In this document: in pieces, positions 1-64,000 of the stretch
How positions within the stretch are numbered: position 1 is the stretch's first letter
Layout: every line of letters starts with the position of its first letter
NCBI RefSeq assembly: GCF_014699055.1
Contig: NZ_JACXAC010000002.1
Location: 868,001-932,000, forward strand
Direction of reading: 5' to 3'
Length of the DNA stretch: 64,000 bases
DNA from: Hymenobacter armeniacus
GTDB lineage: Bacteria; Bacteroidota; Bacteroidia; Cytophagales; Hymenobacteraceae
Notes under the pieces: generated by a model
Seen by the model: only the letters and a program-made list of their open reading frames with translations
The model's database searches: none
Told to the model about the DNA's origin: nothing
Made by a program: the position numbers and the translations under genes

Positions 1-410
1 CCAGCCGCACCGACTGGGGCACCAACTACATCGTGCTGCGCTACACCGACATCTTGATGATGAAGGCCGAGTGCGAAGTGCGCGGCATTGGCGGCACGCC
101 CGCCACGGCGGCGGCCCGCCTCACGCCCATCCGCACCCGCGCTGGCCTGCCCGCCCTCACCACCCTCACGCTGGAAACCCTCATGGAGGAGCGCCGCCGC
201 GAGTTTGCCGGCGAAAACCTGCGCTGGAACGACCTCATGCGCTCGGGCCTTGCCCTGACCACGATGAACGCCTGGGCCGCCCGCGAAGACGCCCCGCCGC
301 CGAACAACAAGATTGTGCGCCCCATCACGGCCAACCTGCTGCTGCTACCCGTGCCGCAGGTAGAGCTGGGCTCGGCCCCCGGCCTCTACACCCAGAACGA
401 CGGCTACTAA
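1..410 (+). CDS. SusD/RagB-family outer-membrane lipoprotein, C-terminal fragment
   Basis: The window opens inside this gene; about 135 C-terminal residues are visible up to the TAA at 408-410. The stretch YIVLRYTDILMMKAEC, the RTRAGLP segment and the helix with ERRREFAGENLRWNDLMRSG match the conserved end of SusD proteins, which usually carry an ERRxE...RWxDL signature. SusD proteins are surface lipoproteins that pass glycans to the partner SusC TonB-dependent channel; the partner would lie upstream, outside the window. It is followed by a GH2 gene 171 bp downstream, so it marks the start of a PUL. A second, complete susD lies at 31195-33003. Confidence 0.9.
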   Translation, partial: SRTDWGTNYIVLRYTDILMMKAECEVRGIGGTPATAAARLTPIRTRAGLPALTTLTLETLMEERRREFAGENLRWNDLMRSGLALTTMNAWAAREDAPPPNNKIVRPITANLLLLPVPQVELGSAPGLYTQNDGY

Positions 411-581
411 GCCGCTGCGTTAGCGGCGGCCCTGCGCCCGGTTTTGGTCCTTTGCGGGGCCGAAGCCGGGCGCAGTTGCGTGTGGCCTTGCCGGCAGCCG
501 GCGGCTTACCCCACAGTACAGGAGGGTACCCGCGGGCCGCCGGCTTTCATTTGCGTTCCTCCACTTTTCCTTCCCACCCCC

Positions 582-3500
582 ATGACGTTTCGGCCATCTG
601 TTTCCGTGTGCCTGTGGTGGCGGCTGGCGCTGGTGCTGCTGGGCTGCGGCAGCTTGCAGCCCGCGGCCGGCGCCCCGGCCCCGCCGCGCGCCCGGCTCAG
701 CCTCAATCCCGGCTGGCAGGTGCGGGTGGGGGAGGCGCCCGGTGCCGAAGCCGCCGCCTTCGACGATGCCTCCTGGAAGACCGTGACGCTGCCCCACGCC
801 TGGAACGAGGACGAGGCCTTCAGCAAAGACATCAAGGACGTGAGCACGGGCGTGGCCTGGTACCGCAAGCACTTCCGGCTGCCGGCCGGCGCGGCGGGCC
901 AGAAGGTGTTTGTCGAGTTCGAGGGCGTGCGCATGGCCGGCGAGTTCTGGCTGAACGGCCAGCGCCTGGGCCTGCACGAAAACGGCGTAATGGCCGTGGG
1001 CTTCGACCTGACGCCCTACCTGAAGCCCGCGCCCCAGGACAACGTGCTGGCCGTGCGCACCGACAACGACTGGGACTACAAGGAGCGCGCCACCGGCACC
1101 ACGTTCCAGTGGAGCAATCGCAACTTCAACGCCAACTACGGCGGCATCCCGAAAAACGTGTTTCTGCACGTGACGAGCCCGCTGCACCAGACGCTGCCGC
1201 TATTCTCGGCGCTGGGCACCACCGGCGTGTACGTGTATGCGCAGGATTTCGACGTGGCCGCCGGCCGCGCCACCGTGGTGGCCGAGGCGCAGGTGAAAAA
1301 CGAGTTTTCGGCCGCCCGCACCTTTGCCTTTGAAGCCGTGGTCACCGATGGCACGGGCAAAACCGTGGGCACTTTCAAAGGCGGCAAAACCACCATGCAG
1401 CCGGGTGAGATGAAGACGGTGCAGGCTCAGGGCCGGCTGGCGGGGCTGCATTTCTGGAGCTGGGGCTACGGGTATTTGTACACGGTTTCGACCCGATTAC
1501 TTGTCAACAGCCAGGTTGTCGACGAGGTGAAAACCCGCACCGGCTTTCGCAAAACCGAATTTGCCCACGGCCACATCAAGCTAAACAACCGGGTGATGCA
1601 GGTGCACGGCTACGCCCAGCGCACCAGCAACGAGTGGCCCGCCGTGGGCCTGGGCGTGCCCGCCTGGCTTTCGGACTACAGCAACGGCCTGATGGTGGCC
1701 GGCAACGCCAACCTGGTGCGCTGGATGCACGTGACGCCCTGGAAACAGGACATCGAAAGCTGCGACCGGGTGGGCCTGCCCCAGGCCATGCCCGCCGGCG
1801 ACGCCGAAAAAGACGTGGCCGACCGCCGCTGGGGCCAGCGCCTGGAGCTGCTGCGCGACGCCATCGTCTACAACCGCAACAACCCCAGCATCCTGTTCTA
1901 CGAAGGCGGCAACGAGAGCATCAGCGCCGCGCACATGCAGGAGCTGAAGGCCATCCGGGACCAGTACGACCCGCACGGCGGCCGCGCCATCGGCTCGCGC
2001 GAGATGCTCGACATTCCGCAGGCCGAGTACGGCGGCGAGATGCTCTACATCAACAAAAGCGCCACCAAGCCGCTGTGGGCCATGGAATACTCGCGCGACG
2101 AGGCCCTGCGCAAGTACTGGGACGAGCTGAGCCCGCCCTTTCACAAGGACGGCGCCGGCCCGCTCTACAAGGGCGCCGATGCTTCGGATTACAACCGCAA
2201 CCAGGACTCGCAGGCCCGCGAGGACGTGCGGCGCTGGTACGACTACTGGCACGAGCGGCCCGGCACCGGCACGCGCAGCAGCGCCGGCGGCGTCAACATC
2301 GTGTTCAGCGACACCAACACCCACTACCGCGGCGAGGAAAACTACCGCCGCAGCGGCGAGGTTGATGCCCTGCGCATTGCCAAAGACGGATACTTTGCCC
2401 ATCAAGTGATGTGGGACGGCTGGGTGGAGCCCGAGCACGCCCGCACCCACCTCATCGGCCATTGGAACTACCCGGCCGGCACGGTGAAAAACGTGGACGT
2501 GGTATCGAACGGCGAGAAGGTGGAGCTGTTCCTCAACGGCAAGTCGCTGGGTTTTGGGCAGCCGCAGTACCGCTTTCTGTTCACTTTCCCGAAGGTGGCC
2601 TGGCAGCCCGGCACCCTGCGCGCCGTGAGCTACGACGCCGCTGGCCAAAAAGTGAGCGAAGCCGAGCACCAGACCGCCGGCCCGCCGGCCGCCCTGCGCC
2701 TCACGCCCACCACCGGCCCGCGCGGCCTGCACGCCGACGGCGCCGACCTGGCCCTGGTGGAGGTGGAAGTGGTCGATGCCCAGGGGCGCCGCTGCCCAAC
2801 GGCCCTGAACCTAGTCAACTTCACCCTCAGCGGCCCGGCCGAGTGGCGCGGCGGCCTGGCACAAGGCCCCGGCAACTACATTCTGAGCAAGAGTCTGCCC
2901 GTGGAAGGCGGCGTGAACCGGGCGCTGGTGCGTAGCACCACGCAGGCCGGTACCATCACCATCACCGCCGCTTCGGAGGGCCTGAAACCGGCTACGGTCA
3001 GCCTGAAATCGCAGCCGGTGCTGGTAGAAAATGGCCTGAGCCCGCAGCTGCCCGGCGCCGGTTTGCCGGTGCAACTGGGGCGCGGGCCCACGCCGGCCGG
3101 GCCAGCCTTCACCGTGTCGCGGCTGACGGTACCTATTGCCGACGTCACGGCCAATTCCAACGCCGCCAACGCCGCGTTGAGCGTTGACGACAACGAATTG
3201 TCGGAGTGGATTTCGGCCCGCCGCGACGCCCGGCCCTGGATAGAGTACCGCCTGGCCCGGCCGGCGCCCGTCAGCGAGGTGGCCATGAAGCTCACAGGCT
3301 GGCGCAACAGCACCTATCCTATTCGCATTCTGGTAGACGGGCAGGAGGTGTTCAGCGGGAAAACCGAGCGCAGCCTGGGTTATTTTACGGCCGTATTTTC
3401 GCCCCGCACGGGCCAGACGGTGCGCATCGAGCTAGCCGGCGCCACCCAGGCCCAGGACGCCTTCAACATCACCGAGCTGGAAGCGACCCAAGCGGCCCCC

Positions 3501-3587
3501 GCCACCGACCAGGCTGGCCCGCCCGGCACGCTGGGGCTGGTGGAAGTAGAAGTGTACGAAACGCCGGCCGGGACGCCTGCGCCATAG
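582..3587 (+). CDS. exported GH2 beta-glycosidase with DUF4982-like and C-terminal discoidin-like domains
   Basis: The 1001-residue protein starts at ATG 582, which is directly followed by a hydrophobic signal; VLLGC (Cys22) could be a lipobox. Reading is open upstream to 444, but that part has no signal peptide. Order: jelly-roll sugar-binding domain (about 40-200, with PHAW and AWYRKHF), Ig-like domain (about 215-320), TIM barrel (about 325-597), a DUF4982-like module with WDGW and GHWNYP (about 610-693), an Ig-like domain (about 693-806) and a beta-sandwich resembling F5/8-type modules (about 850-970). The likely acid/base is Glu445 in GGNES and the nucleophile Glu502 in AMEYS. GH2 includes beta-galactosidases, glucuronidases and mannosidases; the exact specificity cannot be read. 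It follows susD and precedes other CAZyme-like genes, so a role in pectin side-chain removal is inferred. Confidence 0.88.
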   Translation: MTFRPSVSVCLWWRLALVLLGCGSLQPAAGAPAPPRARLSLNPGWQVRVGEAPGAEAAAFDDASWKTVTLPHAWNEDEAFSKDIKDVSTGVAWYRKHFRLPAGAAGQKVFVEFEGVRMAGEFWLNGQRLGLHENGVMAVGFDLTPYLKPAPQDNVLAVRTDNDWDYKERATGTTFQWSNRNFNANYGGIPKNVFLHVTSPLHQTLPLFSALGTTGVYVYAQDFDVAAGRATVVAEAQVKNEFSAARTFAFEAVVTDGTGKTVGTFKGGKTTMQPGEMKTVQAQGRLAGLHFWSWGYGYLYTVSTRLLVNSQVVDEVKTRTGFRKTEFAHGHIKLNNRVMQVHGYAQRTSNEWPAVGLGVPAWLSDYSNGLMVAGNANLVRWMHVTPWKQDIESCDRVGLPQAMPAGDAEKDVADRRWGQRLELLRDAIVYNRNNPSILFYEGGNESISAAHMQELKAIRDQYDPHGGRAIGSREMLDIPQAEYGGEMLYINKSATKPLWAMEYSRDEALRKYWDELSPPFHKDGAGPLYKGADASDYNRNQDSQAREDVRRWYDYWHERPGTGTRSSAGGVNIVFSDTNTHYRGEENYRRSGEVDALRIAKDGYFAHQVMWDGWVEPEHARTHLIGHWNYPAGTVKNVDVVSNGEKVELFLNGKSLGFGQPQYRFLFTFPKVAWQPGTLRAVSYDAAGQKVSEAEHQTAGPPAALRLTPTTGPRGLHADGADLALVEVEVVDAQGRRCPTALNLVNFTLSGPAEWRGGLAQGPGNYILSKSLPVEGGVNRALVRSTTQAGTITITAASEGLKPATVSLKSQPVLVENGLSPQLPGAGLPVQLGRGPTPAGPAFTVSRLTVPIADVTANSNAANAALSVDDNELSEWISARRDARPWIEYRLARPAPVSEVAMKLTGWRNSTYPIRILVDGQEVFSGKTERSLGYFTAVFSPRTGQTVRIELAGATQAQDAFNITELEATQAAPATDQAGPPGTLGLVEVEVYETPAGTPAP

Positions 3588-3628
3588 GATTTATGCAATT
3601 CAACGATGCTACTTGCGCGGTTGGGAAA

Positions 3629-3742
3629 CCTCACCCCCTGACCCCCTCTCCAAAAAAGAGGGGGCACCGTTGTGTGAAAACGATTCTATACTGCGCAAGT
3701 CCGGTGCCCCCTCTTTTTTGGAGAGGGGGTCAGGGGGTGAGG
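3629..3742. repeat. palindromic repeat family A, copy 1 (perfect 41-bp arms)
   Basis: The arms 3629-3669 and 3702-3742 are perfect reverse complements and flank a 32-base loop. The outer end reads cctcaccccctgaccccc and the inner part contains a second small hairpin around an A-rich centre. Related copies occur at 42086, 43139, 53158 and 59460, and partial copies lie inside family B elements. The right end carries the probable GTG start of the next gene. Confidence 0.92.
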
Positions 3743-6700
3743 TCGGCGTTAGTGACGTTGTTGCTCCTGCTCAGCTGTGCCGCCCACGCCCAGCCCGCCC
3801 CGCCGCCCGCCCTCTGGCACAACCAGCCGCGCACCCTGCGCTACCGTCCCGAGGGCCAGGATTTCGTCATAACGAACGGCACACACCGCTTCACCCGCGC
3901 CCTCTACGGCACCAACACGGCCTTTCGTGTGGAGGCCGGTGACCTGCCCGATTTTGCCCTCTACCTGCCCGGCATGGGCGGGAATTTGAAGTTCGGGCTG
4001 CTGGCCAACGGCCGGAGCAAGTGGCTGATTGCGGCCGAAAATATCACGGCCCGCTACCGGCCGGGCCTGATGCTCTACGACATCAGCGACCCGCTGCTGG
4101 GCGCCGGCCGGCTGCACCTTGAAGTGCTGGCGATGGCCGAGGCCGAAGGCGTGGTGGTGAAGGCGCGGTTTGAAAACGTGCCCGCCGGCCGGGTGCGGCT
4201 GTTGTGGGCGTTTGGCGGCGCCACGGGCCGAAAATTCAGCCGCGACGGCGACATTGGAGCCGACCCGGAATCGAGCTTTTACCTCAAGCCGGAGTACTGC
4301 CAGGGCAACACGTTTGCGCTGAAGAAAAACACGTTTACGCTCAGCTACCGCCTGCCTGCCAAATCGGGGGCGGTTCCCGCGCCGCCCCAGGCGCTGCTGG
4401 GGGTGGTGCCGCCCACGTCCGAAACGCACGTGGCCGATGCCGCGCAGCAGGAGACGCCGCAGCAGCTTTTCGCATCGCAAGCGTCGGCTACGCCAGCAGC
4501 GGCCGGAGCGGTGCCGGTGCGCGGGGGCGAGGATTTATACTTCGCGGTGCAAAAAGAGGAGGCGCAACCGGCCCCGGCTTATGCGGCCCTCCCGGCCGCT
4601 TTTGCCCGCGCCGAAGCGGCCCGGGTAGCCCTGGCGGGCCGCGTGAAAATCAGCACGCCCGACCCCTACCTCAACACCCTGGGCGGGGTGCTGGCCGTGG
4701 CCGCCGATGCCATTTGGGAATCGCCCTCGTACATGCACGGCGCCGTGGCCTGGCGCATGCGCCTCAACGGCTGGCGCGGACCTTACGCCGCCGACCCGCT
4801 GGGCTGGCACGACCGCGCCCAACTGCACTTTGGCGCCTACGCCAAGTCGCAGCTCACCAAGCCGCCCAAGGGACCCGTGACGCCCGACACGGCCCTGCAC
4901 CTGGCCCGGCAGCTGGAGAAGCTGGGCACCGCCGTGTTCAGCGAAGGCTACATCAGCCGCAACCCGGGCGGGGATTTTCGGCCGCATCACTACGACATGA
5001 ACCTGGTGTTCATCGACGAGCTGCTGCGCCACTTCAGCTGGACCGGCGACCTCACGTTCGCCCGGCTGATGTGGCCCGTGCTGCAGCGCCACCTGGCCTG
5101 GGAGAAGCGCAACTTCGACCCCGACGGCGACGGCCTCTACGACGCCTACGCCGCCATTTGGGCGTCCGATGCGCTGCAGTACAGCGGCGGCGCGGTCACC
5201 CACAGCTCGGCCTATAACTACTACGCCAACCGTCAGACCGCCGAATTGGCCCGGCTGCTGGGCGAAAACGCCGCGCCCTACCGCGACGAGGCCGCCCGCA
5301 TCCACCAGGCCTTGCAAAGCCGGCTGTGGCTACCTGCGCAGGGCTGGTATGCCGAATACCAGGATGCCTTGGGCCTGAAAACCGTGCACCCGGCCGCCGG
5401 ACTTTGGACCATCTACCACGCCCTCGATTCGGAGGTGCCCGATGCGTTCCAGGCCTATCAGGCCACCCGTTACGTCGATGCCGAATTGCCGCACATTCCG
5501 GTGCGCGCCACCGGCCTGCCCGAGGCCGGCTACTACCTGCTTTCAACCACCAACTGGCAGCCCTACGACTGGTCCCTGAACAACGTGGCGTTGGCCGAAA
5601 ACCTGCACGCCACGCTGGCCAACTGGCAGGGCGGCCGCCCGGAAGAAGCTTTCCTGCTTTGGAAAAGCGCCCTGCTCGAAAGCATGTACCTGGGCAGCAG
5701 CCCCGGCAACTTCCAGCAGATTTCCTTTTACGACGCCAACCGCGGCGAGCTGTACCGCGACTTTGCCGACCCCATCGGGGTAGCCGCCCGCTCATTGGTA
5801 GAAGGGCTGTTCGGCATCGTGCCCGATGCCCTGCACGGTACGCTGCGCGTGCGCCCGGGCCTGCCCGCCGCCTGGAACGAGGCGGCCCTGACCGTGCCCA
5901 ATGTGGCGTTTGCGTTCAAGCGTCAGAATCAGCGCGACACCTACACCATCACGCCCGCCTTCGCCAAGCCCCTGAAGCTGCAGCTGCAAGTGCAGGCCCG
6001 CGCCGCCGAGGTGCAAGCCGTGCTGGTGAACGGGCAGCCCGCGCCCTGGCGCACCATGGACACGGCCGTGGGCCGGCCGGTGATTGAAATCAGCAGCGCG
6101 GTGGCGGCGAAATACGTGGTGGAAATTCAGTGGCGGGGCGAGGCGCCCGACGCGGCCACTAGCAAGGACCAATACGCAGCCGGTGAGTCGCTGAATGTTG
6201 ATTTCCCCAAGGCCACCATCGTCAAGGTGTTCGACCCACAGCAAGTGCTGCGTCAGCCCAAAACCACCGAGCACGGCCTGACGGCCCAGGTAAGAGGGGA
6301 GCCTGGGGCGCGCACCGCCTTTGTGCAGCTCCGGCAAGGTGCCCTCACGTGGTGGGAGCCATTGAACCTAAACATAGCCAGACCCACGAAAGCGGTTTAT
6401 GCTGCTTTAGAAACCGCTGCCGCCAAATGGGAAACCGTCGACCTCAGCGCCGCCTTCAACGACCAAGTGACGCAGATTTTTCAGCGCCCTTACCTTGTGC
6501 CGCGCGCCAACACGGCCACGCTGGCGTTGCCCACCCAGGGCATCGGCAACTGGTGCTACCCGCTCACGAAGGCCAACATTGACGATGCTGGCTTGCGTCA
6601 GTTGGCGGGGGAAAAAGGCGAGGTGCGGCTGCCCAGCGGCGTGCCGCTCCGCACGCCCGGCACGCCGCTGCGCGTTCCCGGGCCCGGCATCAGGAACATT

Positions 6701-7168
6701 CTTTTCGTGTCGCAATGGAATAATTACCCGCGCCAAGCCATCATGCCGCTGCGTGGCCGCGCCAGTCGCATCGTGCTGCTCATGGCCGGCAGCACCAACC
6801 CCATGCAAAGCCAGCTGGTGAACGGCGAAGTCACCGTCACTTACACCGACGGCAGCACCGCCACGCTGCCCCTGCGCAACCCCGACAACTGGTGGCCCAT
6901 CGAGCAGGACCTGCTCGACGACGGTTTCGCCTTCCAGACCGGCGCCCCCAAACCCTGGCGCATCCACCTCAAAACCGGCCTCATCACCCAGGATTTCAAC
7001 CAGTACACCAGCATCAAAGGCTTCAGCACCCGCGCCATCGACGGCGGCGCGGCCACCGTGCTGGAGCTGCCCCTCAACCCGGCCAAAAAGCTCAAAAGCC
7101 TCACCGTGCGGGCCCTGGCCAACGACGTGGTAATCGGGCTGATGAGCGTGACGCTGGCCCGCAATTAA
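3737..7168 (+). CDS. large exported (alpha/alpha)6-barrel glycosidase-like protein, DUF4450-like
   Basis: The best start is GTG 3737, because the following residues (SALVTLLLLLSCAAHAQ) form a clean signal peptide; this gives 1143 residues. Reading is open upstream, but that stretch is repeat and the tail of the previous gene. Residues about 22-290 are a beta-rich N-terminal domain, about 300-705 a helical barrel (WRMRLNGWRGPY, DPDGDGLYDAYAAIWASD, SSAYNYYANRQTA, LSTTNWQPYDWSLNNVALAE), and about 705-1143 a C-terminal beta-sandwich region. This arrangement resembles DUF4450 proteins of Bacteroidota PULs; the name is from memory, not a search. Acidic residues in the DPDGDG and WASD segments are candidate catalytic positions, unproven. 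The start codon lies inside repeat A copy 1. Confidence 0.75.
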   Translation: MRSALVTLLLLLSCAAHAQPAPPPALWHNQPRTLRYRPEGQDFVITNGTHRFTRALYGTNTAFRVEAGDLPDFALYLPGMGGNLKFGLLANGRSKWLIAAENITARYRPGLMLYDISDPLLGAGRLHLEVLAMAEAEGVVVKARFENVPAGRVRLLWAFGGATGRKFSRDGDIGADPESSFYLKPEYCQGNTFALKKNTFTLSYRLPAKSGAVPAPPQALLGVVPPTSETHVADAAQQETPQQLFASQASATPAAAGAVPVRGGEDLYFAVQKEEAQPAPAYAALPAAFARAEAARVALAGRVKISTPDPYLNTLGGVLAVAADAIWESPSYMHGAVAWRMRLNGWRGPYAADPLGWHDRAQLHFGAYAKSQLTKPPKGPVTPDTALHLARQLEKLGTAVFSEGYISRNPGGDFRPHHYDMNLVFIDELLRHFSWTGDLTFARLMWPVLQRHLAWEKRNFDPDGDGLYDAYAAIWASDALQYSGGAVTHSSAYNYYANRQTAELARLLGENAAPYRDEAARIHQALQSRLWLPAQGWYAEYQDALGLKTVHPAAGLWTIYHALDSEVPDAFQAYQATRYVDAELPHIPVRATGLPEAGYYLLSTTNWQPYDWSLNNVALAENLHATLANWQGGRPEEAFLLWKSALLESMYLGSSPGNFQQISFYDANRGELYRDFADPIGVAARSLVEGLFGIVPDALHGTLRVRPGLPAAWNEAALTVPNVAFAFKRQNQRDTYTITPAFAKPLKLQLQVQARAAEVQAVLVNGQPAPWRTMDTAVGRPVIEISSAVAAKYVVEIQWRGEAPDAATSKDQYAAGESLNVDFPKATIVKVFDPQQVLRQPKTTEHGLTAQVRGEPGARTAFVQLRQGALTWWEPLNLNIARPTKAVYAALETAAAKWETVDLSAAFNDQVTQIFQRPYLVPRANTATLALPTQGIGNWCYPLTKANIDDAGLRQLAGEKGEVRLPSGVPLRTPGTPLRVPGPGIRNILFVSQWNNYPRQAIMPLRGRASRIVLLMAGSTNPMQSQLVNGEVTVTYTDGSTATLPLRNPDNWWPIEQDLLDDGFAFQTGAPKPWRIHLKTGLITQDFNQYTSIKGFSTRAIDGGAATVLELPLNPAKKLKSLTVRALANDVVIGLMSVTLARN

Positions 7169-7179
7169 TTCCTGTTTCT

Positions 7180-9321
7180 ATGAAAATTTCGCTTCGCGTT
7201 TTCCTAATTGGATTGGTGGCGGCCGCGCCGGGCTGGGCCGCCGCGCAGTCGGCGCCCATCAACCGGCAGGCCGTGGTGGAGCGCCACAAGGTCGTGGTCA
7301 CCACTACCGATTCGCTCAACTCGCTGTCGGTCGGCAACGGCCGGTTTGCCTTTACCACCGACTTTACCGGCCTCCAGACCTTTCCGCAGCACTACGAAAA
7401 AGGCCTGCCGCTGGGCACGGAGTCAGAGTGGGGCTGGCATCGTTTTCCGAACAAGGAGAACTATAAATTCAACCAAAGCCTGCGCACTTATACCCTCAAC
7501 GGCCGCCCCGTGAGCTACGCGGTGCAGGTGAAAACGCCCGGCAACAAAGAGGCCGTGGACTACTTCCGGGCCAACCCGCACCGCCTGCAGCTGGGCAACC
7601 TGGGCTTTGTCATGCTGAAGAAAAACGGCCAGATGGCCGGCGTTCGGGACATCAAAAACATCGAGCAGGTGCTGAACCCTTGGACGGGCGAAATCCAGAG
7701 CCATTTCACGGTGGAAGGCGCGGCCGTAGACGTGCTCACCGTGGGGCACCAGGGGCAGGACGCGGTGGCGGTGCGCGTGAGCTCGGAACTGCTGAAAGCA
7801 GGCCGGCTGAAAGTGGCCCTGCGCTTTCCCTTCCCCACGGCCGGGTGGGCCGATATGGCAGTCGACTACTCGCACCCGGAACAGCACCAGTCGGCCATTG
7901 CGGAGCAGAAGCCCGGCCGCGCGCTGGTGTCTCATCGGCTCGATACCACGCGTTACTTTGTGGCCCTGAGCTGGGCCCAGCCGGCCACGCTGGCCGCGGG
8001 GAGGCCCCACGAATTTGTGCTCACGCCCGGCCGGCAAAGCGCCACATTGGAGCTCAGCTGCCAGTTTACGCCGCTCAAATCCCATGCCTCGGCGCCCACG
8101 TTTGCCACCACGCTGGCCAGCAGCCGCCAGCAGTGGGCCGCCTTTTGGCACAGCGGCGGCGCCGTCGATTTCGGCGGCACGCCCGACCCGCGCGCTAAGG
8201 AGCTGGAGCGCCGCGTGGTGCTCTCGCAATACCTCACGCGCATCCACAACGCTGGCTCGCAGCCGCCCCAGGAAACGGGCCTGCTGCTCAACAGCTGGTA
8301 CGGCCGCCCGCACCTCGAAATGCACTGGTGGCACGCGGCCCACTTCGCCCTCTGGGGCCGCCCCGAAATTCTGGAACGCAGCCTCACCTGGTACGCCCGG
8401 CCCGACGTGCAGGCCGTGGCCCGGGGCATTGCGCAGCGCCAGGGCTACGCCGGCTGGCGCTGGCAGAAAATGACCGACCCCTGGGGCGAGGAAGGGCCAT
8501 CATCGGTGGGCGCGTTTCTGCTGTGGCAGCAGCCACACACCATCTACTTCGCCGAGGAAGCCTACCGCGCCCATCCCAACGCGGCCACGCTGAAGCTCTA
8601 CCAGGAGCGGGTGGCGCAGACGGCCGAGTTCATGGCCTCGTTCCCATTTTATGAGCAGGAAAAAGACCGGTACATCCTCGGCAAGGGCGTGATTCCGGCC
8701 CAGGAGCGGTTCAAGGCCGAAGAAACCTTCAACCCCACGTTCGAGCTGGTGTACTGGCATTGGGCCCTCGACATTGCCCAGAAGTGGCGTGAGCGCCAGG
8801 GCCAGCCGCGCAATGCGAAGTGGGACGAGGTGCTGGCCAAACTCTCCAAGCTGCCCGAAGCCAACGGCGTGTACCTGGCCACCGAAAGCGCCCCCGATTC
8901 CTACACCAACCCCGAATTCAAAACCGACCACCCCTCGGTGCTGGCAGCGCTGGGCGTGCTGCCCGCCACCGGCCAGCAGGACGCCGCCACCATGCGCCGC
9001 ACCTTCGACCTGGTGTGGCGCGACTGGAGTTGGAACGACACCTGGGGATGGGACTTTCCGATGACGTCGATGACGGCCACCCGCCTCGGCCTGCCCGAAA
9101 AAGCCGTGGATGCCCTGCTGATGAAGGTGCAGAAGAACACCTACCTGCCCAACGGCCACAACTACCAGGAAGGCCGCCTGCCGCTCTACCTGCCCGGCAA
9201 CGGCGGCCTGCTCGCGGCCGTGGCCCTCATGTGCGCCGGCTACGACGGCTGCAAAGAACCCAACCCCGGCATTCCCAAAAACTGGAAAGTGGAGTGGGAA
9301 GGCCTGCAAAAAATGCCGTAG
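7180..9321 (+). CDS. exported six-hairpin glycosidase-like protein (GH65/GH95 clan style)
   Basis: The 713-residue protein starts at ATG 7180, eleven bases after the previous stop, with signal peptide LRVFLIGLVAAAPGWAAAQ. An N-terminal beta-sandwich (SVGNGRFAFTTD, LPLGTESEWGWHRFP) precedes a helical barrel with the strong signature NSWYGRPHLEMHWWHAAHF around residues 370-393 and DTWGWDFPMTSMTATRLG near 620. The fold resembles the (alpha/alpha)6 hydrolases and phosphorylases of GH65 and GH95, but no family can be assigned with certainty. Short spacing to the DUF4450-like gene suggests co-transcription, and position within a PUL suggests a side-chain glycosidase. Glu and Asp residues in the LEMHWWH and WGEEGPSS segments are candidates for catalysis. 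Confidence 0.72.
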   Translation: MKISLRVFLIGLVAAAPGWAAAQSAPINRQAVVERHKVVVTTTDSLNSLSVGNGRFAFTTDFTGLQTFPQHYEKGLPLGTESEWGWHRFPNKENYKFNQSLRTYTLNGRPVSYAVQVKTPGNKEAVDYFRANPHRLQLGNLGFVMLKKNGQMAGVRDIKNIEQVLNPWTGEIQSHFTVEGAAVDVLTVGHQGQDAVAVRVSSELLKAGRLKVALRFPFPTAGWADMAVDYSHPEQHQSAIAEQKPGRALVSHRLDTTRYFVALSWAQPATLAAGRPHEFVLTPGRQSATLELSCQFTPLKSHASAPTFATTLASSRQQWAAFWHSGGAVDFGGTPDPRAKELERRVVLSQYLTRIHNAGSQPPQETGLLLNSWYGRPHLEMHWWHAAHFALWGRPEILERSLTWYARPDVQAVARGIAQRQGYAGWRWQKMTDPWGEEGPSSVGAFLLWQQPHTIYFAEEAYRAHPNAATLKLYQERVAQTAEFMASFPFYEQEKDRYILGKGVIPAQERFKAEETFNPTFELVYWHWALDIAQKWRERQGQPRNAKWDEVLAKLSKLPEANGVYLATESAPDSYTNPEFKTDHPSVLAALGVLPATGQQDAATMRRTFDLVWRDWSWNDTWGWDFPMTSMTATRLGLPEKAVDALLMKVQKNTYLPNGHNYQEGRLPLYLPGNGGLLAAVALMCAGYDGCKEPNPGIPKNWKVEWEGLQKMP

Positions 9322-9325
9322 TGTT

Positions 9326-9404
9326 GTGGCGTGGACTCTGCGAGTCCGCGTCGGCTTCGCGCCCTTTCCACCCGCCAGGCGCGGACTCGCAGAGTCCACG
9401 CCAC
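9326..9404. repeat. palindromic repeat family D (perfect 25-bp arms)
   Basis: The arms 9326-9350 and 9380-9404 are perfect reverse complements around a 29-base loop; the core reads gtggactctgcgagtccgcg. The element fills the gap between the six-hairpin gene (stop at 9319-9321) and the GH28 start at 9417. No second copy of this family was seen in the window. Confidence 0.9.
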
Positions 9405-9416
9405 ACCCCGCCAACG

Positions 9417-11072
9417 ATGACCAAATCCTTTCTCCTCGGCCTCGCCGTTTTGTTGACGCATGCCGCCGCGGCCCAGACCCGCGTGGCCTTGCCGCCGGTG
9501 AAAACCACGGCCTTTCGTGCCGATACCTTTTCCATTGCCCGATACGGAGCCGTCGGCGACGGCCAGACCACCAACACGGCGGCTTTCCAGCAGGCCATTG
9601 CGGCCTGCGCGGCCAAGGGCGGCGGCGTAGTGTTGGTGCCGCCCGGCCAGTGGCGCACCGGCCCCATCGAGCTCCAAAGCAACGTGAACCTGCACGTGGC
9701 CACCGGCGCACTGGTGCAGTTCAGTGAGAAGATGGCCGACTACAAGCTCATCAAAACCAACTGGGAGGGCCTGGCCGCCGTGCGCAACCAGCCGCTCATC
9801 TATGGCAAAAACCTCGAAAACGTGGCCATCACCGGCCGCGGCATCCTCGACGGGGCCGGCGAGGCCTGGTGGATGGTGCAAAAGGCCCGCACCCCGGAAA
9901 GCGACTGGAAAAAGCTGGTGGCCTCGGGCGGCATGCTCAACGAGAAGCAGGACCGGTGGTACCCCACCGCCCAGGCCCTGAAAGGCACCACCGTGAAAGA
10001 AGCCGGTGTGCTCACACCCGAAAAGCAGAACATCGACGACTTTGCCGACATCAAGGACTACTTGCGGCCCGATTTTCTGGTGCTGGATGGCTGCAAGCGT
10101 CTGCTGATTGAGGGCGTCACGTTCCAGAACTCGCCGGCCTGGACGGTGCACCCGCTGCTGAGCGACGACGTGGTGGTGCGCAACGTGCAGGTCATCAACC
10201 CGCCCTACAGCCCCAACACCGACGCCCTGGACCTGGAATCGTGCCGCAACGGCCTTGTGGAAGGCTGCACCTTCACGGCCGGAGACGACGGCATTTGCAT
10301 CAAGAGCGGCCGCAACGAGCAGGGCCGGGCTCGGGGCGTGCCCACCGAAAACTTTCTCATCCGCAACACCACGGTGTATCGGGCCCACGGCGGCTTCGTC
10401 ATCGGCTCCGAAATGTCGGGCGGCGCCCGCAACATCTACGCCTCCAACCTCACTTTCATTGGCACCGACATTGGGCTGCGCTTCAAAACCACGCGCGGTC
10501 GCGGCGGCGTGGTCGAAAACATCTTCATCGACCACGTCACCATGAAGGACATTCTCAACGAGGCCCTGCTCTTCGACATGTACTACATGATAAAGGACCC
10601 CAGCCCGCAGGTGCCCGGCTCGAAGGAGCGCCCGGCCTCGCCGCCCAAGCCCGTGGACGAAGGCACGCCCCAATTCCGCAAAATATACATCTCGGATGTG
10701 ACCTGCAACGGCGCCAAAACCGGCATCCTGGTGCGCGGCCTGCCCGAAATGGCCATTCAGGACATCAGCGTCCGCAACGCGGTGCTGCGCAGCGAGCAGG
10801 GCCTGGTGTGCATCGAGGCCGACCGCATCAACCTCACCAACGTGACCCTGCTGCCCACCAAAACCGACCCGGTGATGGAAGTACACAACAGCCGCAACAT
10901 CACCCTCGACGGCATCGGCTACGCGCCCGGCGCGGCGGTGCTGCTGCGCGTGTCCGGCCCCGAAAAAGCGCAGAAAATAACCCTGACCCGTACCGACGCG
11001 AGCAAAGCCAAACAGGCGCTGGAACTGGGCGCCGGCGTGAGCAAAAAGGTCGTCAGCATGACCAGAAAATAA
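9417..11072 (+). CDS. exported GH28 polygalacturonase-like glycosidase
   Basis: The 551-residue protein starts at ATG 9417 with signal peptide FLLGLAVLLTHAAAAQ. It shows the right-handed beta-helix GH28 motifs: NTDALD (Asp269; usual NTD), GDDGICIKSG (Asp290, Asp291), AHGGFVIGSEMSGG in place of the usual GHG, and RFKTTRGRGG for the usual RIK. The N-terminal FSIARYGAVGDGQTTNTAAF segment is the typical pectin-lyase-like opening. GH28 enzymes hydrolyse galacturonic-acid or rhamnogalacturonan linkages; the SEMSGG and TTRGRGG form is common in exo-acting Bacteroidota members. A second GH28 lies at 54973. The His-to-neighbour change (AHG for GHG) is conservative at the His itself. Confidence 0.92.
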   Translation: MTKSFLLGLAVLLTHAAAAQTRVALPPVKTTAFRADTFSIARYGAVGDGQTTNTAAFQQAIAACAAKGGGVVLVPPGQWRTGPIELQSNVNLHVATGALVQFSEKMADYKLIKTNWEGLAAVRNQPLIYGKNLENVAITGRGILDGAGEAWWMVQKARTPESDWKKLVASGGMLNEKQDRWYPTAQALKGTTVKEAGVLTPEKQNIDDFADIKDYLRPDFLVLDGCKRLLIEGVTFQNSPAWTVHPLLSDDVVVRNVQVINPPYSPNTDALDLESCRNGLVEGCTFTAGDDGICIKSGRNEQGRARGVPTENFLIRNTTVYRAHGGFVIGSEMSGGARNIYASNLTFIGTDIGLRFKTTRGRGGVVENIFIDHVTMKDILNEALLFDMYYMIKDPSPQVPGSKERPASPPKPVDEGTPQFRKIYISDVTCNGAKTGILVRGLPEMAIQDISVRNAVLRSEQGLVCIEADRINLTNVTLLPTKTDPVMEVHNSRNITLDGIGYAPGAAVLLRVSGPEKAQKITLTRTDASKAKQALELGAGVSKKVVSMTRK

Positions 11073-11515
11073 GCGTGGGGGATAAAGCGGGCCTGTCGGA
11101 TACCAGCCGAGGGCGGATGCTTGTTCCAAATACGGAATCAGGGCCCTTCATTTTTTATGGAGTCTGGAGCAGAATCCTAGATTTGGCTGGATGATGCGTC
11201 AGATAAAAGAGGGGACTTCTACACATAAGGGCGGTTCTGCGGACAATTGCCCTAAAAATATTAGGTCATTCCGCATGATTGAGCAGTTTTTCAAATTGCC
11301 AAAAAGACAAGTTTTGGCGGACTCGCTTAGCAACTTTGCTTGATAACCGGCAGCATCTTGATTTTGCAATGAATAAATAGCGTATTTTTCATTGAAAGCG
11401 CAAAATTTCACCTGAAATTCATTCGGCAATTAGCGGCTAAAAATCATCTGAATCAGGGTATTACCTGAAGGGTTTGCGTTTACATTTGGAAAAATTCTAA
11501 CCAGTTATTTTTCCT
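11073..11515. other. 443-bp intergenic region, A+T richer than its surroundings
   Basis: No coding sequence with a convincing start or composition was seen here. The stretch is clearly A+T richer than the flanking genes and ends at the start of a T9SS surface-protein gene, so it probably holds that gene's promoter and leader. It contains no copy of the palindrome families seen elsewhere. Confidence 0.6.
11481..11488 (+). promoter_or_regulatory. possible Bacteroidota -7 element TACATTTG
   Basis: TACATTTG fits the TAnnTTTG -7 consensus of Bacteroidota promoters and lies 28 bases upstream of the ATG at 11516. No matching TTTG -33 element sits at the expected distance, so the call is weak. Confidence 0.3.
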
Positions 11516-14500
11516 ATGAAGAACCTGTTTACGCGAACGTGCCAGCCAGTGCTTCGGGCCCTTGGCTTGGGGGCTTTTTTAGCGGGGGCGGCCCAGGCGG
11601 CGCCCGTGCCCGTGGCCGTGACCGGCTACACCGCCGACGTGGTGGCCGATGGCTCCGGGGCCGCTGCGACGCGCACCACCGCCGATTTTGATGGCGTGTC
11701 GTACGCCCTCATGGCGCTGGGCTACACCAACCCCGCCGGCGCGTCGGCCACCGTGGGCTTGCCGGCTTCGGGCCTCATCAACAGCGCCGCTACGCCAGGC
11801 CTGAGCTTCCAGCTGGCCTCCTACACCGCCAACAACTCGCTGCGCATTGCCACGGCGGCCACGGGCACGCTCACGCTGGCCACGCCCCGCACCGCCGGCG
11901 ACCTCTACGTGCTGGCCTCGTCGGGCAGCGGCGTGAGCACGGTGGGCGTCACGGTCACGTTCAGCGACGGCACCACCCAGATTTTCTCGTCCATTTCGGT
12001 GGGCGACTGGTTTGGTGGCTCGGGGGCGGCCATTGCCGGCATTGGCCGGGTCAGCACCGCCGACAACGTCATCACCAACAACACCACCGACCCCCGCCTC
12101 TACGAATACAAGTTCACGCTGGCCCCGGCCAATATCAGCAAGCTGGTGCAAAGCGTGACCTTCAATAAAACCTCCACCGGCGGCGTGCTCAACGTGATGG
12201 GCCTGTCGGTGAACCCCGTGTGCAACAGCGCGCCCACGGCCGGCACGGCCGTGGCCACCGCCACCAACACCTGCGCGGCGGCCGGCATTGTGGTGTCGCT
12301 CACCGGCGTGTCCACCGATGGCGGCCTTGCCTACCAATGGCAGTCTTCCACCAACGGCGGCACTTCCTACACCGATATCACGGGCGCGACCAACGCCACC
12401 TACACCGTGGCCGGCCAAACCACCACCACGCTCTACCGGGCCCGCGTGACCTGCAGCGCCACCGCGCAATCGGCCAACTCGACTCCCGTTACTATTTCCT
12501 CCACGGCGCCCACCTACGCCACGCTGCCCGTCATCGAAAGCTTTGAAGGCACCTGGCTGGATGTGTGCAACACCCGCGACGTGCCCAACGCCTCGTGGCG
12601 CAACTCGCCGGCGACCGGCAACAACTCGTGGCGCCGCGACGATGACGCCGCCGCCGCGGCCTGGACGTTGCCCAACTCCTACCTCTACACCCCCGTGGCC
12701 AGCCAGGGTTCGCGCTCGGCGCGTTTTCATAGCGGCTACACGCAGTCAGGTGTGATGGCCCTGCTCGATTTGTACGTGAACCTGAGCGCGGCCGGCGCCA
12801 AGCGCCTGAGTTTTGATATCAACAACTCGGCGGGCTCCGACTCGCTGGTGGTGCAGATTTCCAACGACGGCGGCGCCACCTTCAGCCGCCTGGTGGGCTT
12901 TGGCGTAACGGGCCCCGGCTTCGTGACGCAGGTGCTGCCCATCAGCAGCACCTCGGCCACGGCGGTGATTCGCTTCCGCGGCCGCGGCGACTTTCTGAGC
13001 AACGACATCGGCTTGGATAACATCATCCTAGAGTCGGCCACGGGCTGCCTCACGCCGGCCGGCCTCACGGCCACCACCACAACTACCACCGCCACGCTGA
13101 CCTGGCTCACGGGCGGCACCGGCACCTACACCGTGGTATACGGCCCCACTGGCTTCAACCCCGCCACGGGCGGCACCCGCGTTACCGGCCTCACCGGGCC
13201 CTCGACGACCATCACGGGCCTGACGCCGGGCACCACCTACCAGTTTTACGTGACGCTGAACTGCGCCGGCGGCGCCAACTCGGGCACGGCCGGGCCGGTG
13301 GCTTTCACCACGCAAATAATCAACGACGACCCCTGCGGCGCCACCGTGCTGACCATCAACAACGTGTGCACGCCCATTTCGACCACCACGGTGGGGGCCA
13401 CCCAAACGCCCAGCACGGTGTATGCCGGCGGCGCACAGGGCACGGGCTGCGGCTCCATTTCGGCCCCGCGCGACGTGTGGTTCCAGTTCACCACGGCGGC
13501 CACCGGCCCCACCAGCACGCAGGTGCGCATCACCGTGACGGGCGGCGCGGCCAGCGTGGTACGAGCCTACGCGGGCACGGCCTGCACCGGCCCGCTCACC
13601 TACATTTCCTGCGTGGGCACGGGCTCCAACACGGCTGCCCCGGTGCTGGACCTGAGCAACCTCACGCCCAGCACGACCTACTACATCCGCGTGAACGAGT
13701 ACAGCACGTCGGGCACGCTCGGCAACTTCACCATCTGCGCCTCGCCGGTGCCCAACTGCCCGGCGCCCACGGGCCTCGGCACGGGTGCCCTCACCAGCAG
13801 CACGGCCGTGCTGAACTGGAGCGGTACGCTGGCCGCCGGCAGCACTTACTCGGTGATTTACGGCCTCAACGGCTTCCTGCCCGCCACGGGCGGCACCACC
13901 GTTTCGGGCCTCACCGCCAACACCACGACGCTGACCGGCCTGAGCGCCACCACGGCGTATCAGTTCTACGTGCAGCAGATTTGTGGCGGCTTCAACGGCA
14001 GCAGCACGCTGGCCGGTCCTTTCCCCTTCACCACGCCCCTCACCGTGCCGGCCAACGACGAGCCCTGCGGCGCCCTGGCCCTGGGCAGTACGGCGGTGTC
14101 GGGCACCACGGTGGGCGCCACCACCGGCACCCAGGCCAGCATTCAGCTGCCGGCCTGCGCGGGCGGCTCGCTGCCCAAAGACGTGTGGTTTGCCTTCACG
14201 GCCAATGCCACCACCTCGACCTTCACCATCACGGGCACGGCCGCCGGCGCGGTGCGCGTGTATTCGTCGCCGAGCTGCTCGGCCGGGCCGTTCACGCAGG
14301 TATTCTGCCAGGGCAGCAGCGCCAACAACACGGCCTTCAGCGGCCCTGTGGCGGTGACCGGCCTCTCGGTGGGCACACGCTACTACGTGGCCGTGAGCGG
14401 CTACGGCAGCTCCGACACGCCCGGTGCGTTCACCATTGCCGCTACCAACGTGCTGGCCGCTCGCGCCCAAACCAACAGCAGCGCCCTGCAGGTGTTCCCC

Positions 14501-14719
14501 AACCCCAGCAACACCGGCCAACTGGCCTTGCGCCTGAGCGCTCCCGGCGCCAGCCAGGCCACGCTGCTCAACGCCCTGGGCCAGGCGGTGCGTTCGCAAG
14601 TCCTGCCCTCGGGCACGGCCGAGCACTTGCTCAGCACCCGCGGCCTGGCCGCCGGCGTGTACACGCTGCGTGTGCAGGCTGGTGCCGAAGTCTATACCCA
14701 GAAAGTAGTGCTGGAATAA
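11516..14719 (+). CDS. T9SS-secreted multidomain surface protein (Ig, FN3 and PPC-like domains)
   Basis: The 1067-residue protein has a signal peptide ending near AGAAQAAP. Domains in order: N-terminal beta-rich region (30-235), Ig-like domain (about 240-330, LAYQWQSSTNGGTSYTDI), MAM/jelly-roll-like domain (about 340-500), then two rounds of an FN3 domain followed by a domain opening with NDDPCGA or NDEPCGA and carrying DVWFQFT or DVWFAFT, which resembles pre-peptidase C-terminal beta-sandwiches. The end (about 990-1067: LQVFPNPS, LLNALGQAV, GLAAGVYTLRV) is a type A T9SS sorting domain. It is expected on the cell surface or in the medium; adhesion is an inference. A strong terminator follows. 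It faces the giant gene at 14941-22161. Confidence 0.85.
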   Translation: MKNLFTRTCQPVLRALGLGAFLAGAAQAAPVPVAVTGYTADVVADGSGAAATRTTADFDGVSYALMALGYTNPAGASATVGLPASGLINSAATPGLSFQLASYTANNSLRIATAATGTLTLATPRTAGDLYVLASSGSGVSTVGVTVTFSDGTTQIFSSISVGDWFGGSGAAIAGIGRVSTADNVITNNTTDPRLYEYKFTLAPANISKLVQSVTFNKTSTGGVLNVMGLSVNPVCNSAPTAGTAVATATNTCAAAGIVVSLTGVSTDGGLAYQWQSSTNGGTSYTDITGATNATYTVAGQTTTTLYRARVTCSATAQSANSTPVTISSTAPTYATLPVIESFEGTWLDVCNTRDVPNASWRNSPATGNNSWRRDDDAAAAAWTLPNSYLYTPVASQGSRSARFHSGYTQSGVMALLDLYVNLSAAGAKRLSFDINNSAGSDSLVVQISNDGGATFSRLVGFGVTGPGFVTQVLPISSTSATAVIRFRGRGDFLSNDIGLDNIILESATGCLTPAGLTATTTTTTATLTWLTGGTGTYTVVYGPTGFNPATGGTRVTGLTGPSTTITGLTPGTTYQFYVTLNCAGGANSGTAGPVAFTTQIINDDPCGATVLTINNVCTPISTTTVGATQTPSTVYAGGAQGTGCGSISAPRDVWFQFTTAATGPTSTQVRITVTGGAASVVRAYAGTACTGPLTYISCVGTGSNTAAPVLDLSNLTPSTTYYIRVNEYSTSGTLGNFTICASPVPNCPAPTGLGTGALTSSTAVLNWSGTLAAGSTYSVIYGLNGFLPATGGTTVSGLTANTTTLTGLSATTAYQFYVQQICGGFNGSSTLAGPFPFTTPLTVPANDEPCGALALGSTAVSGTTVGATTGTQASIQLPACAGGSLPKDVWFAFTANATTSTFTITGTAAGAVRVYSSPSCSAGPFTQVFCQGSSANNTAFSGPVAVTGLSVGTRYYVAVSGYGSSDTPGAFTIAATNVLAARAQTNSSALQVFPNPSNTGQLALRLSAPGASQATLLNALGQAVRSQVLPSGTAEHLLSTRGLAAGVYTLRVQAGAEVYTQKVVLE

Positions 14720-14735
14720 GCCTCGGCTGCACAAA

Positions 14736-14766
14736 GGCCGCCCCGACTGGGGCGGCCCTTTTTTTG
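14736..14766 (+). terminator. rho-independent terminator of the T9SS surface-protein gene
   Basis: A perfect 9-bp stem (14736-14744 with 14749-14757, GGCCGCCCC) with loop GACT is followed by C and a run of seven T. It begins 17 bases after the stop codon. Confidence 0.92.
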
Positions 14767-14883
14767 TCGGTAGGAGGGTGTTTGCCCGGCCCTGACGAAG
14801 CCTTCCAACCGGTTGCCGCAAAGCAGGTGGCATTGGGCAATGATGTTTGGCCAGCACCTGCTTTTGCCGGGTTTGGGTAGATA

Positions 14884-14922
14884 AAAAAAGCCCCGGCTGC
14901 TGGCACAGCCGGGGCTTTTATC
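14884..14922 (-). terminator. bidirectional terminator hairpin next to the giant gene
   Basis: The stem AAAAGCCCCGGCTG pairs with CAGCCGGGGCTTTT around a 6-base loop, with A-runs on one side and T-runs on the other. It lies just beyond the 3' end of the minus-strand gene ending at 14941 and can also stop plus-strand readthrough. Confidence 0.85.
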
Positions 14923-14940
14923 ATGCATTGAAAGAGGCTG

Positions 14941-17900
14941 TTATTCCACTACCAGCCTTTTCACAACCACGCCGGCTTCGGTAAGTAAGCGCAGCGAATA
15001 AACGCCAGTGGCCAGATTGGTCAGCGGCAAGGTATGCCGGGCCAGGCCGGCGGGCAGTGCCTGCGTCAGCACGGTGCGGCCTAGGGCGTCCACCAGTCCG
15101 GCCGTTACGGCTGTACGGCTGAGCGACGACGGTAGTTCAATATACACCCGTTGCGTGGCCGGGTTGGGGAACAAGGCCACCTGGGCGGCCAGTGCGCCCG
15201 GCGCCGTGCCGAGCACCGGCTGGGCCCCGAAGACGAGCTCAAAGCGCGGGGTCGTGGTGGCCGCGTTCTGGGTGAAGGTGTAGGCGGGCGTCAGGCTCAG
15301 GTCGGTGAGGGTGCCCAGCTGCAAATCGCGCAGGAAGGGCTGGGCGCCGGCCGGGAAGTTGAGCACCTGCGCCGCGCGCAGCGTGTAGGTGCCCGGGGCG
15401 GGCACGGCCACGGCGAGCGGCACGGTCACGGTGGTGGTGCTGCCGGTGGGCAGGCCGTTGATGGCGAGTTGCGTGCCGGCGGCCACCGAGGCCAGGTTCA
15501 GGCCGGTGGTGTTGGGCAGCTTCACGGCGTCGTATTGTGGGTCGATGCCAGCCGTGGCGCCGGCCTCGAAGTACACGTACGCCTCGTCGGACGCCACGCC
15601 CGTGGCCCCGCGCAGCGTCAGCTGCACCAGCGGCCGGGTTTCTGAGGTGCCGCGCTGGAAGGTGGTGCCGCTGGGTGCCGTGAGGCGGTTGGCGTTGCGG
15701 AAGGTGATGGACCCCGCCGACTGCCCCGCCGCCACGCGGGCAAAGAAGCCCTGGCCCGCGGGAATGACGGGGTTGCCGCCCACGCCGTTCACGTAGCTGC
15801 GGTACTGGCCTGCGTACTGGGCCGTGCTGCTGTACACGTAGATGGCGCCTTCCAGATTCACCCGGTCGCCGGCCGGCACCGTGGAGTAGTCGATGGGGGC
15901 GGGGTAGGGGTTGCCCAGCAGCTGCCAGCCGCCGTCGGGGAAGCTGGCGCGGTTGCTGGCCAGCGGCACGTTCACGTCGCCGTTGTTGAGCGTGCCCACA
16001 AAATCCACCAGCTGCGAGGCCCCGATGTTGACCGTGTAGCCCCGGCCCACCGCCAGCGGGTCGCTCAGGGTGGCGGGCGAGAAGAAGCCCTTGTCGAAGG
16101 CGCTGAGGTTGTTGCTCAGCGTGAGGCGGCTTTGGTCATAGCCAAACACGGTGGGAAAGCCCGTGACCAGGCCCGGGGTGGGCGAGGTGTTGTAGGCCGA
16201 GTTCACCACCGGCGCGAAGCCGGCCGTGGCCAAGTCGTTGACGGTGGTGTTGCTCACCGGGGCCGAGTAGTGGCGGTAGCCCAGGCCGGGGTTCAGGCTC
16301 GGGTCGATGTAGCGCTGCACCGTGGCCGTGCCATTCACCACGCCGCCGGCGTTGTTCACCAGCGCGTCGCCCTGCGCCGACGAGAGCAGCGTGAGCGGCT
16401 GCCCGCCGGTGCTCAGGTTGCCGGTGAGGGTCAGCACCCGCGCGATGTCGACGGCCACGGCCTGCGTGGCCCCGCTGGCACCCACGCTCAGGTTCCAGAA
16501 GCGAAGCGGGCTGCTGCCGCCCATGGTCTGGGCGCTGGGGCCGGTGAGGGCCACCGTGCCGCCGGTTGTCGTGTTAAAGCCCGTGTAGGTGCCGTTATTG
16601 ATGAAATTACCCGTCAACGATAAGGTGCCGCCGGTGTGCAAAACGCCCGCGCTAGCGCCGATGGTCAGGTTTTTGGCCGTGGCCGTGCCGGCGGTCAATA
16701 TCGGCGACCGGGTCGAAACCGTCGGAATGGTGGCGTCTACGGTGGGGGTGGGTACGCCGGCGGTCCAGTTGCCGGCCGTGAACCAGTCGGTGCTCAAGTT
16801 GCCGGTCCAGATGGTCGCCGTGATGGGGGCGAGGTAGGTGAGGCTGTACTGCGCGGCGGCGGTGTTGCCGTTGCCGGCCCCGTCCTGGGCCACGTTGGCG
16901 CCCACGTTCACCGTGGTGGCGGTGCCGGCCGTGGTCGGCGTCACGCTGAAGGTGTAGGTCGAGCCGCTGCCGGCAAAGCCCGTGAGCGTGCCGTTGCCCA
17001 CGCTCACGCCCCCGGCCGCAAAGCCCGTCACGCTTTCCGAGAACGTCACCGCGAACTGCAGGGGCGAGGTGGCGGTCGTGCCGCCGTTGGCGCCGCTCGT
17101 CGAACTGATGGCCACCGCGGGGCGGGCCGTGTCCACCGTGAACGTGTTGGTGTTGCTGTTGCCGCTCACGGTTGCGCCGGCGGCCTGCGCCGTGGCGTAC
17201 ACCGTGTGGCTGCCGTCACTGAGCGAGGTGGGCTGGGGCAGGGAAAAGCTGCCCGCACCCGAAGCCGTGGTGGTGCCAATGGCCGTGAGGTCGACGTATA
17301 CCGTGACCGTGCTGCCGGCCGGGGCCGTGCCCGAGTAAGTCGGGGTAGGGTTGTTCGTCAGGGCGCCGTTGGCCGGCGCCAACACCGTGGGCGCCGCCGT
17401 TCCGGGCTGGGCCGCCACCGCGAGCGTGTAGGCCCGCGAGCTGTTGTAGGGGCCCGCGCCGGTGGTGGCGTCGGTGGCCCTTACCGTGAAGTTAAACGTG
17501 CCGCTGGCCGTGGGTGTGCCCGCCAGCGTGCCGCCGGCAGCCAAGGCCAGGCCCGCGGGCAGGGCACCGGCCGAGACGGCGAACGTGTACGGCGCTGTGC
17601 CGCCCGAGGCCGTAATGACCTGGCTGTAAGGCGAGCCCGCGGTAGCGTTGGGCAAGGTGGCCGGTGCTACGGTGATGGTCGGGGCGGCGATGGTCAGGGT
17701 GTAGACGCGGGTGCCGCTGTACGGGCCGGGGGCCGCCGAGGCGTCGGTAGCAGTCACGGTAAAGGTGAACGTGCCGCTGGCCGTGGGCGTGCCCGCCAGC
17801 GTGCCGCCGGAAGCCAAGGCCAGGCCCGCGGGCAGGGCACCGGCCGAGACGGTATAAGTATAAGAGCCCGTGCCGCCCGAGGCCGTCAGCGTCTGGCTGT

Positions 17901-20900
17901 AGGCCACGGCCACGGTGCCGTTGGGCAGCGTAGCCGGGGCCACCGCAATGGTGGGGGCCACAAACGTGAGCGAGTACGTCGACGCAGCGGCGGTGTTGCC
18001 GTTGCCGGCTTGGTCTTGGGCCACGTTGGCCGGCACGTTCACCGTGGTGGCGGTGCCGGGCGTGGTCGGCGTCACGCTGAACGTGTACGTTGAGATGCCG
18101 CTCCCCCCCGAGAAGCTCGAAATGGTGCCGTTGGTCACGGTGATGTCGCCGGTCACGAAGCCGCTCACGTTCTCGGAGAAAGTCACCGTGAAGGGAATCG
18201 GCGACGTGCCCGTCGTGCCGCCGCTGGCGCCAGCCGAGCTCGTGATGGCCACCGTGGGCCGTACCGTGTCGATGACAAAATTATTGGTGTTGGAGTTGGC
18301 GCTCGCCGTGCTGCCGTTGGTTTGCGCCGTGGCGTACACCGTGTGCGAACCCTGCGCCAAGGCCGTGGGCTGGGTTATGACCCAGTTGCCCGTGGCATCG
18401 GCCGGGGTCGTGCCGATGGACGTCAAGTCCACGTACACCGTCACCGTGCTGTTGGCCGGGGCCGTGCCGCTGTAGGCCGGCGTGCTGGTGCTGAGCAAGC
18501 TGCCGTTGGCCGGCGCGAGGACCACCGGAGCGGCCGTCACGAGCTGTGCGTACTGCACGCTCACCGTGTTGCTGGTGGAGTTACTGGTGTTGTTAGCGTC
18601 CAGGGCCACGCCCGAGGCCAGGCTCACCGACACGGTGCCCGACCCGGCTGGCGTCACGGTGAAGGTGTAGGGACCCGCGCCGCTGCCCGAAAAGCTGCCG
18701 CTGGTGAGCGTGCCGCCCGTCACCGTCACGTCCGCAGCCGTAAAGCTCGTGCCCACGCTCTGCGAAAAGCTCACGGCGAACGGAATCGGCGCGGTGCTGG
18801 TGGGGCTGGCCGAGGTCGTGCTCACGGTGGCCGTCAGGCCCGGGGCAAACACATTGAACGAAGCCGAAGTGAAGGGCCCGTACGCCGGGGTTTGGCCGGA
18901 CTGGATGTTGCCCACGAACACGTCGTTGACGAACACGTTCAGCCGCTGGTCGACCGCGGTGTAGTAGCGCTGGGCCGTCTGGAAGTTCACCTGGTAGCTG
19001 CCCGTGGGCACGGCCAGGTTCTGCGAGAGGCTGGCATTGTTGTCGCCGGCGCTCTGTATCAGGGCCACCGCGTCGCCGTTGGGCGGCAGGGGCTGGGGCT
19101 GGCCCGGAATTTGGGAGTCGAAGCCGCTGCCGTAGCGCGCCACGCCGGCCGTGCCGGTGAAGCTCCAGGGCGCGGCCACCACGCCGTCGGCCGTCTTCTT
19201 GAAGCCGGCAGCCGGCACGTTGTTGGTTTCAAAGCTGCCGTTCTGCAAGCCGTTGGGCACGACGGTGCTCGTGCCGCTTTGCAGCACCTGCACCACGTCC
19301 ACGAAGGCCGTCACGTCGCCGTTGCCGCTGGCGCTGCCCGCCGCCTGAATGCGCAGCGTGGGCGCGGCGGCGAAGCTTTTGGTGATGCTGTAGGTTTCGC
19401 CCGCCGTGTAGGGCACGTTGCTGAGGGTGGGCGAAACGCCCGTGGAATTGGCCACGTTCAGCGTCAGGGCGCCGTCGCCGGTGCCGGTGTTCACCACCAC
19501 CGTGTAGGTAGTGCCCGACCCCGACACGCTGGCCACGGCTGCGCCGCTCAGGACCGAAGTAGTTAGGTTGAAGTTTGCCGTGGTCAGGCCCGTTACCGGG
19601 CCCGAGAAGACGACCCGGTAGCGCACCTGGGCCGTGGCCGTGGGCGAGAGCGTCAAGCGCGTGACCGATACCACCGTGGCCGTGGGAGGCGTATAGGTGA
19701 GGCTGTACTGCGCGGCGGCGGTGTTGCCGTTGCCGGCCCCGTCCTGGGCCACGTTGGCCGGCACGTTCACCGTGGTCGGGGTGCCGGCCGTGGTCGGCGT
19801 CACGCTGAAGGTGTAGGTCGAGCCGCTGCCGGCAAAGCCCGTGAGCGTGCCGTTGCCCACGCTCACGCCCCCGGCCGCAAAGCCCGTCACGCTTTCCGAG
19901 AACGTCACCGCGAACTGCAGGGGCGAGGTGGCGGTCGTGCCGCCGTTGGCGCCGCTCGTCGAGCTGATGACCACCGCGGGGCGGGCCGTGTCCACCGTGA
20001 ACGTGTTGGTGTTGCTGTCGACGCTGCTGTTGCCAACGGCGTCGCTGGCCCGGGCTTTCACGGTGTGGCTGCCTTGGGCCAGGGCCGTGGGCTGCGTGAA
20101 GGTCCAGGTGCCCGCGCCCGAAGCCGTGGTGGTGCCCACCGAGCTGCCGTCCACCAGCACCGCGACGGTGGTGCCGGGTTCGGCCGTGCCGCTGTAGGTG
20201 GGCGTTGTGGTGCTCAATTGGCTGCCGTTGGCCGGCGTCAGCACCACCGGCGCCGCCGGAGGAGTGGTGTCCACGGTCCAGCTATAGGCCGCCGGTGTGG
20301 GGTCCACGTTGCCCGCGTTGTCGATGGCCCGCACCTGGAACGTGTGCGACCCGTCGGACAGGCCCGTGTAGGTGCGCGGGCTGGTGGCCGTTGCAAAAGC
20401 CCCGCCGTCGAGGCCGGCCTGAAAAGACGCCACGCCGCTGCCCGTGTCGGTGCCGGTGAACGTGAACGTGGCCGAGGCACTGTTGCTGAGCGCCGGCGGG
20501 GTGGCGGTGAGGGTGGTGTTGGGCGCGTTGGTGTCTACTGTAAAGTTAAAAGTGGTGCTGTTGGCGCTGGTCGCGCCGTTCAAAGTGGCCCGGGCATACA
20601 CCGTATGGCTGCCCTCGGCCAGGGCCGTAGGCTGGGCCAGGCTAAAATTGCCGCCCGTGGCCGTGGTGGTGCCGATGGCCGTGAGGTCGACAAAGACCGT
20701 GACGGTGCTGCCGGCCTGCGCCGTGCCCGTGTAGAGGGGCGTACTGCTGGCGAATGCCTGTCCGTTGGTCGGGCTGGTAATCACCGGCGCGTTGGGCAGG
20801 GTGCCGAAGCTCACCACGCTGCCGTAGCTGGTGCCCGCGCTGTTGCTGGCGTAGGCCCGCACGTAGTAGGTGGTGGCGGGCGCCAGCCCCGATGTGGTGG

Positions 20901-22161
20901 CCGAAAACGTGCCCGTGCCCGTGCCGTTGGCCGCCTGCGTCACGCCGCTGCCGCCAATGGTGGGCGTGGTGTTGGTGCTGCTGTACACCACGCCCCGGCC
21001 GCTCACGCTTGCGCCACCGTCGGCGGTCACGTTGCCGCCCAGCGCCGCGCTGGTGTTTGTCAGGGTGCCGGGCGTTGCCGTTGTCACGGTGGGGGGCACT
21101 GCTTCGAGCAAGGCCAAGCCACTAACCACCGTCGAAGTAGAGCCGGCGATGTAGGTGGGGGTGATGAGGGTGGACACGGCGTTGCCGGGGGCCAGGCTCA
21201 CGGCCACAATCTTGGTGTTGGTCAGGCTCGTTGTCGACTGGCTCGGGCGGGTGTCGGCCACGAGCAGGCGGTTGTTGGCCGCGTCGAGCACCAGCGAACC
21301 GGCCGCTTGCACGAAGTTGTCCTTGATGAGCACGTCCCCCGTGCCGTCGAGGTTCACGCGCCGCAGTTGGTCGGTGGCAGTCGCGGCGGCCCCGTCGTTG
21401 AGGGTGTAGTACAGGTAATTGTTCACCCGGTCAATCTCTATACCGGCTATCCCCGTCGAAGCGGAACCGGCGATGTAGGTGGGGGTGATGAGGGTGGACA
21501 CGGCGTTGCCGGGGGCCAGGCTCACGGCCACAATCTTGGTGTTGGTCAGGCTCGTTGTCGACTGGCTCGGGCGGGTGTCGGCCACGAGCAGGCGGTTGTT
21601 GGCCGCGTCGAGCACCAGCGAACCGGCCACTTGCACGAAGTTGTCCTTGATGAGCACATCCCCCGTGCCGTCGAGGTTCACGCGCCGCAGTTGGTCGGTG
21701 GCAGTCGCGGCGGCCCCGTCGTTGAGGGTGTAGTACAGGTAATTGTTCACCCGGTCAATCTCTATACCGGCTATCCCCGTCGAAGCGGAACCGGCGATGT
21801 AGGTGGGGGTGATGAGGGTGGACACGGCGTTGCCGGGGGCCAGGCTCACGGCCACAATCTTGGTGTTGGTCAGGCTCGTCGTCGACTGGCTCAGGCGGGT
21901 GTCGGCCACGAGCAGGCGGTTGTTGGCCGCGTCGAGCACCAGCGAACCGGCCGCTTGCACGAAGTTGTCCTTGATGAGCACATCCCCCGTGCCAGAGGCC
22001 GCCACGCTACGCAGCTGGTCGGTGGTGCTCGTGGGCGCGCCGTCGCTTAGCGTGTAGTACACTTGGGCGTGGCCCTGAAGCGGCAGCAGCACCAGCAGCC
22101 AGACGCAAAGGCTGCCCAGCAAGGTTAGCCTCTGGAAAAGAGTACGTAAGAATGTTTTCAT
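14941..22161 (-). CDS. giant T9SS-secreted repeat protein (2406 residues)
   Basis: The ATG at 22161 starts a signal peptide (LTLLGSLCVWLLVLLPLQGHAQ). Residues 35-358 are three near-identical 108-residue units (YYTLNDGAAATATDQLRRV, DVLIKDNFVQAAGSLVLD, NNRLLVADTR) that look like YWTD/YVTN-type beta-propeller blades. These are followed by an FN3-like unit (about 365-455), many Ig-like units with the FTVDTARP and AQDGAGNGNTAAAQYSLTY phrases, two He_PIG-like units (LPAGLALASGGTLAGTPT), a beta-helix-like segment after TIWTGNLSTDWFTAGNW, and a T9SS sorting domain at the end (VALFPNPATQRVY, LATGVYSLRLL). It is expected to be a large cell-surface adhesin; its ligand is unknown. Pieces of the gene are duplicated at DNA level. 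Confidence 0.9.
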   Translation of the reverse strand: MKTFLRTLFQRLTLLGSLCVWLLVLLPLQGHAQVYYTLSDGAPTSTTDQLRSVAASGTGDVLIKDNFVQAAGSLVLDAANNRLLVADTRLSQSTTSLTNTKIVAVSLAPGNAVSTLITPTYIAGSASTGIAGIEIDRVNNYLYYTLNDGAAATATDQLRRVNLDGTGDVLIKDNFVQVAGSLVLDAANNRLLVADTRPSQSTTSLTNTKIVAVSLAPGNAVSTLITPTYIAGSASTGIAGIEIDRVNNYLYYTLNDGAAATATDQLRRVNLDGTGDVLIKDNFVQAAGSLVLDAANNRLLVADTRPSQSTTSLTNTKIVAVSLAPGNAVSTLITPTYIAGSTSTVVSGLALLEAVPPTVTTATPGTLTNTSAALGGNVTADGGASVSGRGVVYSSTNTTPTIGGSGVTQAANGTGTGTFSATTSGLAPATTYYVRAYASNSAGTSYGSVVSFGTLPNAPVITSPTNGQAFASSTPLYTGTAQAGSTVTVFVDLTAIGTTTATGGNFSLAQPTALAEGSHTVYARATLNGATSANSTTFNFTVDTNAPNTTLTATPPALSNSASATFTFTGTDTGSGVASFQAGLDGGAFATATSPRTYTGLSDGSHTFQVRAIDNAGNVDPTPAAYSWTVDTTPPAAPVVLTPANGSQLSTTTPTYSGTAEPGTTVAVLVDGSSVGTTTASGAGTWTFTQPTALAQGSHTVKARASDAVGNSSVDSNTNTFTVDTARPAVVISSTSGANGGTTATSPLQFAVTFSESVTGFAAGGVSVGNGTLTGFAGSGSTYTFSVTPTTAGTPTTVNVPANVAQDGAGNGNTAAAQYSLTYTPPTATVVSVTRLTLSPTATAQVRYRVVFSGPVTGLTTANFNLTTSVLSGAAVASVSGSGTTYTVVVNTGTGDGALTLNVANSTGVSPTLSNVPYTAGETYSITKSFAAAPTLRIQAAGSASGNGDVTAFVDVVQVLQSGTSTVVPNGLQNGSFETNNVPAAGFKKTADGVVAAPWSFTGTAGVARYGSGFDSQIPGQPQPLPPNGDAVALIQSAGDNNASLSQNLAVPTGSYQVNFQTAQRYYTAVDQRLNVFVNDVFVGNIQSGQTPAYGPFTSASFNVFAPGLTATVSTTSASPTSTAPIPFAVSFSQSVGTSFTAADVTVTGGTLTSGSFSGSGAGPYTFTVTPAGSGTVSVSLASGVALDANNTSNSTSNTVSVQYAQLVTAAPVVLAPANGSLLSTSTPAYSGTAPANSTVTVYVDLTSIGTTPADATGNWVITQPTALAQGSHTVYATAQTNGSTASANSNTNNFVIDTVRPTVAITSSAGASGGTTGTSPIPFTVTFSENVSGFVTGDITVTNGTISSFSGGSGISTYTFSVTPTTPGTATTVNVPANVAQDQAGNGNTAAASTYSLTFVAPTIAVAPATLPNGTVAVAYSQTLTASGGTGSYTYTVSAGALPAGLALASGGTLAGTPTASGTFTFTVTATDASAAPGPYSGTRVYTLTIAAPTITVAPATLPNATAGSPYSQVITASGGTAPYTFAVSAGALPAGLALAAGGTLAGTPTASGTFNFTVRATDATTGAGPYNSSRAYTLAVAAQPGTAAPTVLAPANGALTNNPTPTYSGTAPAGSTVTVYVDLTAIGTTTASGAGSFSLPQPTSLSDGSHTVYATAQAAGATVSGNSNTNTFTVDTARPAVAISSTSGANGGTTATSPLQFAVTFSESVTGFAAGGVSVGNGTLTGFAGSGSTYTFSVTPTTAGTATTVNVGANVAQDGAGNGNTAAAQYSLTYLAPITATIWTGNLSTDWFTAGNWTAGVPTPTVDATIPTVSTRSPILTAGTATAKNLTIGASAGVLHTGGTLSLTGNFINNGTYTGFNTTTGGTVALTGPSAQTMGGSSPLRFWNLSVGASGATQAVAVDIARVLTLTGNLSTGGQPLTLLSSAQGDALVNNAGGVVNGTATVQRYIDPSLNPGLGYRHYSAPVSNTTVNDLATAGFAPVVNSAYNTSPTPGLVTGFPTVFGYDQSRLTLSNNLSAFDKGFFSPATLSDPLAVGRGYTVNIGASQLVDFVGTLNNGDVNVPLASNRASFPDGGWQLLGNPYPAPIDYSTVPAGDRVNLEGAIYVYSSTAQYAGQYRSYVNGVGGNPVIPAGQGFFARVAAGQSAGSITFRNANRLTAPSGTTFQRGTSETRPLVQLTLRGATGVASDEAYVYFEAGATAGIDPQYDAVKLPNTTGLNLASVAAGTQLAINGLPTGSTTTVTVPLAVAVPAPGTYTLRAAQVLNFPAGAQPFLRDLQLGTLTDLSLTPAYTFTQNAATTTPRFELVFGAQPVLGTAPGALAAQVALFPNPATQRVYIELPSSLSRTAVTAGLVDALGRTVLTQALPAGLARHTLPLTNLATGVYSLRLLTEAGVVVKRLVVE
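16841..17159. repeat. 319-bp intragenic duplication, copy 1
   Basis: This stretch is nearly identical to 19700-20018, in the same orientation within the giant gene. It encodes one Ig-like unit (SGANGGTTATSPLQFAVTF to AQDGAGNGNTAAAQYSLTY). Only a handful of differences were seen by eye. Confidence 0.85.
19700..20018. repeat. 319-bp intragenic duplication, copy 2
   Basis: This is the partner of 16841-17159. Differences include VPANVAQD here versus VGANVAQD in the other copy, and VVISS versus VAISS. The close identity indicates recent duplication or gene conversion between Ig-like units. Confidence 0.85.
21088..22059. repeat. three tandem 324-bp units in the giant gene
   Basis: The units (about 21736-22059, 21412-21735 and 21088-21411) encode 108 residues each. 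The two downstream units are almost identical in DNA; the promoter-proximal unit is more diverged at its start (LSDGAPTSTTDQLRSVAAS versus LNDGAAATATDQLRRVNLD). The third ends in a diverged stretch (GSTSTVVSGLALLEAV). Confidence 0.9.
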
Positions 22162-22221
22162 TTGAAATTGGGAAAGGAAAAAATAAGGATTAAAGGACGG
22201 CGAATGCCTTCGTGCACAGTG

Positions 22222-22251
22222 AAAAGTTAGGCAGAAATCCCAACAACCAAA
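22222..22251 (-). promoter_or_regulatory. probable Bacteroidota promoter of the giant gene
   Basis: On the minus strand TTTG (22248-22251) is followed after 18 bases by TAACTTTT (22222-22229), close to the TTTG / TAnnTTTG consensus. The -7 element lies about 60 bases upstream of the ATG at 22161. Confidence 0.5.
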
Positions 22252-22283
22252 GCGGAATGGTTAAATAAATTCACCATAAATAA

Positions 22284-22337
22284 CAACGCGGTACCACTCC
22301 GTTCCCCATCAATAGAAAACAGCGTGATACCGCGTTG
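22284..22337 (-). terminator. inverted repeat after the tail-collar gene, possible terminator
   Basis: The 14-base arms 22284-22297 and 22324-22337 (CAACGCGGTACCAC and its near reverse complement, one mismatch) flank a 26-base loop. Read on the minus strand the hairpin is followed by TTATTTATGG, moderately T-rich. It starts 17 bases after the stop of the upstream minus-strand gene. Confidence 0.45.
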
Positions 22338-22353
22338 CCACTACACCAAGCGC

Positions 22354-22896
22354 TTAGCTACGAGGCGGGTACAAGCCATTTAGGCAGATGATGTAGTTCA
22401 TGCCCAGGTAGGGCTGCATCAGGCTAACCGGTTGGCTGTTGCCGACCATGCCAATTGCGTTGGGGCTGGCGGGAACCAGGTCGGCGGCTTCCCGATAGGT
22501 ATTCACGGTCACGGGAGATTCGTCGCTCGTCACGCCATTGTCAACGGCCAGCACGTTGTTGGCGGGGTTGTTGGTGGTGGCGCTGCCGCTCGAAACCTGC
22601 ATCTGGTGGTTGTGGGCGGGCAGGTTGCCCGTCGTCAGCGTCACCGAAGCGGTGCCGGCTATTTCCCCTGGCATTACTGGCGGCAGGCCGCCGCCATTGC
22701 CGGCGCCCACGGCCACGCGGCCCATCAGGTTGGGCAGGGCAAACGTCGTCTGCCCGTCGCCGCCGTAGGTGGTGCCCAGAATGGAAAAGAGCGCCGAGTT
22801 CTGGGCGATGGACATCAATTGCCCATTGCAGAACGCCCAGTTCTGGGGCGCGAAGTTGCCCGCAAACAGTTTCACGATACCGATGTACTCATCCAT
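22354..22896 (-). CDS. phage tail collar-domain protein (microcystin-dependent-protein-like)
   Basis: The 180-residue protein starts at ATG 22896, MDEYIGIVKLFAGNFAPQNW, the standard opening of Bacteroidota tail-collar (Collar/MdpB-like) proteins. FCNGQLMSIAQNSALFSILG, TTYGGDGQTTFALPNLMGR and NLPAHNHQM follow the family pattern, and the end is MNYIICLNGLYP. Upstream residues up to 23061 are open but carry no similarity. These proteins often occur singly or in short tandems in non-phage contexts, and no other tail gene is present here. The function is unknown; surface exposure is possible, but no signal peptide is seen. A palindrome (23213-23249) lies about 320 bp upstream. Confidence 0.88.
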   Translation of the reverse strand: MDEYIGIVKLFAGNFAPQNWAFCNGQLMSIAQNSALFSILGTTYGGDGQTTFALPNLMGRVAVGAGNGGGLPPVMPGEIAGTASVTLTTGNLPAHNHQMQVSSGSATTNNPANNVLAVDNGVTSDESPVTVNTYREAADLVPASPNAIGMVGNSQPVSLMQPYLGMNYIICLNGLYPPRS

Positions 22897-23212
22897 AACA
22901 AACAGAAAAAAAGGGAAAGGGTAAAAAGAGCCCCGGCACCCTGCCAGAGCCAGAAAGTAGCGTGTTGCAGTTGGGCTAAGCGGGCAGGCTATCCCTGCGC
23001 TCGGCCAACCGGGGCATGAGGCGTGGCAGCGGCCGGTGCCCGGCGCCAACCACCGGGCCAACGCCTTGCGCAGGGGCGGCCGCAGTCGGTGGTTGGCCGG
23101 TAGTCCAACGGCGTAGTTGCCAACGGTTTCGGGCTAGGCAAAGAAGCTGCGGCGTGCGCAAAACCCCTGTTTGTGCCAGCAAAGGAAAGGGCCCAGCCCG
23201 GTCGTTTATAGC

Positions 23213-23249
23213 GTAGAAATACGTGGTTTCGGAAACCGCGTATTTCTAC
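23213..23249. promoter_or_regulatory. palindrome family E, copy 1
   Basis: GTAGAAATACGTGGTTT (23213-23229) pairs with 23233-23249 around CGG with one mismatch. The same 17-mer occurs, reverse complemented, at 26375-26391. It lies between the response regulator stop and the tail-collar gene, so it may be an operator for the latter or a terminator of the former. Confidence 0.6.
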
Positions 23250-23288
23250 TACTGCCTAGCGGAGCCGGGCAATGCCTGCACCGGCCCG

Positions 23289-23954
23289 CTACACTTCCAG
23301 CATGCCGTGTTTGGCGGCGAATACCACGAGGCCTGCCACGTTGCGGGTGCCGGTTTTTTCCAGCAGCCGCTGCCAGTGGCCTTCCACCGTGCGCTTGCTG
23401 ATGAACAGGTGCCGGGCAATTTCGGCGGCGGTGTGGCCTTCGCAGATGAGACGCAGCACTTCCTCCTCGCGGGGCGTGAAGTGGTCGGGCTCCAGCAGCT
23501 TGGCCGGTTGTTGGCGGGTGGGCTGCTGCACGCCCCGCATCAGCGCCCGCGAGATGCGGGGCGTGAAGTGGTAGCCGGTGGTGAGCACCTCTTCCAGGGC
23601 CCGGATGAGCTCTTCGGGGCCGGCGTCTTTGGGCAGGTAGCTGCGGGCGCCCAGCTTCATCATCTGGGTAATGAATTTATCGGCCGAATGCATGGAGAGC
23701 ACCACGATTTTCAGCTCGGGAAACTTGCTCAGCAGCTCCTGGGCCACGGCCGGGCCGTCCATGTGCGGCATTTGCAAATCGAGCAGCAGCACCTCGGGCA
23801 GGCGCAGCTCGAAGGAAGCCAGCAGTTCGGGCAGGGTAGAGGCTTCGGTGACGGCCTCCACGTAGGGCAGGGCCTGAAGGATGTAGCGGAGCCCCTGCCG
23901 AAACAGGGGGTGGTCGTCGAGAAGGGCAATGTGGACGGGGTGGGTAGGAGCCAT
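23289..23954 (-). CDS. NarL/LuxR-family two-component response regulator
   Basis: Start ATG 23954 gives MAPTHPVHIALLDDHPLF, the standard receiver opening; a start nine codons upstream (23981) is also possible. The 221 residues hold a receiver domain with the DD acidic pair, the phospho-acceptor Asp in LLLDLQMPHMDG, Ser/Thr in VVLSMHS and Lys in SYLPKDAGPEEL, then a LuxR-type helix-turn-helix (FTPREEEVLRLICEGHTAAE, IARHLFISKRTVEGH). It follows the sensor kinase gene (24025) with about 70 bp between them, so the two form a pair. The regulated genes are unknown; family E palindromes on both sides of this cluster are candidates for its sites. Confidence 0.95.
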   Translation of the reverse strand: MAPTHPVHIALLDDHPLFRQGLRYILQALPYVEAVTEASTLPELLASFELRLPEVLLLDLQMPHMDGPAVAQELLSKFPELKIVVLSMHSADKFITQMMKLGARSYLPKDAGPEELIRALEEVLTTGYHFTPRISRALMRGVQQPTRQQPAKLLEPDHFTPREEEVLRLICEGHTAAEIARHLFISKRTVEGHWQRLLEKTGTRNVAGLVVFAAKHGMLEV

Positions 23955-24024
23955 GCCAATGGGGTAGCCAAGGTGGGGCAAAGGGTGATGGAGGGCGAAT
24001 GTAACGACTAAATAATCAGCATAT

Positions 24025-24843
24025 TCAGCTGGGTTGTTCTGGCGTTTGCAGTTCGATGCGGAAGCAGGTGCCCCCGGCGGCAGGCACCTGTTGGTGCAGG
24101 CGGGCGCCCAGCATTTGCACCCGCACGTCGATGTTGCGCAGGCCCGCCCCGGCCACCACGGCCGGCGCCGGACTGCCGCCGGCCGGGGCGGGCAGGCCGC
24201 AGCCGTCGTCTTCCACCGTCAGCACCAGCCGCTCGCCCCGCTGCTGCAGCGCCACGTCGAGGCGGGTGGCGCCCTTGGCGTGTTTCTGGGCGTTGTGCAC
24301 CAGCTCCTGGCAAATGCGGTACAGGGCCAGCTCCTGGCGCAGGGCCAGGGGGCGCGGGTAGTGCAGCGCAAGGCCGATGCGCAGCGTGCCGGTTTCGTTG
24401 GCCACGTCCACGAGGTGTTGCAGGGCCTCGGCCAGGCCGAAGCGGGCCAGCACGGCGGGGTACAGGCTGTGCGAAATGCTGCGGGCGTCCTGCACGGCGG
24501 TGGCCATGAGCTCTTCGACGAGGGTGAGCAGGTCGGGCGCGTTGGCGGGGCCGGGCTGGCTGCCGAGGCGGTTCACGAGCAGCTTGGCCGTGGCCAGCGT
24601 GGAGCCGATGCCGTCGTGCAGGTCTTGGCCGATGCGCTCCCGCTCGCCCTCCTGGGCCTCGATGACGGCGGCCAGCAGGGCTTGCTGGTGCAGGGTTTCG
24701 GCGGTGCGCAGGCGCAGTTGCTGCTGCAGCAGGCGCTTTTGGTAGGTCACCAGAAACAACAGCAGGCACCCCGCCGCCACCAGCATCATGGCGATGCCCC
24801 AAAACAGCAGGGAGCCGAAAGCTACTTCTTCGGGGGAAGCCAT
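24025..24843 (-). CDS. NarX/DesK-type sensor histidine kinase
   Basis: Start ATG 24843 gives MASPEEVAFGSLLFWGIAMM, one transmembrane helix (about 9-32) and then a HisKA_3 dimerisation region with the phospho-acceptor His in ERERIGQDLHDGIGSTLA, and an HATPase domain with ELVHNAQKHAKGA (N box), EDDGCGLP and GAGLRNIDVRV. The protein has 272 residues. The open reading frame extends to 25347, but that part is antisense-like in composition and overlaps the 7TM gene. The start overlaps the end of that gene by 22 bp, which suggests translational coupling. No sensory domain is present, so sensing probably depends on the 7TM partner. Confidence 0.93.
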   Translation of the reverse strand: MASPEEVAFGSLLFWGIAMMLVAAGCLLLFLVTYQKRLLQQQLRLRTAETLHQQALLAAVIEAQEGERERIGQDLHDGIGSTLATAKLLVNRLGSQPGPANAPDLLTLVEELMATAVQDARSISHSLYPAVLARFGLAEALQHLVDVANETGTLRIGLALHYPRPLALRQELALYRICQELVHNAQKHAKGATRLDVALQQRGERLVLTVEDDGCGLPAPAGGSPAPAVVAGAGLRNIDVRVQMLGARLHQQVPAAGGTCFRIELQTPEQPS

Positions 24844-25484
24844 AGGGCCAGGCTGTAGCAGCAGTAGAGCGTGATGAACAGCAGCGAGTGCACCATCCAC
24901 ACGTTCATGTTCAGGCCGTGGGAGTAGCGCAGCAAGAAGTTGCTGAAAAGCGCAATTTGCAAATACCCCAGGCAATAAATCGTGAGCCCGGCCGACACCC
25001 AGAACATGGGTTCGCGCTTGAGCTGCTGCACGTGGAGCTCGTGCAGCAGCTTGCGGAAATACAGCCCCACCAGCCCCAGCACCAGCACGCTTTGCAGCAC
25101 CTGCTGCCCCGGCCGAAACTTCCAGAGCCCGTCGGTCACGTGCAAACTGTCGAAGAGCACATAGGCCGCAAAGCCGCCCACCAGCCAGGGCAGGCTGCGC
25201 GTGAACGCCGCGGAGGCCAGGGTTTTGTCGTAGACCACGGCCAACAGCCAGAACTCGCCAATGGCGCACACCGGCATCAGAAACAGGTTGTTTTGGTGGT
25301 AGAGCATCATCACCAGGCCCACCAGCTCCAGCGGCAGAATGAACCACATGAGCGCCGTCAGGTAGCGCAGGTTGAGCGGCAGGTAGCGGAAGCGCACCAG
25401 CCCGACGAACGCCGCCGCCACCACGGGCACGGGCGAAACCCGAAGTATTATCTGTTGCAGGGAAAGGTGCAGCAAGTCTGCCAT
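24822..25484 (-). CDS. seven-helix inner-membrane protein, probable sensor partner
   Basis: The 220-residue protein is almost entirely hydrophobic, with about seven predicted helices (for example VVAAAFVGLVRF, LVGLVMMLYH, FLMPVCAIGEFWLLAVVY, LVGGFAAYVLF, VLQSVLVLGLVGLYF, FITLYCCYSLAL). No known family motif was recognised. Its coupling to the kinase gene (22-bp overlap) suggests it forms the membrane sensing module of the system; this is inference. It starts about 40 bp from the unknown gene at 25523. Confidence 0.75.
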   Translation of the reverse strand: MADLLHLSLQQIILRVSPVPVVAAAFVGLVRFRYLPLNLRYLTALMWFILPLELVGLVMMLYHQNNLFLMPVCAIGEFWLLAVVYDKTLASAAFTRSLPWLVGGFAAYVLFDSLHVTDGLWKFRPGQQVLQSVLVLGLVGLYFRKLLHELHVQQLKREPMFWVSAGLTIYCLGYLQIALFSNFLLRYSHGLNMNVWMVHSLLFITLYCCYSLALWLPPKK

Positions 25485-25522
25485 CAGGACAAGGATGCTT
25501 CGATTAGCGAGTGGCCCGACGG

Positions 25523-26218
25523 TTAGTCTACGGGCGGGCAGGGCGTCGACAGGTCGAAGAAGACGTCGTCAGCGGCCTGCAGCTGGCCGGCGGCGCCCTG
25601 CGTGGGGTCGAAGCGGCGCACCATCAGGCCGAAGGTTTGCGTGGGCTGGTCGTCGGGGGTGGTGTAGCCGTGCAGGCCCAGCCATACCCTCACCTGCTGC
25701 TTGTCGTAGGGCTGGCCGTTGGTGAAGAGCGGCGTGAGGAAGTCCTTCAGGTCGAAGTTGTAGCCCTTCAGCACGCCGTAGCTGGTGGTGAACATGGCCG
25801 ACGTGAGGAGCGTGGCCTCGGCCCAGGCGGCTTGCCAGAGGCCCGCCAGGCTGCCGGGCAGGGGCTCGCCCACCGTGGGCGGCACGGCCTGGAGGGCGTC
25901 GGGCAGGTAATAGGCCGTGAGCTGGCGGTCGTCCTTATCGGCGGCAAACAGCACCAGCGAGAAGCGGTACTGCCCGGTGCTGGCGTCGGGCATCAGCACA
26001 AAGCGCGCCTTGATGTGCTGCACGCCCACGGCCGACACGAGCTCGGCCACGCGCTGAATGGAGAAATACACGTACGTGAGCCGGCCGCTGTCCCCATTGG
26101 CGAAGTAGCTCGTCACGTCGGGGTTGCCCACGTCGCTGATTTTGCTGTGCCACTCAGCGGCGTATTCGTCAAACAGGGCGGGGGCCAGCGTGCCTTCGGC
26201 GGTAGTGCTTTTTTGCAT
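25523..26218 (-). CDS. uncharacterised protein, 231 residues
   Basis: No family was recognised. The protein has no signal peptide or transmembrane helix, is rich in aromatic and acidic residues and reads as a folded soluble protein (TYVYFSIQRVAELVSAVGVQ, RFVLMPDASTGQYRFSLVLF, YNFDLKDFLTPLFTNGQPYD, TFGLMVRRFDP). Start ATG 26218 (MQKSTTAEGT) is the only good one. It lies 38 bp upstream of the 7TM gene on the same strand and has a family E palindrome about 140 bp upstream of its start, so it may belong to the signalling operon. Confidence 0.7.
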   Translation of the reverse strand: MQKSTTAEGTLAPALFDEYAAEWHSKISDVGNPDVTSYFANGDSGRLTYVYFSIQRVAELVSAVGVQHIKARFVLMPDASTGQYRFSLVLFAADKDDRQLTAYYLPDALQAVPPTVGEPLPGSLAGLWQAAWAEATLLTSAMFTTSYGVLKGYNFDLKDFLTPLFTNGQPYDKQQVRVWLGLHGYTTPDDQPTQTFGLMVRRFDPTQGAAGQLQAADDVFFDLSTPCPPVD

Positions 26219-26355
26219 GTGAGCAGTGTGGTGAGAAAGTGAATAAGTGAGTGCGGCAACGCCGCGGCTTGCCAGCGTGCGACGCTTTTCTGTCGAGGCG
26301 CTGCCGCAACGGTTTGGCGGAGCAAAGAAACAGCGTACTCCGCCGAGAATAACCC

Positions 26356-26391
26356 GTAGAAGTACGCTGATTAAAAACCACGTATTTCTAC
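26356..26391. promoter_or_regulatory. palindrome family E, copy 2
   Basis: The right arm (26375-26391) is the exact reverse complement of the 17-mer GTAGAAATACGTGGTTT at 23213; the left arm (GTAGAAGTACGCTG, from 26356) is imperfect. It lies about 140 bp upstream of the uncharacterised gene at 26218 and about 95 bp past the end of the alcohol dehydrogenase gene. Confidence 0.55.
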
Positions 26392-26484
26392 GTGGTACCC
26401 CGGCCTGCTCCAGGCTTGGCTACGCAAGGTTGAAGAAGGCAGCGCCGGGAAAGGGGCCTCCTGCACTGCTTGGGCTGGCGGCGC

Positions 26485-27501
26485 CTACCCCAGCTCCACC
26501 ATGGCTTTGATGACGCCGGTGGCGGGGTCGAGCCATTGCGCAAACTCGGTTTTTACTGCCTCGAACTGCACGCGGTGCGTGATGTAGGTGGTGGGTTGCA
26601 CCAGCCCTTGCTTCATGGAATGAACGACGTGCTCAAAATCGGCCCGGGTGGCGTTGCGGCTGCTCATGAGCGTAGCTTCGCGCTTGTGGAATTCGGGGTG
26701 CGAAAAGCTGATGTCGCCCTTCTGCAGGCCCACCAGCACGAAGCGCCCGCCGTGCGCCAGGTACGAAAACGCGCCCAGAATGGCCTTCTGGCTGCCCGTG
26801 GCATCAATTACCACGGTGGGCATGTCGCCTTGGGTGATTTCGGCCAGCTGCGCCGCCACGTCGGGGGCCAGCGCGTTGAGGGTGTGGGCCACGCCCAGCT
26901 TTTCCTGGCAAAAGGCCAAGCGTTGCGCGTTGACGTCGAGGGCAATGACGCGGGCCCCGGCAATGCGCGCAAACTCCATCACGCCCAGCCCGATTGGGCC
27001 GGCGCCCACCACCAGCACAAACTCGCCGGGCTCGACGGCGGCCCGCCGCACGCCGTGGGCGCCAATGGCCAGCGGCTCCACCAGGGCCAGCTCGTCGTAG
27101 CTCAGGCCTTCGCCGTGCACCAGCTTGTCGGCGGGCACGGCCACCACGTCGGTCATGCCGCCGTCGGCGTGCACGCCAAACACTTGGATGCTGGCGCAGC
27201 AGTTGGGCAGGCCGCGGCGGCAGGCAATGCAGTGCCCGCAGTTGAAATAGGGAATGAACGTGACGGCCTCGCCCACGGCAAAGCCCTCGGCCCCGCCGGT
27301 GTCGAGCAGCTCGCCGGCCAGCTCGTGGCCCAGCACGCGCGGGTAGCTAAAAAAGGGCTGCGTGCCCTGAAACGCGTGCAAATCGGTGCCGCAGATGCCA
27401 ACGCGGCGGATGCGTATCAGGGCCTGGCCGGGCGCGGGAAGAGGAGCGGGGCGGCTTTCGTAATGAAAGTGGCCGGGCTCGGTGCAAACGAGGGTGTTCA
27501 T
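26485..27501 (-). CDS. zinc-dependent alcohol/polyol dehydrogenase (MDR family)
   Basis: Start ATG 27501 (MNTLVCTEPGHFHYESRPAP) gives 338 residues; the upstream reading is repeat. Catalytic zinc ligands are visible in GICGTDLHAF and LGHELAG, and structural zinc cysteines in CGHCIACRRGLPNC. The Rossmann motif is VVGAGPIGLGVMEFARIAGA. Members act on sugar alcohols or sugar acids, for example L-galactonate or L-threonine dehydrogenases. It is the last of five co-directional genes after susCD (SDR, FAH hydrolase, amidohydrolase, SDR, this one), so a step in the same deoxy-sugar or sugar-acid pathway, or handling of the aldehyde or lactate end product, is likely. The exact substrate cannot be read. 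Confidence 0.9.
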   Translation of the reverse strand: MNTLVCTEPGHFHYESRPAPLPAPGQALIRIRRVGICGTDLHAFQGTQPFFSYPRVLGHELAGELLDTGGAEGFAVGEAVTFIPYFNCGHCIACRRGLPNCCASIQVFGVHADGGMTDVVAVPADKLVHGEGLSYDELALVEPLAIGAHGVRRAAVEPGEFVLVVGAGPIGLGVMEFARIAGARVIALDVNAQRLAFCQEKLGVAHTLNALAPDVAAQLAEITQGDMPTVVIDATGSQKAILGAFSYLAHGGRFVLVGLQKGDISFSHPEFHKREATLMSSRNATRADFEHVVHSMKQGLVQPTTYITHRVQFEAVKTEFAQWLDPATGVIKAMVELG

Positions 27502-27507
27502 GAGGTT

Positions 27508-27599
27508 CAATGGGTGAGTGGGGGAACGGGCGAATGAGTGAATGCGCAGCCAGGGGGAGCGTATTCGGCCCATTCGCCCATTCCCCCATTCCCCCATTG
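27508..27599. repeat. imperfect palindrome (29-bp arms) between SDR and alcohol dehydrogenase genes
   Basis: Arms 27508-27536 and 27571-27599 match in 26 of 29 positions as reverse complements; the right arm contains short CCCATTC / CCCCATT reiterations. It fills the gap between the two genes. It is related in style, not in sequence, to families A-D. Confidence 0.7.
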
Positions 27600-27600
27600 A

Positions 27601-28389
27601 CTAAGCGTTGGCCAGGGCGCGGTCGAGGTGCACGTAGCCGCCGTCGACGTGTAGAATCTGGCCGGTGGTGTGGCTGCTGCGCGGGGAGAGCAGGAAGGCC
27701 GTGGTGTTGGCCAGCTCTTCGGAGGTGGTCATGCGGTTGCCCAAGGGGATTTTGCTGGTGATTTCGCGCAGCTTCTCCTCGGGGTTGGGCAGGGTCTGAA
27801 TCCAGGTTTCGTAGGCGGGCGTCCAGCATTCGGCCACCATCACGGCGTTCACCCGGATGCCGTATTTGAGCAGTTCCACGGCCCACTCGCGGGTGAGGGC
27901 GTTGCGGCCGCCATTGGCCGCGGCGTAGGCCGAGGTGTGGCCCTGGCCGGTTTCGGCGGTTTTGGAGGTGATGTTGACGATGGCGCCCCGCGACTTTTTC
28001 AGCTCGGGCAGCGCGTGGTGGGCCATGAGGTAGTAGTGCACCACGTTGCGGTGCAGGCTCTGCATGAAGCCGGCGTAGTCGCCGGTTTCCAGGCCCACGC
28101 CGTCGTTCACGCCGGCGTTGTTCACCAGCCCGTCGATGCGGCCAAACTGCGCGACGACGGCCTGCACGGCGCGGGCGCATTCGTCGGGCTCGGCCAGCTC
28201 GGCCGCCACCTGCCCCGCTTGCCCGCCCGCGGCTTCGATAGCCGCCACGGTCTGTTGATTGTCGGCTGCGTTGCGGCCCACAATGACCGGAATGGCGCCC
28301 TCCTGGGCCAGCACGCGCGAGATGCCTTCGCCAATGCCCTTGGCCCCGCCCGTGACGATGATGACCTTGTTCTGCAGCTGCAAATCCAT
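27601..28389 (-). CDS. short-chain dehydrogenase with YxxxN in place of YxxxK
   Basis: Start ATG 28389 gives MDLQLQNKVIIVTGGAKGIG and 262 residues. The cofactor motif TGGAKGIG, the NNAG motif (90-93) and the catalytic Ser142 (NITSKTA) and Tyr155 are present, but the lysine of YxxxK is Asn159 (YAAANGG; codon AAT confirmed on the minus strand). Related SDRs with the SKTAxTGQGxTSxYAA pattern are L-fucose-type dehydrogenases that make the lactone in the non-phosphorylative fucose route; this relation is from memory. The lactonase and hydrolase neighbours support that role. The missing Lys would normally cripple an SDR, so it may be altered in mechanism or inactive. Confidence 0.88.
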   Translation of the reverse strand: MDLQLQNKVIIVTGGAKGIGEGISRVLAQEGAIPVIVGRNAADNQQTVAAIEAAGGQAGQVAAELAEPDECARAVQAVVAQFGRIDGLVNNAGVNDGVGLETGDYAGFMQSLHRNVVHYYLMAHHALPELKKSRGAIVNITSKTAETGQGHTSAYAAANGGRNALTREWAVELLKYGIRVNAVMVAECWTPAYETWIQTLPNPEEKLREITSKIPLGNRMTTSEELANTTAFLLSPRSSHTTGQILHVDGGYVHLDRALANA

Positions 28390-28425
28390 GTTTTCAGGTA
28401 ATAAGTAACAGTGAGCAGTTATCAA

Positions 28426-29262
28426 TTAATGGGTCAGTTGGTAGAAAGCGGCGGCGTTGTCGCCCCAAAACTGCGCCTGCTCGGCGGCCGAAAACGGCTG
28501 CATGTATGCTTCCAGAATGCCCAAGGCGCGGGCGTAGCCGCCGGCCACGTTGCACACCGGCCAGTCGGACCCGTACAGCACCCGGCTGGGCCCGAAAGCT
28601 TCAAATACTACGTCGAGGTATGGCTGAAAATCGGCCGGCTGCCAGTGCTGCCAGTCGGCTTCCGTGACCATACCCGATACTTTGCAACTCACGTTTCCGT
28701 GCGCGGCCACGGCCCGGATGTCGCGGGCCCATTCCTCGATGAGCTGGTCTTTGATGCGCGGCTTGGCCAAATGGTCGACCACGAACGGCTGATTGGGAAA
28801 TGCCGCGGCCAGCTCCGCCGCAAAGCCGAGTTGGTCGGGGAAAATCAGCACGTCGTAGGTGAAGCCATGCGCCGCCAGCGCCCCGATGCCGCGCCGGAAG
28901 CTCGGCTTCAGCATCAGCGCGCGGTCGGCTTCGCCCTGCAGCACGTGGCGGAAGCCCTTCAGCTTGGCAAACTGGCTGTAGTATGCCAGCCGCTCGGCAA
29001 CATTCGGCGCCTGCAAATCGACCCAGCCCACCACGCCTTTGATGAAGTCGTGGGCGGCCGCGTTGGCCAGTTGAAACTCGTTTTCGGCTTCGGCTTGGTC
29101 CGACTGCACCACCACGCAGCCATCGAAGCCGTGCTGTTGCAAAACGGGCGCTAAGTCGGCCGGCAGAAAGTCGCGTTGGATAACGGCCATGTCGTCGCCT
29201 ATCCAGGCGTCGCGCACGGGGTCGAATTGCCAGAAATGCTGGTGGGCGTCAATTCTGGCCAT
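28426..29262 (-). CDS. amidohydrolase-2 family sugar lactonase (L-fuconolactonase-like, COG3618)
   Basis: The 278-residue protein opens with RIDAHQHFWQFDP, the HxH metal motif of the amidohydrolase superfamily, followed by KGVVGWVDL, GFRHVLQGE, TYDVLIFPDQL, FVVDHLAKP and YGSDWPVC with the conserved Asp. This pattern is that of COG3618 lactonases, which hydrolyse L-fucono-1,5-lactone or L-rhamnonolactone in the cytosol. Its start overlaps the end of the FAH-hydrolase gene by 14 bp and an SDR follows 36 bp after its stop, so the operon joins oxidation, lactone hydrolysis and cleavage. No signal peptide is present. Confidence 0.92.
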   Translation of the reverse strand: MARIDAHQHFWQFDPVRDAWIGDDMAVIQRDFLPADLAPVLQQHGFDGCVVVQSDQAEAENEFQLANAAAHDFIKGVVGWVDLQAPNVAERLAYYSQFAKLKGFRHVLQGEADRALMLKPSFRRGIGALAAHGFTYDVLIFPDQLGFAAELAAAFPNQPFVVDHLAKPRIKDQLIEEWARDIRAVAAHGNVSCKVSGMVTEADWQHWQPADFQPYLDVVFEAFGPSRVLYGSDWPVCNVAGGYARALGILEAYMQPFSAAEQAQFWGDNAAAFYQLTH

Positions 29263-30106
29263 ACGCTTTCACGGTTTGGCGCGAGGTGCCCAGGCCGGTT
29301 ATGCCCAGCTCCACTACGTCGCCGGGCTTGAGGTACACGGGCGGTTTCATGCCCAGGCCCACACCGGCCGGCGTGCCCGTCGAGATGATGTCGCCGGGCA
29401 GCAGGGTCATGAACTGGCTGAGGTAGGAAATCAGGAAGGGAATCTTGAAAATGAGGTTGGCCGTGGTGCCGTCCTGCATCATCTGCCCGTTCACGCTCAG
29501 CCAGAGGCGCAGGTTGTCGATGTCGCCCAGTTCCTCGGGCGTGGCCATGAAGGGGCCGATGGGCGCAAACGTGTCGCAGCCTTTGCCCTTGTCCCAGGTG
29601 CCGTGGCGCTCCAGCTGAAACTCCCGCTCGCTCACGTCGTTGTGCAGGGCGTAGCCGGCAATGTACTCGTGGGCGTCGGCCTCTTCCACGTAGGAAGCGC
29701 GCTTGCCGATGACCACGGCCAGCTCTACTTCCCAGTCGGTTTTCACCGAGTTTCGGGGAATTACCAGGTCGTCGTTCGGGCCCACGTAGGCCGTGGTCGA
29801 CTTCATGAACAGCACCGGCTCGGGGGGCGGGGTGGCGCCGGTTTCGCGGGCGTGGTCGGCGTAGTTCAGCCCGATGCAGAGCAGCTTGGACGGCCGCGCC
29901 ACCGGCGGGCCCAGCCGCTCGCCGGCCCCGATTTGTGGCAGCTTTCCTTCGTTTTCTTTCAGGAATTGGGCCAGGCGCGTGAGGCCGTCGGTGGCGAAAA
30001 ACGCTTCGTTGTAGTCTTGGCCAAAAGCCGAGGCGTCGTAGTGCTGGTCATGCAGGATGACGCCGGGCTTTTCCTGGCCGGGCTGGCCGTAGCGGATGAG
30101 TTTCAT
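29249..30106 (-). CDS. FAH-family hydrolase, probable 2,4-diketo-3-deoxy-sugar-acid hydrolase
   Basis: Start ATG 30106 (MKLIRYGQPGQEKPGVIL) gives 285 residues. The fumarylacetoacetate-hydrolase fold is shown by CIGLNYADHARETG, the metal-binding KTDWEVELAVVIGKRA (Glu-x-Glu) with the later Asp in ALHNDVSEREFQ, GCDTFAPIGPF and STGTPAGVGLGMKPP. In the L-fucose and L-rhamnose diketo-hydrolase routes this enzyme splits the 2,4-diketo-3-deoxy acid to pyruvate and lactate. Position after a KDF-dehydrogenase-like SDR (30299) and overlap with the lactonase gene fit that pathway. Residues upstream to 30163 derive from repeat B copy 1. Confidence 0.9.
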   Translation of the reverse strand: MKLIRYGQPGQEKPGVILHDQHYDASAFGQDYNEAFFATDGLTRLAQFLKENEGKLPQIGAGERLGPPVARPSKLLCIGLNYADHARETGATPPPEPVLFMKSTTAYVGPNDDLVIPRNSVKTDWEVELAVVIGKRASYVEEADAHEYIAGYALHNDVSEREFQLERHGTWDKGKGCDTFAPIGPFMATPEELGDIDNLRLWLSVNGQMMQDGTTANLIFKIPFLISYLSQFMTLLPGDIISTGTPAGVGLGMKPPVYLKPGDVVELGITGLGTSRQTVKAYGQN

Positions 30107-30137
30107 GGAGAGTGGAGGTGATTGGCTTGGTAATGGG

Positions 30138-30272
30138 CAGTCATGCAGCGCGGAGCGAAGCATCTCGTGTGCATCGTTCTTGCGGGCGCCTCACCCCCCG
30201 GCCCCCTCTCCCGAAGGAGAGGGGGAGCCTAGGTGGCGTGGTAAAGATGCTTCGCTGCGCGCTGCATGACTG
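30138..30272. repeat. palindromic repeat family B, copy 1, with a family A half-element in its loop
   Basis: The arms begin CAGTCATGCAGCGCGGAGCG and end in the matching reverse complement (one mismatch in about 28). The loop holds about 45 bases of family A (30188-30230: cctcaccccccggccccc and its internal hairpin) without the second A arm, so A appears inserted into B or retained as a fragment. Confidence 0.85.
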
Positions 30273-30298
30273 TTCTGTAGTATCCTGTATCGCGCTTG

Positions 30299-31063
30299 CT
30301 AGGTGTTCAGCTTGATGAAACCGCCGTCGAGCGGGTAGTCGCAGCCGGTCACGAAGCCGGCCTCGTCCGAGGCCAGGTACAGGGCCAGGGCGGCCACTTC
30401 GTCGGGCTGGCCCATGCGGCCGATGGGCTGGCTCTTCGAGAGCTTGTCGAAGATTTCGGCTTCTTTGCCGGCGTAGTTTTTGGCGATGAAGCCGTCCACG
30501 AACGGCGTGTGCACCCGGGCCGGCGAGATGCTGTTGCAGCGAATGTTGCTGCCCAGGTAGTCGCGCGCCACCGAGAGCGTCATGGCGAAAATGGCGCCCT
30601 TGCTCATGGAGTAGGCCAGGCGGTCGGTGAGGCCCACGTGAGCGGCAATGGAGGCCATGTTCACGATGGCGCCACCGCCCTGGGCCTTCATCTGCGGCAC
30701 GGCGGCGAACAGGCAGTTGTAGGCGCCCTTCACGTTCACCTGGTACACGCGGTCGAAGTCGGCTTCGGAGGTGGTTTCCACGGTGCCCACGTGGGCAATG
30801 CCCGCGTTGTTCACCAGCACATCGACCCGGCCAATGGCCTGAAACACGGCCACTACGGCGGCCTGCTGGCTCACGTCGGCGGCGTGCACGGCGGCCGTGC
30901 AGCCGGCTTGCCGGATTTCGGCCACCACGTCCTGGCCGGCGTCGGCGTTCAACTCAATGATGTGGACGGCGGCGCCCTGGCGGGCAAACAACAACGCAAT
31001 GGCCCGGCCAATGCCGCTGCCGCCGCCGGTGATGACGGCCGTTTTTCCGGATAAACTAAACAT
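30299..31063 (-). CDS. short-chain dehydrogenase, 2-keto-3-deoxy-L-fuconate dehydrogenase-like
   Basis: The 254-residue protein has the classic SDR set: [12 protein letters not shown] cofactor motif, NNAGIAH, Ser in [10 protein letters not shown] and Tyr/Lys in YSMSKGA. The ending [15 protein letters not shown] and [15 protein letters not shown] loop are typical of COG1028 enzymes placed next to fuconate hydratases and FAH hydrolases. The inferred reaction is oxidation of 2-keto-3-deoxy-L-fuconate (or rhamnonate) with NAD. It is the first of the five catabolic genes after susD and is separated from it by a terminator-like hairpin. No acid-sugar dehydratase gene is seen nearby, so that step must be encoded elsewhere. 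Confidence 0.9.
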
Positions 31064-31110
31064 GCAGGAAAGGAGATTGAAGCAGGAAAGCGGGCAGAAC
31101 AGCCTGCCCC

Positions 31111-31155
31111 CTACAAATACAAAGCGCCGCCACTCCAGAAGAATGGCGGCGCTTC
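31111..31155 (-). terminator. hairpin after susD, probable terminator or attenuator
   Basis: An 11-bp perfect stem (31122-31132 with 31144-31154, AAGCGCCGCCA) is followed on the minus strand by TTTGTATTTG. It would lower transcription from susCD into the catabolic genes rather than block it fully. Confidence 0.65.
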
Positions 31156-31194
31156 GGCCCCGGGCCAGGCTAGCCGGCCGGCAGCTTCAGTTGC

Positions 31195-33003
31195 TTAGCG
31201 CAGCGGGTCGAACGCCCCGCCCCAGACGCCGTTGTTCTGCTGCACCTTGGGGTTGTTGTCGATGGCCTGCTGCGGAATGGCGAAGAAGTAGTACTCCGGC
31301 TTGTAGGCGATGTTGTACTTCGTGTCGACCTGCTTGGTGGCGATGGTGAAGTAGTTGGTGTAGATGTTGTCCAAGCCGCCGGGGGCCGCGGCGAGGGCGT
31401 CGCGGGTCGTGGCGAAGTCGCTCGGGGCCGTGGCCGTCAGCGTGATGGTCAGGCCCAGGCGGCGCTTGCCGTTGAGCGTGCTTTCGAGCTTGCGCCAGCG
31501 GCGCAGGTCCCAGAAGCGCTTGCCCTCGAAGGCGAACTCAATCTGGCGCTCATACAGGATGGCGTCGAACATCTGGGCGCGGCTCATGCCGGTGGTCAGG
31601 CCGTAGTTGCCGTCGGTGCCGGCCTCGATGCCGGCGCGCTTGCGAATGGCTTTTAGCTGGTCGAAGGCCGTGGTCAGGTCGTTGATGCCGCAGGCGGCTT
31701 CGGCCAGGTTCAGTAGCACTTCGGCGTAGCGAATCTCCATCCAGTCGGTGCCCACGTACACCGCCGAGCTCACGTCCACGGTGGGGTTGATGGCCTTGCG
31801 GGTGTAGAAGCTGGTGGTGCTGGGGTTGCGGGGCTCGGCCGAGGCCGTGCCCTTGTAGTAGGTCCAGAGGCGGTAGCTGGTGTTGCCGTTGAGGGGCCAC
31901 ACGCAGCCGTTGTAGGCGATGGTTTTGTCGAAGCGCGGGTCGCGGTTTTTGTAAAACAGCTGCTGGCTGTACACGTAGCGCGTCGACTGGCCGGGGCGCT
32001 TGCCATCCAGCATGGGGTAGGCCTGCACCAGGTCCCAGGTGGGCTGGTTGGAGCCGCTGCCGGTGCCGGTGTAGGCGGGGCGGGTGCCGTTGTCGTAGGT
32101 GTTGTTCTTCTTGGTCTGGTCGCCGCTCGAGGTGTTGAAGCCGGTAATCATCACGGCCTCGGGGTTGTTCACTTCCTGAAACCACATCTGGTCGTAAGAC
32201 GCGTGCAGGGCGTAGCCGCTGGCCGAGAGGGTGTTTTTAGCGGCCAGGCTGGCGTCGTAGGCCGCTTGCCAGCGGGCCTGGTCGTCGCCGGGGTTGAACT
32301 GCGGGCTGGCGGCGTAGAGCAGCGCGCGGCCTTTGAAGGCCAGCGCGGCGCCTTTGGTGATGTGGCCCCAGTCGGCCGAAGCAGCCCACTTGCCCGGCAG
32401 CGCGCGGGCCGCCGAGTCCAGGTCGGCCGCGATGGCGGCGTAGGTTTCGGTGGTGGTGTTGCGGGGCAGGTAGGTGAGGTCGCGGGCTTCGGAGCCCACG
32501 CCGTTGAGCGGGCTCATCACCAGCGGCACGCCGCCGTAGAGGCGCACGAGGTCGAAGTAGCGCCAGGCCCGGAAAAACTGCGCCTGGGCAATCAGGCGGT
32601 TTTTGGTGCCCGCCGGCAAGCTGCCGGCCCGCACGTCCCGGATGAACATGTTGATGGTCCGGATTTTTCCGTAGTTGTTGCCCTTGTCCAGGGTGGTGCC
32701 GAAGTCGGTCACGTCGTTCGGCTGCACGGTGCCCTGCAGGTAGGCGTTGTCGGCATACGACTCGTCGGAGAGGCCCGTGGGGTTCACGGCCGAGAAGCCG
32801 ATGCCGCCCATGCCAAACCACAGCGGCAGGTTCTGGTCGTAGATGTAGTTCAGGCTCAGGTTGGCCAGCGTCGAGTCGTTGTAAATCAGGTCGCCGGGGG
32901 TGGCGCCCAGGTTTATCTTGTCCAGGGCCTTCTCGCAGCTGCCCAGGGCCAGGGCGGCGCCGGTGGCCAGGGTCAGCGCGGAGTATTTCAGAAACGATTT
33001 CAT
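31195..33003 (-). CDS. SusD/RagB-family surface glycan-binding lipoprotein
   Basis: Start ATG 33003 (MKSFLKYSALTLATGAALAL) leads to a lipobox LGSCEK, so the 602-residue protein is a lipoprotein at the outer membrane. The TPR-type helices (AQAQFFRAWRYFDLVRLYGG), NTTTETYAAIAADLDSA, RYAEVLLNLAEA and ERQIEFAFEGKRFWDLRRW are the family signature. It binds glycans and forms a lid on SusC, whose gene ends 19 bp upstream. Two extra Met codons upstream are out of the signal. The ligand is unknown, probably an oligosaccharide released from pectin. Confidence 0.96.
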   Translation of the reverse strand: MKSFLKYSALTLATGAALALGSCEKALDKINLGATPGDLIYNDSTLANLSLNYIYDQNLPLWFGMGGIGFSAVNPTGLSDESYADNAYLQGTVQPNDVTDFGTTLDKGNNYGKIRTINMFIRDVRAGSLPAGTKNRLIAQAQFFRAWRYFDLVRLYGGVPLVMSPLNGVGSEARDLTYLPRNTTTETYAAIAADLDSAARALPGKWAASADWGHITKGAALAFKGRALLYAASPQFNPGDDQARWQAAYDASLAAKNTLSASGYALHASYDQMWFQEVNNPEAVMITGFNTSSGDQTKKNNTYDNGTRPAYTGTGSGSNQPTWDLVQAYPMLDGKRPGQSTRYVYSQQLFYKNRDPRFDKTIAYNGCVWPLNGNTSYRLWTYYKGTASAEPRNPSTTSFYTRKAINPTVDVSSAVYVGTDWMEIRYAEVLLNLAEAACGINDLTTAFDQLKAIRKRAGIEAGTDGNYGLTTGMSRAQMFDAILYERQIEFAFEGKRFWDLRRWRKLESTLNGKRRLGLTITLTATAPSDFATTRDALAAAPGGLDNIYTNYFTIATKQVDTKYNIAYKPEYYFFAIPQQAIDNNPKVQQNNGVWGGAFDPLR

Positions 33004-33022
33004 GATACCGGAGGGGTGGGAA

Positions 33023-36000
33023 TTAGAGGCCAATGTTCAAACCGAACGACAGCGACCGCAGGGTGGGGTAGGCGTCGTACGCCCCCGAGTACACCTTGTA
33101 GCTGTAGGGGTTGTAGAAGTTGAAGGGGTTGATGGCCGTGAAGTACATGCGCACCGACGACATGCCCAGGCGGCCGGTCAGGTTGGTGGGCAGGGTGTAC
33201 GACACGTTGGCGTTGCGCATGCCGGCCGACAGCGAGCTCCGGAACCAGAACGACGAAGCCAGGTCGTAGGAAGCCGCGTAGTACGGCGCCGGGTAAGCGG
33301 CGTTGGTGTTGTCGGGCGTCCAGTGGTCGGCCCAGAACTCGGGGCGGTTCGACGTGGCCGTGCCCACCTTGCGGGCCGCCGATTCTACCACCGCCTGGCC
33401 GCCCCACGAAATGCCCATGGTGGCCGAGATGGTGAGCGACTTGTAGCTGATGGTGGGGTTGAAGCCGATGCCGTAGTGGTTGTCTTTCTTGGGCGTCAGG
33501 AAGGTCTGGTCCACGTCGGTGATTTTGCCGTCGGGGGCGGTGTAGTTGCCGTTGGCGTCCTTGGGGCCGCGGATGTCTTCGTAGTACAGCATGCCCGGCT
33601 TCAGCGGCAGGCCCTGCACGGTGTAGCCGGGGTGGGCGCTCAGGTAGGCGTCCACGTCTTGCTGCGTGCGCATCATGCCCAAGTACTTGTAGCCCACCAC
33701 GCCCTGGTCGGTCGATTGGCCCGTCGGGTCGTCCCACTGGCCGAGCTGGCCCCTGGGCACGTCCACCAGAATCTGCTTGTTGTCGCTATAGCTGAAGAAG
33801 GTGTTGAGGCGGAACGATAGGTCCTGCGTGATTTTGTCGCCGTAGCCCACCGAGATTTCGTAGCCGAAGCCGTCGACCGACGAGTAGTTCTCCGACGGCA
33901 GCGACGCGCCAATCAGCAGCGGGGCCGAGCCCGTGAGGGACGTCAGCATGTTGTAGCGGTGGTCGTAGAAGTAGTCGAAGCCCAGCGAGAGGCGGCCGCT
34001 CAGGAACTGGGCGTCGAGGCCGGCGTTGTACTTGGTGTCGTCGTCCCAGCGGGCGGCGCGGTTGGCCAGCGCGTTGTTGGCGGCGAAAATGAGCGGGCGG
34101 TCCACGTTGCCGCCAAACACGGCGCCCTTGCCCGTTTGCAGGGCGTAGTTGGTTTGCCAGTTGTAGGGCTTGGTGGCGTCGGAGCCCAGGAAGCCCAGCG
34201 AGCCGCGCAGCTTCAGGAAGTTCACAAACGACACGTTGTTCTTGAAGAACGACTCTTCCGACACCACCCAGCCGGCCGAGAACGACGGGAACAAGCCCCA
34301 GCGGTACTCCGGCGCGAAGTTGGTGGAGGCGTCGTAGCGCAGCGTGGTTTCAAGCAAGTACTTGCCGGCGTAGTCGTAGTTGAAGCGGCCGGCGTACGAC
34401 AGCGTCCCCGATTCCGATTCGGTTTCGGTGGTCGTCTGGGTGCCGGTGGCGTAGTTCTGGTTGGGCAGGCCGCCGATGATGACGCCCTCGGCCATGGCCG
34501 CCACCCCGTCGGTGCGGGTTTCCGACTGCTCGAAGAAGGCAATGGCCGACACGTGGTGCTGGCCAAACTGCCGGTCGTACGACAGGTAGCCGTTCAGCTG
34601 GTAGCTGTCGAAGTAGGTGGGGTTCAGGCGCACCCGGTCGCCGTTGTTCAGGCTCACCACCTTGCTCACGTCGCCGCCGTAAATGTGCTTGTTGGTGCCC
34701 AGCATCGTGAACTGGTACACGTTGTACTTCGTGCCGTACTGCTTGCCAAAGGAGTTGTCCATGGTCTTGCTGTACAGCACCCGCGCCTTCAGGCCCTTCA
34801 GGAACGGCAGCTCGTAGTCGATGTTGGCCGTCACGTTCAGGCCCGTGTTGCGGGTGGCCGTGAAGTTGTCCGACTTCTGCACCTCAAAGAAGTTGAAGGC
34901 GTCGATGGTGTTGGTGTTGCTGCTCGTCGAGAGCAGCGTGGGCAGGCCGTTCACGTAGATGGGCGCGAACTGCGGCGTGTAGAGCAAGCTCTTCATGTCG
35001 TTTTCCACGTTCTCGCCCCCCTGCTTGAGGTAGTACATGCGCTTGTTCGACAAGTCGCCGCTCACCGACAAGCCGGCCTTCAGGCCGCGGGCCACCTTCA
35101 CGTCGGTGCTGGCGCGGTAGGTCCACTTGTTGGAGTTGATGTTGTCGAAGTTGGCGTTCTGGTAGTTGTAAGACAGGCCCGCGAAGTAGGTCACCCGGTC
35201 CGAGCCGCCGCTCATGTTCAGGGCGTGGCGCGTCACAATGGCGGGTTGCCAGGCCGTTTTCAACCAGTTGGTGTTGTTGTTTTTGAAGTAGTCCAGCTCG
35301 TCGGGGGTGTACATCGACGCGTCGGTGGGCGACTTGCCGGCCGCCGTGTTGAGGTCGTTGAGGTACACGGCCTGCTGGTAGCCGTTCATCATCTTGGGCA
35401 ACATGATGGCGTCGGCGGCGCCCACCGAGCCGCTGTAGCTGAACTTGGGCGCGCCAATCTGGCCGCGCCGCGTGGTGAGCAGCACTACGCCCTGGCCGCC
35501 GCGGGCGCCGTAAATGGCGGCCGCCGCGTCTTTCAGAATGGAAATCGACTCGACTTCCGACTGGTCGAGCACGTTGAAGTCGTCCTCGGTGCGCACCACG
35601 CCGTCAATCACGAACAGCGGGCGCAGCGTGCCGCCGTCCTTCGACAGAATGATGGGGTTGCGCACCGTGATGGCGCCGGCGTCGCCGGGGCGGCCCGTGC
35701 CGCCGCTCACGCCCACGCCCGGCAGCTGCCCGGCCAGGGCCGTAGAGAGGCTGCCCACCGGCAAATCCTGAATTTTCTGCATATCCACCACGGCCACGGC
35801 GCCGGTCAGGCTGGCCTTGGTCTGGGTGCCGTAGCCCACCACCACCACTTCTTCGAGGGCGGCGTTGTCGTCTTCGAGGCTCACTTCGAGCGAGGTGCGG
35901 CCGTTCACCGCAATTTCCTGGCTCTTGAAGCCGATGAAGCTGAAAATCAGCGTCTCGTTGCCGGTGGGCAGGTTGAAGTGGAAGGTGCCGTCCGGGCCCG

Positions 36001-36250
36001 AGCTGGTGCCGGTTTTGGTGCCCTTGATGAGCACCGTCACGCCCGGCAGCGGGTTGCCCTTCGAGTCCTTCACCAGGCCGGTGAAGCCCACGGTGATGCC
36101 TTTGGACGATTTGGTCTTGGCCGGGGGGCCAGCCACGGCGGCCTGGGCGGGGTCGGTGCCCAGCAAGGCCCCGCCCACGAGCAGCGCGCAGGCCAGTCGG
36201 GTGGGTGCCCCCGCAGGCAGGGGCAAATGGGCTCGTAACGATTGGGACAT
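33023..36250 (-). CDS. SusC-type TonB-dependent outer-membrane transporter
   Basis: The 1075-residue protein has an N-terminal signal (RLACALLVGGALLGTDPAQA), a carboxypeptidase-like CarboxypepD_reg domain (VKDSKGNPLPGVTVLIKGTK, about 60-140), the TonB box region EEVVVVGYGTQ, a plug domain (LFVIDGVVRT, ISILKDAAAAIYGARGGQGV) and a 22-strand barrel ending in LSFGLNIGL. It imports large oligosaccharides energised by TonB. It lies between DUF3826 (40 bp upstream) and susD (19 bp downstream) in one operon. No extra N-terminal STN domain is present, so it is not a sigma/anti-sigma signalling type. Confidence 0.96.
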   Translation of the reverse strand: MSQSLRAHLPLPAGAPTRLACALLVGGALLGTDPAQAAVAGPPAKTKSSKGITVGFTGLVKDSKGNPLPGVTVLIKGTKTGTSSGPDGTFHFNLPTGNETLIFSFIGFKSQEIAVNGRTSLEVSLEDDNAALEEVVVVGYGTQTKASLTGAVAVVDMQKIQDLPVGSLSTALAGQLPGVGVSGGTGRPGDAGAITVRNPIILSKDGGTLRPLFVIDGVVRTEDDFNVLDQSEVESISILKDAAAAIYGARGGQGVVLLTTRRGQIGAPKFSYSGSVGAADAIMLPKMMNGYQQAVYLNDLNTAAGKSPTDASMYTPDELDYFKNNNTNWLKTAWQPAIVTRHALNMSGGSDRVTYFAGLSYNYQNANFDNINSNKWTYRASTDVKVARGLKAGLSVSGDLSNKRMYYLKQGGENVENDMKSLLYTPQFAPIYVNGLPTLLSTSSNTNTIDAFNFFEVQKSDNFTATRNTGLNVTANIDYELPFLKGLKARVLYSKTMDNSFGKQYGTKYNVYQFTMLGTNKHIYGGDVSKVVSLNNGDRVRLNPTYFDSYQLNGYLSYDRQFGQHHVSAIAFFEQSETRTDGVAAMAEGVIIGGLPNQNYATGTQTTTETESESGTLSYAGRFNYDYAGKYLLETTLRYDASTNFAPEYRWGLFPSFSAGWVVSEESFFKNNVSFVNFLKLRGSLGFLGSDATKPYNWQTNYALQTGKGAVFGGNVDRPLIFAANNALANRAARWDDDTKYNAGLDAQFLSGRLSLGFDYFYDHRYNMLTSLTGSAPLLIGASLPSENYSSVDGFGYEISVGYGDKITQDLSFRLNTFFSYSDNKQILVDVPRGQLGQWDDPTGQSTDQGVVGYKYLGMMRTQQDVDAYLSAHPGYTVQGLPLKPGMLYYEDIRGPKDANGNYTAPDGKITDVDQTFLTPKKDNHYGIGFNPTISYKSLTISATMGISWGGQAVVESAARKVGTATSNRPEFWADHWTPDNTNAAYPAPYYAASYDLASSFWFRSSLSAGMRNANVSYTLPTNLTGRLGMSSVRMYFTAINPFNFYNPYSYKVYSGAYDAYPTLRSLSFGLNIGL

Positions 36251-36290
36251 AACAGTTTGGTGGGTTAAACTGAGAAAAAGGTGAGAAAGC

Positions 36291-36980
36291 TTATTGAGCG
36301 CCGCCGGCGGCTTTGCGGGCCGCGATGCGGGCCTGCCAGTCTTTGCCGGCCTGGTTCATGTCGATGCCAGCAGCCGAGAGGTAGTTGTTGATGCGGCCTT
36401 TGTACTTGCCGAACCAAGCGTGTTTCTGCTCCGAGGTGCCGCCGTCCATGGCGTGCTCGCGGGCTTCGGTGAGCCAGGCCAGCATCTGGGCCTTTTGCTC
36501 GGCCGTGAGGTTGGGCAGCATGTCGTTGTAGGCCGTCATCGTGATGGGCAGCACGCCGTAGGTCATGCCGTCCTTCACCTGCTCCACCTGTGACGGGGTG
36601 AGGCGGCGGCTGAGCTTTTTGAGGTACTGCGGGTGCAGCTTGGCCAGGGCGGCTTCGGTGTCGGCGTCCACTTTGGCCAGCTCGGCTTTGGTGGCGTCGG
36701 TGGCGGGCTGGGCCTTGAGGGCGGCCTTGCGGGTTTTCTGCTGCTCGTAGATGTCGTTGAGCTGGCGGTACTGGTCGGCGATGAGGTCGCGCACCTGCAC
36801 CGAATCCTTGGCCTTCAGGCCGTCAATTTTGGCCACTATTTTGGCTGCCCGCTCCGTGATGGTCCGCGTGTAGGCGGCCTCTTTCGATTCGGCGGGCGCC
36901 GGCGCTTGGGCCGATGCTTGCACGAGGGCGGTTGCAGCAAAGAGACCTGTTAAAAACAGGGCCCGCATTGAATTATTCAT
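36291..36980 (-). CDS. DUF3826 exported PUL-associated protein
   Basis: The 229-residue protein has a signal peptide (LFLTGLFAATALVQASAQ) and a helical body with a long charged coil (TRTITERAAKIVAKIDGLK) and the ending KYKGRINNYLSAAGIDMNQA, which is typical of DUF3826. Such genes sit at the front of SusC/SusD operons in Bacteroidota; no activity is known to me. The start ATG 36980 is 4 bp after a hairpin (36985-37020). A Met four codons later is also possible. Its location as the first operon gene makes it a candidate for a chaperone or binding protein of the PUL; this is inference. Confidence 0.85.
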   Translation of the reverse strand: MNNSMRALFLTGLFAATALVQASAQAPAPAESKEAAYTRTITERAAKIVAKIDGLKAKDSVQVRDLIADQYRQLNDIYEQQKTRKAALKAQPATDATKAELAKVDADTEAALAKLHPQYLKKLSRRLTPSQVEQVKDGMTYGVLPITMTAYNDMLPNLTAEQKAQMLAWLTEAREHAMDGGTSEQKHAWFGKYKGRINNYLSAAGIDMNQAGKDWQARIAARKAAGGAQ

Positions 36981-36984
36981 GTTT

Positions 36985-37020
36985 CACAGATAGTGCTAGA
37001 ATGGTAGCAAGTTATCTGTG
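36985..37020. promoter_or_regulatory. inverted repeat just upstream of the DUF3826-susC-susD operon
   Basis: CACAGATA at 36985-36992 pairs with TATCTGTG at 37013-37020, and the inner bases TGCTA and TAGCA extend the stem with a small bulge. The arms flank the last bases before the ATG at 36980 on the minus strand, so it is part of the leader or an operator. Confidence 0.5.
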
Positions 37021-37265
37021 TTTTTTAGGCCAATTCTGTAAGTTTCAACTAACTTATTGTACGATGTTATCATGAGTATGAAGTTTTGATTAAGCCAACC
37101 AAAACCCAGTTGCAGAAAGGGTATTTCTGCTGGCAAAAAGGCCATTTCAGAGGCCAAATTCCTCTTCCTAACCATGCCCCACAAAGTGCCGAATTGGGTG
37201 GAAAAAGCCACGCAATCGTTCCCGGAATTTTAGTGCCATATAGTATAATTGCCCATCGAAGCGGC

Positions 37266-38591
37266 TTAGGCCTCGGGCACATGCGCCACTCTATATAGCG
37301 TTTCGGGGGAGGCCTCGGGCGCGGCTACCGGCCGCTTGCGCCAGTAATTGGCCAGAATGGAGCCCGAAATGTTCATCCACGGGCTGAACACGGCGGCGGG
37401 CAGGCCCACGGTGCCCAGCTTGCCCATGCTGCCCGCCAGCCCGGAGGCCATGCCGCCGTTTTGCAGCCCCACCTCAAAGGCCACCGTGCGCGCCGAGTTC
37501 TTGTCGAGCCCAAACAGCCGCCCCAGCCAGTAGCCGAAGAAATACCCCGCCGCGTTGTGCAGCACCGACGCCAAGAACAGCAAAAAGCCCACCCGCAGCA
37601 GGTTGTCGTGCCCCGCGGCCGTGGTCACGGCCGTAAAATAGATGATGCCGAACATGGATAGGTAAGGCATTGCGCTGTCGAGGCTTTGCAAGGCGCTGGC
37701 CAGCTGGTGGTAGAGCACGCCCACCACCAGCGCCGCCACAAGGAAGCTGAATATTTCCAGCGCCTGCAGAAGCTCGGGGGTGGGCAGGGCGTTGGCCAGC
37801 AACGCCCACAAGCCCAATGGCAGCGCCCCCAGCCACAGCGCGCCGGCGCCAGCCAGCAGGCCCACCGCGCGCCGGGCCGAAGCCGGGGCCGTTTTGAGGT
37901 AGTCGTGCAAGAGCGCGGCCATGATGGGCACCAGCACGATTTTGATGATTTCCATCATCATGTTCACAAACTTCACCTCGATGAGGGTGCCGGCCAGCAG
38001 CTTTAACAACAGGGGCGTGAGAAATGGGGCCGCCAGCGTGGCCATGGCCGTCACCACCACCGAGAGCACCATGTTGGCCCGGGCCAGGTACACCATCACG
38101 TTCGAGGCCAGGCCGCTGGAGCAGGAGCCGATGAGGATGATGCCGGCCGCAATTTCGGGCTCGAAGTGGAACATCCGGGTGAGGAGCAGGCCCATGAGCG
38201 GCATCACCGAGAAGTGGCACAGCAGGCCGATGAGCACGCCCTTGCCCGTGCTGCCCAGCCCCGTGAAGTCGCGAATACTCATTTGAATGCCCATGCCGAA
38301 CATGACCAGCTGCACCACAAGCAGAATCAGCCATTTATTCCGCAAATCAACTCCGCCCCACTGCTTGAACGCGTCTGGGTACATCATGGCGGCCACCACG
38401 GCCGCCACTATCCACGCCGTGTACTGATAGCTGCGCAAGGCCGGCACCGCTTTGAAGCCTACTGCCAAGCCCACTGCCGCCGCCACTGCGGCCGGCTGCC
38501 AGATGGCCGCGTTTTGCAGAACCACGCCCGCCAGCAGCGCCGCCCCGGCAAGGCCGCTGAAAACCAAACAAAGCTGAAAAAAACGATGCAT
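37266..38591 (-). CDS. BASS-family (bile-acid:Na+ symporter) transporter
   Basis: The 441-residue protein has about ten hydrophobic helices and the family segments MFGMGIQMSIRDF, IGSCSSGLASNVMVYLARAN, TLAAPFLTPLLLKLLAGT and FEVGLQNGGMASGLA, which form the Na+ and substrate sites of BASS proteins. It is longer than the usual 320-residue members, mainly through an N-terminal extension. BASS carriers import bile acids, pantoate or 2-keto acids. It follows the racemase-like gene by 41 bp and belongs to the RuBisCO-like cluster, so an organic-acid or sugar-acid substrate is inferred. A 285-bp leader separates it from the DUF3826 operon. Confidence 0.9.
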   Translation of the reverse strand: MHRFFQLCLVFSGLAGAALLAGVVLQNAAIWQPAAVAAAVGLAVGFKAVPALRSYQYTAWIVAAVVAAMMYPDAFKQWGGVDLRNKWLILLVVQLVMFGMGIQMSIRDFTGLGSTGKGVLIGLLCHFSVMPLMGLLLTRMFHFEPEIAAGIILIGSCSSGLASNVMVYLARANMVLSVVVTAMATLAAPFLTPLLLKLLAGTLIEVKFVNMMMEIIKIVLVPIMAALLHDYLKTAPASARRAVGLLAGAGALWLGALPLGLWALLANALPTPELLQALEIFSFLVAALVVGVLYHQLASALQSLDSAMPYLSMFGIIYFTAVTTAAGHDNLLRVGFLLFLASVLHNAAGYFFGYWLGRLFGLDKNSARTVAFEVGLQNGGMASGLAGSMGKLGTVGLPAAVFSPWMNISGSILANYWRKRPVAAPEASPETLYRVAHVPEA

Positions 38592-38632
38592 CAGAAGGCC
38601 GCAGAAAAGGTGAATGAGCGAAAGGCCGGACG

Positions 38633-39295
38633 TTACGCCAGCGCAGCGGCCAGGTGCCGGATGGCAATGCCGGGACTGGCCAGAATGGGCACCCTGCGGT
38701 CGGCCGCATCCAAGGCCTCGACCACCCGGGCCATGGAAGCCTGGGCCAAAAGCACCACGTCGACCTGGGTAACCAGCTCCCGCAGCGCAGCGGCCACGAT
38801 GGCGTCGTGGCGGGCGCCGTCGCCGCTCATCAGCGCTTCGAAAGCGCCTTCGCAGAGCACAGACGTTAACTCAATTGGCTTGCCGGCCCGGGCGGCCCGG
38901 CGTTGCACCAGGTCAGCAGTGGGGCCGAGGGTGGTGGGCAGCGTGGCGATGACGCCAATGCGCCGGCCGGTGCGCACGGCTTCGTCGGCCATGGGCTGGT
39001 CGACGCGCAGCACGGGGACGCCGCTGAGGCCGGCGGCCTGCTCCACGGCCGCGCCGATGGACGAGCAGGTGACCAGCACATAGTCGGCCCCGCCGGCTTC
39101 GGCCGAATTCACGTAGCCCACCACGCGGCGGGCCACGGCGGGCGTCAGCACGCCCTCGCGGTTGATGGTGCGCACCAGGCTGTCGTCGACGATGTTGAAG
39201 GTTTGCACGCCGGGCAGGTGCTCGGCGCACAGTTGCTGAAACACGGGCACCAGCGTGGCGGAGGTGTGGATGAGGGCGAGGGTTTTGGGAGGCAT
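38633..39295 (-). CDS. Asp/Glu/hydantoin racemase-family protein with one catalytic Cys lost
   Basis: The 220-residue protein has the racemase fold: LALIHTSATLVPVF at the start and the first Cys in YVLVTCSSIG (Cys77). The second active-site segment, usually LGCTH, reads LLAQASM, with Gln185 where Cys is expected. Two-Cys members are racemases; one-Cys members such as arylmalonate decarboxylase act by other chemistry, though they keep the opposite Cys. It lies between the BASS carrier and the DUF1537 kinase on the same strand. A decarboxylase, isomerase or lyase acting on the cluster's sugar acid is possible, but this is inference. Confidence 0.85.
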   Translation of the reverse strand: MPPKTLALIHTSATLVPVFQQLCAEHLPGVQTFNIVDDSLVRTINREGVLTPAVARRVVGYVNSAEAGGADYVLVTCSSIGAAVEQAAGLSGVPVLRVDQPMADEAVRTGRRIGVIATLPTTLGPTADLVQRRAARAGKPIELTSVLCEGAFEALMSGDGARHDAIVAAALRELVTQVDVVLLAQASMARVVEALDAADRRVPILASPGIAIRHLAAALA

Positions 39296-39339
39296 GGTGG
39301 GGTGAAAGGTGTTACAGAAGATAGAAAAACGGGCGTTCT

Positions 39340-39459
39340 GAGCGCAGCCGAAGCAGCTCTGCCGCTTCGTGGGCGGGCTGGCGTGGCGCCTTACCCCCGG
39401 CCCCTCTCCCCGGGGAGAGGCGAGCCAGCCGATGCAGTAGAGCTGCTTCGGCTGCGCTC
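39340..39459. repeat. palindromic repeat family B, copy 2, with family A-like core
   Basis: Perfect 21-bp arms (GAGCGCAGCCGAAGCAGCTC plus one base; 39340-39360 and 39439-39459). The loop contains ccttacccccggcccctc with a small hairpin, which resembles a decayed family A half-element. It separates the racemase-like gene from the DUF1537 kinase gene. Confidence 0.8.
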
Positions 39460-39480
39460 GGCACGACGTTCGATACTCAT

Positions 39481-40821
39481 TCAGGTAGGCATGCGGCCTT
39501 CGAGCAGCACGCCGAAATATTCCGGCGCGCCCACCTGGCCGCCTTTAAAATTGACTTCGACGCCGTGCAAGGGTGAGCTGGGCGCGGCGGCGCGGCACAG
39601 CGGCGCGCCGGGGTACAGCGGCGCTATCATTTCTACTGCCTCGATGCCCATGGCGCGGGCGGCGTAGCTGGAGGTGTCGCCGCCGGCTACCACCACGCGG
39701 CGCACACCCGTTTGCCGCACGGCTTCGCGGGCCATGAGGCCCAGGGCCGTGCCGAGGACTTCGGCGGAAAGGCTTGGCGTTGGGCTGCCCGCTCCGCCGT
39801 TGGTATGAACGACGACGCTGCGCCCTTGCCGAAGATAGTCAATAACTTGCTGCTGAAAGGGCTCCGATGTATCCGGCAAACCAGCGCCCGCCGCCAGCTC
39901 AGGCGCATCGAGCACGACTTCCGCAAAGCCGTTGGCCTTAGCCCAAGCAATCTGCCCGGCCGTGACCGGCGAGCAGCTACCCGACACCACCAGCAGGGGC
40001 GCGGCGCGGCCGGGTGCGGGCCATTCCGTTACGGGAGTTAAGGTGTTGTTTGCGGCCCAGAATTGCCCCAGGGCCATTTCAACTCCCGAAGAGCCCACCG
40101 AAAAAAGCGGTGCTGTTTCGGTGGCGCAGCTATCGATGGCCGCGCCGATGCCCGGTAGCTGCTCGTCGTAAAGCGCGTCGAAAAGAATGATTTCCGCGCC
40201 GTGCTGCACCTGGGCGGCTATTGCTTGCTGCATTTCGGCCAGCGGCCGGGCAATTTGCAGCAGGTCGAGCAGGCCGGTTTTGAACGTGGTTTGGCGGGCG
40301 AGGTGCAGGCGCAGGTCGCTTTCGTCGGCGGGCGTGGTGGGGTGGCGGCTCATCGACGGGTGGCGGTCGAGGCGGAAGATGCCGCCGGCGCTGCCGATGC
40401 CCAGCCGCGCAAACAAGTTGCCGAAGGCGCAGTAGCGGCCCAGCAGCGGCGCAGCTACCAATAGCGGCACGAAGGCATTGGGAAATATTTTACGCCCTAC
40501 TTCGATGGCCCGTCCAATGCTGCCAATGGTAGGCGAGGAATCAAACGTGGAGCACACTTTATAATGCACGTGCCGTGGCCGTAGCGCCCGCAACTGCGTA
40601 AAAGCCGGCTCCAATACGGCCTGCATGGCCTCCGGCGGCATGGCGCGGGTGAGGCCGGCCACGCCGATGGCATCCAGATGAGGATAAACGGCGAGCTGGT
40701 CGGCCGTGGGCGGCTCGATGAACAAGGCCGTGCGCGCCCCGGCCCGGCTCAGGAATTCGAGTGCGTCGGTACTGCCGGTGAAGTCGTCGCCGTAGTAGGC
40801 AAGGAGAAGCTGCGAGTTCAT
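39481..40821 (-). CDS. four-carbon acid-sugar kinase family protein (DUF1537), OiaK-like
   Basis: Start ATG 40821 gives MNSQLLLAYYGDDFTGSTDA and 446 residues; the open frame to 41187 is antisense-like. DDFTGSTDALEF is the substrate-side motif of the N-terminal domain (Pfam DUF1537) and GGDTSSYAARAMGIEAVEM with SGSCSPVTAGQIAWA marks the nucleotide-binding C-terminal domain. Members phosphorylate D-threonate, D-erythronate, 3-oxo-tetronates or 3-oxo-isoapionate. The start overlaps the stop of the RuBisCO-like gene by 4 bp (ATGA), a sign of translational coupling. This kinase plus RuBisCO-like pairing is that of the D-apiose acid pathway; the actual substrate is untested here. Confidence 0.92.
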   Translation of the reverse strand: MNSQLLLAYYGDDFTGSTDALEFLSRAGARTALFIEPPTADQLAVYPHLDAIGVAGLTRAMPPEAMQAVLEPAFTQLRALRPRHVHYKVCSTFDSSPTIGSIGRAIEVGRKIFPNAFVPLLVAAPLLGRYCAFGNLFARLGIGSAGGIFRLDRHPSMSRHPTTPADESDLRLHLARQTTFKTGLLDLLQIARPLAEMQQAIAAQVQHGAEIILFDALYDEQLPGIGAAIDSCATETAPLFSVGSSGVEMALGQFWAANNTLTPVTEWPAPGRAAPLLVVSGSCSPVTAGQIAWAKANGFAEVVLDAPELAAGAGLPDTSEPFQQQVIDYLRQGRSVVVHTNGGAGSPTPSLSAEVLGTALGLMAREAVRQTGVRRVVVAGGDTSSYAARAMGIEAVEMIAPLYPGAPLCRAAAPSSPLHGVEVNFKGGQVGAPEYFGVLLEGRMPT

Positions 40822-42062
40822 TGGCCGCCGAATTTTTGCACGGCTGCCGCGAATTCCGGGTGCTGCGTGGCGGTTTCGGCCAGGCTGCGGCCGTCTACCG
40901 CGCCCTGCCAGGCTTGTTGCAGCGCCTGCACGCCGGCCGCCGGCCCCATGGGGTGGGCCAGGATGCCGCCGCCGGCCATGTAGAGCAAATCGGTGGTGCG
41001 GGTGCGGCGGTAGGTTTCGAACGCCTGCCCGCCCCACTGGCCCGACGACACCACCGGCAGCACCGGGTAGCCGCCCAGCAGCGGCGCCTGGCAGGCTTCG
41101 ATGGACGCTACCACGCTGTCGTCGGATTCCCAGAACTTGTTCTGAATGCCGTTGACGTGCAGCTGGTCGACGCCGGCCAGCCGCCACAGCTTCTGGTAGG
41201 CCCGAAAGTCGATGCCCAGCAGCGGGTGCCGCGTGAGCATGCCCCAGCCGTTGCGGTGCCCGTGAATAGCCAACGCGCGCTGGTCGCAGATTTTGCGGGT
41301 GCCCGCCAGGCCCACGCTGTTGAGGCTCACCATGGCGCAGGTGCCGCCGGCGCGCACCACGTACTCGTAGCGGCGCAGCATGTCGTCGATTTCGCCGCTG
41401 ATGTTAAAGGCGTACATCACCTTCTTGCCGGTGCGGTCGGCGTGGCGGTTGATGACGGCCATCACGGCATCGACGCGCGCCTCGAAAGGGGAGTTGGCCG
41501 CGGCCATCTGCAGCTCGTCGTCTTTCACGAAGTCGATGCCCGCCTCGGCCAGCGTGTGCACCAGCCCGGCCGTTTGCTCCGGCGTGAGGCCGATGCTGGG
41601 CTTGATGATGGTGCCGATGAGCGGCCGGCCCTGCACGCCCGTCAGCGCCCGGCAGCCCGCCACGCCAAACGCCGGCCCAGCAAAGTGCTGCGCGTACGAA
41701 GCCGGCACGTCAATGTCCATCAGCTTCAATCCCGTGAACTGCCGGATTTCGTACAGATTCCCTTGCAGCGTGGACACCAGCAGCGGCAGGTTGTACCCAA
41801 AGTTTTCCACCGACCACGACACCCGCACCCGCGCCCGATGATACAGCCCGCTGCTGCTCGTGGCCCCCGGAATGGCCGGCTCCCGAACCGTTTCCAGCAT
41901 CTCTACCGATTCCACGCGGGCGGCGAAGCGCTGCTTGAGCTCGGCCGTTTCGCCCGGCACGGCCACGAAGGTGCCGGAGGACTGTTCGCCCGCCAGCACG
42001 GCGGCGGCAGCGGCCGGGTCGAAGGGGGTTTCGATGTAGTAGGTGGCGGTGATGCGTTCCAT
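40818..42062 (-). CDS. RuBisCO-like protein (form IV), 3-oxo-isoapionate-4-phosphate-type candidate
   Basis: Start ATG 42062 (MERITATYYIETPFDP) gives 414 residues. The RuBisCO large-subunit fold is shown by GTIIKPSIGL (Lys154), DFVKDDE (Lys180 the carbamylation site, Asp182, Glu183), AFNISGE, IHGHRNGWG (His268), NKFWE (Lys309), VVSSGQWGG and MAGGGILAHPMGPAAG. The K-D-E metal triad is kept, but the loop-6 GKLEGE of true carboxylases is altered to NKFWES, so it is form IV. Known RLPs paired with DUF1537 kinases are OiaX (decarboxylase) and XacX (transcarboxylase/hydrolase) of D-apiose catabolism. It overlaps the kinase gene by 4 bp. The substrate is inferred from that pairing. Confidence 0.93.
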   Translation of the reverse strand: MERITATYYIETPFDPAAAAAVLAGEQSSGTFVAVPGETAELKQRFAARVESVEMLETVREPAIPGATSSSGLYHRARVRVSWSVENFGYNLPLLVSTLQGNLYEIRQFTGLKLMDIDVPASYAQHFAGPAFGVAGCRALTGVQGRPLIGTIIKPSIGLTPEQTAGLVHTLAEAGIDFVKDDELQMAAANSPFEARVDAVMAVINRHADRTGKKVMYAFNISGEIDDMLRRYEYVVRAGGTCAMVSLNSVGLAGTRKICDQRALAIHGHRNGWGMLTRHPLLGIDFRAYQKLWRLAGVDQLHVNGIQNKFWESDDSVVASIEACQAPLLGGYPVLPVVSSGQWGGQAFETYRRTRTTDLLYMAGGGILAHPMGPAAGVQALQQAWQGAVDGRSLAETATQHPEFAAAVQKFGGQ

Positions 42063-42085
42063 GCGGTGTGTTGTTCTGGCGTAAC

Positions 42086-42210
42086 GCCTCACCCCCTGAC
42101 CCCCTCTCCTTTGGGAGAGGGGGCACCGGTTCGGCTTCTGGCGTAAATCGTCAGGATTCTCTCTCTGAGGCTTCGCGCTTCAATCGAACCGGAGCTGGGG
42201 GTGAGGCGCC
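42086..42210. repeat. palindromic repeat family A, copy 2, with a truncated right arm
   Basis: The left arm from 42087 (gcctcaccccctgacccc) is complete through ggcaccggttcg, but the right side keeps only cgaaccgg and gggggtgaggcgcc, lacking about 30 bases of arm. It lies between the RuBisCO-like and TIM-barrel genes. Confidence 0.8.
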
Positions 42211-42220
42211 CGTTAGGTGT

Positions 42221-43123
42221 TTAGCTCTGAAAAATCGACTTCAGATAGGCTGCGTTCGCCCCGAAATTCTTCTTCACATTCCGCGGGTCGGCGGCATCGC
42301 GCGAGCGTTCAATCACCAACCAGCCTTCCCAGCCCATGTCGGCCAGGGTTTGCTTCACCTTTTTCATATCGAGGCGGGTGTTGTTTTGCAGCCACACGCC
42401 GTCCTCGTCGGTGGCGTGCATCTGGCAGATGCGCTTGCGGCCCAAAATCTTGAGTTCCTCGTGCAGGTCGCGGCCTTCCTTGAGCGGGTTCGAGAAATTG
42501 AAATAAATCTGGATGTTTTTCGAGCCGATTTCTTTCAGCAAAGCCACTTCGCCTTTGGCATCCAGCGCGGTTTCGATGCCGACGATAACGCCCGCTTTCT
42601 TCGCCATTTCGCCCACCACTTTCAGCCGCTCCACAATGGCCGGGCGCAGCTCGGGGTTCTTGCGCAAGTCACCCTGCGTACCCAGCGGCAGAAAAGCCAC
42701 CTTCACGTTCAGCGCCTTCATGGTGTCGAGGCAGTCCTGAATCATGCGCTGGTAGGTGGGGCGCGTGGCGAAGGACTGGGCGTAAAAACCGGTCATGGCC
42801 AGCGAGCATATTTCCAGGTTCAGCTCCCGGGCCTTGTCGATGAACTGCTGGCGGGTTTCGGGCTTGGCGAGCTGGTTATCGAAGGTTTCGCGCTGGCCTA
42901 GGCCGCCCATGTCAATTTCCACGCCGTCGGCCCCGATGTCCTTGGTGAGCTGCAGGGACCCCAGCTTCTGCCGTTTCAGAATCATCAAATCCACCACCGC
43001 CACTTTGTAGGTCAGCTTCTTTTTGGTGTGAGCAAGGGCAATGGCCCAGCCGGGCAGGAGCAGGCCAGCGGTGAGCAAGGCGCTGGTGGAGAGGAAGTCG
43101 CGGCGGGAAAGAAGGTGGCTCAT
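42221..43123 (-). CDS. exported xylose-isomerase-like TIM-barrel protein with Tat-type signal
   Basis: The 300-residue protein begins MSHLLSRRDFLSTSALLTAG, a twin-arginine signal (SRRDFL), so the protein is probably exported. The body fits the sugar-phosphate isomerase/epimerase AP-endonuclease-2 fold: KDIGADGVEIDMGGLGQ, NLEICSLAMTGFYAQ, VAFLPLG, GIETALDAKGEV, QMHATDEDGVW, EGWLVIERSRDA. The Glu, Asp, His and Glu ends of strands are likely metal ligands. It is next to the RuBisCO-like gene and separated from it by repeat A copy 2. A periplasmic isomerase, epimerase or decarboxylase is possible; an OiaC-like cytosolic role is less likely because of the signal. Confidence 0.88.
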   Translation of the reverse strand: MSHLLSRRDFLSTSALLTAGLLLPGWAIALAHTKKKLTYKVAVVDLMILKRQKLGSLQLTKDIGADGVEIDMGGLGQRETFDNQLAKPETRQQFIDKARELNLEICSLAMTGFYAQSFATRPTYQRMIQDCLDTMKALNVKVAFLPLGTQGDLRKNPELRPAIVERLKVVGEMAKKAGVIVGIETALDAKGEVALLKEIGSKNIQIYFNFSNPLKEGRDLHEELKILGRKRICQMHATDEDGVWLQNNTRLDMKKVKQTLADMGWEGWLVIERSRDAADPRNVKKNFGANAAYLKSIFQS

Positions 43124-43138
43124 GTTGTCCTGGCGTTC

Positions 43139-43278
43139 GCCTCACCCCCTGACCCCCTCTCCTCGGGGAGAGGGGGCACCGGTTCTTGAGGACGGTTCGA
43201 TGGTCTATTATCAGAAAGAATTGCGGGGGCATTTCCAGTGCCCCCTCTCGCCGAGGAGAGGGGGTCAGGGGGTGAGGC
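43139..43278. repeat. palindromic repeat family A, copy 3
   Basis: Arms 43139-43178 (gcctcaccccctgacccc start) and about 43238-43278 match closely around a 59-base centre. The minus-strand stop codon of the esterase gene (43265-43267) lies in the right arm, so the last residues of that protein come from the repeat. Confidence 0.88.
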
Positions 43279-44689
43279 GCCCCGTATGGTCGGTGCGAAA
43301 CGGCCGGGCCGGCAATCCCGCCTCCGAAAACAGGTTGGGCTGCGCCACTTCGTCCCAGCCAAAGCGCACGGCCGTGGGGTGCGGCACGCCCAGCGCCGAC
43401 ACCAGCACCTGCGTACCCAGGATGCGGGCCTGTGCGGGCACAAACACGCCGTCGGTCCCGGCAATGGTGAAGTCCGTCAGCGCCTGGCCGTCTTTGCTGA
43501 TGAGCGGCGCGGCCGACGCAAACGAGACGGTGGCCACCGCACCCTTTACTTTCAGGCTGCGGAAAACCGGGCCTTCGGCCACTACGCCGGGCGTTTTATA
43601 GGTATTCGCCAGCGCCAGCAACGCCAGCCGCCGCCCGATTTCCCACTTGAAGCCGGGATGAATGCCGCCTTCGGTATTAGCCAAATCGGTGGTTTCAATC
43701 ATGCCGGTGTGCGGCACCTGCAGCACCGCCGCTTGCGCCTCGCGGAACAGCGGCAGGGTTTCGCGCGTGAGCACCACTTTGTCGTGGGTGTCGGAGTACT
43801 TGAACGGGGCCAGCGATACGTAGTAAAACGGCATTTTGGGGTCGCCCCAGGCCGCGCGCCAGCTATTGATGAGCGTGCGCATTTTCTGCGTGTACGTCGT
43901 GGTTTCGGCCAGAAAGCAGTTGCTCTCGCCCTGGTACCAGAGGAAGCCGCGCGCCGCCAGCGGCGCCAGCGGCTTCACCATCGGTTCCCAGAATTTGCCT
44001 GGGTCACCGTCCACTTTCTTGCCGGCAAAAGCCGGGTCTTGGGCAAAAGCGGCTTCCGAAATCCAAGGTTCGATGCGGCTGCCGGGCACCGACGTGGCCA
44101 CCATGCCCACCGGCACATTGAGGCGCTTGTTCAACTCTTTGGCAAAGAAATAGGCGGCAGCCGAGAACGACCGCAGAGCCGAATCCTGAGCCACGGCCCA
44201 GTCGTGGTGTAGAGTGTCGGGCTTGGGCAGGGTCTTGCGGTTGACTAAGAAAATGCGGATGGCAGGGTTGTGGGCCACATTCAGCTCATCCACCGGGTTG
44301 GGGCCGGGCAGGTCGGGGCGCGTCACCTTGCTGTTTTTGCGCATGGTGTATTCCATGTTTGACTGGCCCGAACACACCCAGACTTCACCTACCAGAATGT
44401 TGCGCAGCCGGATGGTATTGCTGCCGCTGATGACCAGCTCCGCCGGCGCTGCCGAAGCTTTCAGTGGCTTAAGCACCACCTGCCACTTGCCGGCGGCATC
44501 GGCTTTGGTACTGAATTTCTGGCCGGCAAACTGCACCGTCACCGCTTCGCCCGGCGCGGCCGTGCCCCAGATGGGCACGGGCTTATCGCACTGCAGCACC
44601 ATATCATGCCCGAGAATGCGCGGGATGGTAATGGTGGCGTGGGCAGGGATTGACAGGAGAATGGCCAGCACGATGTAGAGACGCGACAC
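43265..44689 (-). CDS. sialate O-acetylesterase-like SGNH carbohydrate esterase (DUF303)
   Basis: Start GTG 44689 gives SRLYIVLAILLSIPAHA as signal peptide and 474 residues; ATG 44740 is the alternative and adds 17 residues read from the repeat. Esterase motifs are VCSGQSNMEY (nucleophile Ser), VPGSRIEPWIS, LWYQGESNCF and GIHPGFKWEIG (catalytic His). DUF303 enzymes remove acetyl groups from sialic acid or plant glycans such as acetylated pectin. It follows the beta-helix/TIM gene on the same strand. Both ends are made by repeats: the start lies in family C copy 1, and RLTP plus the TGA come from family A copy 3. Confidence 0.88.
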   Translation of the reverse strand: MSRLYIVLAILLSIPAHATITIPRILGHDMVLQCDKPVPIWGTAAPGEAVTVQFAGQKFSTKADAAGKWQVVLKPLKASAAPAELVISGSNTIRLRNILVGEVWVCSGQSNMEYTMRKNSKVTRPDLPGPNPVDELNVAHNPAIRIFLVNRKTLPKPDTLHHDWAVAQDSALRSFSAAAYFFAKELNKRLNVPVGMVATSVPGSRIEPWISEAAFAQDPAFAGKKVDGDPGKFWEPMVKPLAPLAARGFLWYQGESNCFLAETTTYTQKMRTLINSWRAAWGDPKMPFYYVSLAPFKYSDTHDKVVLTRETLPLFREAQAAVLQVPHTGMIETTDLANTEGGIHPGFKWEIGRRLALLALANTYKTPGVVAEGPVFRSLKVKGAVATVSFASAAPLISKDGQALTDFTIAGTDGVFVPAQARILGTQVLVSALGVPHPTAVRFGWDEVAQPNLFSEAGLPARPFRTDHTGRLTP

Positions 44690-44797
44690 TTCGCGTCTCG
44701 CCGTTGAACGACGATGGTCAAACGATGACGCTCGAATCATGCTGGCCGAGCAGTTCCGATTGTTCAACGAGGAGACGCGAAGTGTCGCGTCTCTACA
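44674..44797. repeat. palindromic repeat family C, copy 1
   Basis: Left arm TGTAGAGACGCGACACTTCG from 44674 and right arm 44761-44797 are near reverse complements, with inner GTTGAAC/GTTCAAC also pairing. It spans the gap from the DUF6298-like gene (ends at 44812) into the N-terminal coding region of the esterase gene. Other copies are at 50357 and 54855. Confidence 0.88.
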
Positions 44798-44811
44798 CGG
44801 TTCTATTGTCC

Positions 44812-47800
44812 TCATTTCTTCCGAATCCAAATAACCTCCGCGCCCGTCGCCGCGCCACTCAACGTCACCGTTTTCCCACCTTTCACCGTTTCCGTCGCGC
44901 CCGCGAGCTGCCCGGTTCTCGGATTGATGCGACGCACGGCAAACGTGCCGCTCATCCCCGATAAATCGACCTGCGCCGGCGACTGGCCCTCCCGGTACAG
45001 CAGCAGCCCGGTTTTGCCGTCGCTCATCGCCCATTGGTCTGCAGGCTTGCCGGGCAGCTCTATTGGCTTCATTTCCGAAATGGCCGTGGCAAAACCGGCA
45101 TCGGCCACGCGGGGCAGGCTGGCCATGGAGCCGCCCGCCAGCAGCACCGCCCAACCAAAGGCGTCGTAGCCATCGGCCGAGTAGAGCACGGCTTTGTCGG
45201 GGAATTGCTGGCGGTACTCGCGCACGGCCCGATACACCTGCTCGAAGGAACTGCGCTTGGGCGGGGTGAGGCGGGCGTGCTGGCGCGGGGCTAGGTTCTG
45301 GCCGCCAGCCGGCGCGTAGGCCTGGCCGTTGAACTGGTAGTGCCAGTAGTTGATGTCGATGACGTCGACCACTTTCGCCCGGGCCGCGTCGGCTAGGATG
45401 GCGTCCTGCACTTCCTTGGTGGTGCTCAGGGCGATGGTGGGGTGCTGGCCGGTTTCGGTTTCCCACTCCTTGATGGTATCGAGCCAGAACTGCACGAAGG
45501 TGAGCGGCCCGGTAAATTCGGCTCCGATGAGGTGAATGACGCCGGTCTGACCTTTGAAATTGTTGAGGCACTGGCGGATGTAGGCGCGGTGTAGCGGCCG
45601 GCGCGTGGCATCGGTCACGTCGTAAAACTGCTCGGCCATGAAGATGCGCTTGTCGCCGGCGTAGGGCGCGGGCTCCGGGAAGCCGGTGTTGTTCACGTTG
45701 TTCACCGGGCGCCAGGGGAAATCGGCGTAATGCGCGCCGGCCTCGATGATGTTGTGCTGGAAATAGTGCTGGTTGAGCAGCACGAGGCCCTTCTGGTCGG
45801 CCAGGTCGGCGAATTGGTGCAGGCGGCTCCAGTACCAGGCGTTGTACTTGGTGAGGTCGTAGCGGCTGAGGCCATCCCAGGCCAAATCCTTGCCGCTGCG
45901 GGCGAAGGGCAACTCGTAGAAAGGCGCCCACACCTCACCATCCATGCGCTTGATGCGCTCGTGGTCGTCGCGCCGGCGCTCGTACCACAGGCCGTAGTTG
46001 TGATGCAGGGCCACCACGTTTTGGGCCCGCATCGAGTCGGTCAGCTCCGCCAAGTCATCGGTCAGCCCGCGGCCAATCTGGCCCGGCACGAAGCGCGTGA
46101 TGTGCGGCTTGGGATTGAGCAGACCGTAGGGGCGGGCGCTGCCGTTCCACCACGGCACCTCCTGGCGGCGGCCCAGCACCAAGGCGTTGCCGCGCACCAG
46201 CACGCCCTGCGCCACGTGCAGTGGGGCTGCGTAGGTGGGCGCCGGGGCCGTTTTTACCTTCAGCTTGTCGATGCTCGGCGCCGAGTTTTGGATGGCAATG
46301 GGCTGACGCGTGGGCGCCGCTTTCACCAGTTCCAGTACGGTAGGCGCGGGGTTCATCGAGAGGCGCGTGAGCTCCTGGGCCACGGCCACTTTGGGGCTGC
46401 TGCTGGCCTCGGTGGGCACGGGGAGTATGATGGCGCGAGCTTTAACACCGTCGCCCAGTCGCTCCTGTAGCTGGGCGTAGTAGAGGCTGCGCGGGTTGAT
46501 GTTTTCGTTGGATTGGTCCCAGAAGCCATTGCCGCCGAACTGCGCCCAGGTGCCAAATGCCCAGTTTTGGGCCGTGGGTGGCTGGTAGCAGTCGACGCGG
46601 GCGGCGGTGCATTGCCAGAACACGCTGTTGGCCACGGCCCATCCTGCTCCCTGCCCGTCCTGCTCGCGGTTGCCGAAGCGCAGGGCTTGGCCGTATTCTT
46701 TGATGATGTCGAACAGCACGCCCGAAGCCCAGCTATCCACGCCGCCGCTGAAGCTCAGCGCCTGCTCGGCCTCGCACTGCACGAAGGCATTGGGGCCGGC
46801 CGCGCAGAAGCCCAGGGCAAAATCGTGGTAGCCATTCTCGGCGTAGAGCCGCTGAAACAGCGTTTGCGAGCCCAAGGTGTAAAACGTATTGCGCCGCTCG
46901 TTGCCTATTTCCGACACCGGCTCGGTCGAAATACAGTCTTCCACCGTGAGGCGGCGGGTGGTTGATTGAGCTAAAACGGCCGAGCCGGCGAAGTGCCGGA
47001 ACGCCACCTGCCGCACCCAGGCGTCTTGGGCATTTTCAATATCAATGGCTACCCAGCGATGGTTTTCATCTTTGGGATTGGCTGCGTCGAAGGTCGATTC
47101 CAACCGCAGATTCTCTACGCCCACCTGCGAAACCAAGCCCGGCCAGGTGTAGCGGGCTACGGTGCCGCCGCCGTAGGTTTGGTCGAGGGCCGTGGTGATG
47201 GGTGCATCCAGCGTGACACCATTGGCATCCACGGCCACCACTTGGCGGTCCCAGGCGAGGTCGCGCTGGCCGGGTTTCCAGCCCAGCGAGGACAGGCCGC
47301 CGCCGAAGGTTTCCATGCCCAGCCGGTGCACCCAGGCGGCCGTGCTGGGCCGCCGCACCTGCACCCGGTCGCCCACCTTGAAGGTGCTGGCATTGGCAGT
47401 TTTGATGGTGCGCGCATTCACCGGCACATACTTGTCGGTGGTGGCCAGCGCGGTTTCAAACTTGCGGTCGTTGCGCCCGCCCACGGTCAGCAGGTGGTCG
47501 CGGCTCACGCCCGTGCCGATGACCACGGTGCCGCCCTCGCCCATGCCGGAGCCGCGCAGCACCACGCCCGAGGCGCGAATAAACAGCCGCCCGGCTACCT
47601 CATACGTGCCGCGTTCCAGCAGCACCGCGCCGCGCAGCCCATCCTTGCCCAACGGCAAGCCGGCCACATAGTCCAGCGCCGACTGAATGCGCGCCGTGGC
47701 ATCGCCCGCCTTCACCGGCACCGTCACCTTGATACCCGCCATCGGAATGGTCGCCTCGCCCGCGCGGTAGCCCGCGTAGGAAAAGTCCGGCACCCGGTTG

Positions 47801-47955
47801 CCCAGTGAATCCGGCGCGTAGCTCAGCTTGCCATCCTTGTACTCGATGGGGCCGGGCGGCGGCACGGGCTTGGCGGGCTTCTGCGCGGCGGCTGGGCCGG
47901 CGGCTAGTAAGCCGGAGAGGAGCAGGAGGTAAAAGGTGCGGGTGGGGTGGGGCAC
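44812..47955 (-). CDS. exported two-domain protein: beta-helix plus TIM-barrel glycosidase-like (DUF6298-like)
   Basis: Start GTG 47955 gives the signal PHPTRTFYLLLLSGLLAAGP and 1047 residues; a TTG start at 48000 is the alternative. Residues about 50-480 read as a right-handed beta-helix of the pectin-lyase type (LFIRASGVVLRGSGMGEGG, DIENAQDAWVRQVAFRHF, AENGYHDFAL). After a linker (about 500-620) comes a region with PWWNGSARPYGLLNP, RYDLTKYNAWYWSRLHQFA, LLNQHYFQHNIIEAG and LIGAEFTGP, which looks like a TIM-barrel glycosidase. This matches what I recall as DUF6298. The enzyme specificity is unknown. It is in one direction with the PL1 gene upstream and the esterase gene downstream. Confidence 0.8.
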   Translation of the reverse strand: MPHPTRTFYLLLLSGLLAAGPAAAQKPAKPVPPPGPIEYKDGKLSYAPDSLGNRVPDFSYAGYRAGEATIPMAGIKVTVPVKAGDATARIQSALDYVAGLPLGKDGLRGAVLLERGTYEVAGRLFIRASGVVLRGSGMGEGGTVVIGTGVSRDHLLTVGGRNDRKFETALATTDKYVPVNARTIKTANASTFKVGDRVQVRRPSTAAWVHRLGMETFGGGLSSLGWKPGQRDLAWDRQVVAVDANGVTLDAPITTALDQTYGGGTVARYTWPGLVSQVGVENLRLESTFDAANPKDENHRWVAIDIENAQDAWVRQVAFRHFAGSAVLAQSTTRRLTVEDCISTEPVSEIGNERRNTFYTLGSQTLFQRLYAENGYHDFALGFCAAGPNAFVQCEAEQALSFSGGVDSWASGVLFDIIKEYGQALRFGNREQDGQGAGWAVANSVFWQCTAARVDCYQPPTAQNWAFGTWAQFGGNGFWDQSNENINPRSLYYAQLQERLGDGVKARAIILPVPTEASSSPKVAVAQELTRLSMNPAPTVLELVKAAPTRQPIAIQNSAPSIDKLKVKTAPAPTYAAPLHVAQGVLVRGNALVLGRRQEVPWWNGSARPYGLLNPKPHITRFVPGQIGRGLTDDLAELTDSMRAQNVVALHHNYGLWYERRRDDHERIKRMDGEVWAPFYELPFARSGKDLAWDGLSRYDLTKYNAWYWSRLHQFADLADQKGLVLLNQHYFQHNIIEAGAHYADFPWRPVNNVNNTGFPEPAPYAGDKRIFMAEQFYDVTDATRRPLHRAYIRQCLNNFKGQTGVIHLIGAEFTGPLTFVQFWLDTIKEWETETGQHPTIALSTTKEVQDAILADAARAKVVDVIDINYWHYQFNGQAYAPAGGQNLAPRQHARLTPPKRSSFEQVYRAVREYRQQFPDKAVLYSADGYDAFGWAVLLAGGSMASLPRVADAGFATAISEMKPIELPGKPADQWAMSDGKTGLLLYREGQSPAQVDLSGMSGTFAVRRINPRTGQLAGATETVKGGKTVTLSGAATGAEVIWIRKK

Positions 47956-48007
47956 AGAGAGGAAAATGGGCGTTTTCAGAGCAGCTTGACAGGAAACCAA
48001 AGAAAGA

Positions 48008-48107
48008 AGAACGTCATGCTGAGCGCAGTCGAAGCATCTCTACCGCGCAACCAATTCATTTTAGTATTGCAGTAGAGATGCTTCGACTGCGCTCAGCATG
48101 ACGTTCT
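48008..48107. repeat. palindromic repeat family B, copy 3 (perfect 35-bp arms)
   Basis: Arms 48008-48042 and 48073-48107 are perfect reverse complements (AGAACGTCATGCTGAGCGCA onward) around a 30-base A+T-rich loop. It lies between the PL1 and the DUF6298-like genes. Confidence 0.92.
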
Positions 48108-48125
48108 GAAGGCCAATAAGATGGG

Positions 48126-49757
48126 TTAGGGCTTCACCGTATTCAGCGCCACCAGGCCGTTGAGGTAGTTCTCAATGTTGGCGTAACCGTTTTTGGCGAT
48201 GGCCGCCGCGTCGGCGGCATTCTTGGGGTCGAAGCCGTTCTTTTTTTCGTAGTCGTCGGGCATGCCGTCCTTGTCCGAGTCGGTGTAGGGCTTGCCTTTG
48301 TAGTCGGGGTAGCCGCCCACCTGCATCGGGTCGGTGATGATGCCCTGCTTGTAGGAATCAATGGGCAGGCGGCGGTGCTCAAACTGCGTGGTGGGCAGCT
48401 TCACGTTCTTGATGTAGTCGATTTTGCCGGTGCGCACCTGCTCCACCACGCGGGTGTCCACGGGGTCGCGCTTGGGCAGGGTGGCGCCGGCGTTGTCGAG
48501 CACGTAGCCGTAGGCTTTCTCAGCCGGAATGATGGTGATTTCCGGCATCGGCAGGGGTTTATTCACCTTCATGTCGGCCTGGTACTTGCCGGCGTTGGGC
48601 TGCTCTTCCACCTGCACGCCGCCGTTCCAGTTGTCCTTGGTGACGTCGGGGAAGCCTTCCACGATGTTGCCGGCCACGTAGGCGCGGCCGTACACCTGGT
48701 ACTTCAGCTTGCTGCGGCCCGATTCGGGCTTCAGGATGCGGTGGCCGATATTGGTGTCCTTCGGCGTGGAGGGGCCGGGCTTGTAGTAGTTGTTGATGAT
48801 GTTGTAGAGGGCGCGGTAGTCGCCGCCGTCCACGGAGCGGTGCACCCAGTTGAACATCACGTTGTTGGCGAAGTTGAACACACCGTTCCAGCCAATTGAT
48901 GGATTGCGGCCCGCGTTGTCGGCCCACAGGTTGCGCATGAAGGTGCAGTTCTCGCCGCCCAGCGTGCTGCCGAAGGCGTGGTTCCAGGTATCGAGCGATT
49001 CCGAGAAGATGGAGTTCTGGATGGTGATGTTCACTGTGCCCAATTTCTGCTCTGGAATGCCGGTGCTGTCGTTGTACATGTGGCGGTACATCGACATGTT
49101 CTCGTCCAGCCCCCAGCTCGCCGAGACGTGGTCAATCATGATGTTGCCAATCGGGTTGCCGCCGATGGAGTCGTCGCGCCGGCCCACGTTCGTCTCGCCC
49201 CGGCGGAAGCGCATGAAGCGCACCAGCACGTCGTGCGTGTTCAGCCACACCGATTCGCCGGCCACGCAGATGCCGTCGCCGGGCGCACTCTGGCCCTCAA
49301 TGGTGATGTAGGGCGCCCGAATCATGAGCGGCGTCTTCAGCCGGATGATGCCGGCCACGTTGAACACCACGATGCGCGCGCCGCCCTGCTCGCAGGCCTC
49401 GCGCAGGCTGCCGGGGCCGCTGTCGGCCAGGCTGGTCACCACAATCACGCGCCCGCCGCGCCCGCCGTAGGTGTAGGCCCCGCCGCCCTCCGCGCCCGGA
49501 AACGCCGGGATGCTGGCCTGCGGCAAATCGATGGGCCGGGCCGCCCACGGAATGTAGGGCTTGCCCTCGCGCTGCTCTTTCTGAATGATGGGGTAGGCCT
49601 TGTTCCAGGCAATTTCAGACTGCCGGTAGGCGTCCTTCATCATGGCCTCGCTGGCCTTCTGCACGTCCTGCGGAATCTTCGGATACTGGGCGTGGGCCGC
49701 GAATTGCGTCGAGAAGAAGAGGCCGAGGGCGCAGAGGGAAGCAACTGGTTTGTTCAT
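48126..49757 (-). CDS. exported PL1-family pectate lyase-like protein
   Basis: The 543-residue protein has a signal peptide (SLCALGLFFSTQFAAHAQ) and PL1 motifs: FPGAEGGGAYTYGGRGGRV, VVTSLADSGPGSLREA, VLVRFMRFRRGETNVGRRDD, IMIDHVSASWGLDENM and ADNAGRNPSIGW. The end has DSDKDGMPDDYEKKNGFDP (calcium-type thrombospondin-3-like loop) and ANIENYLNGL, common in Bacteroidota PL1 proteins. PL1 enzymes cleave polygalacturonate by beta-elimination with Ca2+. It is the first gene of the minus-strand group and lies 445 bp from the divergent TIM-barrel gene, so promoters for both probably share that gap. Confidence 0.93.
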   Translation of the reverse strand: MNKPVASLCALGLFFSTQFAAHAQYPKIPQDVQKASEAMMKDAYRQSEIAWNKAYPIIQKEQREGKPYIPWAARPIDLPQASIPAFPGAEGGGAYTYGGRGGRVIVVTSLADSGPGSLREACEQGGARIVVFNVAGIIRLKTPLMIRAPYITIEGQSAPGDGICVAGESVWLNTHDVLVRFMRFRRGETNVGRRDDSIGGNPIGNIMIDHVSASWGLDENMSMYRHMYNDSTGIPEQKLGTVNITIQNSIFSESLDTWNHAFGSTLGGENCTFMRNLWADNAGRNPSIGWNGVFNFANNVMFNWVHRSVDGGDYRALYNIINNYYKPGPSTPKDTNIGHRILKPESGRSKLKYQVYGRAYVAGNIVEGFPDVTKDNWNGGVQVEEQPNAGKYQADMKVNKPLPMPEITIIPAEKAYGYVLDNAGATLPKRDPVDTRVVEQVRTGKIDYIKNVKLPTTQFEHRRLPIDSYKQGIITDPMQVGGYPDYKGKPYTDSDKDGMPDDYEKKNGFDPKNAADAAAIAKNGYANIENYLNGLVALNTVKP

Positions 49758-50202
49758 AAGCGGGGGTGGGGAGTTTAGATGAAGCGAAATAACAGGGTAA
49801 AAACCGCCGGCACCTATACCATTTTCTCGACCCTGTGTAGGATGTTAGCATGCCCCCCAGACGGCGACAGAGGCAGCCAGGGGTGTTGAGTAAATACTCA
49901 CCCCTATGCTCCTTGCCAATGTTCGTGTGGCAAATGAGGCAGGGGCATTGTTCAGTTCAGCACAACAAAAAGAAGGCTTTAGCTATTATGCAGGCCTTTG
50001 ATTGAGCAAGGGCAATGCTGATTGTAGCCCACAAATCAGCCGTTCGTGACACCTCACCGCGCCCTGCCTCTGCAGTCGCAAAGGCTGCCTTCGCGGCAGA
50101 GTTATCGATTGTGTCAGGGCTGATTTGGCGATGGCAACATGCTACAAGAGCCGGCGAACATGGTACACAGAAGCAGCTCGGGTGCCCGATAATTTTGACC
50201 TG
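49758..50202. other. 445-bp divergent intergenic region
   Basis: This is the region between the PL1 gene (minus) and the plus-strand gene at 50203. No coding sequence was seen. TAATTTTG at 50190-50197 fits the TAnnTTTG -7 consensus but lies only 5 bp before the chosen ATG and lacks a -33 element, so it is doubtful. No palindrome of families A-D is present. Confidence 0.6.
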
Positions 50203-53145
50203 ATGCCATTCGTCTATTTTGCTCCTTCCTTCCGCGAAGCACCAGCGCATCGAAACCGCTGGAATGCGCTTGTTCGCGGTGCCTTTTTAATAGCCGGCCT
50301 GTTGCTGAGCGTGGCTCAAGTAGCTGCGGATGCCGCGCCGAAGCCAACAGAACGCCGTAGAGACGCGACACTTCGCGTCTCCTCGTTGAACAACAACTGG
50401 ACTCCCCTCAGACGGCGCGAACGCCGAGACGCAAAGTGTCGCGTCTCTACAGTCCGCCCAACTGCGCAAACCCGCACCATCCTGCTGCCCAAAACCGCCC
50501 ACGCCCGTCTGCAATACGGCGCGGAACGGCTGGCCGCTGCCCTGCGCACCGCGGGCTACCAGGTGCAGATTCAGCAGGCCGATAAATTGCCCAAAGCCAA
50601 AGGCCTGATTGTGGTGGGCCAGGCCAAGGACGCGCTGGTACAACAGGCAGCCACGGCCTTGCGCATCACCACCGAGAAAGCGCCCAGCAAGGAAGGATTC
50701 GCTATTTCGTCGGCAAAAGACGACAATCTGCTCATCAGCGGAGCCGATAATTCCGGCGCCCTCTACGGCTGCCTGGAGCTGGCCGAACAAGTCAAAACCC
50801 AGGGCAAGCTCAGCGACAACCTGCACCTCACCGACCAGCCCGAAATGGTGCTGCGCGGCACCTGCATCGGCGTGCAAAAGCCCACGTACCTGCCCGGTCG
50901 CAACGTGTACGAGTACCCCTACACGCCCGAGACGTTTCCGTGGCTCTACGATAAGCAGCTCTGGATTAAGTATCTCGACATGATGGTTGACAACCGGTAC
51001 AACTCGCTCTATCTCTGGAACGGGCACCCGTTTGCCTCGCTGGTGCGGCTCAAGGACTACCCGTTTGCGGTGGAAGTGGACGACGCCACTTTTAAAAAGA
51101 ACGAGGAGATGTACCGCTTCCTGACCGAGGAGGCCGACAAGCGCGGCATCTGGGTGATTCAGATGTTCTACAACATCATTGTATCCAAGCCCTTCGCCGA
51201 GCACTACAACATTAAAACCCAGGACCGCGCCCGGCCCATCGTGCCGCTCATTGCCGATTACACGCGCAAGTCCATCGCCGCTTTCGTGGAGAAGTATCCC
51301 CACGTGGGCCTGATGGTGGCGCTGGGCGAGGCCATGGAAGGCGCCGGCCAGGACGACGTGGACTGGTTCACAAAAACCATCATTCCCGGCGTGCAGGACG
51401 GCCTCAAGGCCCTGGGCAGCACCGAGCAGCCGCCCATCGTGCTGCGCGCCCACGACACCGACGCGCCCCGCGTCATCACCGAAGCGCTGCCGCTCTACAA
51501 AAACCTCTACACCGAGGCCAAATTCAACGGCGAGGCGCTCACGACTTACACCCCGCGCGGCTCCTGGGCCGAACTGCACCGCAAACTGAGCGGCATGAAC
51601 TCGGTGCACATCGAGAACGTGCACATCCTGGCCAACCTGGAGCCGTTCCGCTACGGCTCGGCCGATTTCATTCAGAAATCGGTGCAGGCCATGCACAACA
51701 TCTACGGCGCCAACGGCTTGCACCTCTACCCGGAGTCGTCGTACTGGGACTGGCCCTACACCGCCGACAACGTGGCCGGCCGCCAGCTGCAGGTCGACCG
51801 CGACTGGCTGTGGTACGCCGAGTGGGCCCGCTACGCCTGGCGCGCCAACCGCCCCCGCCCGGCCGAAGTCGCGCACTGGAGCCAAAAGCTGGCCGCGCAG
51901 TTCGGCTGCGACGAGCAGGCCGGCCAGCAGATTCTCACCGCCTACGAAGAAGCCGGCGAAATCGAGCCCAAGCTGCTGCGCCGCTACGGCATCACCGACG
52001 GCAACCGGCAGACGCTGACCTTGGGCATGCTCATGAATCAGCTCATCGACCCCAAGCGCTACGGCTTGTTTACGCTGCTTTATGAGTCGGAATCGCCGGA
52101 GGGCGAGATGATTATCGAGTATGCGGAGAAGGAGGCGAAAGGGGGGAAGCACGTGGGCGAAACCCCGCCGCAGATAGCCAACGAGGTGGTGGAACACGGC
52201 AAAAAAGCCGTGGCCGCCATCGAGCGCGCCGCGCCGGCCATCAAGCAGAATCAGGCCGAGTTTGCCCGCGTTAAAAACGACATATACTGCCAGGATGCGC
52301 TGGCGAATTTCTACGCCGAAAAAGCGCGGGCCGCCTTACAAGTGCTGAAGTATAAGTACTCGCACAACGTGCAGGACCTGACCGCTGCCGTGCCTTTGTT
52401 GCAAAGCAGCGTGGCGCACTGGCAGAAGCTGGTCGAACTCACCAAGAATACCTACCTCTACGCCAACAGTATGCAAACCGCCCAGCGCAAAATCCCGATG
52501 CGCGGTGTGGATGGAACCTACAAGACCTGGGCCGAGATGCTGCCGGTGTACAAAAAGGAATTGGCCGATTTTCAGCACAACATCGACTCATTAAAAACGG
52601 CCAAGGTCGCGCCCGCTGCCAAGCTGGTGGCCTTACGCAACGCTCCCGTAACGCTGCTAACCAAAAGTGCGGGCACCTACACCGTAACCGCCGGCCAAAC
52701 AATTTTTGCCGATACCACCGCGCGGCTCGCGGCCTTCGCGCCGGAGCTGGCGGGGCTCAAAGGAATCCGTTTCAGTAAGGCGCAGCAAGTGGCGCAGGGC
52801 ACGGAAATCCGGTTTTCCACCAAAAAGCCCGTGCAGGTTCTGGTTGGCTTCTTCAACCAGAAAAGCCCGCGCTATCTGCCCGTGCCCACGCTGGAAATTG
52901 ACGCCAGCGCCAACGATTACGGCCAGGCCGAAAGCAAGATTTTGAATGCGTTGGCCATCCCCGGCCTGCCGCCCGTCAACGTGCATGCCTACTCCTTTAA
53001 GGCCGGTACGCACACGCTGAATCTGGCCCGCGGAGCCTGCCTCATTCTGGGGTTTGTGGATGCCACGCAGCCGGTGCCAACTTATAATGCCGGGCTGGGC
53101 AGCGCGGTGGCGCCGGGCCGCGAGATTGATTGGTTGTTTGAGTAA
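50203..53145 (+). CDS. exported TIM-barrel glycosidase-like enzyme with GH20/GH67-type N-terminal domain
   Basis: Start ATG 50203 (MPFVYFAPSF...) leads to a hydrophobic segment VRGAFLIAGLLLSVAQVAA, giving 980 residues; an upstream start at 50125 is less likely. Residues about 52-83 are read from a family C palindrome. Next is an alpha/beta domain (about 85-215) of the kind seen before GH20, GH67 and GH84 barrels (SGADNSGALYGCLELAEQVK), then a TIM barrel (about 220-560: DMMVDNRYNSLYLWNG, GIWVIQMFYN, LGEAMEGAGQDD, LHLYPESSYWDWPY), a helical region and a C-terminal beta-sandwich. Glu and Asp at the strand ends, as in LGEAMEG and YPESSYWDWP, are candidate catalytic residues. GH138-type galacturonidases of RG-II have a comparable role, but family membership was not established. 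Confidence 0.75.
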   Translation: MPFVYFAPSFREAPAHRNRWNALVRGAFLIAGLLLSVAQVAADAAPKPTERRRDATLRVSSLNNNWTPLRRRERRDAKCRVSTVRPTAQTRTILLPKTAHARLQYGAERLAAALRTAGYQVQIQQADKLPKAKGLIVVGQAKDALVQQAATALRITTEKAPSKEGFAISSAKDDNLLISGADNSGALYGCLELAEQVKTQGKLSDNLHLTDQPEMVLRGTCIGVQKPTYLPGRNVYEYPYTPETFPWLYDKQLWIKYLDMMVDNRYNSLYLWNGHPFASLVRLKDYPFAVEVDDATFKKNEEMYRFLTEEADKRGIWVIQMFYNIIVSKPFAEHYNIKTQDRARPIVPLIADYTRKSIAAFVEKYPHVGLMVALGEAMEGAGQDDVDWFTKTIIPGVQDGLKALGSTEQPPIVLRAHDTDAPRVITEALPLYKNLYTEAKFNGEALTTYTPRGSWAELHRKLSGMNSVHIENVHILANLEPFRYGSADFIQKSVQAMHNIYGANGLHLYPESSYWDWPYTADNVAGRQLQVDRDWLWYAEWARYAWRANRPRPAEVAHWSQKLAAQFGCDEQAGQQILTAYEEAGEIEPKLLRRYGITDGNRQTLTLGMLMNQLIDPKRYGLFTLLYESESPEGEMIIEYAEKEAKGGKHVGETPPQIANEVVEHGKKAVAAIERAAPAIKQNQAEFARVKNDIYCQDALANFYAEKARAALQVLKYKYSHNVQDLTAAVPLLQSSVAHWQKLVELTKNTYLYANSMQTAQRKIPMRGVDGTYKTWAEMLPVYKKELADFQHNIDSLKTAKVAPAAKLVALRNAPVTLLTKSAGTYTVTAGQTIFADTTARLAAFAPELAGLKGIRFSKAQQVAQGTEIRFSTKKPVQVLVGFFNQKSPRYLPVPTLEIDASANDYGQAESKILNALAIPGLPPVNVHAYSFKAGTHTLNLARGACLILGFVDATQPVPTYNAGLGSAVAPGREIDWLFE
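50357..50450. repeat. palindromic repeat family C, copy 2, inside a coding sequence
   Basis: Arms 50357-50381 (GTAGAGACGCGACACTTCGC start) and 50426-50450 match with one mismatch. The whole element is read in frame in the gene at 50203 and encodes the Arg-rich stretch RDATLRVSSLNNNWTPLRRR and following residues between signal peptide and mature domain. Confidence 0.9.
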
Positions 53146-53157
53146 GGTCGTTTTGGC

Positions 53158-53289
53158 GGGGCGCCTCACCCCCCGGCCCCCTCTCCCAAAGGAGAGGGGG
53201 AGCCTGATGAAATCATAGAGAAGCCAGTCGATAAAAAGACTGGCTCCCCCTCTCCTTTGGGAGAGGGGGCCGGGGGGGTGAGGCGCCCC
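53158..53289. repeat. palindromic repeat family A, copy 4
   Basis: The arms 53158-53204 and 53242-53289 match closely as reverse complements (outer GGGGCGCCTCACC), with a centre of about 37 bases. The core differs from copy 1 in ccccggccccc for cctgaccccc, a subfamily shared with copy 5. Confidence 0.9.
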
Positions 53290-53311
53290 GTCTGCGCAAA
53301 TTGAATTCCTT

Positions 53312-54856
53312 ATGAAACCCACCCGCCTGCTCCTGTCCCTCAGCCTGCTCAGCGCCGCGCCGGCCATCGCCCAGCAGCCCGTGCTCACGCCGGAGCACCT
53401 GCGCGCCAGCGTGGCCCGCTTCAATGCGTTGGATAAAGAGGACGTCATCAACCTAGTGTCTAATGCCCAGGCGGCCGATTGGCTGGCCCGTGAGGTGCCG
53501 CTGTTCGAGTGCCCCGATTCGGCTATTCAGGAGACGTACTACTACCGCTGGTGGACCTTCCGCAAGCACCTCAAGCAGACGCCCGACGGCTACGTGTTCA
53601 CGGAGTTCATCACGCCGATGAAGCACGCCGGACCCTACAATACCATCAGCAGCGCCCTGGGCCACCACCTCAACGAAGGGCGCTGGCTGCACGACCCGCA
53701 GTACATCGACCAGTACACGCGCTTCTGGCTGACGGCCAAGCAGCCGCAGGTGAATGCCAAGCTGCACAGCTTCAGCAGCTGGCTGCCCGATGCCGTGTAT
53801 GAGCTGTACAAAGTGAACAATAACCAGGTCTTTGTGCAGGAGATGCTGCCCCTGCTCAACGCCGACTACCGGCAGTGGGAAAAGGAGCGGAAGCTGCCCA
53901 GCGGCCTGTTCTGGCAATACGACGTGAAGGATGCGATGGAGGAATCCATCAGCGGCGGGCGCAAGGAAAAGAACGTGCGGCCTACCATCAATAGCTACAT
54001 GTACGGCAACGCCAAAGCCCTGGCCGCCATGGCCAAGCTGACCAAAAACGACAGCCTCGAACGCAAGTATGCGGCCAAAGCCAAACAGCTCCGCGCCGAC
54101 GTGCAAAAGACCCTCTGGGACCCCAAGGCCAGTTTTTTCAAGGTGCAGTACGAGAAGGGCGGCCTCTGCGAGGCGCGGGAGGAGTTGGGCTACATTCCCT
54201 GGTACTTCAACTTGCCCGCCGACAAGCCGCAGTACGCCAAACAATGGGAGCAACTGACTGACGAACAAGGATTCAAAGCACCCTGGGGCCTGACCACGGC
54301 CGAGCGGCGCGCGCCAGGGTTCCGCACCCACGGCTCGGGCCACGGCTGCGAGTGGGACGGCGCGGTGTGGCCCTACGCCACTACCCAAACGCTAAAGGGC
54401 CTCGCCAACCTGCTCACCGCCTACAAGCACCACGACGGCATGAGCGCGCAGGTGTACTACGACGAATTGCGCAAATACGCCCTCTCGCACCAGAAAAACG
54501 GCGTGCCCTACCTGGGCGAATACCAGGACGAAAAGAACGGCGAGTGGCTGAAAGGTGACAACCCGCGCAGCAGCTACTACAACCACTCTGGCTTCGCCGA
54601 TTTGGTGATAACCGGCCTGGTCGGCCTGAAGCCGCGGACTGATAACGTGGTGGAGGTGGTGCCGCTGGTGCCGGCTGGCAAGTGGGACTGGTTTGCGCTG
54701 GACCAGGTGCGCTACCACGGCCGCATGATTTCGGTGATTTGGGACAAAACTGGCCAGAAATACGGCCGGGGCCAGGGGCTGCGCGTTTTCGCCGACGGCA
54801 AGGAAATCGGCCGCGCCAGCGAATTGAAACGGGTGACGGCTAAACTGCCCGGCTGA
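53312..54856 (+). CDS. exported (alpha/alpha)6 glycosidase-like protein (MGH1/GH63-type)
   Basis: The 514-residue protein starts 22 bp after repeat A copy 4 with signal LLLSLSLLSAAPAIAQ. The helical barrel shows YYYRWWTFRKHL, FITPMKHAGPYNTISSALGH, SGLFWQYDVKDAMEESISGG, RPTINSYMYGNAKALAAMAK, CEWDGAVWPYATTQTLKGLA and SYYNHSGFADLVITGLVGLK, which is the pattern of MGH1-like/GH63-related proteins. The acidic residues in QYDVKDAMEES and CEWDGAVWP are likely catalytic. A C-terminal beta segment (RYHGRMISVIWDKTG) follows. Next to GH28, GH95 and GH2 genes it is expected to act on a pectin-derived glycan; specificity is unknown. Its stop codon touches repeat C copy 3. Confidence 0.8.
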   Translation: MKPTRLLLSLSLLSAAPAIAQQPVLTPEHLRASVARFNALDKEDVINLVSNAQAADWLAREVPLFECPDSAIQETYYYRWWTFRKHLKQTPDGYVFTEFITPMKHAGPYNTISSALGHHLNEGRWLHDPQYIDQYTRFWLTAKQPQVNAKLHSFSSWLPDAVYELYKVNNNQVFVQEMLPLLNADYRQWEKERKLPSGLFWQYDVKDAMEESISGGRKEKNVRPTINSYMYGNAKALAAMAKLTKNDSLERKYAAKAKQLRADVQKTLWDPKASFFKVQYEKGGLCEAREELGYIPWYFNLPADKPQYAKQWEQLTDEQGFKAPWGLTTAERRAPGFRTHGSGHGCEWDGAVWPYATTQTLKGLANLLTAYKHHDGMSAQVYYDELRKYALSHQKNGVPYLGEYQDEKNGEWLKGDNPRSSYYNHSGFADLVITGLVGLKPRTDNVVEVVPLVPAGKWDWFALDQVRYHGRMISVIWDKTGQKYGRGQGLRVFADGKEIGRASELKRVTAKLPG

Positions 54857-54960
54857 ACGATGTCGAGACGCGACACTTCGCATCTCTCGTTGAACAACTG
54901 CCGTGAATGACCTAATGGCGCAGCCGCCGAGACGCGAAGTGTCGCGTCTCGACATCGTTC
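54855..54960. repeat. palindromic repeat family C, copy 3
   Basis: The 32-base arms 54855-54886 and 54929-54960 match except for one position. It begins within the stop codon of the preceding gene and ends 12 bp before the GH28 start. Confidence 0.9.
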
Positions 54961-54972
54961 GAATTAACTCTT

Positions 54973-56526
54973 ATGAAGCACTTTCTCGCCGCCTTTTTCC
55001 TGCTCCTCACCATCTCGGCGGCCCGCGCCCAGGACAATTACAACGTCCTGAAATACGGCGCGAAAAACGACAGCACGAAGCTGTCTACGGCCGCCATTGC
55101 CAAGGCCATCGATGCGGCCAGCAAGGCGGGTGGCGGCACGGTGTACTTTCCGGCCGGGCGCTACCGTACGGGCCCCATTCGCCTCAAAAGCAACATTACC
55201 ATCGAGATAGGCGCGGGCGCCATCCTTTACTTTAGCGACAATTTCGACGACTACCTGCCCATGGTGGCTTCGCGCTACGAGGGCATCGACGTGACCAGCT
55301 TTTCGCCGCTGTTCTATGCGTACAAGGCCGAAAATATCACCATTCGCGGCCGGGGCATCATCGACGGGCAGGGCAAGAAGTGGTGGGACTACGCCGAGGG
55401 CCAGTCGCGCAAAAGCCAGGATTCGAAGTGGCAGCAGGAATTTAGGCGGCTCAATGCCAATATTATCAGGCCCGACGAGCAGGGCGGCGTGATTGACCGA
55501 GCGTTTCTGCGGCCGCCGTTCATTCAGCCCATGTTTTGCAAGAACGTGCTGATTGAGGGCATCACCATTCGCAACTCGCCGTTCTGGACGGTGAACCCTG
55601 AATTCTGTGAGAACGTGACCATTACGGGCGTCACCATCAACAACCCGAAGTCGCCGAATACCGACGGCATCAACCCCGAGTCGTGCCGCTACGTGCACAT
55701 TTCCAACTGCCACATCAGCGTGGGCGACGACTGCATCACCATCAAATCGGGCAAGGATGCAGCGGGCCGCAAGATGAACGTGCCGGCCGAAAACTACACC
55801 ATTACCAACTGCACCATGCTCAGCGGGCACGGCGGCGTGGTGATTGGGAGCGAGATGTCGGGCGGGGTGAAGAAAATTGTGATTTCGAACTGCGTGTTTG
55901 ATGGCACTGACCGTGGCATCCGCATCAAAACGGCCCGGGGCCGGGGCGGCGTGGTGGAGGACATTCGGGTCGATAACATCGTGATGAAGAACATCCGCGA
56001 CCAGATGATTGTGCTCGATATGCAGTACGCCAAAACCACGCCCGAGCCGGTTTCGGAGCGCACGCCGCGCTTCCGCAACATCCATTTCAGCAACATCACA
56101 GCCGAGGGCAACCAGGCCGGCCTGCTGAACGGCCTGAGTGAAATGCCCATCGAAAACGTCTCGTTTTCCAACCTGAACCTCGACGCCAAACAGGGCTTCA
56201 CCATCCGCGAAGCGCGCAACATCGCCTTTCACAACGTGCAGGTAAACACCACCATCGGCCCGGCCGTGCGCGCCGAAAGCGTGCAGCTGCTGCGCCTCGA
56301 TGGCGTGGGCAGCGCCACGCCCTTGGCCGGCACCCCGCAGGTGGAGCTGAGCGACGTGCAGGATGCTTTCATTTACAATTCCTTCCCGGCGGCGGGTACC
56401 GAAACCTACCTCAAGCTCAAGGGCGCCAAAACCCGCAGCATTGTGCTGCAAAACAACAATTTCAAGTACGTGAAAGCGCCCGTGTCGCAAGACGAGGCGG
56501 TGACGGAGCGGGTGGTGGGGCCGTAG
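54973..56526 (+). CDS. exported GH28 polygalacturonase-like glycosidase
   Basis: The 517-residue protein starts ATG 54973 with signal HFLAAFFLLLTISAARAQ. GH28 motifs are complete and canonical: NTDGINPESC, GDDCITIKSG, SGHGGVVIGSEMSGG and RIKTARGRGG. The segment YNVLKYGAKNDSTKLSTAAI is the typical N-terminus. The enzyme acts in the periplasm or at the surface on galacturonan or rhamnogalacturonan linkages, probably exo-acting judging by similarity to the 9417 gene. It lies between the (alpha/alpha)6 gene and GH95, with palindromes C3 before it and B4 after it. Confidence 0.95.
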   Translation: MKHFLAAFFLLLTISAARAQDNYNVLKYGAKNDSTKLSTAAIAKAIDAASKAGGGTVYFPAGRYRTGPIRLKSNITIEIGAGAILYFSDNFDDYLPMVASRYEGIDVTSFSPLFYAYKAENITIRGRGIIDGQGKKWWDYAEGQSRKSQDSKWQQEFRRLNANIIRPDEQGGVIDRAFLRPPFIQPMFCKNVLIEGITIRNSPFWTVNPEFCENVTITGVTINNPKSPNTDGINPESCRYVHISNCHISVGDDCITIKSGKDAAGRKMNVPAENYTITNCTMLSGHGGVVIGSEMSGGVKKIVISNCVFDGTDRGIRIKTARGRGGVVEDIRVDNIVMKNIRDQMIVLDMQYAKTTPEPVSERTPRFRNIHFSNITAEGNQAGLLNGLSEMPIENVSFSNLNLDAKQGFTIREARNIAFHNVQVNTTIGPAVRAESVQLLRLDGVGSATPLAGTPQVELSDVQDAFIYNSFPAAGTETYLKLKGAKTRSIVLQNNNFKYVKAPVSQDEAVTERVVGP

Positions 56527-56542
56527 CCAGAACGACAATAAG

Positions 56543-56632
56543 AACGTCATGTAGAGCGCAGCGAAGCATCTTGCCCGCCACTACTAATTAGTTGAAGCAT
56601 GCGAGATGCTTCGCTGCGCTCTGCATGACGTT
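56543..56632. repeat. palindromic repeat family B, copy 4
   Basis: The arms 56543-56571 and 56604-56632 (AACGTCATGTAGAGCGCAGC start) match with one mismatch around a 32-base loop. It fills the gap between the GH28 and GH95 genes. Confidence 0.9.
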
Positions 56633-56657
56633 TTGATTTATAATAGCTTGCTTGTTG

Positions 56658-59447
56658 ATGATACGCCTTTTCCTCCTGCTTCTTACCGTCCCCGCCGCCG
56701 CCCAGCAGCCCTTGAAGCTGTGGTACGCTCAGCCCGCCGCGAAATGGACCGACGCGCTGCCCATCGGCAACGGCCGGCTGGGCGGCATGGTGTACGGCGG
56801 GGTGGGGCAGGAGCGCATCCAGTTCAACGAGGCCACGCTCTGGACCGGCCGCCCGCGTCCCTATGCCCGGCCCGGTGCCGCGCAGTATCTGCCGCAAATC
56901 CGCCAGCTGCTGGCCGAAGGCAAGCAGGCCGAAGCCGAGGCGCTGGCCGAGCAGCACTTCATGGGACTGAAAGACCACGAGGAAACCTACGACTCCGACA
57001 AAGCTGCCTGGCTGCAGAAAATACGGGCCGTGAGCGTGGCGCAGGCCCTGGCCCAGCCGGGCTGGAAACTGCTGGCCATCCCGACGCCCAATGGCTGGGA
57101 AAGCGCCGGCCTGGAAGGCTTGGACGGCGCCGTCTGGTTCAAAACCACTTTCGACCTGCCCACCGCCTGGGCCGGCCAAGACCTCACGCTGAGCCTGGGC
57201 CGCATCCGCGACGCGGACGTGACCTACGTGAACGGCCAGCCGGTGGGCACCGACGAAGGCATCAGCAAGAAGCGGCGCTACCGGGTGCCGGCCGCCGCGC
57301 TCCGACCCGGGCGCAACGAGGTGGTGCTGCAGGTTATCAACTACTTCGACAAGGGCGGGCTGATTGGGGTGAAGGAAAAGCAGCCGGTGTTTGTGGTGTA
57401 CCCCGAGAATGCCGCCCCCGAAACCGGCGTGTCGCTTAGTTCCGATTGGCAATACTGGGTGCAGGACGCCAACCCGCCGCTGGCCCCGAGCTATCAGGCC
57501 TCGTACCAGCCTTTTGGGGACTTGTGGCTGGATTTTCCGCAGAGCAGTGCAGTGACGGACTACCGCCGCGAGCTGGACATTAGCCAGGCAGTGGCGCAAG
57601 CCACTTACCGGCAGGGGGGCGTGGCGTTTGCCCGCGAGTACTTCGTGAGTGCCCCCCAGCAAGCCCTGTTCTGTCACCTGACGGCTTCGGCTAAAGGCAA
57701 AATCACGCTGAACGCCCGCTTCGCTACCTTGCACGACAAGCGCAAAATCTACCGCGTCGATGACCACACGCTGGCCCTGGCGGTGCAGGTGCGCGATGGT
57801 GTGCTGCGCGGCGTGAGCTACCTGCGAGCCACGGCGAAAGGCGGCAAGGTGACCGTAACCAACGACCAGCTGCGTATTGAAAACGCCGACGAAGTCACGT
57901 TCAGCCTCACGGCCGCCACCAACTTTAAGAGATACCAGGATGTGTCGGGGCAGCCCGAGCAGCTGGCGAAGCAGGCGCTCGATAAGACCTCCGCTAAAAG
58001 CTACGCCGACCTGAAAGCCGCGCACATCCGCGACTACCAGCAGCTGTTTAATCCATTTGCCATCGACCTCGGCCATGCTGCTAACGAGCAACTGCCAACC
58101 GACCAACGCATCCTGAAATTTAGCCCCGTGGCCGACCCCGGCTTGCTGGCGTTGTACCTGCAGTTTGGGCGCTATTTGTTGATTTCGTCCTCGCGGGCCG
58201 GTGGGCCGCCGGCCAACCTGCAAGGGCTCTGGAACGAGTCGCTGACGCCCTCCTGGGGCAGTAAGTACACCACCAACATCAACCTGGAAATGAACTACTG
58301 GCCGGCCGAGGTACTGAACCTGTCGGCCTGCACCGCGCCGCTGTTCAGCTTCATCGACCAACTCGCTAAAACCGGCCAGACCACCGCGAAAGCCAACTAC
58401 AACTCTCCCGGCTGGGTGTTGCACCACAACACCGATATCTGGGACGGCACCGCGCCCATCAACGCCGCCAACCACGGCATCTGGGTGACGGGCGCGGCCT
58501 GGCTGTGCCAGCCCATTTGGGAGCATTACCAGTTTACGCAAAACCGGGAGTTTCTGCGCCAGCAATACCCCGTGCTGAAAGAAGCGGCTCGGTTTTACGC
58601 CAGCTTTCTGGTGAAGGACCCGCGCACTGGCTGGCTCATCAGCACGCCGTCCAATTCGCCGGAGCACGGCGGGCTGGTGGCCGGCCCAACCATGGACCAC
58701 CAGATTATCCGGGAGCTGTTTAAAACCACTACTGAGGCAGCGAAGGTGCTGGGCGTGGACGTCGACTTACAACGGGAGCTGACCGCCAAAGCCGGCCAGC
58801 TGGCTCCGAACCAAATCGGCCGGCACGGCCAGCTGCAGGAGTGGCTCGAAGACAAGGACGACCCCGCCGACACGCACCGCCACGTGTCGCACCTGTGGGG
58901 CGTGTTCCCGGGCTCCGAAATCAGCCCTGCCGACCCCAAGTTGCTGCAGGCCGCCCGCACCTCGCTTACGCAGCGCGGCGACGGCGGCACCGGCTGGAGC
59001 CTGGCCTGGAAAGTGAACCTGTGGGCCCGTTTCCGCGACGGCGACCACGCCCTGCGCATCCTTGAAAACCTGCTCTCGCCTGCCGAAAACGGCACCGGTC
59101 CCGAGCAGGGCGGCGTCTATAAAAACCTCTTCGACGCCCACCCGCCCTTTCAGATTGACGGCAACTTCGGCGGCGCGGCCGGCATGGCCGAAATGCTGCT
59201 GCAAAGCCAGACTGGCGCGCTCGATTTGCTGCCCGCCCTGCCCACGGCCTGGGCCACAGGCAGCGTTCGCGGCCTACGCGCCCGCGGCGGCTTTGTGGTG
59301 GATTTGAAGTGGGCCGGAGGCAAGCTGTCGGAAGTGGAAATCAAGTCGGAAGCTGGGCGCGAGTGTGTGGTGCGGTATGGTGGGAAGGAGTCGAGATTTT
59401 CGACGAAAGCCGGCGGAATTTATAAGTTGAACGAGGAACTGCGCTGA
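56658..59447 (+). CDS. exported GH95 alpha-L-fucosidase/galactosidase-like enzyme with inserted beta-sandwich
   Basis: Start ATG 56658 gives the short signal [16 protein letters not shown] and 929 residues; two TTG codons just upstream are alternatives. GH95 signatures: [53 protein letters not shown] (Asn591, Asp593), TPSNSPEHG (Glu669, likely acid), [15 protein letters not shown] and [15 protein letters not shown]. Between residues about 105 and 280 there is an insert with [32 protein letters not shown] and [19 protein letters not shown], a jelly-roll typical of sialate O-acetylesterases and GH2 proteins, absent from ordinary GH95 proteins. GH95 removes alpha-1,2-fucose or L-galactose; L-galactosidases of this family act on RG-II. 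Confidence 0.92.
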
Positions 59448-59459
59448 CGTGACGCCTTG

Positions 59460-59627
59460 CCGTATTGCCGCGGCGCCTCACCCCCCGGCCCCCTCTCCCA
59501 AAAAAGAGGGGGAGCATAATGAAAAGTTGAAAATGAATAATGCCTGGCACTCACTTATGCATATAATTCAGGCTCCCCCACTCCTTTGGGAGAGGGGGCC
59601 GGGGGGGGAGGCGCCGCGGCAATACGG
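59460..59627. repeat. palindromic repeat family A, copy 5, with extended arms
   Basis: The outer arms extend to CCGTATTGCCGCGGCGCCTC (59460-59479) paired with 59608-59627, beyond the family core, followed by the usual ccccggccccctctccc part. The inner part is less perfect. The start codon of the following GH2 gene is at 59629, one base after the element. Confidence 0.88.
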
Positions 59628-59628
59628 C

Positions 59629-62600
59629 ATGCGAATTCTACTCTTGTTTCTTGCGGTGCTGCTTGCAGCAACAACTCACGCCCAAACCCGCACCACCACG
59701 CCCTTGCTGGACAACTGGCGCACCGCCGTCGACGACCACAACCAGCGGGCTTACCCCGAATTCGAGCGCCCCGATTACAACGACCAAACCTGGCAAACCG
59801 TGGCCGTGCCCCACAACTGGGACGCCTACGAGGGCTACCGCCGCCAGCGCCACGGCAACCGCCACGGCTACGCCTGGTACCGCAAAACCTTCACCACGGC
59901 GCCCGTCGCGAAAGATTCCCGCAGCTTCCTTTTTTTCGAAGGCGTAGGCTCCTACGCCACCGTGTGGCTGAATGGCCAAAAGGTGGGCTACCACGCCGGC
60001 GGCCGCACCACCTTCACCCTCGACGTGACGGCCGCCCTCAGCCCCGCCGGCCGCCCCAACGTGCTGGCCGTGCGCGCCGACCACCCGGCCAACATCCAGG
60101 ACCTGCCCTGGGTGTGCGGCGGCTGCTCCGAGGAGCGGGGCTTCTCGGAAGGCTCGCAGCCGATGGGCATTTTCCGGCCGGTGTCGCTGGTTGTCACCAG
60201 CCCGGTGCGGGTGGAGCCGTTTGGCGTGCACGTCTGGGCCGATTCCACGGTATCTGCCCAGGCGGCCCGGCTGAGTGTCGAAACGGAAATAAAGAATTAC
60301 GGCGGCCAGGCGCAGAACCTGACCATCAGCAGCCAGCTGCTTGACCGGCAGGGGAGGAGCGTGGCCCAAATCAGCACGAAGCAGAAGCTGGCGGCTGGAA
60401 CTGCAACGCAGCTTCATCAGCAGCTACCGGTGCTGAAGCAGCCGCACCTGTGGTCGCTGGCTGACCCGTATTTGTATCGACTGGTCACGAAAATCAGCGC
60501 CAAGGGCAAGCTGCTTGATGAGCTGGAAACGCCCTACGGCATCCGCTGGGTGAGCTGGCCGATTGGGCGGGCCGCGGCGGCCGGGCAGAAGCAGTTTCTG
60601 CTGAACGGGAAGCCGGTTTTCATCAACGGAATTGCCGAATACGAGCACCTGTTGGGCCAGAGCCACGCCTTCACGCCGGAGCAGATTCGCACCCGCGTGC
60701 AAATGATAAAAGCCACCGGCTTCAACGCCTTTCGGGATGCTCACCAGCCGCACAACCTGCGCTATCAGGCCAACTGGGATTCGCTGGGGCTGCTCTGGTG
60801 GCCGCAGCTGGCCGCGCACGTGTGGTACGACACGCCCGCTTTCCGCCAGAACTTCAAAACCCTGCTCACCGACTGGGTGAAGGAGCGCCGCAACTCTCCC
60901 TCGGTGGTGCTCTGGGGCCTCGAAAACGAAAGCACGCTGCCGGCCGACTTCGCCCGCGAGTGCAGCGCCCTCATCCGCCAGCTCGACCCCACGGCCTCCC
61001 GCGAACGCAAAATCACGACCTGCAACGGCGGCCAGGGCACCGACTGGGACGTGCCCCAGAACTGGACCGGCACCTACGGCGGCGACCCCAACCAATACGG
61101 CGCCGATGTGGCCCGCCAGGTCCTCATCGGCGAGTACGGCGCCTGGCGCACCCTCGACCTGCACCAGTCCGGCCCGCCCGCCTTCAACAGCGGCCCTTTC
61201 AGCGAAGACCGGTTTGCCCAGCTCATGGAGTTGAAGGTCCGCCTCGCCGAAGCCGCCAAGGACCAGACCGCCGGCCACTTCTTCTGGCTGCTGACCTCGC
61301 ACGACAACCCCGGCCGGGTGCAGGGCGGCGAAGGCCAGCGCGAACTCGACCGCATTGGCCCCGTCAACTACAAAGGCCTGCTCACGCCCTGGGAAGAGCC
61401 CACGGATGCGTTTTATATGTTCCGGGCCAACTACGCGCCCAAAACCACCGAGCCGATGGTTTACGTGGCCTCGCACACCTGGCCTGACCGCTGGCGTACG
61501 CCCGGCCGCCGGGACAGCATTACCGTCTATTCTAACTGCGATGAAGTCGAGCTTTTTAATGACGTGAACGCCGCTTCGCTGGGCCGAAAAAGCCGCGTCG
61601 GGGGCATCGGAACGCATTTTCAATGGGATGGAGCTGATATTAAATACAACGTGCTCTACGCCGTGGGCTACGTGGCCGGCAAGGCGGTGGCGAAGGACTA
61701 CATCGTGCTCTACCACTTGCCCAAAGCCCCCAACTTCGATAAGTTTTTAGCTGATGCCCAGCCTCTCACCCAGCCGCAGCCAGGCCTGAATTATCTCTAT
61801 CGCGTGAACTGTGGCGGCCCAGCTTACCAAGACCAGCACGGCCAAGCATGGCAGGCCGACCAGCCCCGCACCGACTCCACAACCTGGGGCTCGGAATCGT
61901 GGACGCAGGAGTTTCCCGGCATCACGCCCTTCTTCGCCAGCCAGCGCCGCACATTCGACCCCATCGGCGGCACCCGCGACTGGCCGCTGTTCCAGGATTT
62001 CCGCTACGGCCGCGAGAAGCTGCGCTACGCATTCCCCGTACCCAACGGCGACTATACCGTGGAGCTGTATTTCACCGAGCCCTGGCTGGGCACCGGCGGC
62101 GGGCTGGACTGCACCGGCTGGCGGCAGTTCGACGTGGCCATTAACGGTGAAACTGTTCTTAAAAACCTTGATATCTGGAAGGAAGCCGGCCACGACCAAG
62201 CGCTGAAGAAGACCGTTAAGGCCCGCGTAACCGATGGCCAGCTCGTCATTTCATTCCCCCATGTCGCCTCCGGCCAGGCCCTGATTTCGGCCATTGCTAT
62301 TGCCACCGCCGACGCAAGCGCCCCGCCGGCCCCAGCTCCGCAGCCCGTCATCGGAAACTTGAAAATCAATAACCCAGCCCAGGCCGCGCAGTGGTCGACC
62401 CAAACCTGGCTCGACACGGGCAGCCAGAGTTTCAGCGACGCGCCGGCTACTTTTAGTGCCTTGCCCTCCGTGCTGTACGGGGCCGAGTGGCTGCGTGGGC
62501 CAAGCAAGCCCAATGTTGCTGGCGGCACGTTCAGTGTCAACACCGTAGCCGATGTGTACGTGGGCCTTGATACGAAGCAGGCAACCCGTCCGGCGTGGCT

Positions 62601-63168
62601 TAAAGAATACGAGGATACCAAAACGGACCTCGAAACCGCTGGCCCGGCCACCAGTACTTTCCACTTGTACCGCAAGCGCTTCCCGGCCAATGCTACTGTT
62701 GCTTTGGGCGCCAACGGTAGCGCCTACATCGTGGCCGTGAACCGCGCCAGCACCATCGAGCCTGCCTACGACCTCAAGGCCGTGACCGGTTACAAGCCCG
62801 CCACCGCCCGCCTCAGCGGGTCCGGCATGGTGAAGGAAACGGTCAACACCAAGGAGAGTATCACCTTCAAAGAGCCCAGCGGCGGCTCTCTGGAATGGAG
62901 CATTCAGGTGGGCGTGGCCGACACGTACGCGCTCACCTTCCGCTACGCCAACCAGCTCGCCCGGCCGCTCGCCGGCACGCTCACCGTGGCCCTGGCCGAT
63001 GGCACCGTGCTCAAAACCGAAAAAGTAGAGCTGGTGCCCTCCAAGCCGGGCAAGTGGAACTACCTCACCACCTCCACCGGCGGCATGATAAACGCCGGCA
63101 GCTACCGCATCAGGCTCGCCGCCACCGATGCCGCGGGCCTGAGCATTTCGGGGCTCGACGTGCAGTAG
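59629..63168 (+). CDS. exported GH2 glycosidase with malectin-like and C-terminal carbohydrate-binding domains
   Basis: ATG 59629 gives signal RILLLFLAVLLAATTHAQ and 1179 residues. Order: jelly-roll (about 25-190), Ig-like (about 200-310), TIM barrel (about 320-600) with acid/base Glu434 (LENES) and nucleophile Glu502 (IGEYGAW), a C-terminal Ig-like region, a malectin-like domain from about 720 (LYRVNCGGPAYQD, DWPLFQDFRYGREKLRYAFP, YTVELYFTEPWLG), and a last domain (about 900-1179) with GSLEWSIQVGVADTYALTFR and NYLTTSTGGMINAGSYRIRL, similar to CBM35/CBM6 modules. Carbohydrate-binding modules suggest attachment to insoluble plant glycan. Probable activity is beta-galactosidase, glucuronidase or another GH2 reaction; it cannot be told from sequence alone. 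Confidence 0.92.
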   Translation: MRILLLFLAVLLAATTHAQTRTTTPLLDNWRTAVDDHNQRAYPEFERPDYNDQTWQTVAVPHNWDAYEGYRRQRHGNRHGYAWYRKTFTTAPVAKDSRSFLFFEGVGSYATVWLNGQKVGYHAGGRTTFTLDVTAALSPAGRPNVLAVRADHPANIQDLPWVCGGCSEERGFSEGSQPMGIFRPVSLVVTSPVRVEPFGVHVWADSTVSAQAARLSVETEIKNYGGQAQNLTISSQLLDRQGRSVAQISTKQKLAAGTATQLHQQLPVLKQPHLWSLADPYLYRLVTKISAKGKLLDELETPYGIRWVSWPIGRAAAAGQKQFLLNGKPVFINGIAEYEHLLGQSHAFTPEQIRTRVQMIKATGFNAFRDAHQPHNLRYQANWDSLGLLWWPQLAAHVWYDTPAFRQNFKTLLTDWVKERRNSPSVVLWGLENESTLPADFARECSALIRQLDPTASRERKITTCNGGQGTDWDVPQNWTGTYGGDPNQYGADVARQVLIGEYGAWRTLDLHQSGPPAFNSGPFSEDRFAQLMELKVRLAEAAKDQTAGHFFWLLTSHDNPGRVQGGEGQRELDRIGPVNYKGLLTPWEEPTDAFYMFRANYAPKTTEPMVYVASHTWPDRWRTPGRRDSITVYSNCDEVELFNDVNAASLGRKSRVGGIGTHFQWDGADIKYNVLYAVGYVAGKAVAKDYIVLYHLPKAPNFDKFLADAQPLTQPQPGLNYLYRVNCGGPAYQDQHGQAWQADQPRTDSTTWGSESWTQEFPGITPFFASQRRTFDPIGGTRDWPLFQDFRYGREKLRYAFPVPNGDYTVELYFTEPWLGTGGGLDCTGWRQFDVAINGETVLKNLDIWKEAGHDQALKKTVKARVTDGQLVISFPHVASGQALISAIAIATADASAPPAPAPQPVIGNLKINNPAQAAQWSTQTWLDTGSQSFSDAPATFSALPSVLYGAEWLRGPSKPNVAGGTFSVNTVADVYVGLDTKQATRPAWLKEYEDTKTDLETAGPATSTFHLYRKRFPANATVALGANGSAYIVAVNRASTIEPAYDLKAVTGYKPATARLSGSGMVKETVNTKESITFKEPSGGSLEWSIQVGVADTYALTFRYANQLARPLAGTLTVALADGTVLKTEKVELVPSKPGKWNYLTTSTGGMINAGSYRIRLAATDAAGLSISGLDVQ

Positions 63169-63302
63169 AGAAACGGCTGGTCAAGATGCTACAATAGGAG
63201 GGGAACATGGTATACCCGGCCGGTTTCGGGCCGAGGTAAATTTGTGAGTAGGCGGCGGGCCCGTTTTGGGTTCAAGTCGCGGCAAATCGGTATTATGGCC
63301 TC

Positions 63303-64000
63303 ATGAGCAATTTGCGAGTTCTTGACCTGGTCATCATCGCCCTGTATCTGGTGGCCATGATTGCCGTGGGGGCCTGGTTTTCCCGTAAAAACCTGAACGC
63401 CGAGCAGTATTCCAGCGCTTCGGGGCTGATTCCGGGCTGGGCCATCGGCATGTCCATCTACGCTACTTTCCTCAGTAGCAACACGTTTTTGGGCGTGCCG
63501 GGCAAGGCCTTCGGCACCAACTGGAACGCCTTTGTTTTCAGCATTTCGATGCCGCTGGCGGCCTGGGTAGCCACGCGCTACTTCGTGCCCTTCTACCGTA
63601 GCACCGGCGAAATATCGGCCTATACGCACCTGGAGCACCGTTTTGGGAGCTGGGCGCGCACCTACGCGGTGGCCTGCTTCCTGCTCACGCAGCTGGCTCG
63701 CATTGGCTCCATCTTCTTCGGCATTGCCCTCACGCTGCAGGCCCTCACGGGCTTTTCGATGGAGATGATAATGCTGGTGACGGGCAGCTGCATCATCGTG
63801 TATACGGTGCTGGGGGGCATCGAGGCTGTTATCTGGACCGAGGTGGTGCAGGGCGTGGTGAAAACCTTCGGGGCGCTGCTCATCCTGTACCTGATTGTGA
63901 CCAACATGCCGGGCGGCTTCTCCAATATTGTGGCCATTGGGCAGGCGCAGCATAAGTTCAGCCTCGGCGGCTTCGCGCCCGATTTCACCCAGTCCACCTT
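63303..64000 (+). CDS. sodium:solute symporter (SSS family), N-terminal part
   Basis: The gene runs off the end of the window; about 232 residues are visible from ATG 63303. Hydrophobic helices LDLVIIALYLVAMIAVGAWF, GWAIGMSIYATFLSSNTFLG (the Na+-site region), WNAFVFSISMPLAAWVATRY, YAVACFLLTQLARIGSIFFG and EMIMLVTGSCIIVYTVLGGI fit the SSS/SLC5 fold. It lies 134 bp after the GH2 gene on the same strand and would import a monosaccharide or acid released by the PUL. The relatives in Bacteroidota PULs carry sialic acid, galactose or uronates; the substrate is open. Confidence 0.93.
   Translation, partial: MSNLRVLDLVIIALYLVAMIAVGAWFSRKNLNAEQYSSASGLIPGWAIGMSIYATFLSSNTFLGVPGKAFGTNWNAFVFSISMPLAAWVATRYFVPFYRSTGEISAYTHLEHRFGSWARTYAVACFLLTQLARIGSIFFGIALTLQALTGFSMEMIMLVTGSCIIVYTVLGGIEAVIWTEVVQGVVKTFGALLILYLIVTNMPGGFSNIVAIGQAQHKFSLGGFAPDFTQST

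Follow-up and report, generated by a model that had tools for sequence, protein, structure and literature searches.

Related pathways

The closest described systems are the oxidative D-apiose pathways, of which OiaK/OiaX and OiaT constitute branches (Carter et al. 2018, via PMC6302742). Like the locus described here, these pathways combine a RuBisCO-like protein (RLP) with a DUF1537 kinase, usually encoded by adjacent genes and with the same catalytic residues, and a chemistry of 4-phosphorylated branched β-keto acids is expected to be common to both. Unlike these pathways, the gene set RLP-kinase-RACE-BASS, henceforth the tetrad, includes a racemase-fold protein (RACE) and a BASS-family carrier, and is devoid of the D-apionate oxidoisomerase ApnO, LerI, RpiB and an ABC importer. 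It is linked to a GH127 glycoside hydrolase, whereas the D-apiose pathways are linked to apiose dehydrogenase and a lactonase. Another related system is the disposal pathway for 5-deoxyribose, comprising DrdK, DrdI and DrdA, the last of which splits 5-deoxypentulose 1-phosphate into DHAP and acetaldehyde (PMC6079011). If the RLP acts as a decarboxylase its product would be a DrdA-type substrate, but the two systems differ in source sugar, kinase family and isomerase family.

The genomic setting can be compared with the RG-II degradome of Bacteroides thetaiotaomicron, which shares the GH127, GH141, GH106, GH140, GH138-type, GH95 and GH28 families. This degradome is known for depolymerization, to which the tetrad adds a proposed cytoplasmic route for one of the products. 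Few plant polysaccharides are as complex as RG-II (rhamnogalacturonan-II), and the enzymes that dismantle it are known. Its rarest sugar is the sugar acid L-aceric acid (3-C-carboxy-5-deoxy-L-xylose), located in side chain B; in the open-access literature no description of its fate in bacteria was found.

Gene content and genomic setting

In the window, i.e. the stretch of 64,000 nucleotides of Hymenobacter armeniacus DNA that was analysed, five genes on the minus strand encode a TIM barrel (42221..43123), the RLP (40818..42062), the DUF1537 kinase (39481..40821), RACE (38633..39295) and the BASS carrier (37266..38591). The grouping is real, and an ORF check confirms all five open reading frames at these positions. 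The start of the kinase gene lies in the ATGA that closes the RLP gene, an overlap noted in the preliminary description and directly visible in the sequence. For the RLP, comparison with the starts of its relatives favours the ATG at 42062 over the GTG at 42092, although the longer form is still possible.

The surroundings bear out the pectin and RG-II context assigned earlier. A SusD-like (31195-33033) and a SusC-like protein (33023-36250), both on the minus strand and named from their translations, adjoin the tetrad in the genus by synteny; this outer-membrane pair spans 31195..36250. On the other side and on the same strand follow a SASA-type acetylesterase (43265..44700; PF03629; gene start not fixed), retained by synteny in the genus, a DUF6298 protein of the same locus (44812..48000; PF19815, 813 bits) and a pectate-lyase-like secreted protein (48126..49757), likewise syntenic in the genus. 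The last had been called PL1, an assignment left unconfirmed because the protein has no Pfam match. On the plus strand are encoded a GH138-type enzyme (50125..53145), which lacks a Pfam model and scores 1028 bits to BPa0997 (PDB entries 6hzf/6hze), a GH28 pectin hydrolase (54973..56526; PF00295) and a GH95 enzyme (56652..59447; PF22124). GH138 is the family of RG-II chain A α-galacturonidases. The GH28, GH95 and GH2 genes listed previously are present, together with related enzymes. The contig carries an RG-II degradation superlocus, with GH138 within the window and GH140, GH141, GH106 and GH127 just beyond it; the GH140 apiosidase lies at C4:943757 and the GH127 at C4:973972-976059.

The RuBisCO-like protein and the kinase

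Both Pfam (PF00016/PF02788; 231 bits for PF00016) and NCBIfam place the RLP in the RuBisCO large chain family, in which it is the only member encoded in the genome. No RuBisCO-family match was found in B. ihuae, the only Bacteroides among 14 control genomes. Alignment with relatives shows invariant KP, KDDE and HP-G motifs and phosphate-site residues, and the RuBisCO fold family, carbamylatable lysine, Asp/Glu metal ligands and phosphate sites identify the protein as form IV. The closest model is that of OiaX (NF042437), although the score of 521 bits (509 for the Rufibacter protein) falls below the equivalog cut-off of 700, which R. etli OiaX passes with 785; the sequence identity to the latter is ∼52%. 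In the phylogenetic tree the RLP belongs to a 48-row clade (SH-aLRT 98) with 43 RACE-type and 0 ApnO-type loci. Its active-site loops are nearer to those of OiaX than to those of the presumed OiaT group, and across the independent RACE lineages no convergent RLP substitutions were seen. The RLP is predicted to cleave a 4-phosphorylated β-keto tertiary hydroxy acid. An enolase-type (MtnW) identity was rejected, its model scoring 165 bits versus 521 for the OiaX model. RLPs from TRAP/SDR/pyruvate-kinase loci of Proteobacteria were first considered as a model on account of an identity higher than that of OiaX; they were dropped, as they occupy separate tree branches and their loci lack RACE and GH127.

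The kinase (PF07005/PF17042) belongs to the DUF1537 four-carbon acid sugar kinases, and its predicted role is the phosphorylation of a keto acid at the terminal CH2OH. Its closest model is OiaK (NF042436), and together the two closest NCBIfam models substantiate the kinship of kinase and RLP with OiaK/OiaX proposed in the preliminary description. The NF042436 cut-off of 700 bits is no use as a test for OiaK, because the R. etli kinase adjoining a true oiaX gene also fails it (476 bits, and 393 for the kinase in the window).

RACE, the BASS carrier and the TIM barrel

RACE has the fold of the Asp/Glu racemases, as indicated by PF01177 and by a Foldseek search with its AlphaFold model (pLDDT 96.3; TM up to 0.80); a phmmer search against the PDB gave no match, so that only the fold search succeeded. 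As in this superfamily, which includes arylmalonate decarboxylase, one catalytic cysteine is conserved (Cys77, invariant in 58/58 relatives). Unlike in the superfamily, the position of the second catalytic cysteine is taken by AQ[A/G]SM, again in all 58, and the description as a one-Cys racemase-like protein is therefore right in the catalytic sense. We propose that RACE is the aldose-ketose isomerase of the first intracellular step. This fold is familiar from racemases; to our knowledge, its use in aldose-ketose isomerization would be new. A RACE homologue also occurs away from any RLP, e.g. in R. etli, where its neighbourhood is uninformative.

The carrier matches SBF/BASS (PF01758), in line with its original naming, with PanS as best NCBIfam model, below its cut-off; it is predicted to be a sodium-coupled importer of the acid. 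The TIM barrel, resembling xylose isomerases (PF01261), had been described as exported and gives a weak match to a Tat signal. It lies upstream of the RLP in the genus, but not in every tetrad. It was dropped as a core enzyme, since it occurs in 14 loci versus 50-57 for BASS and RACE, and is regarded as a genus-conserved accessory protein, possibly a periplasmic isomerase or mutarotase.

Conservation of the tetrad and coupling to GH127

Of 18 other Hymenobacteraceae loci, 17 retain the gene order RLP-kinase-RACE-BASS. The tetrad is therefore a real module; it is also found in further Bacteroidota and in Verrucomicrobiota and Planctomycetota, with BASS following RACE in almost all cases. RACE and BASS are indeed new partners, absent from the described apiose pathways. 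RACE and ApnO seldom stand at the same RLP-kinase locus (2/57) and thus come close to excluding each other. LerI/RpiB-type L-erythrulose phosphate isomerases are absent from the tetrad loci and present at R. etli locus L023.

In contrast to ApnO, a particular GH127 accompanies the tetrad. BT1003 of B. thetaiotaomicron is, in published text, an aceric acid hydrolase of RG-II breakdown. A GH127 was called BT1003-type if full-length and with 5mqo as closest solved structure; the H. armeniacus protein is of this type, with 897 bits to 5mqo and 396 to the next best structure. We take 5mqo to be the structure of BT_1003; its PDB entry is named only β-L-arabinofuranosidase, and the neighbouring entry 5mqp is labelled BT_1002. 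In 14 named loci a BT1003-type GH127 lies at most 160 bases upstream of the RLP on the same strand; the GH127 adjoining the RLP scores 772 bits to 5mqo and 365 to the next solved relative. Within about 10 kb such a gene is found in 19 of 36 RACE-type versus 0 of 19 ApnO-type loci, and two Chloroflexota RLPs beyond the main clade also adjoin RACE and a BT1003-type GH127. Among Hymenobacteraceae, BT1003-type GH127 is present in 18/18 tetrad-bearing and 17/182 tetrad-less genomes (Fisher 2e-16). In other phyla it occurs elsewhere in 17 of 19 tetrad-clade genomes that have none nearby, versus 1/18 ApnO-type and 0/4 SDR-type genomes (Fisher 2e-7); both Fisher values overstate independence because the genomes share kinship. 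It is this GH127, which releases aceric acid, and not apiosidase as such that the tetrad accompanies. RACE itself is not restricted to this pairing, as follows from Acidobacteria loci L112/L113, with RACE and ApnO beside a single RLP-kinase pair, and Cohnella loci L108/L124, with RACE but no BT1003-type GH127. Moreover, genes that act on a single polymer lie together in any case, and the coupling therefore indicates an RG-II chain-B context rather than a reaction.

Proposed pathway and alternative explanations

Direct observation covers which genes are present and how they are conserved, the RG-II setting, the near-absence of ApnO beside RACE and the close tie to GH127. The tetrad probably serves to catabolize the L-aceric acid of RG-II side chain B; we infer its substrate, every reaction, the role of RACE, the RLP product and the transported compound. 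In this pathway BT1003-type GH127 would free aceric acid, BASS would carry it into the cell, and RACE would turn the aldose into the ketose HOCH2-C(=O)-C(OH)(COOH)-CHOH-CH3. The kinase would then phosphorylate the primary hydroxyl of the ketose and the RLP would cleave the resulting β-keto acid phosphate. An OiaX-like decarboxylation would yield 5-deoxypentulose 1-phosphate, from which an aldolase would give DHAP and acetaldehyde; an OiaT-like transcarboxylation and hydrolysis would yield 3-phosphoglycerate and lactate. The ketose is a one-carbon homologue of 3-oxo-isoapionate, with CHOH-CH3 for CH2OH as the sole difference, and kinase and RLP could therefore act on it without an oxidoisomerase. 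Counting against this reading are the 17 Hymenobacteraceae genomes that have the GH127 but no tetrad, the RACE loci outside the pairing, and the lack of convergent RLP substitutions in the independent RACE lineages.

The preliminary description had favoured D-apiose as substrate, which does not agree with the near-exclusion of ApnO, the sub-threshold OiaX score and the association with GH127. It had itself remarked, correctly, that the usual apiose-pathway partners are missing, and had proposed a genome search for the oxidoisomerase; with R. etli ApnO as query this gives no hit in the whole genome (best E 0.15), whereas at some 20 further RLP loci ApnO is detected with this query. A PF16896 search of the genome likewise gave no match, nor did any control genome match. 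A D-apiose route via ApnO was accordingly rejected. It is unlikely that RACE or another enzyme replaces ApnO in forming 3-oxo-isoapionate for OiaK/OiaX-like steps: the closest models are those of OiaK and OiaX, the RLP loop residues resemble those of OiaX, and GH140 is present in 18/18 tetrad-bearing Hymenobacteraceae genomes and on the contig studied here, but all 22 Hymenobacteraceae genomes with apiosidase and without BT1003-type GH127 lack the tetrad, L070 and L081 combine tetrad genes and GH127 without apiosidase, ApnO-type clusters with apiosidase (L085, L088, L091, L097) have no BT1003-type GH127, and the gene beside the RLP is GH127, not GH140.

The complete RG-II superlocus nearby, and the occurrence of RACE both apart from RLP and together with ApnO, would also suit degradation of another RG-II or branched acid (Kdo, Dha, or a methylated or oxidized product), in which case RACE would be a true epimerase. 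This is improbable: as 2-keto acids, Kdo and Dha lack the tertiary-alcohol β-keto acid on which OiaK/OiaX-type enzymes act, and GH127 adjacency favours aceric acid. About as improbable is a single broad pathway for apionate- and aceric-acid-derived keto acids, with the substrate set by whichever entry enzyme is present, be it ApnO, RACE or the two together; the arrangement in L112/L113 and the difference of one CH3-bearing carbon between the keto acids agree with it, but the Hymenobacter-like genome has no ApnO, so that here the RACE branch alone would work.

The aceric acid pathway may, at somewhat short of an even chance, be the first bacterial route for this acid, with aldose-ketose isomerization by a one-Cys racemase-fold enzyme, a novel substrate for the DUF1537 kinase and a novel reaction for the RLP, in Bacteroidota, Verrucomicrobiota, Planctomycetota and Chloroflexota. 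If true, four orphan genes of many environmental bacteria would obtain a concrete function, RuBisCO-like proteins a new substrate and perhaps a new reaction, and the Asp/Glu racemase fold a role as isomerase.

Gene Organization and Conservation of the Module

The genes for a Tat-signal TIM-barrel protein, the RuBisCO-like protein (RLP), a DUF1537 kinase, the one-Cys racemase-fold protein RACE (PF01177) and a BASS carrier, identified from translations and profile matches, all lie on the minus strand of the window (positions 868001-932000 of its contig). As stated in the preliminary description, the RLP and kinase genes overlap, the ATGA that closes the former containing the start of the latter. 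The RLP is the only RuBisCO-family protein encoded in the genome and, in an alignment with relatives, preserves the catalytic residues of the family. Of the curated models, OiaX fits it best, with 521 bits (cut-off, 700); the OiaX annotated in R. etli scores 785 bits on the same model. An intergenic repeat, CCCCCTGACCCCCTCTCC with variants, occurs at window positions 3634-3737, 30194, 42085-42132, 43138-43279, 53169-53277 and 59481-59606 (10 matches versus 0 expected), frequently as inverted pairs with ∼50–100 bases between the partners, and one copy separates the TIM-barrel and RLP genes.

RLP, kinase, RACE and BASS form a module, with identical order and strand in 17 of the 18 other Hymenobacteraceae loci; a scan of named genomes reveals this tetrad also in Chitinophagaceae, Pedobacter, Flavobacterium, Verrucomicrobia and Planctomycetes. 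In a tree built by a quick method, with SH-aLRT as the only branch support, the window RLP belongs to a clade of 48 rows (SH-aLRT 98), in which 43 members are RACE-type, 5 carry no label and none is ApnO-type (D-apionate oxidoisomerase). The presence of RACE beside RLPs from outside this clade, in Chloroflexota, Cohnella and Granulicella, suggests that it was recruited repeatedly to RLP loci.

Association with a Probable Aceric Acid Hydrolase

Neighbour clustering reveals that in many tetrad loci the RLP adjoins a member of one protein family, GH127. The solved structure most closely related to it, well ahead of the next, is 5mqo, which we take to be BT_1003; the PDB label of 5mqo gives a general enzyme name only, and that of the next entry, 5mqp, reads BT_1002. 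BT1003 has been described as an aceric acid hydrolase that attacks rhamnogalacturonan-II (RG-II), aceric acid being 3-C-carboxy-5-deoxy-L-xylose (PMC10850190; PMC5698469). In 14 named loci a BT1003-type GH127 gene lies at most 160 bases upstream of the RLP gene, and 17 of the 19 tetrad-clade genomes lacking one near the RLP encode it elsewhere, versus 1 of 18 ApnO-type and none of 4 SDR-type genomes. All 18 tetrad-bearing Hymenobacteraceae genomes, including the present one, encode this type, versus 17 of 182 (one a partial match) without the tetrad. Fisher values for this coupling are indicative only, as they ignore the kinship of the genomes. In Croceibacterium, a plasmid locus (L022:13229-17582) has RLP and kinase overlapped by a GH127 from a different subgroup; RACE lies elsewhere on the plasmid, beside an MFS carrier.

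The apiosidase GH140 is likewise found in 18/18 tetrad-bearing Hymenobacteraceae, and in ∼39 other genomes of the family; 22 of the latter lack BT1003-type GH127, and none of these 22 has the tetrad. Across phyla, apiosidase occurs in ApnO-type and tetrad-type genomes alike, and BT1003-type GH127 almost only with the tetrad. Two cases (L070 and L081) combine tetrad genes and BT1003-type GH127 without an apiosidase. The locus annotated as oiaX in R. etli joins RLP and kinase to a triose-phosphate-isomerase-like gene, RpiB, a PGDH_C protein, an ABC importer and a Gfo/Idh dehydrogenase. The known D-apiose pathway, to which the preliminary description had related the cluster, is not borne out: the R. 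etli PGDH_C protein, assumed to be ApnO, finds no match in the genome, and in the set of named RLP loci that span 12 kb or more, RACE and ApnO occur together in only 2 (RACE only, 36; ApnO only, 19; neither, 11).

RG-II Setting

A GH138-type enzyme is encoded at 50125-53145 on the plus strand of the window (1028 bits to BPa0997), where no Pfam-A model matches. Just beyond the window, the same contig encodes GH140 (943757-945148), a BT_1020-like protein, GH141 (719 bits to BT_1002), GH127 (973972-976059; 897 bits to 5mqo) and GH106 (1263 bits to 5mqm). Within this RG-II superlocus, at 980998-987557, two extracellular solute-binding proteins flank a family III CoA-transferase gene and one for a Gfo/Idh dehydrogenase, an odd combination for a sugar locus. 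The window further contains an oxidative L-fucose gene set (26485-31063, minus strand) of Zn-alcohol dehydrogenase, L-fucose dehydrogenase (NF052481 match above cut-off), fuconolactonase-like, 2,4-didehydro-3-deoxy acid hydrolase-like and SDR genes; similar pairs of L-fucose dehydrogenase and Zn-alcohol dehydrogenase follow the tetrad in three Pedobacter loci (L059-L061). A secreted protein of 2406 residues (14941-22161, minus strand) has bacterial Ig-like domains and a Por secretion tail, its gene containing a tandem repeat (324-base unit, 2.7 copies, 98%).

Proposed Chemistry

Besides the kinase and RLP, RACE is the sole enzyme common to almost every tetrad-type locus, also where BASS is missing. 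Structure prediction and a fold search assign it the Asp/Glu racemase fold; its first catalytic Cys is invariant and the second is substituted in 58/58 sequences. Since racemisation usually needs two acid/base groups, a single one would argue for a 1,2-proton shift instead. In two Acidobacteria (L112 and L113), a single locus holds RACE, RLP, kinase and ApnO, possibly a dual apiose/aceric acid cluster. Because of these pairings, and of two Cohnella loci with RACE but without BT1003-type GH127, RACE may handle more than one acid.

No description of aceric acid catabolism was found in the open-access papers searched. In the proposed route, the aldose aceric acid would be converted to the ketose HOCH2-C(=O)-C(OH)(COOH)-CHOH-CH3, which resembles 3-oxo-isoapionate, HOCH2-C(=O)-C(OH)(COOH)-CH2OH, so that an OiaK-like kinase and an OiaX- or OiaT-like RLP would face the same reacting groups, and oxidation would be unnecessary. 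The loop residues of the RLP are closer to OiaX than to the Ancylobacter group, whose gene context and relationship to Xanthobacter lead us to regard it as OiaT-like. The RLP might decarboxylate its substrate to a 5-deoxypentulose 1-phosphate, or transcarboxylation and hydrolysis might yield 3-phosphoglycerate and lactate. DrdA splits a compound of the former type into DHAP and acetaldehyde (PMC6079011); the genome contains two class II aldolase genes. From the gene company and the molecular structure, we infer that aceric acid is the substrate of the tetrad.
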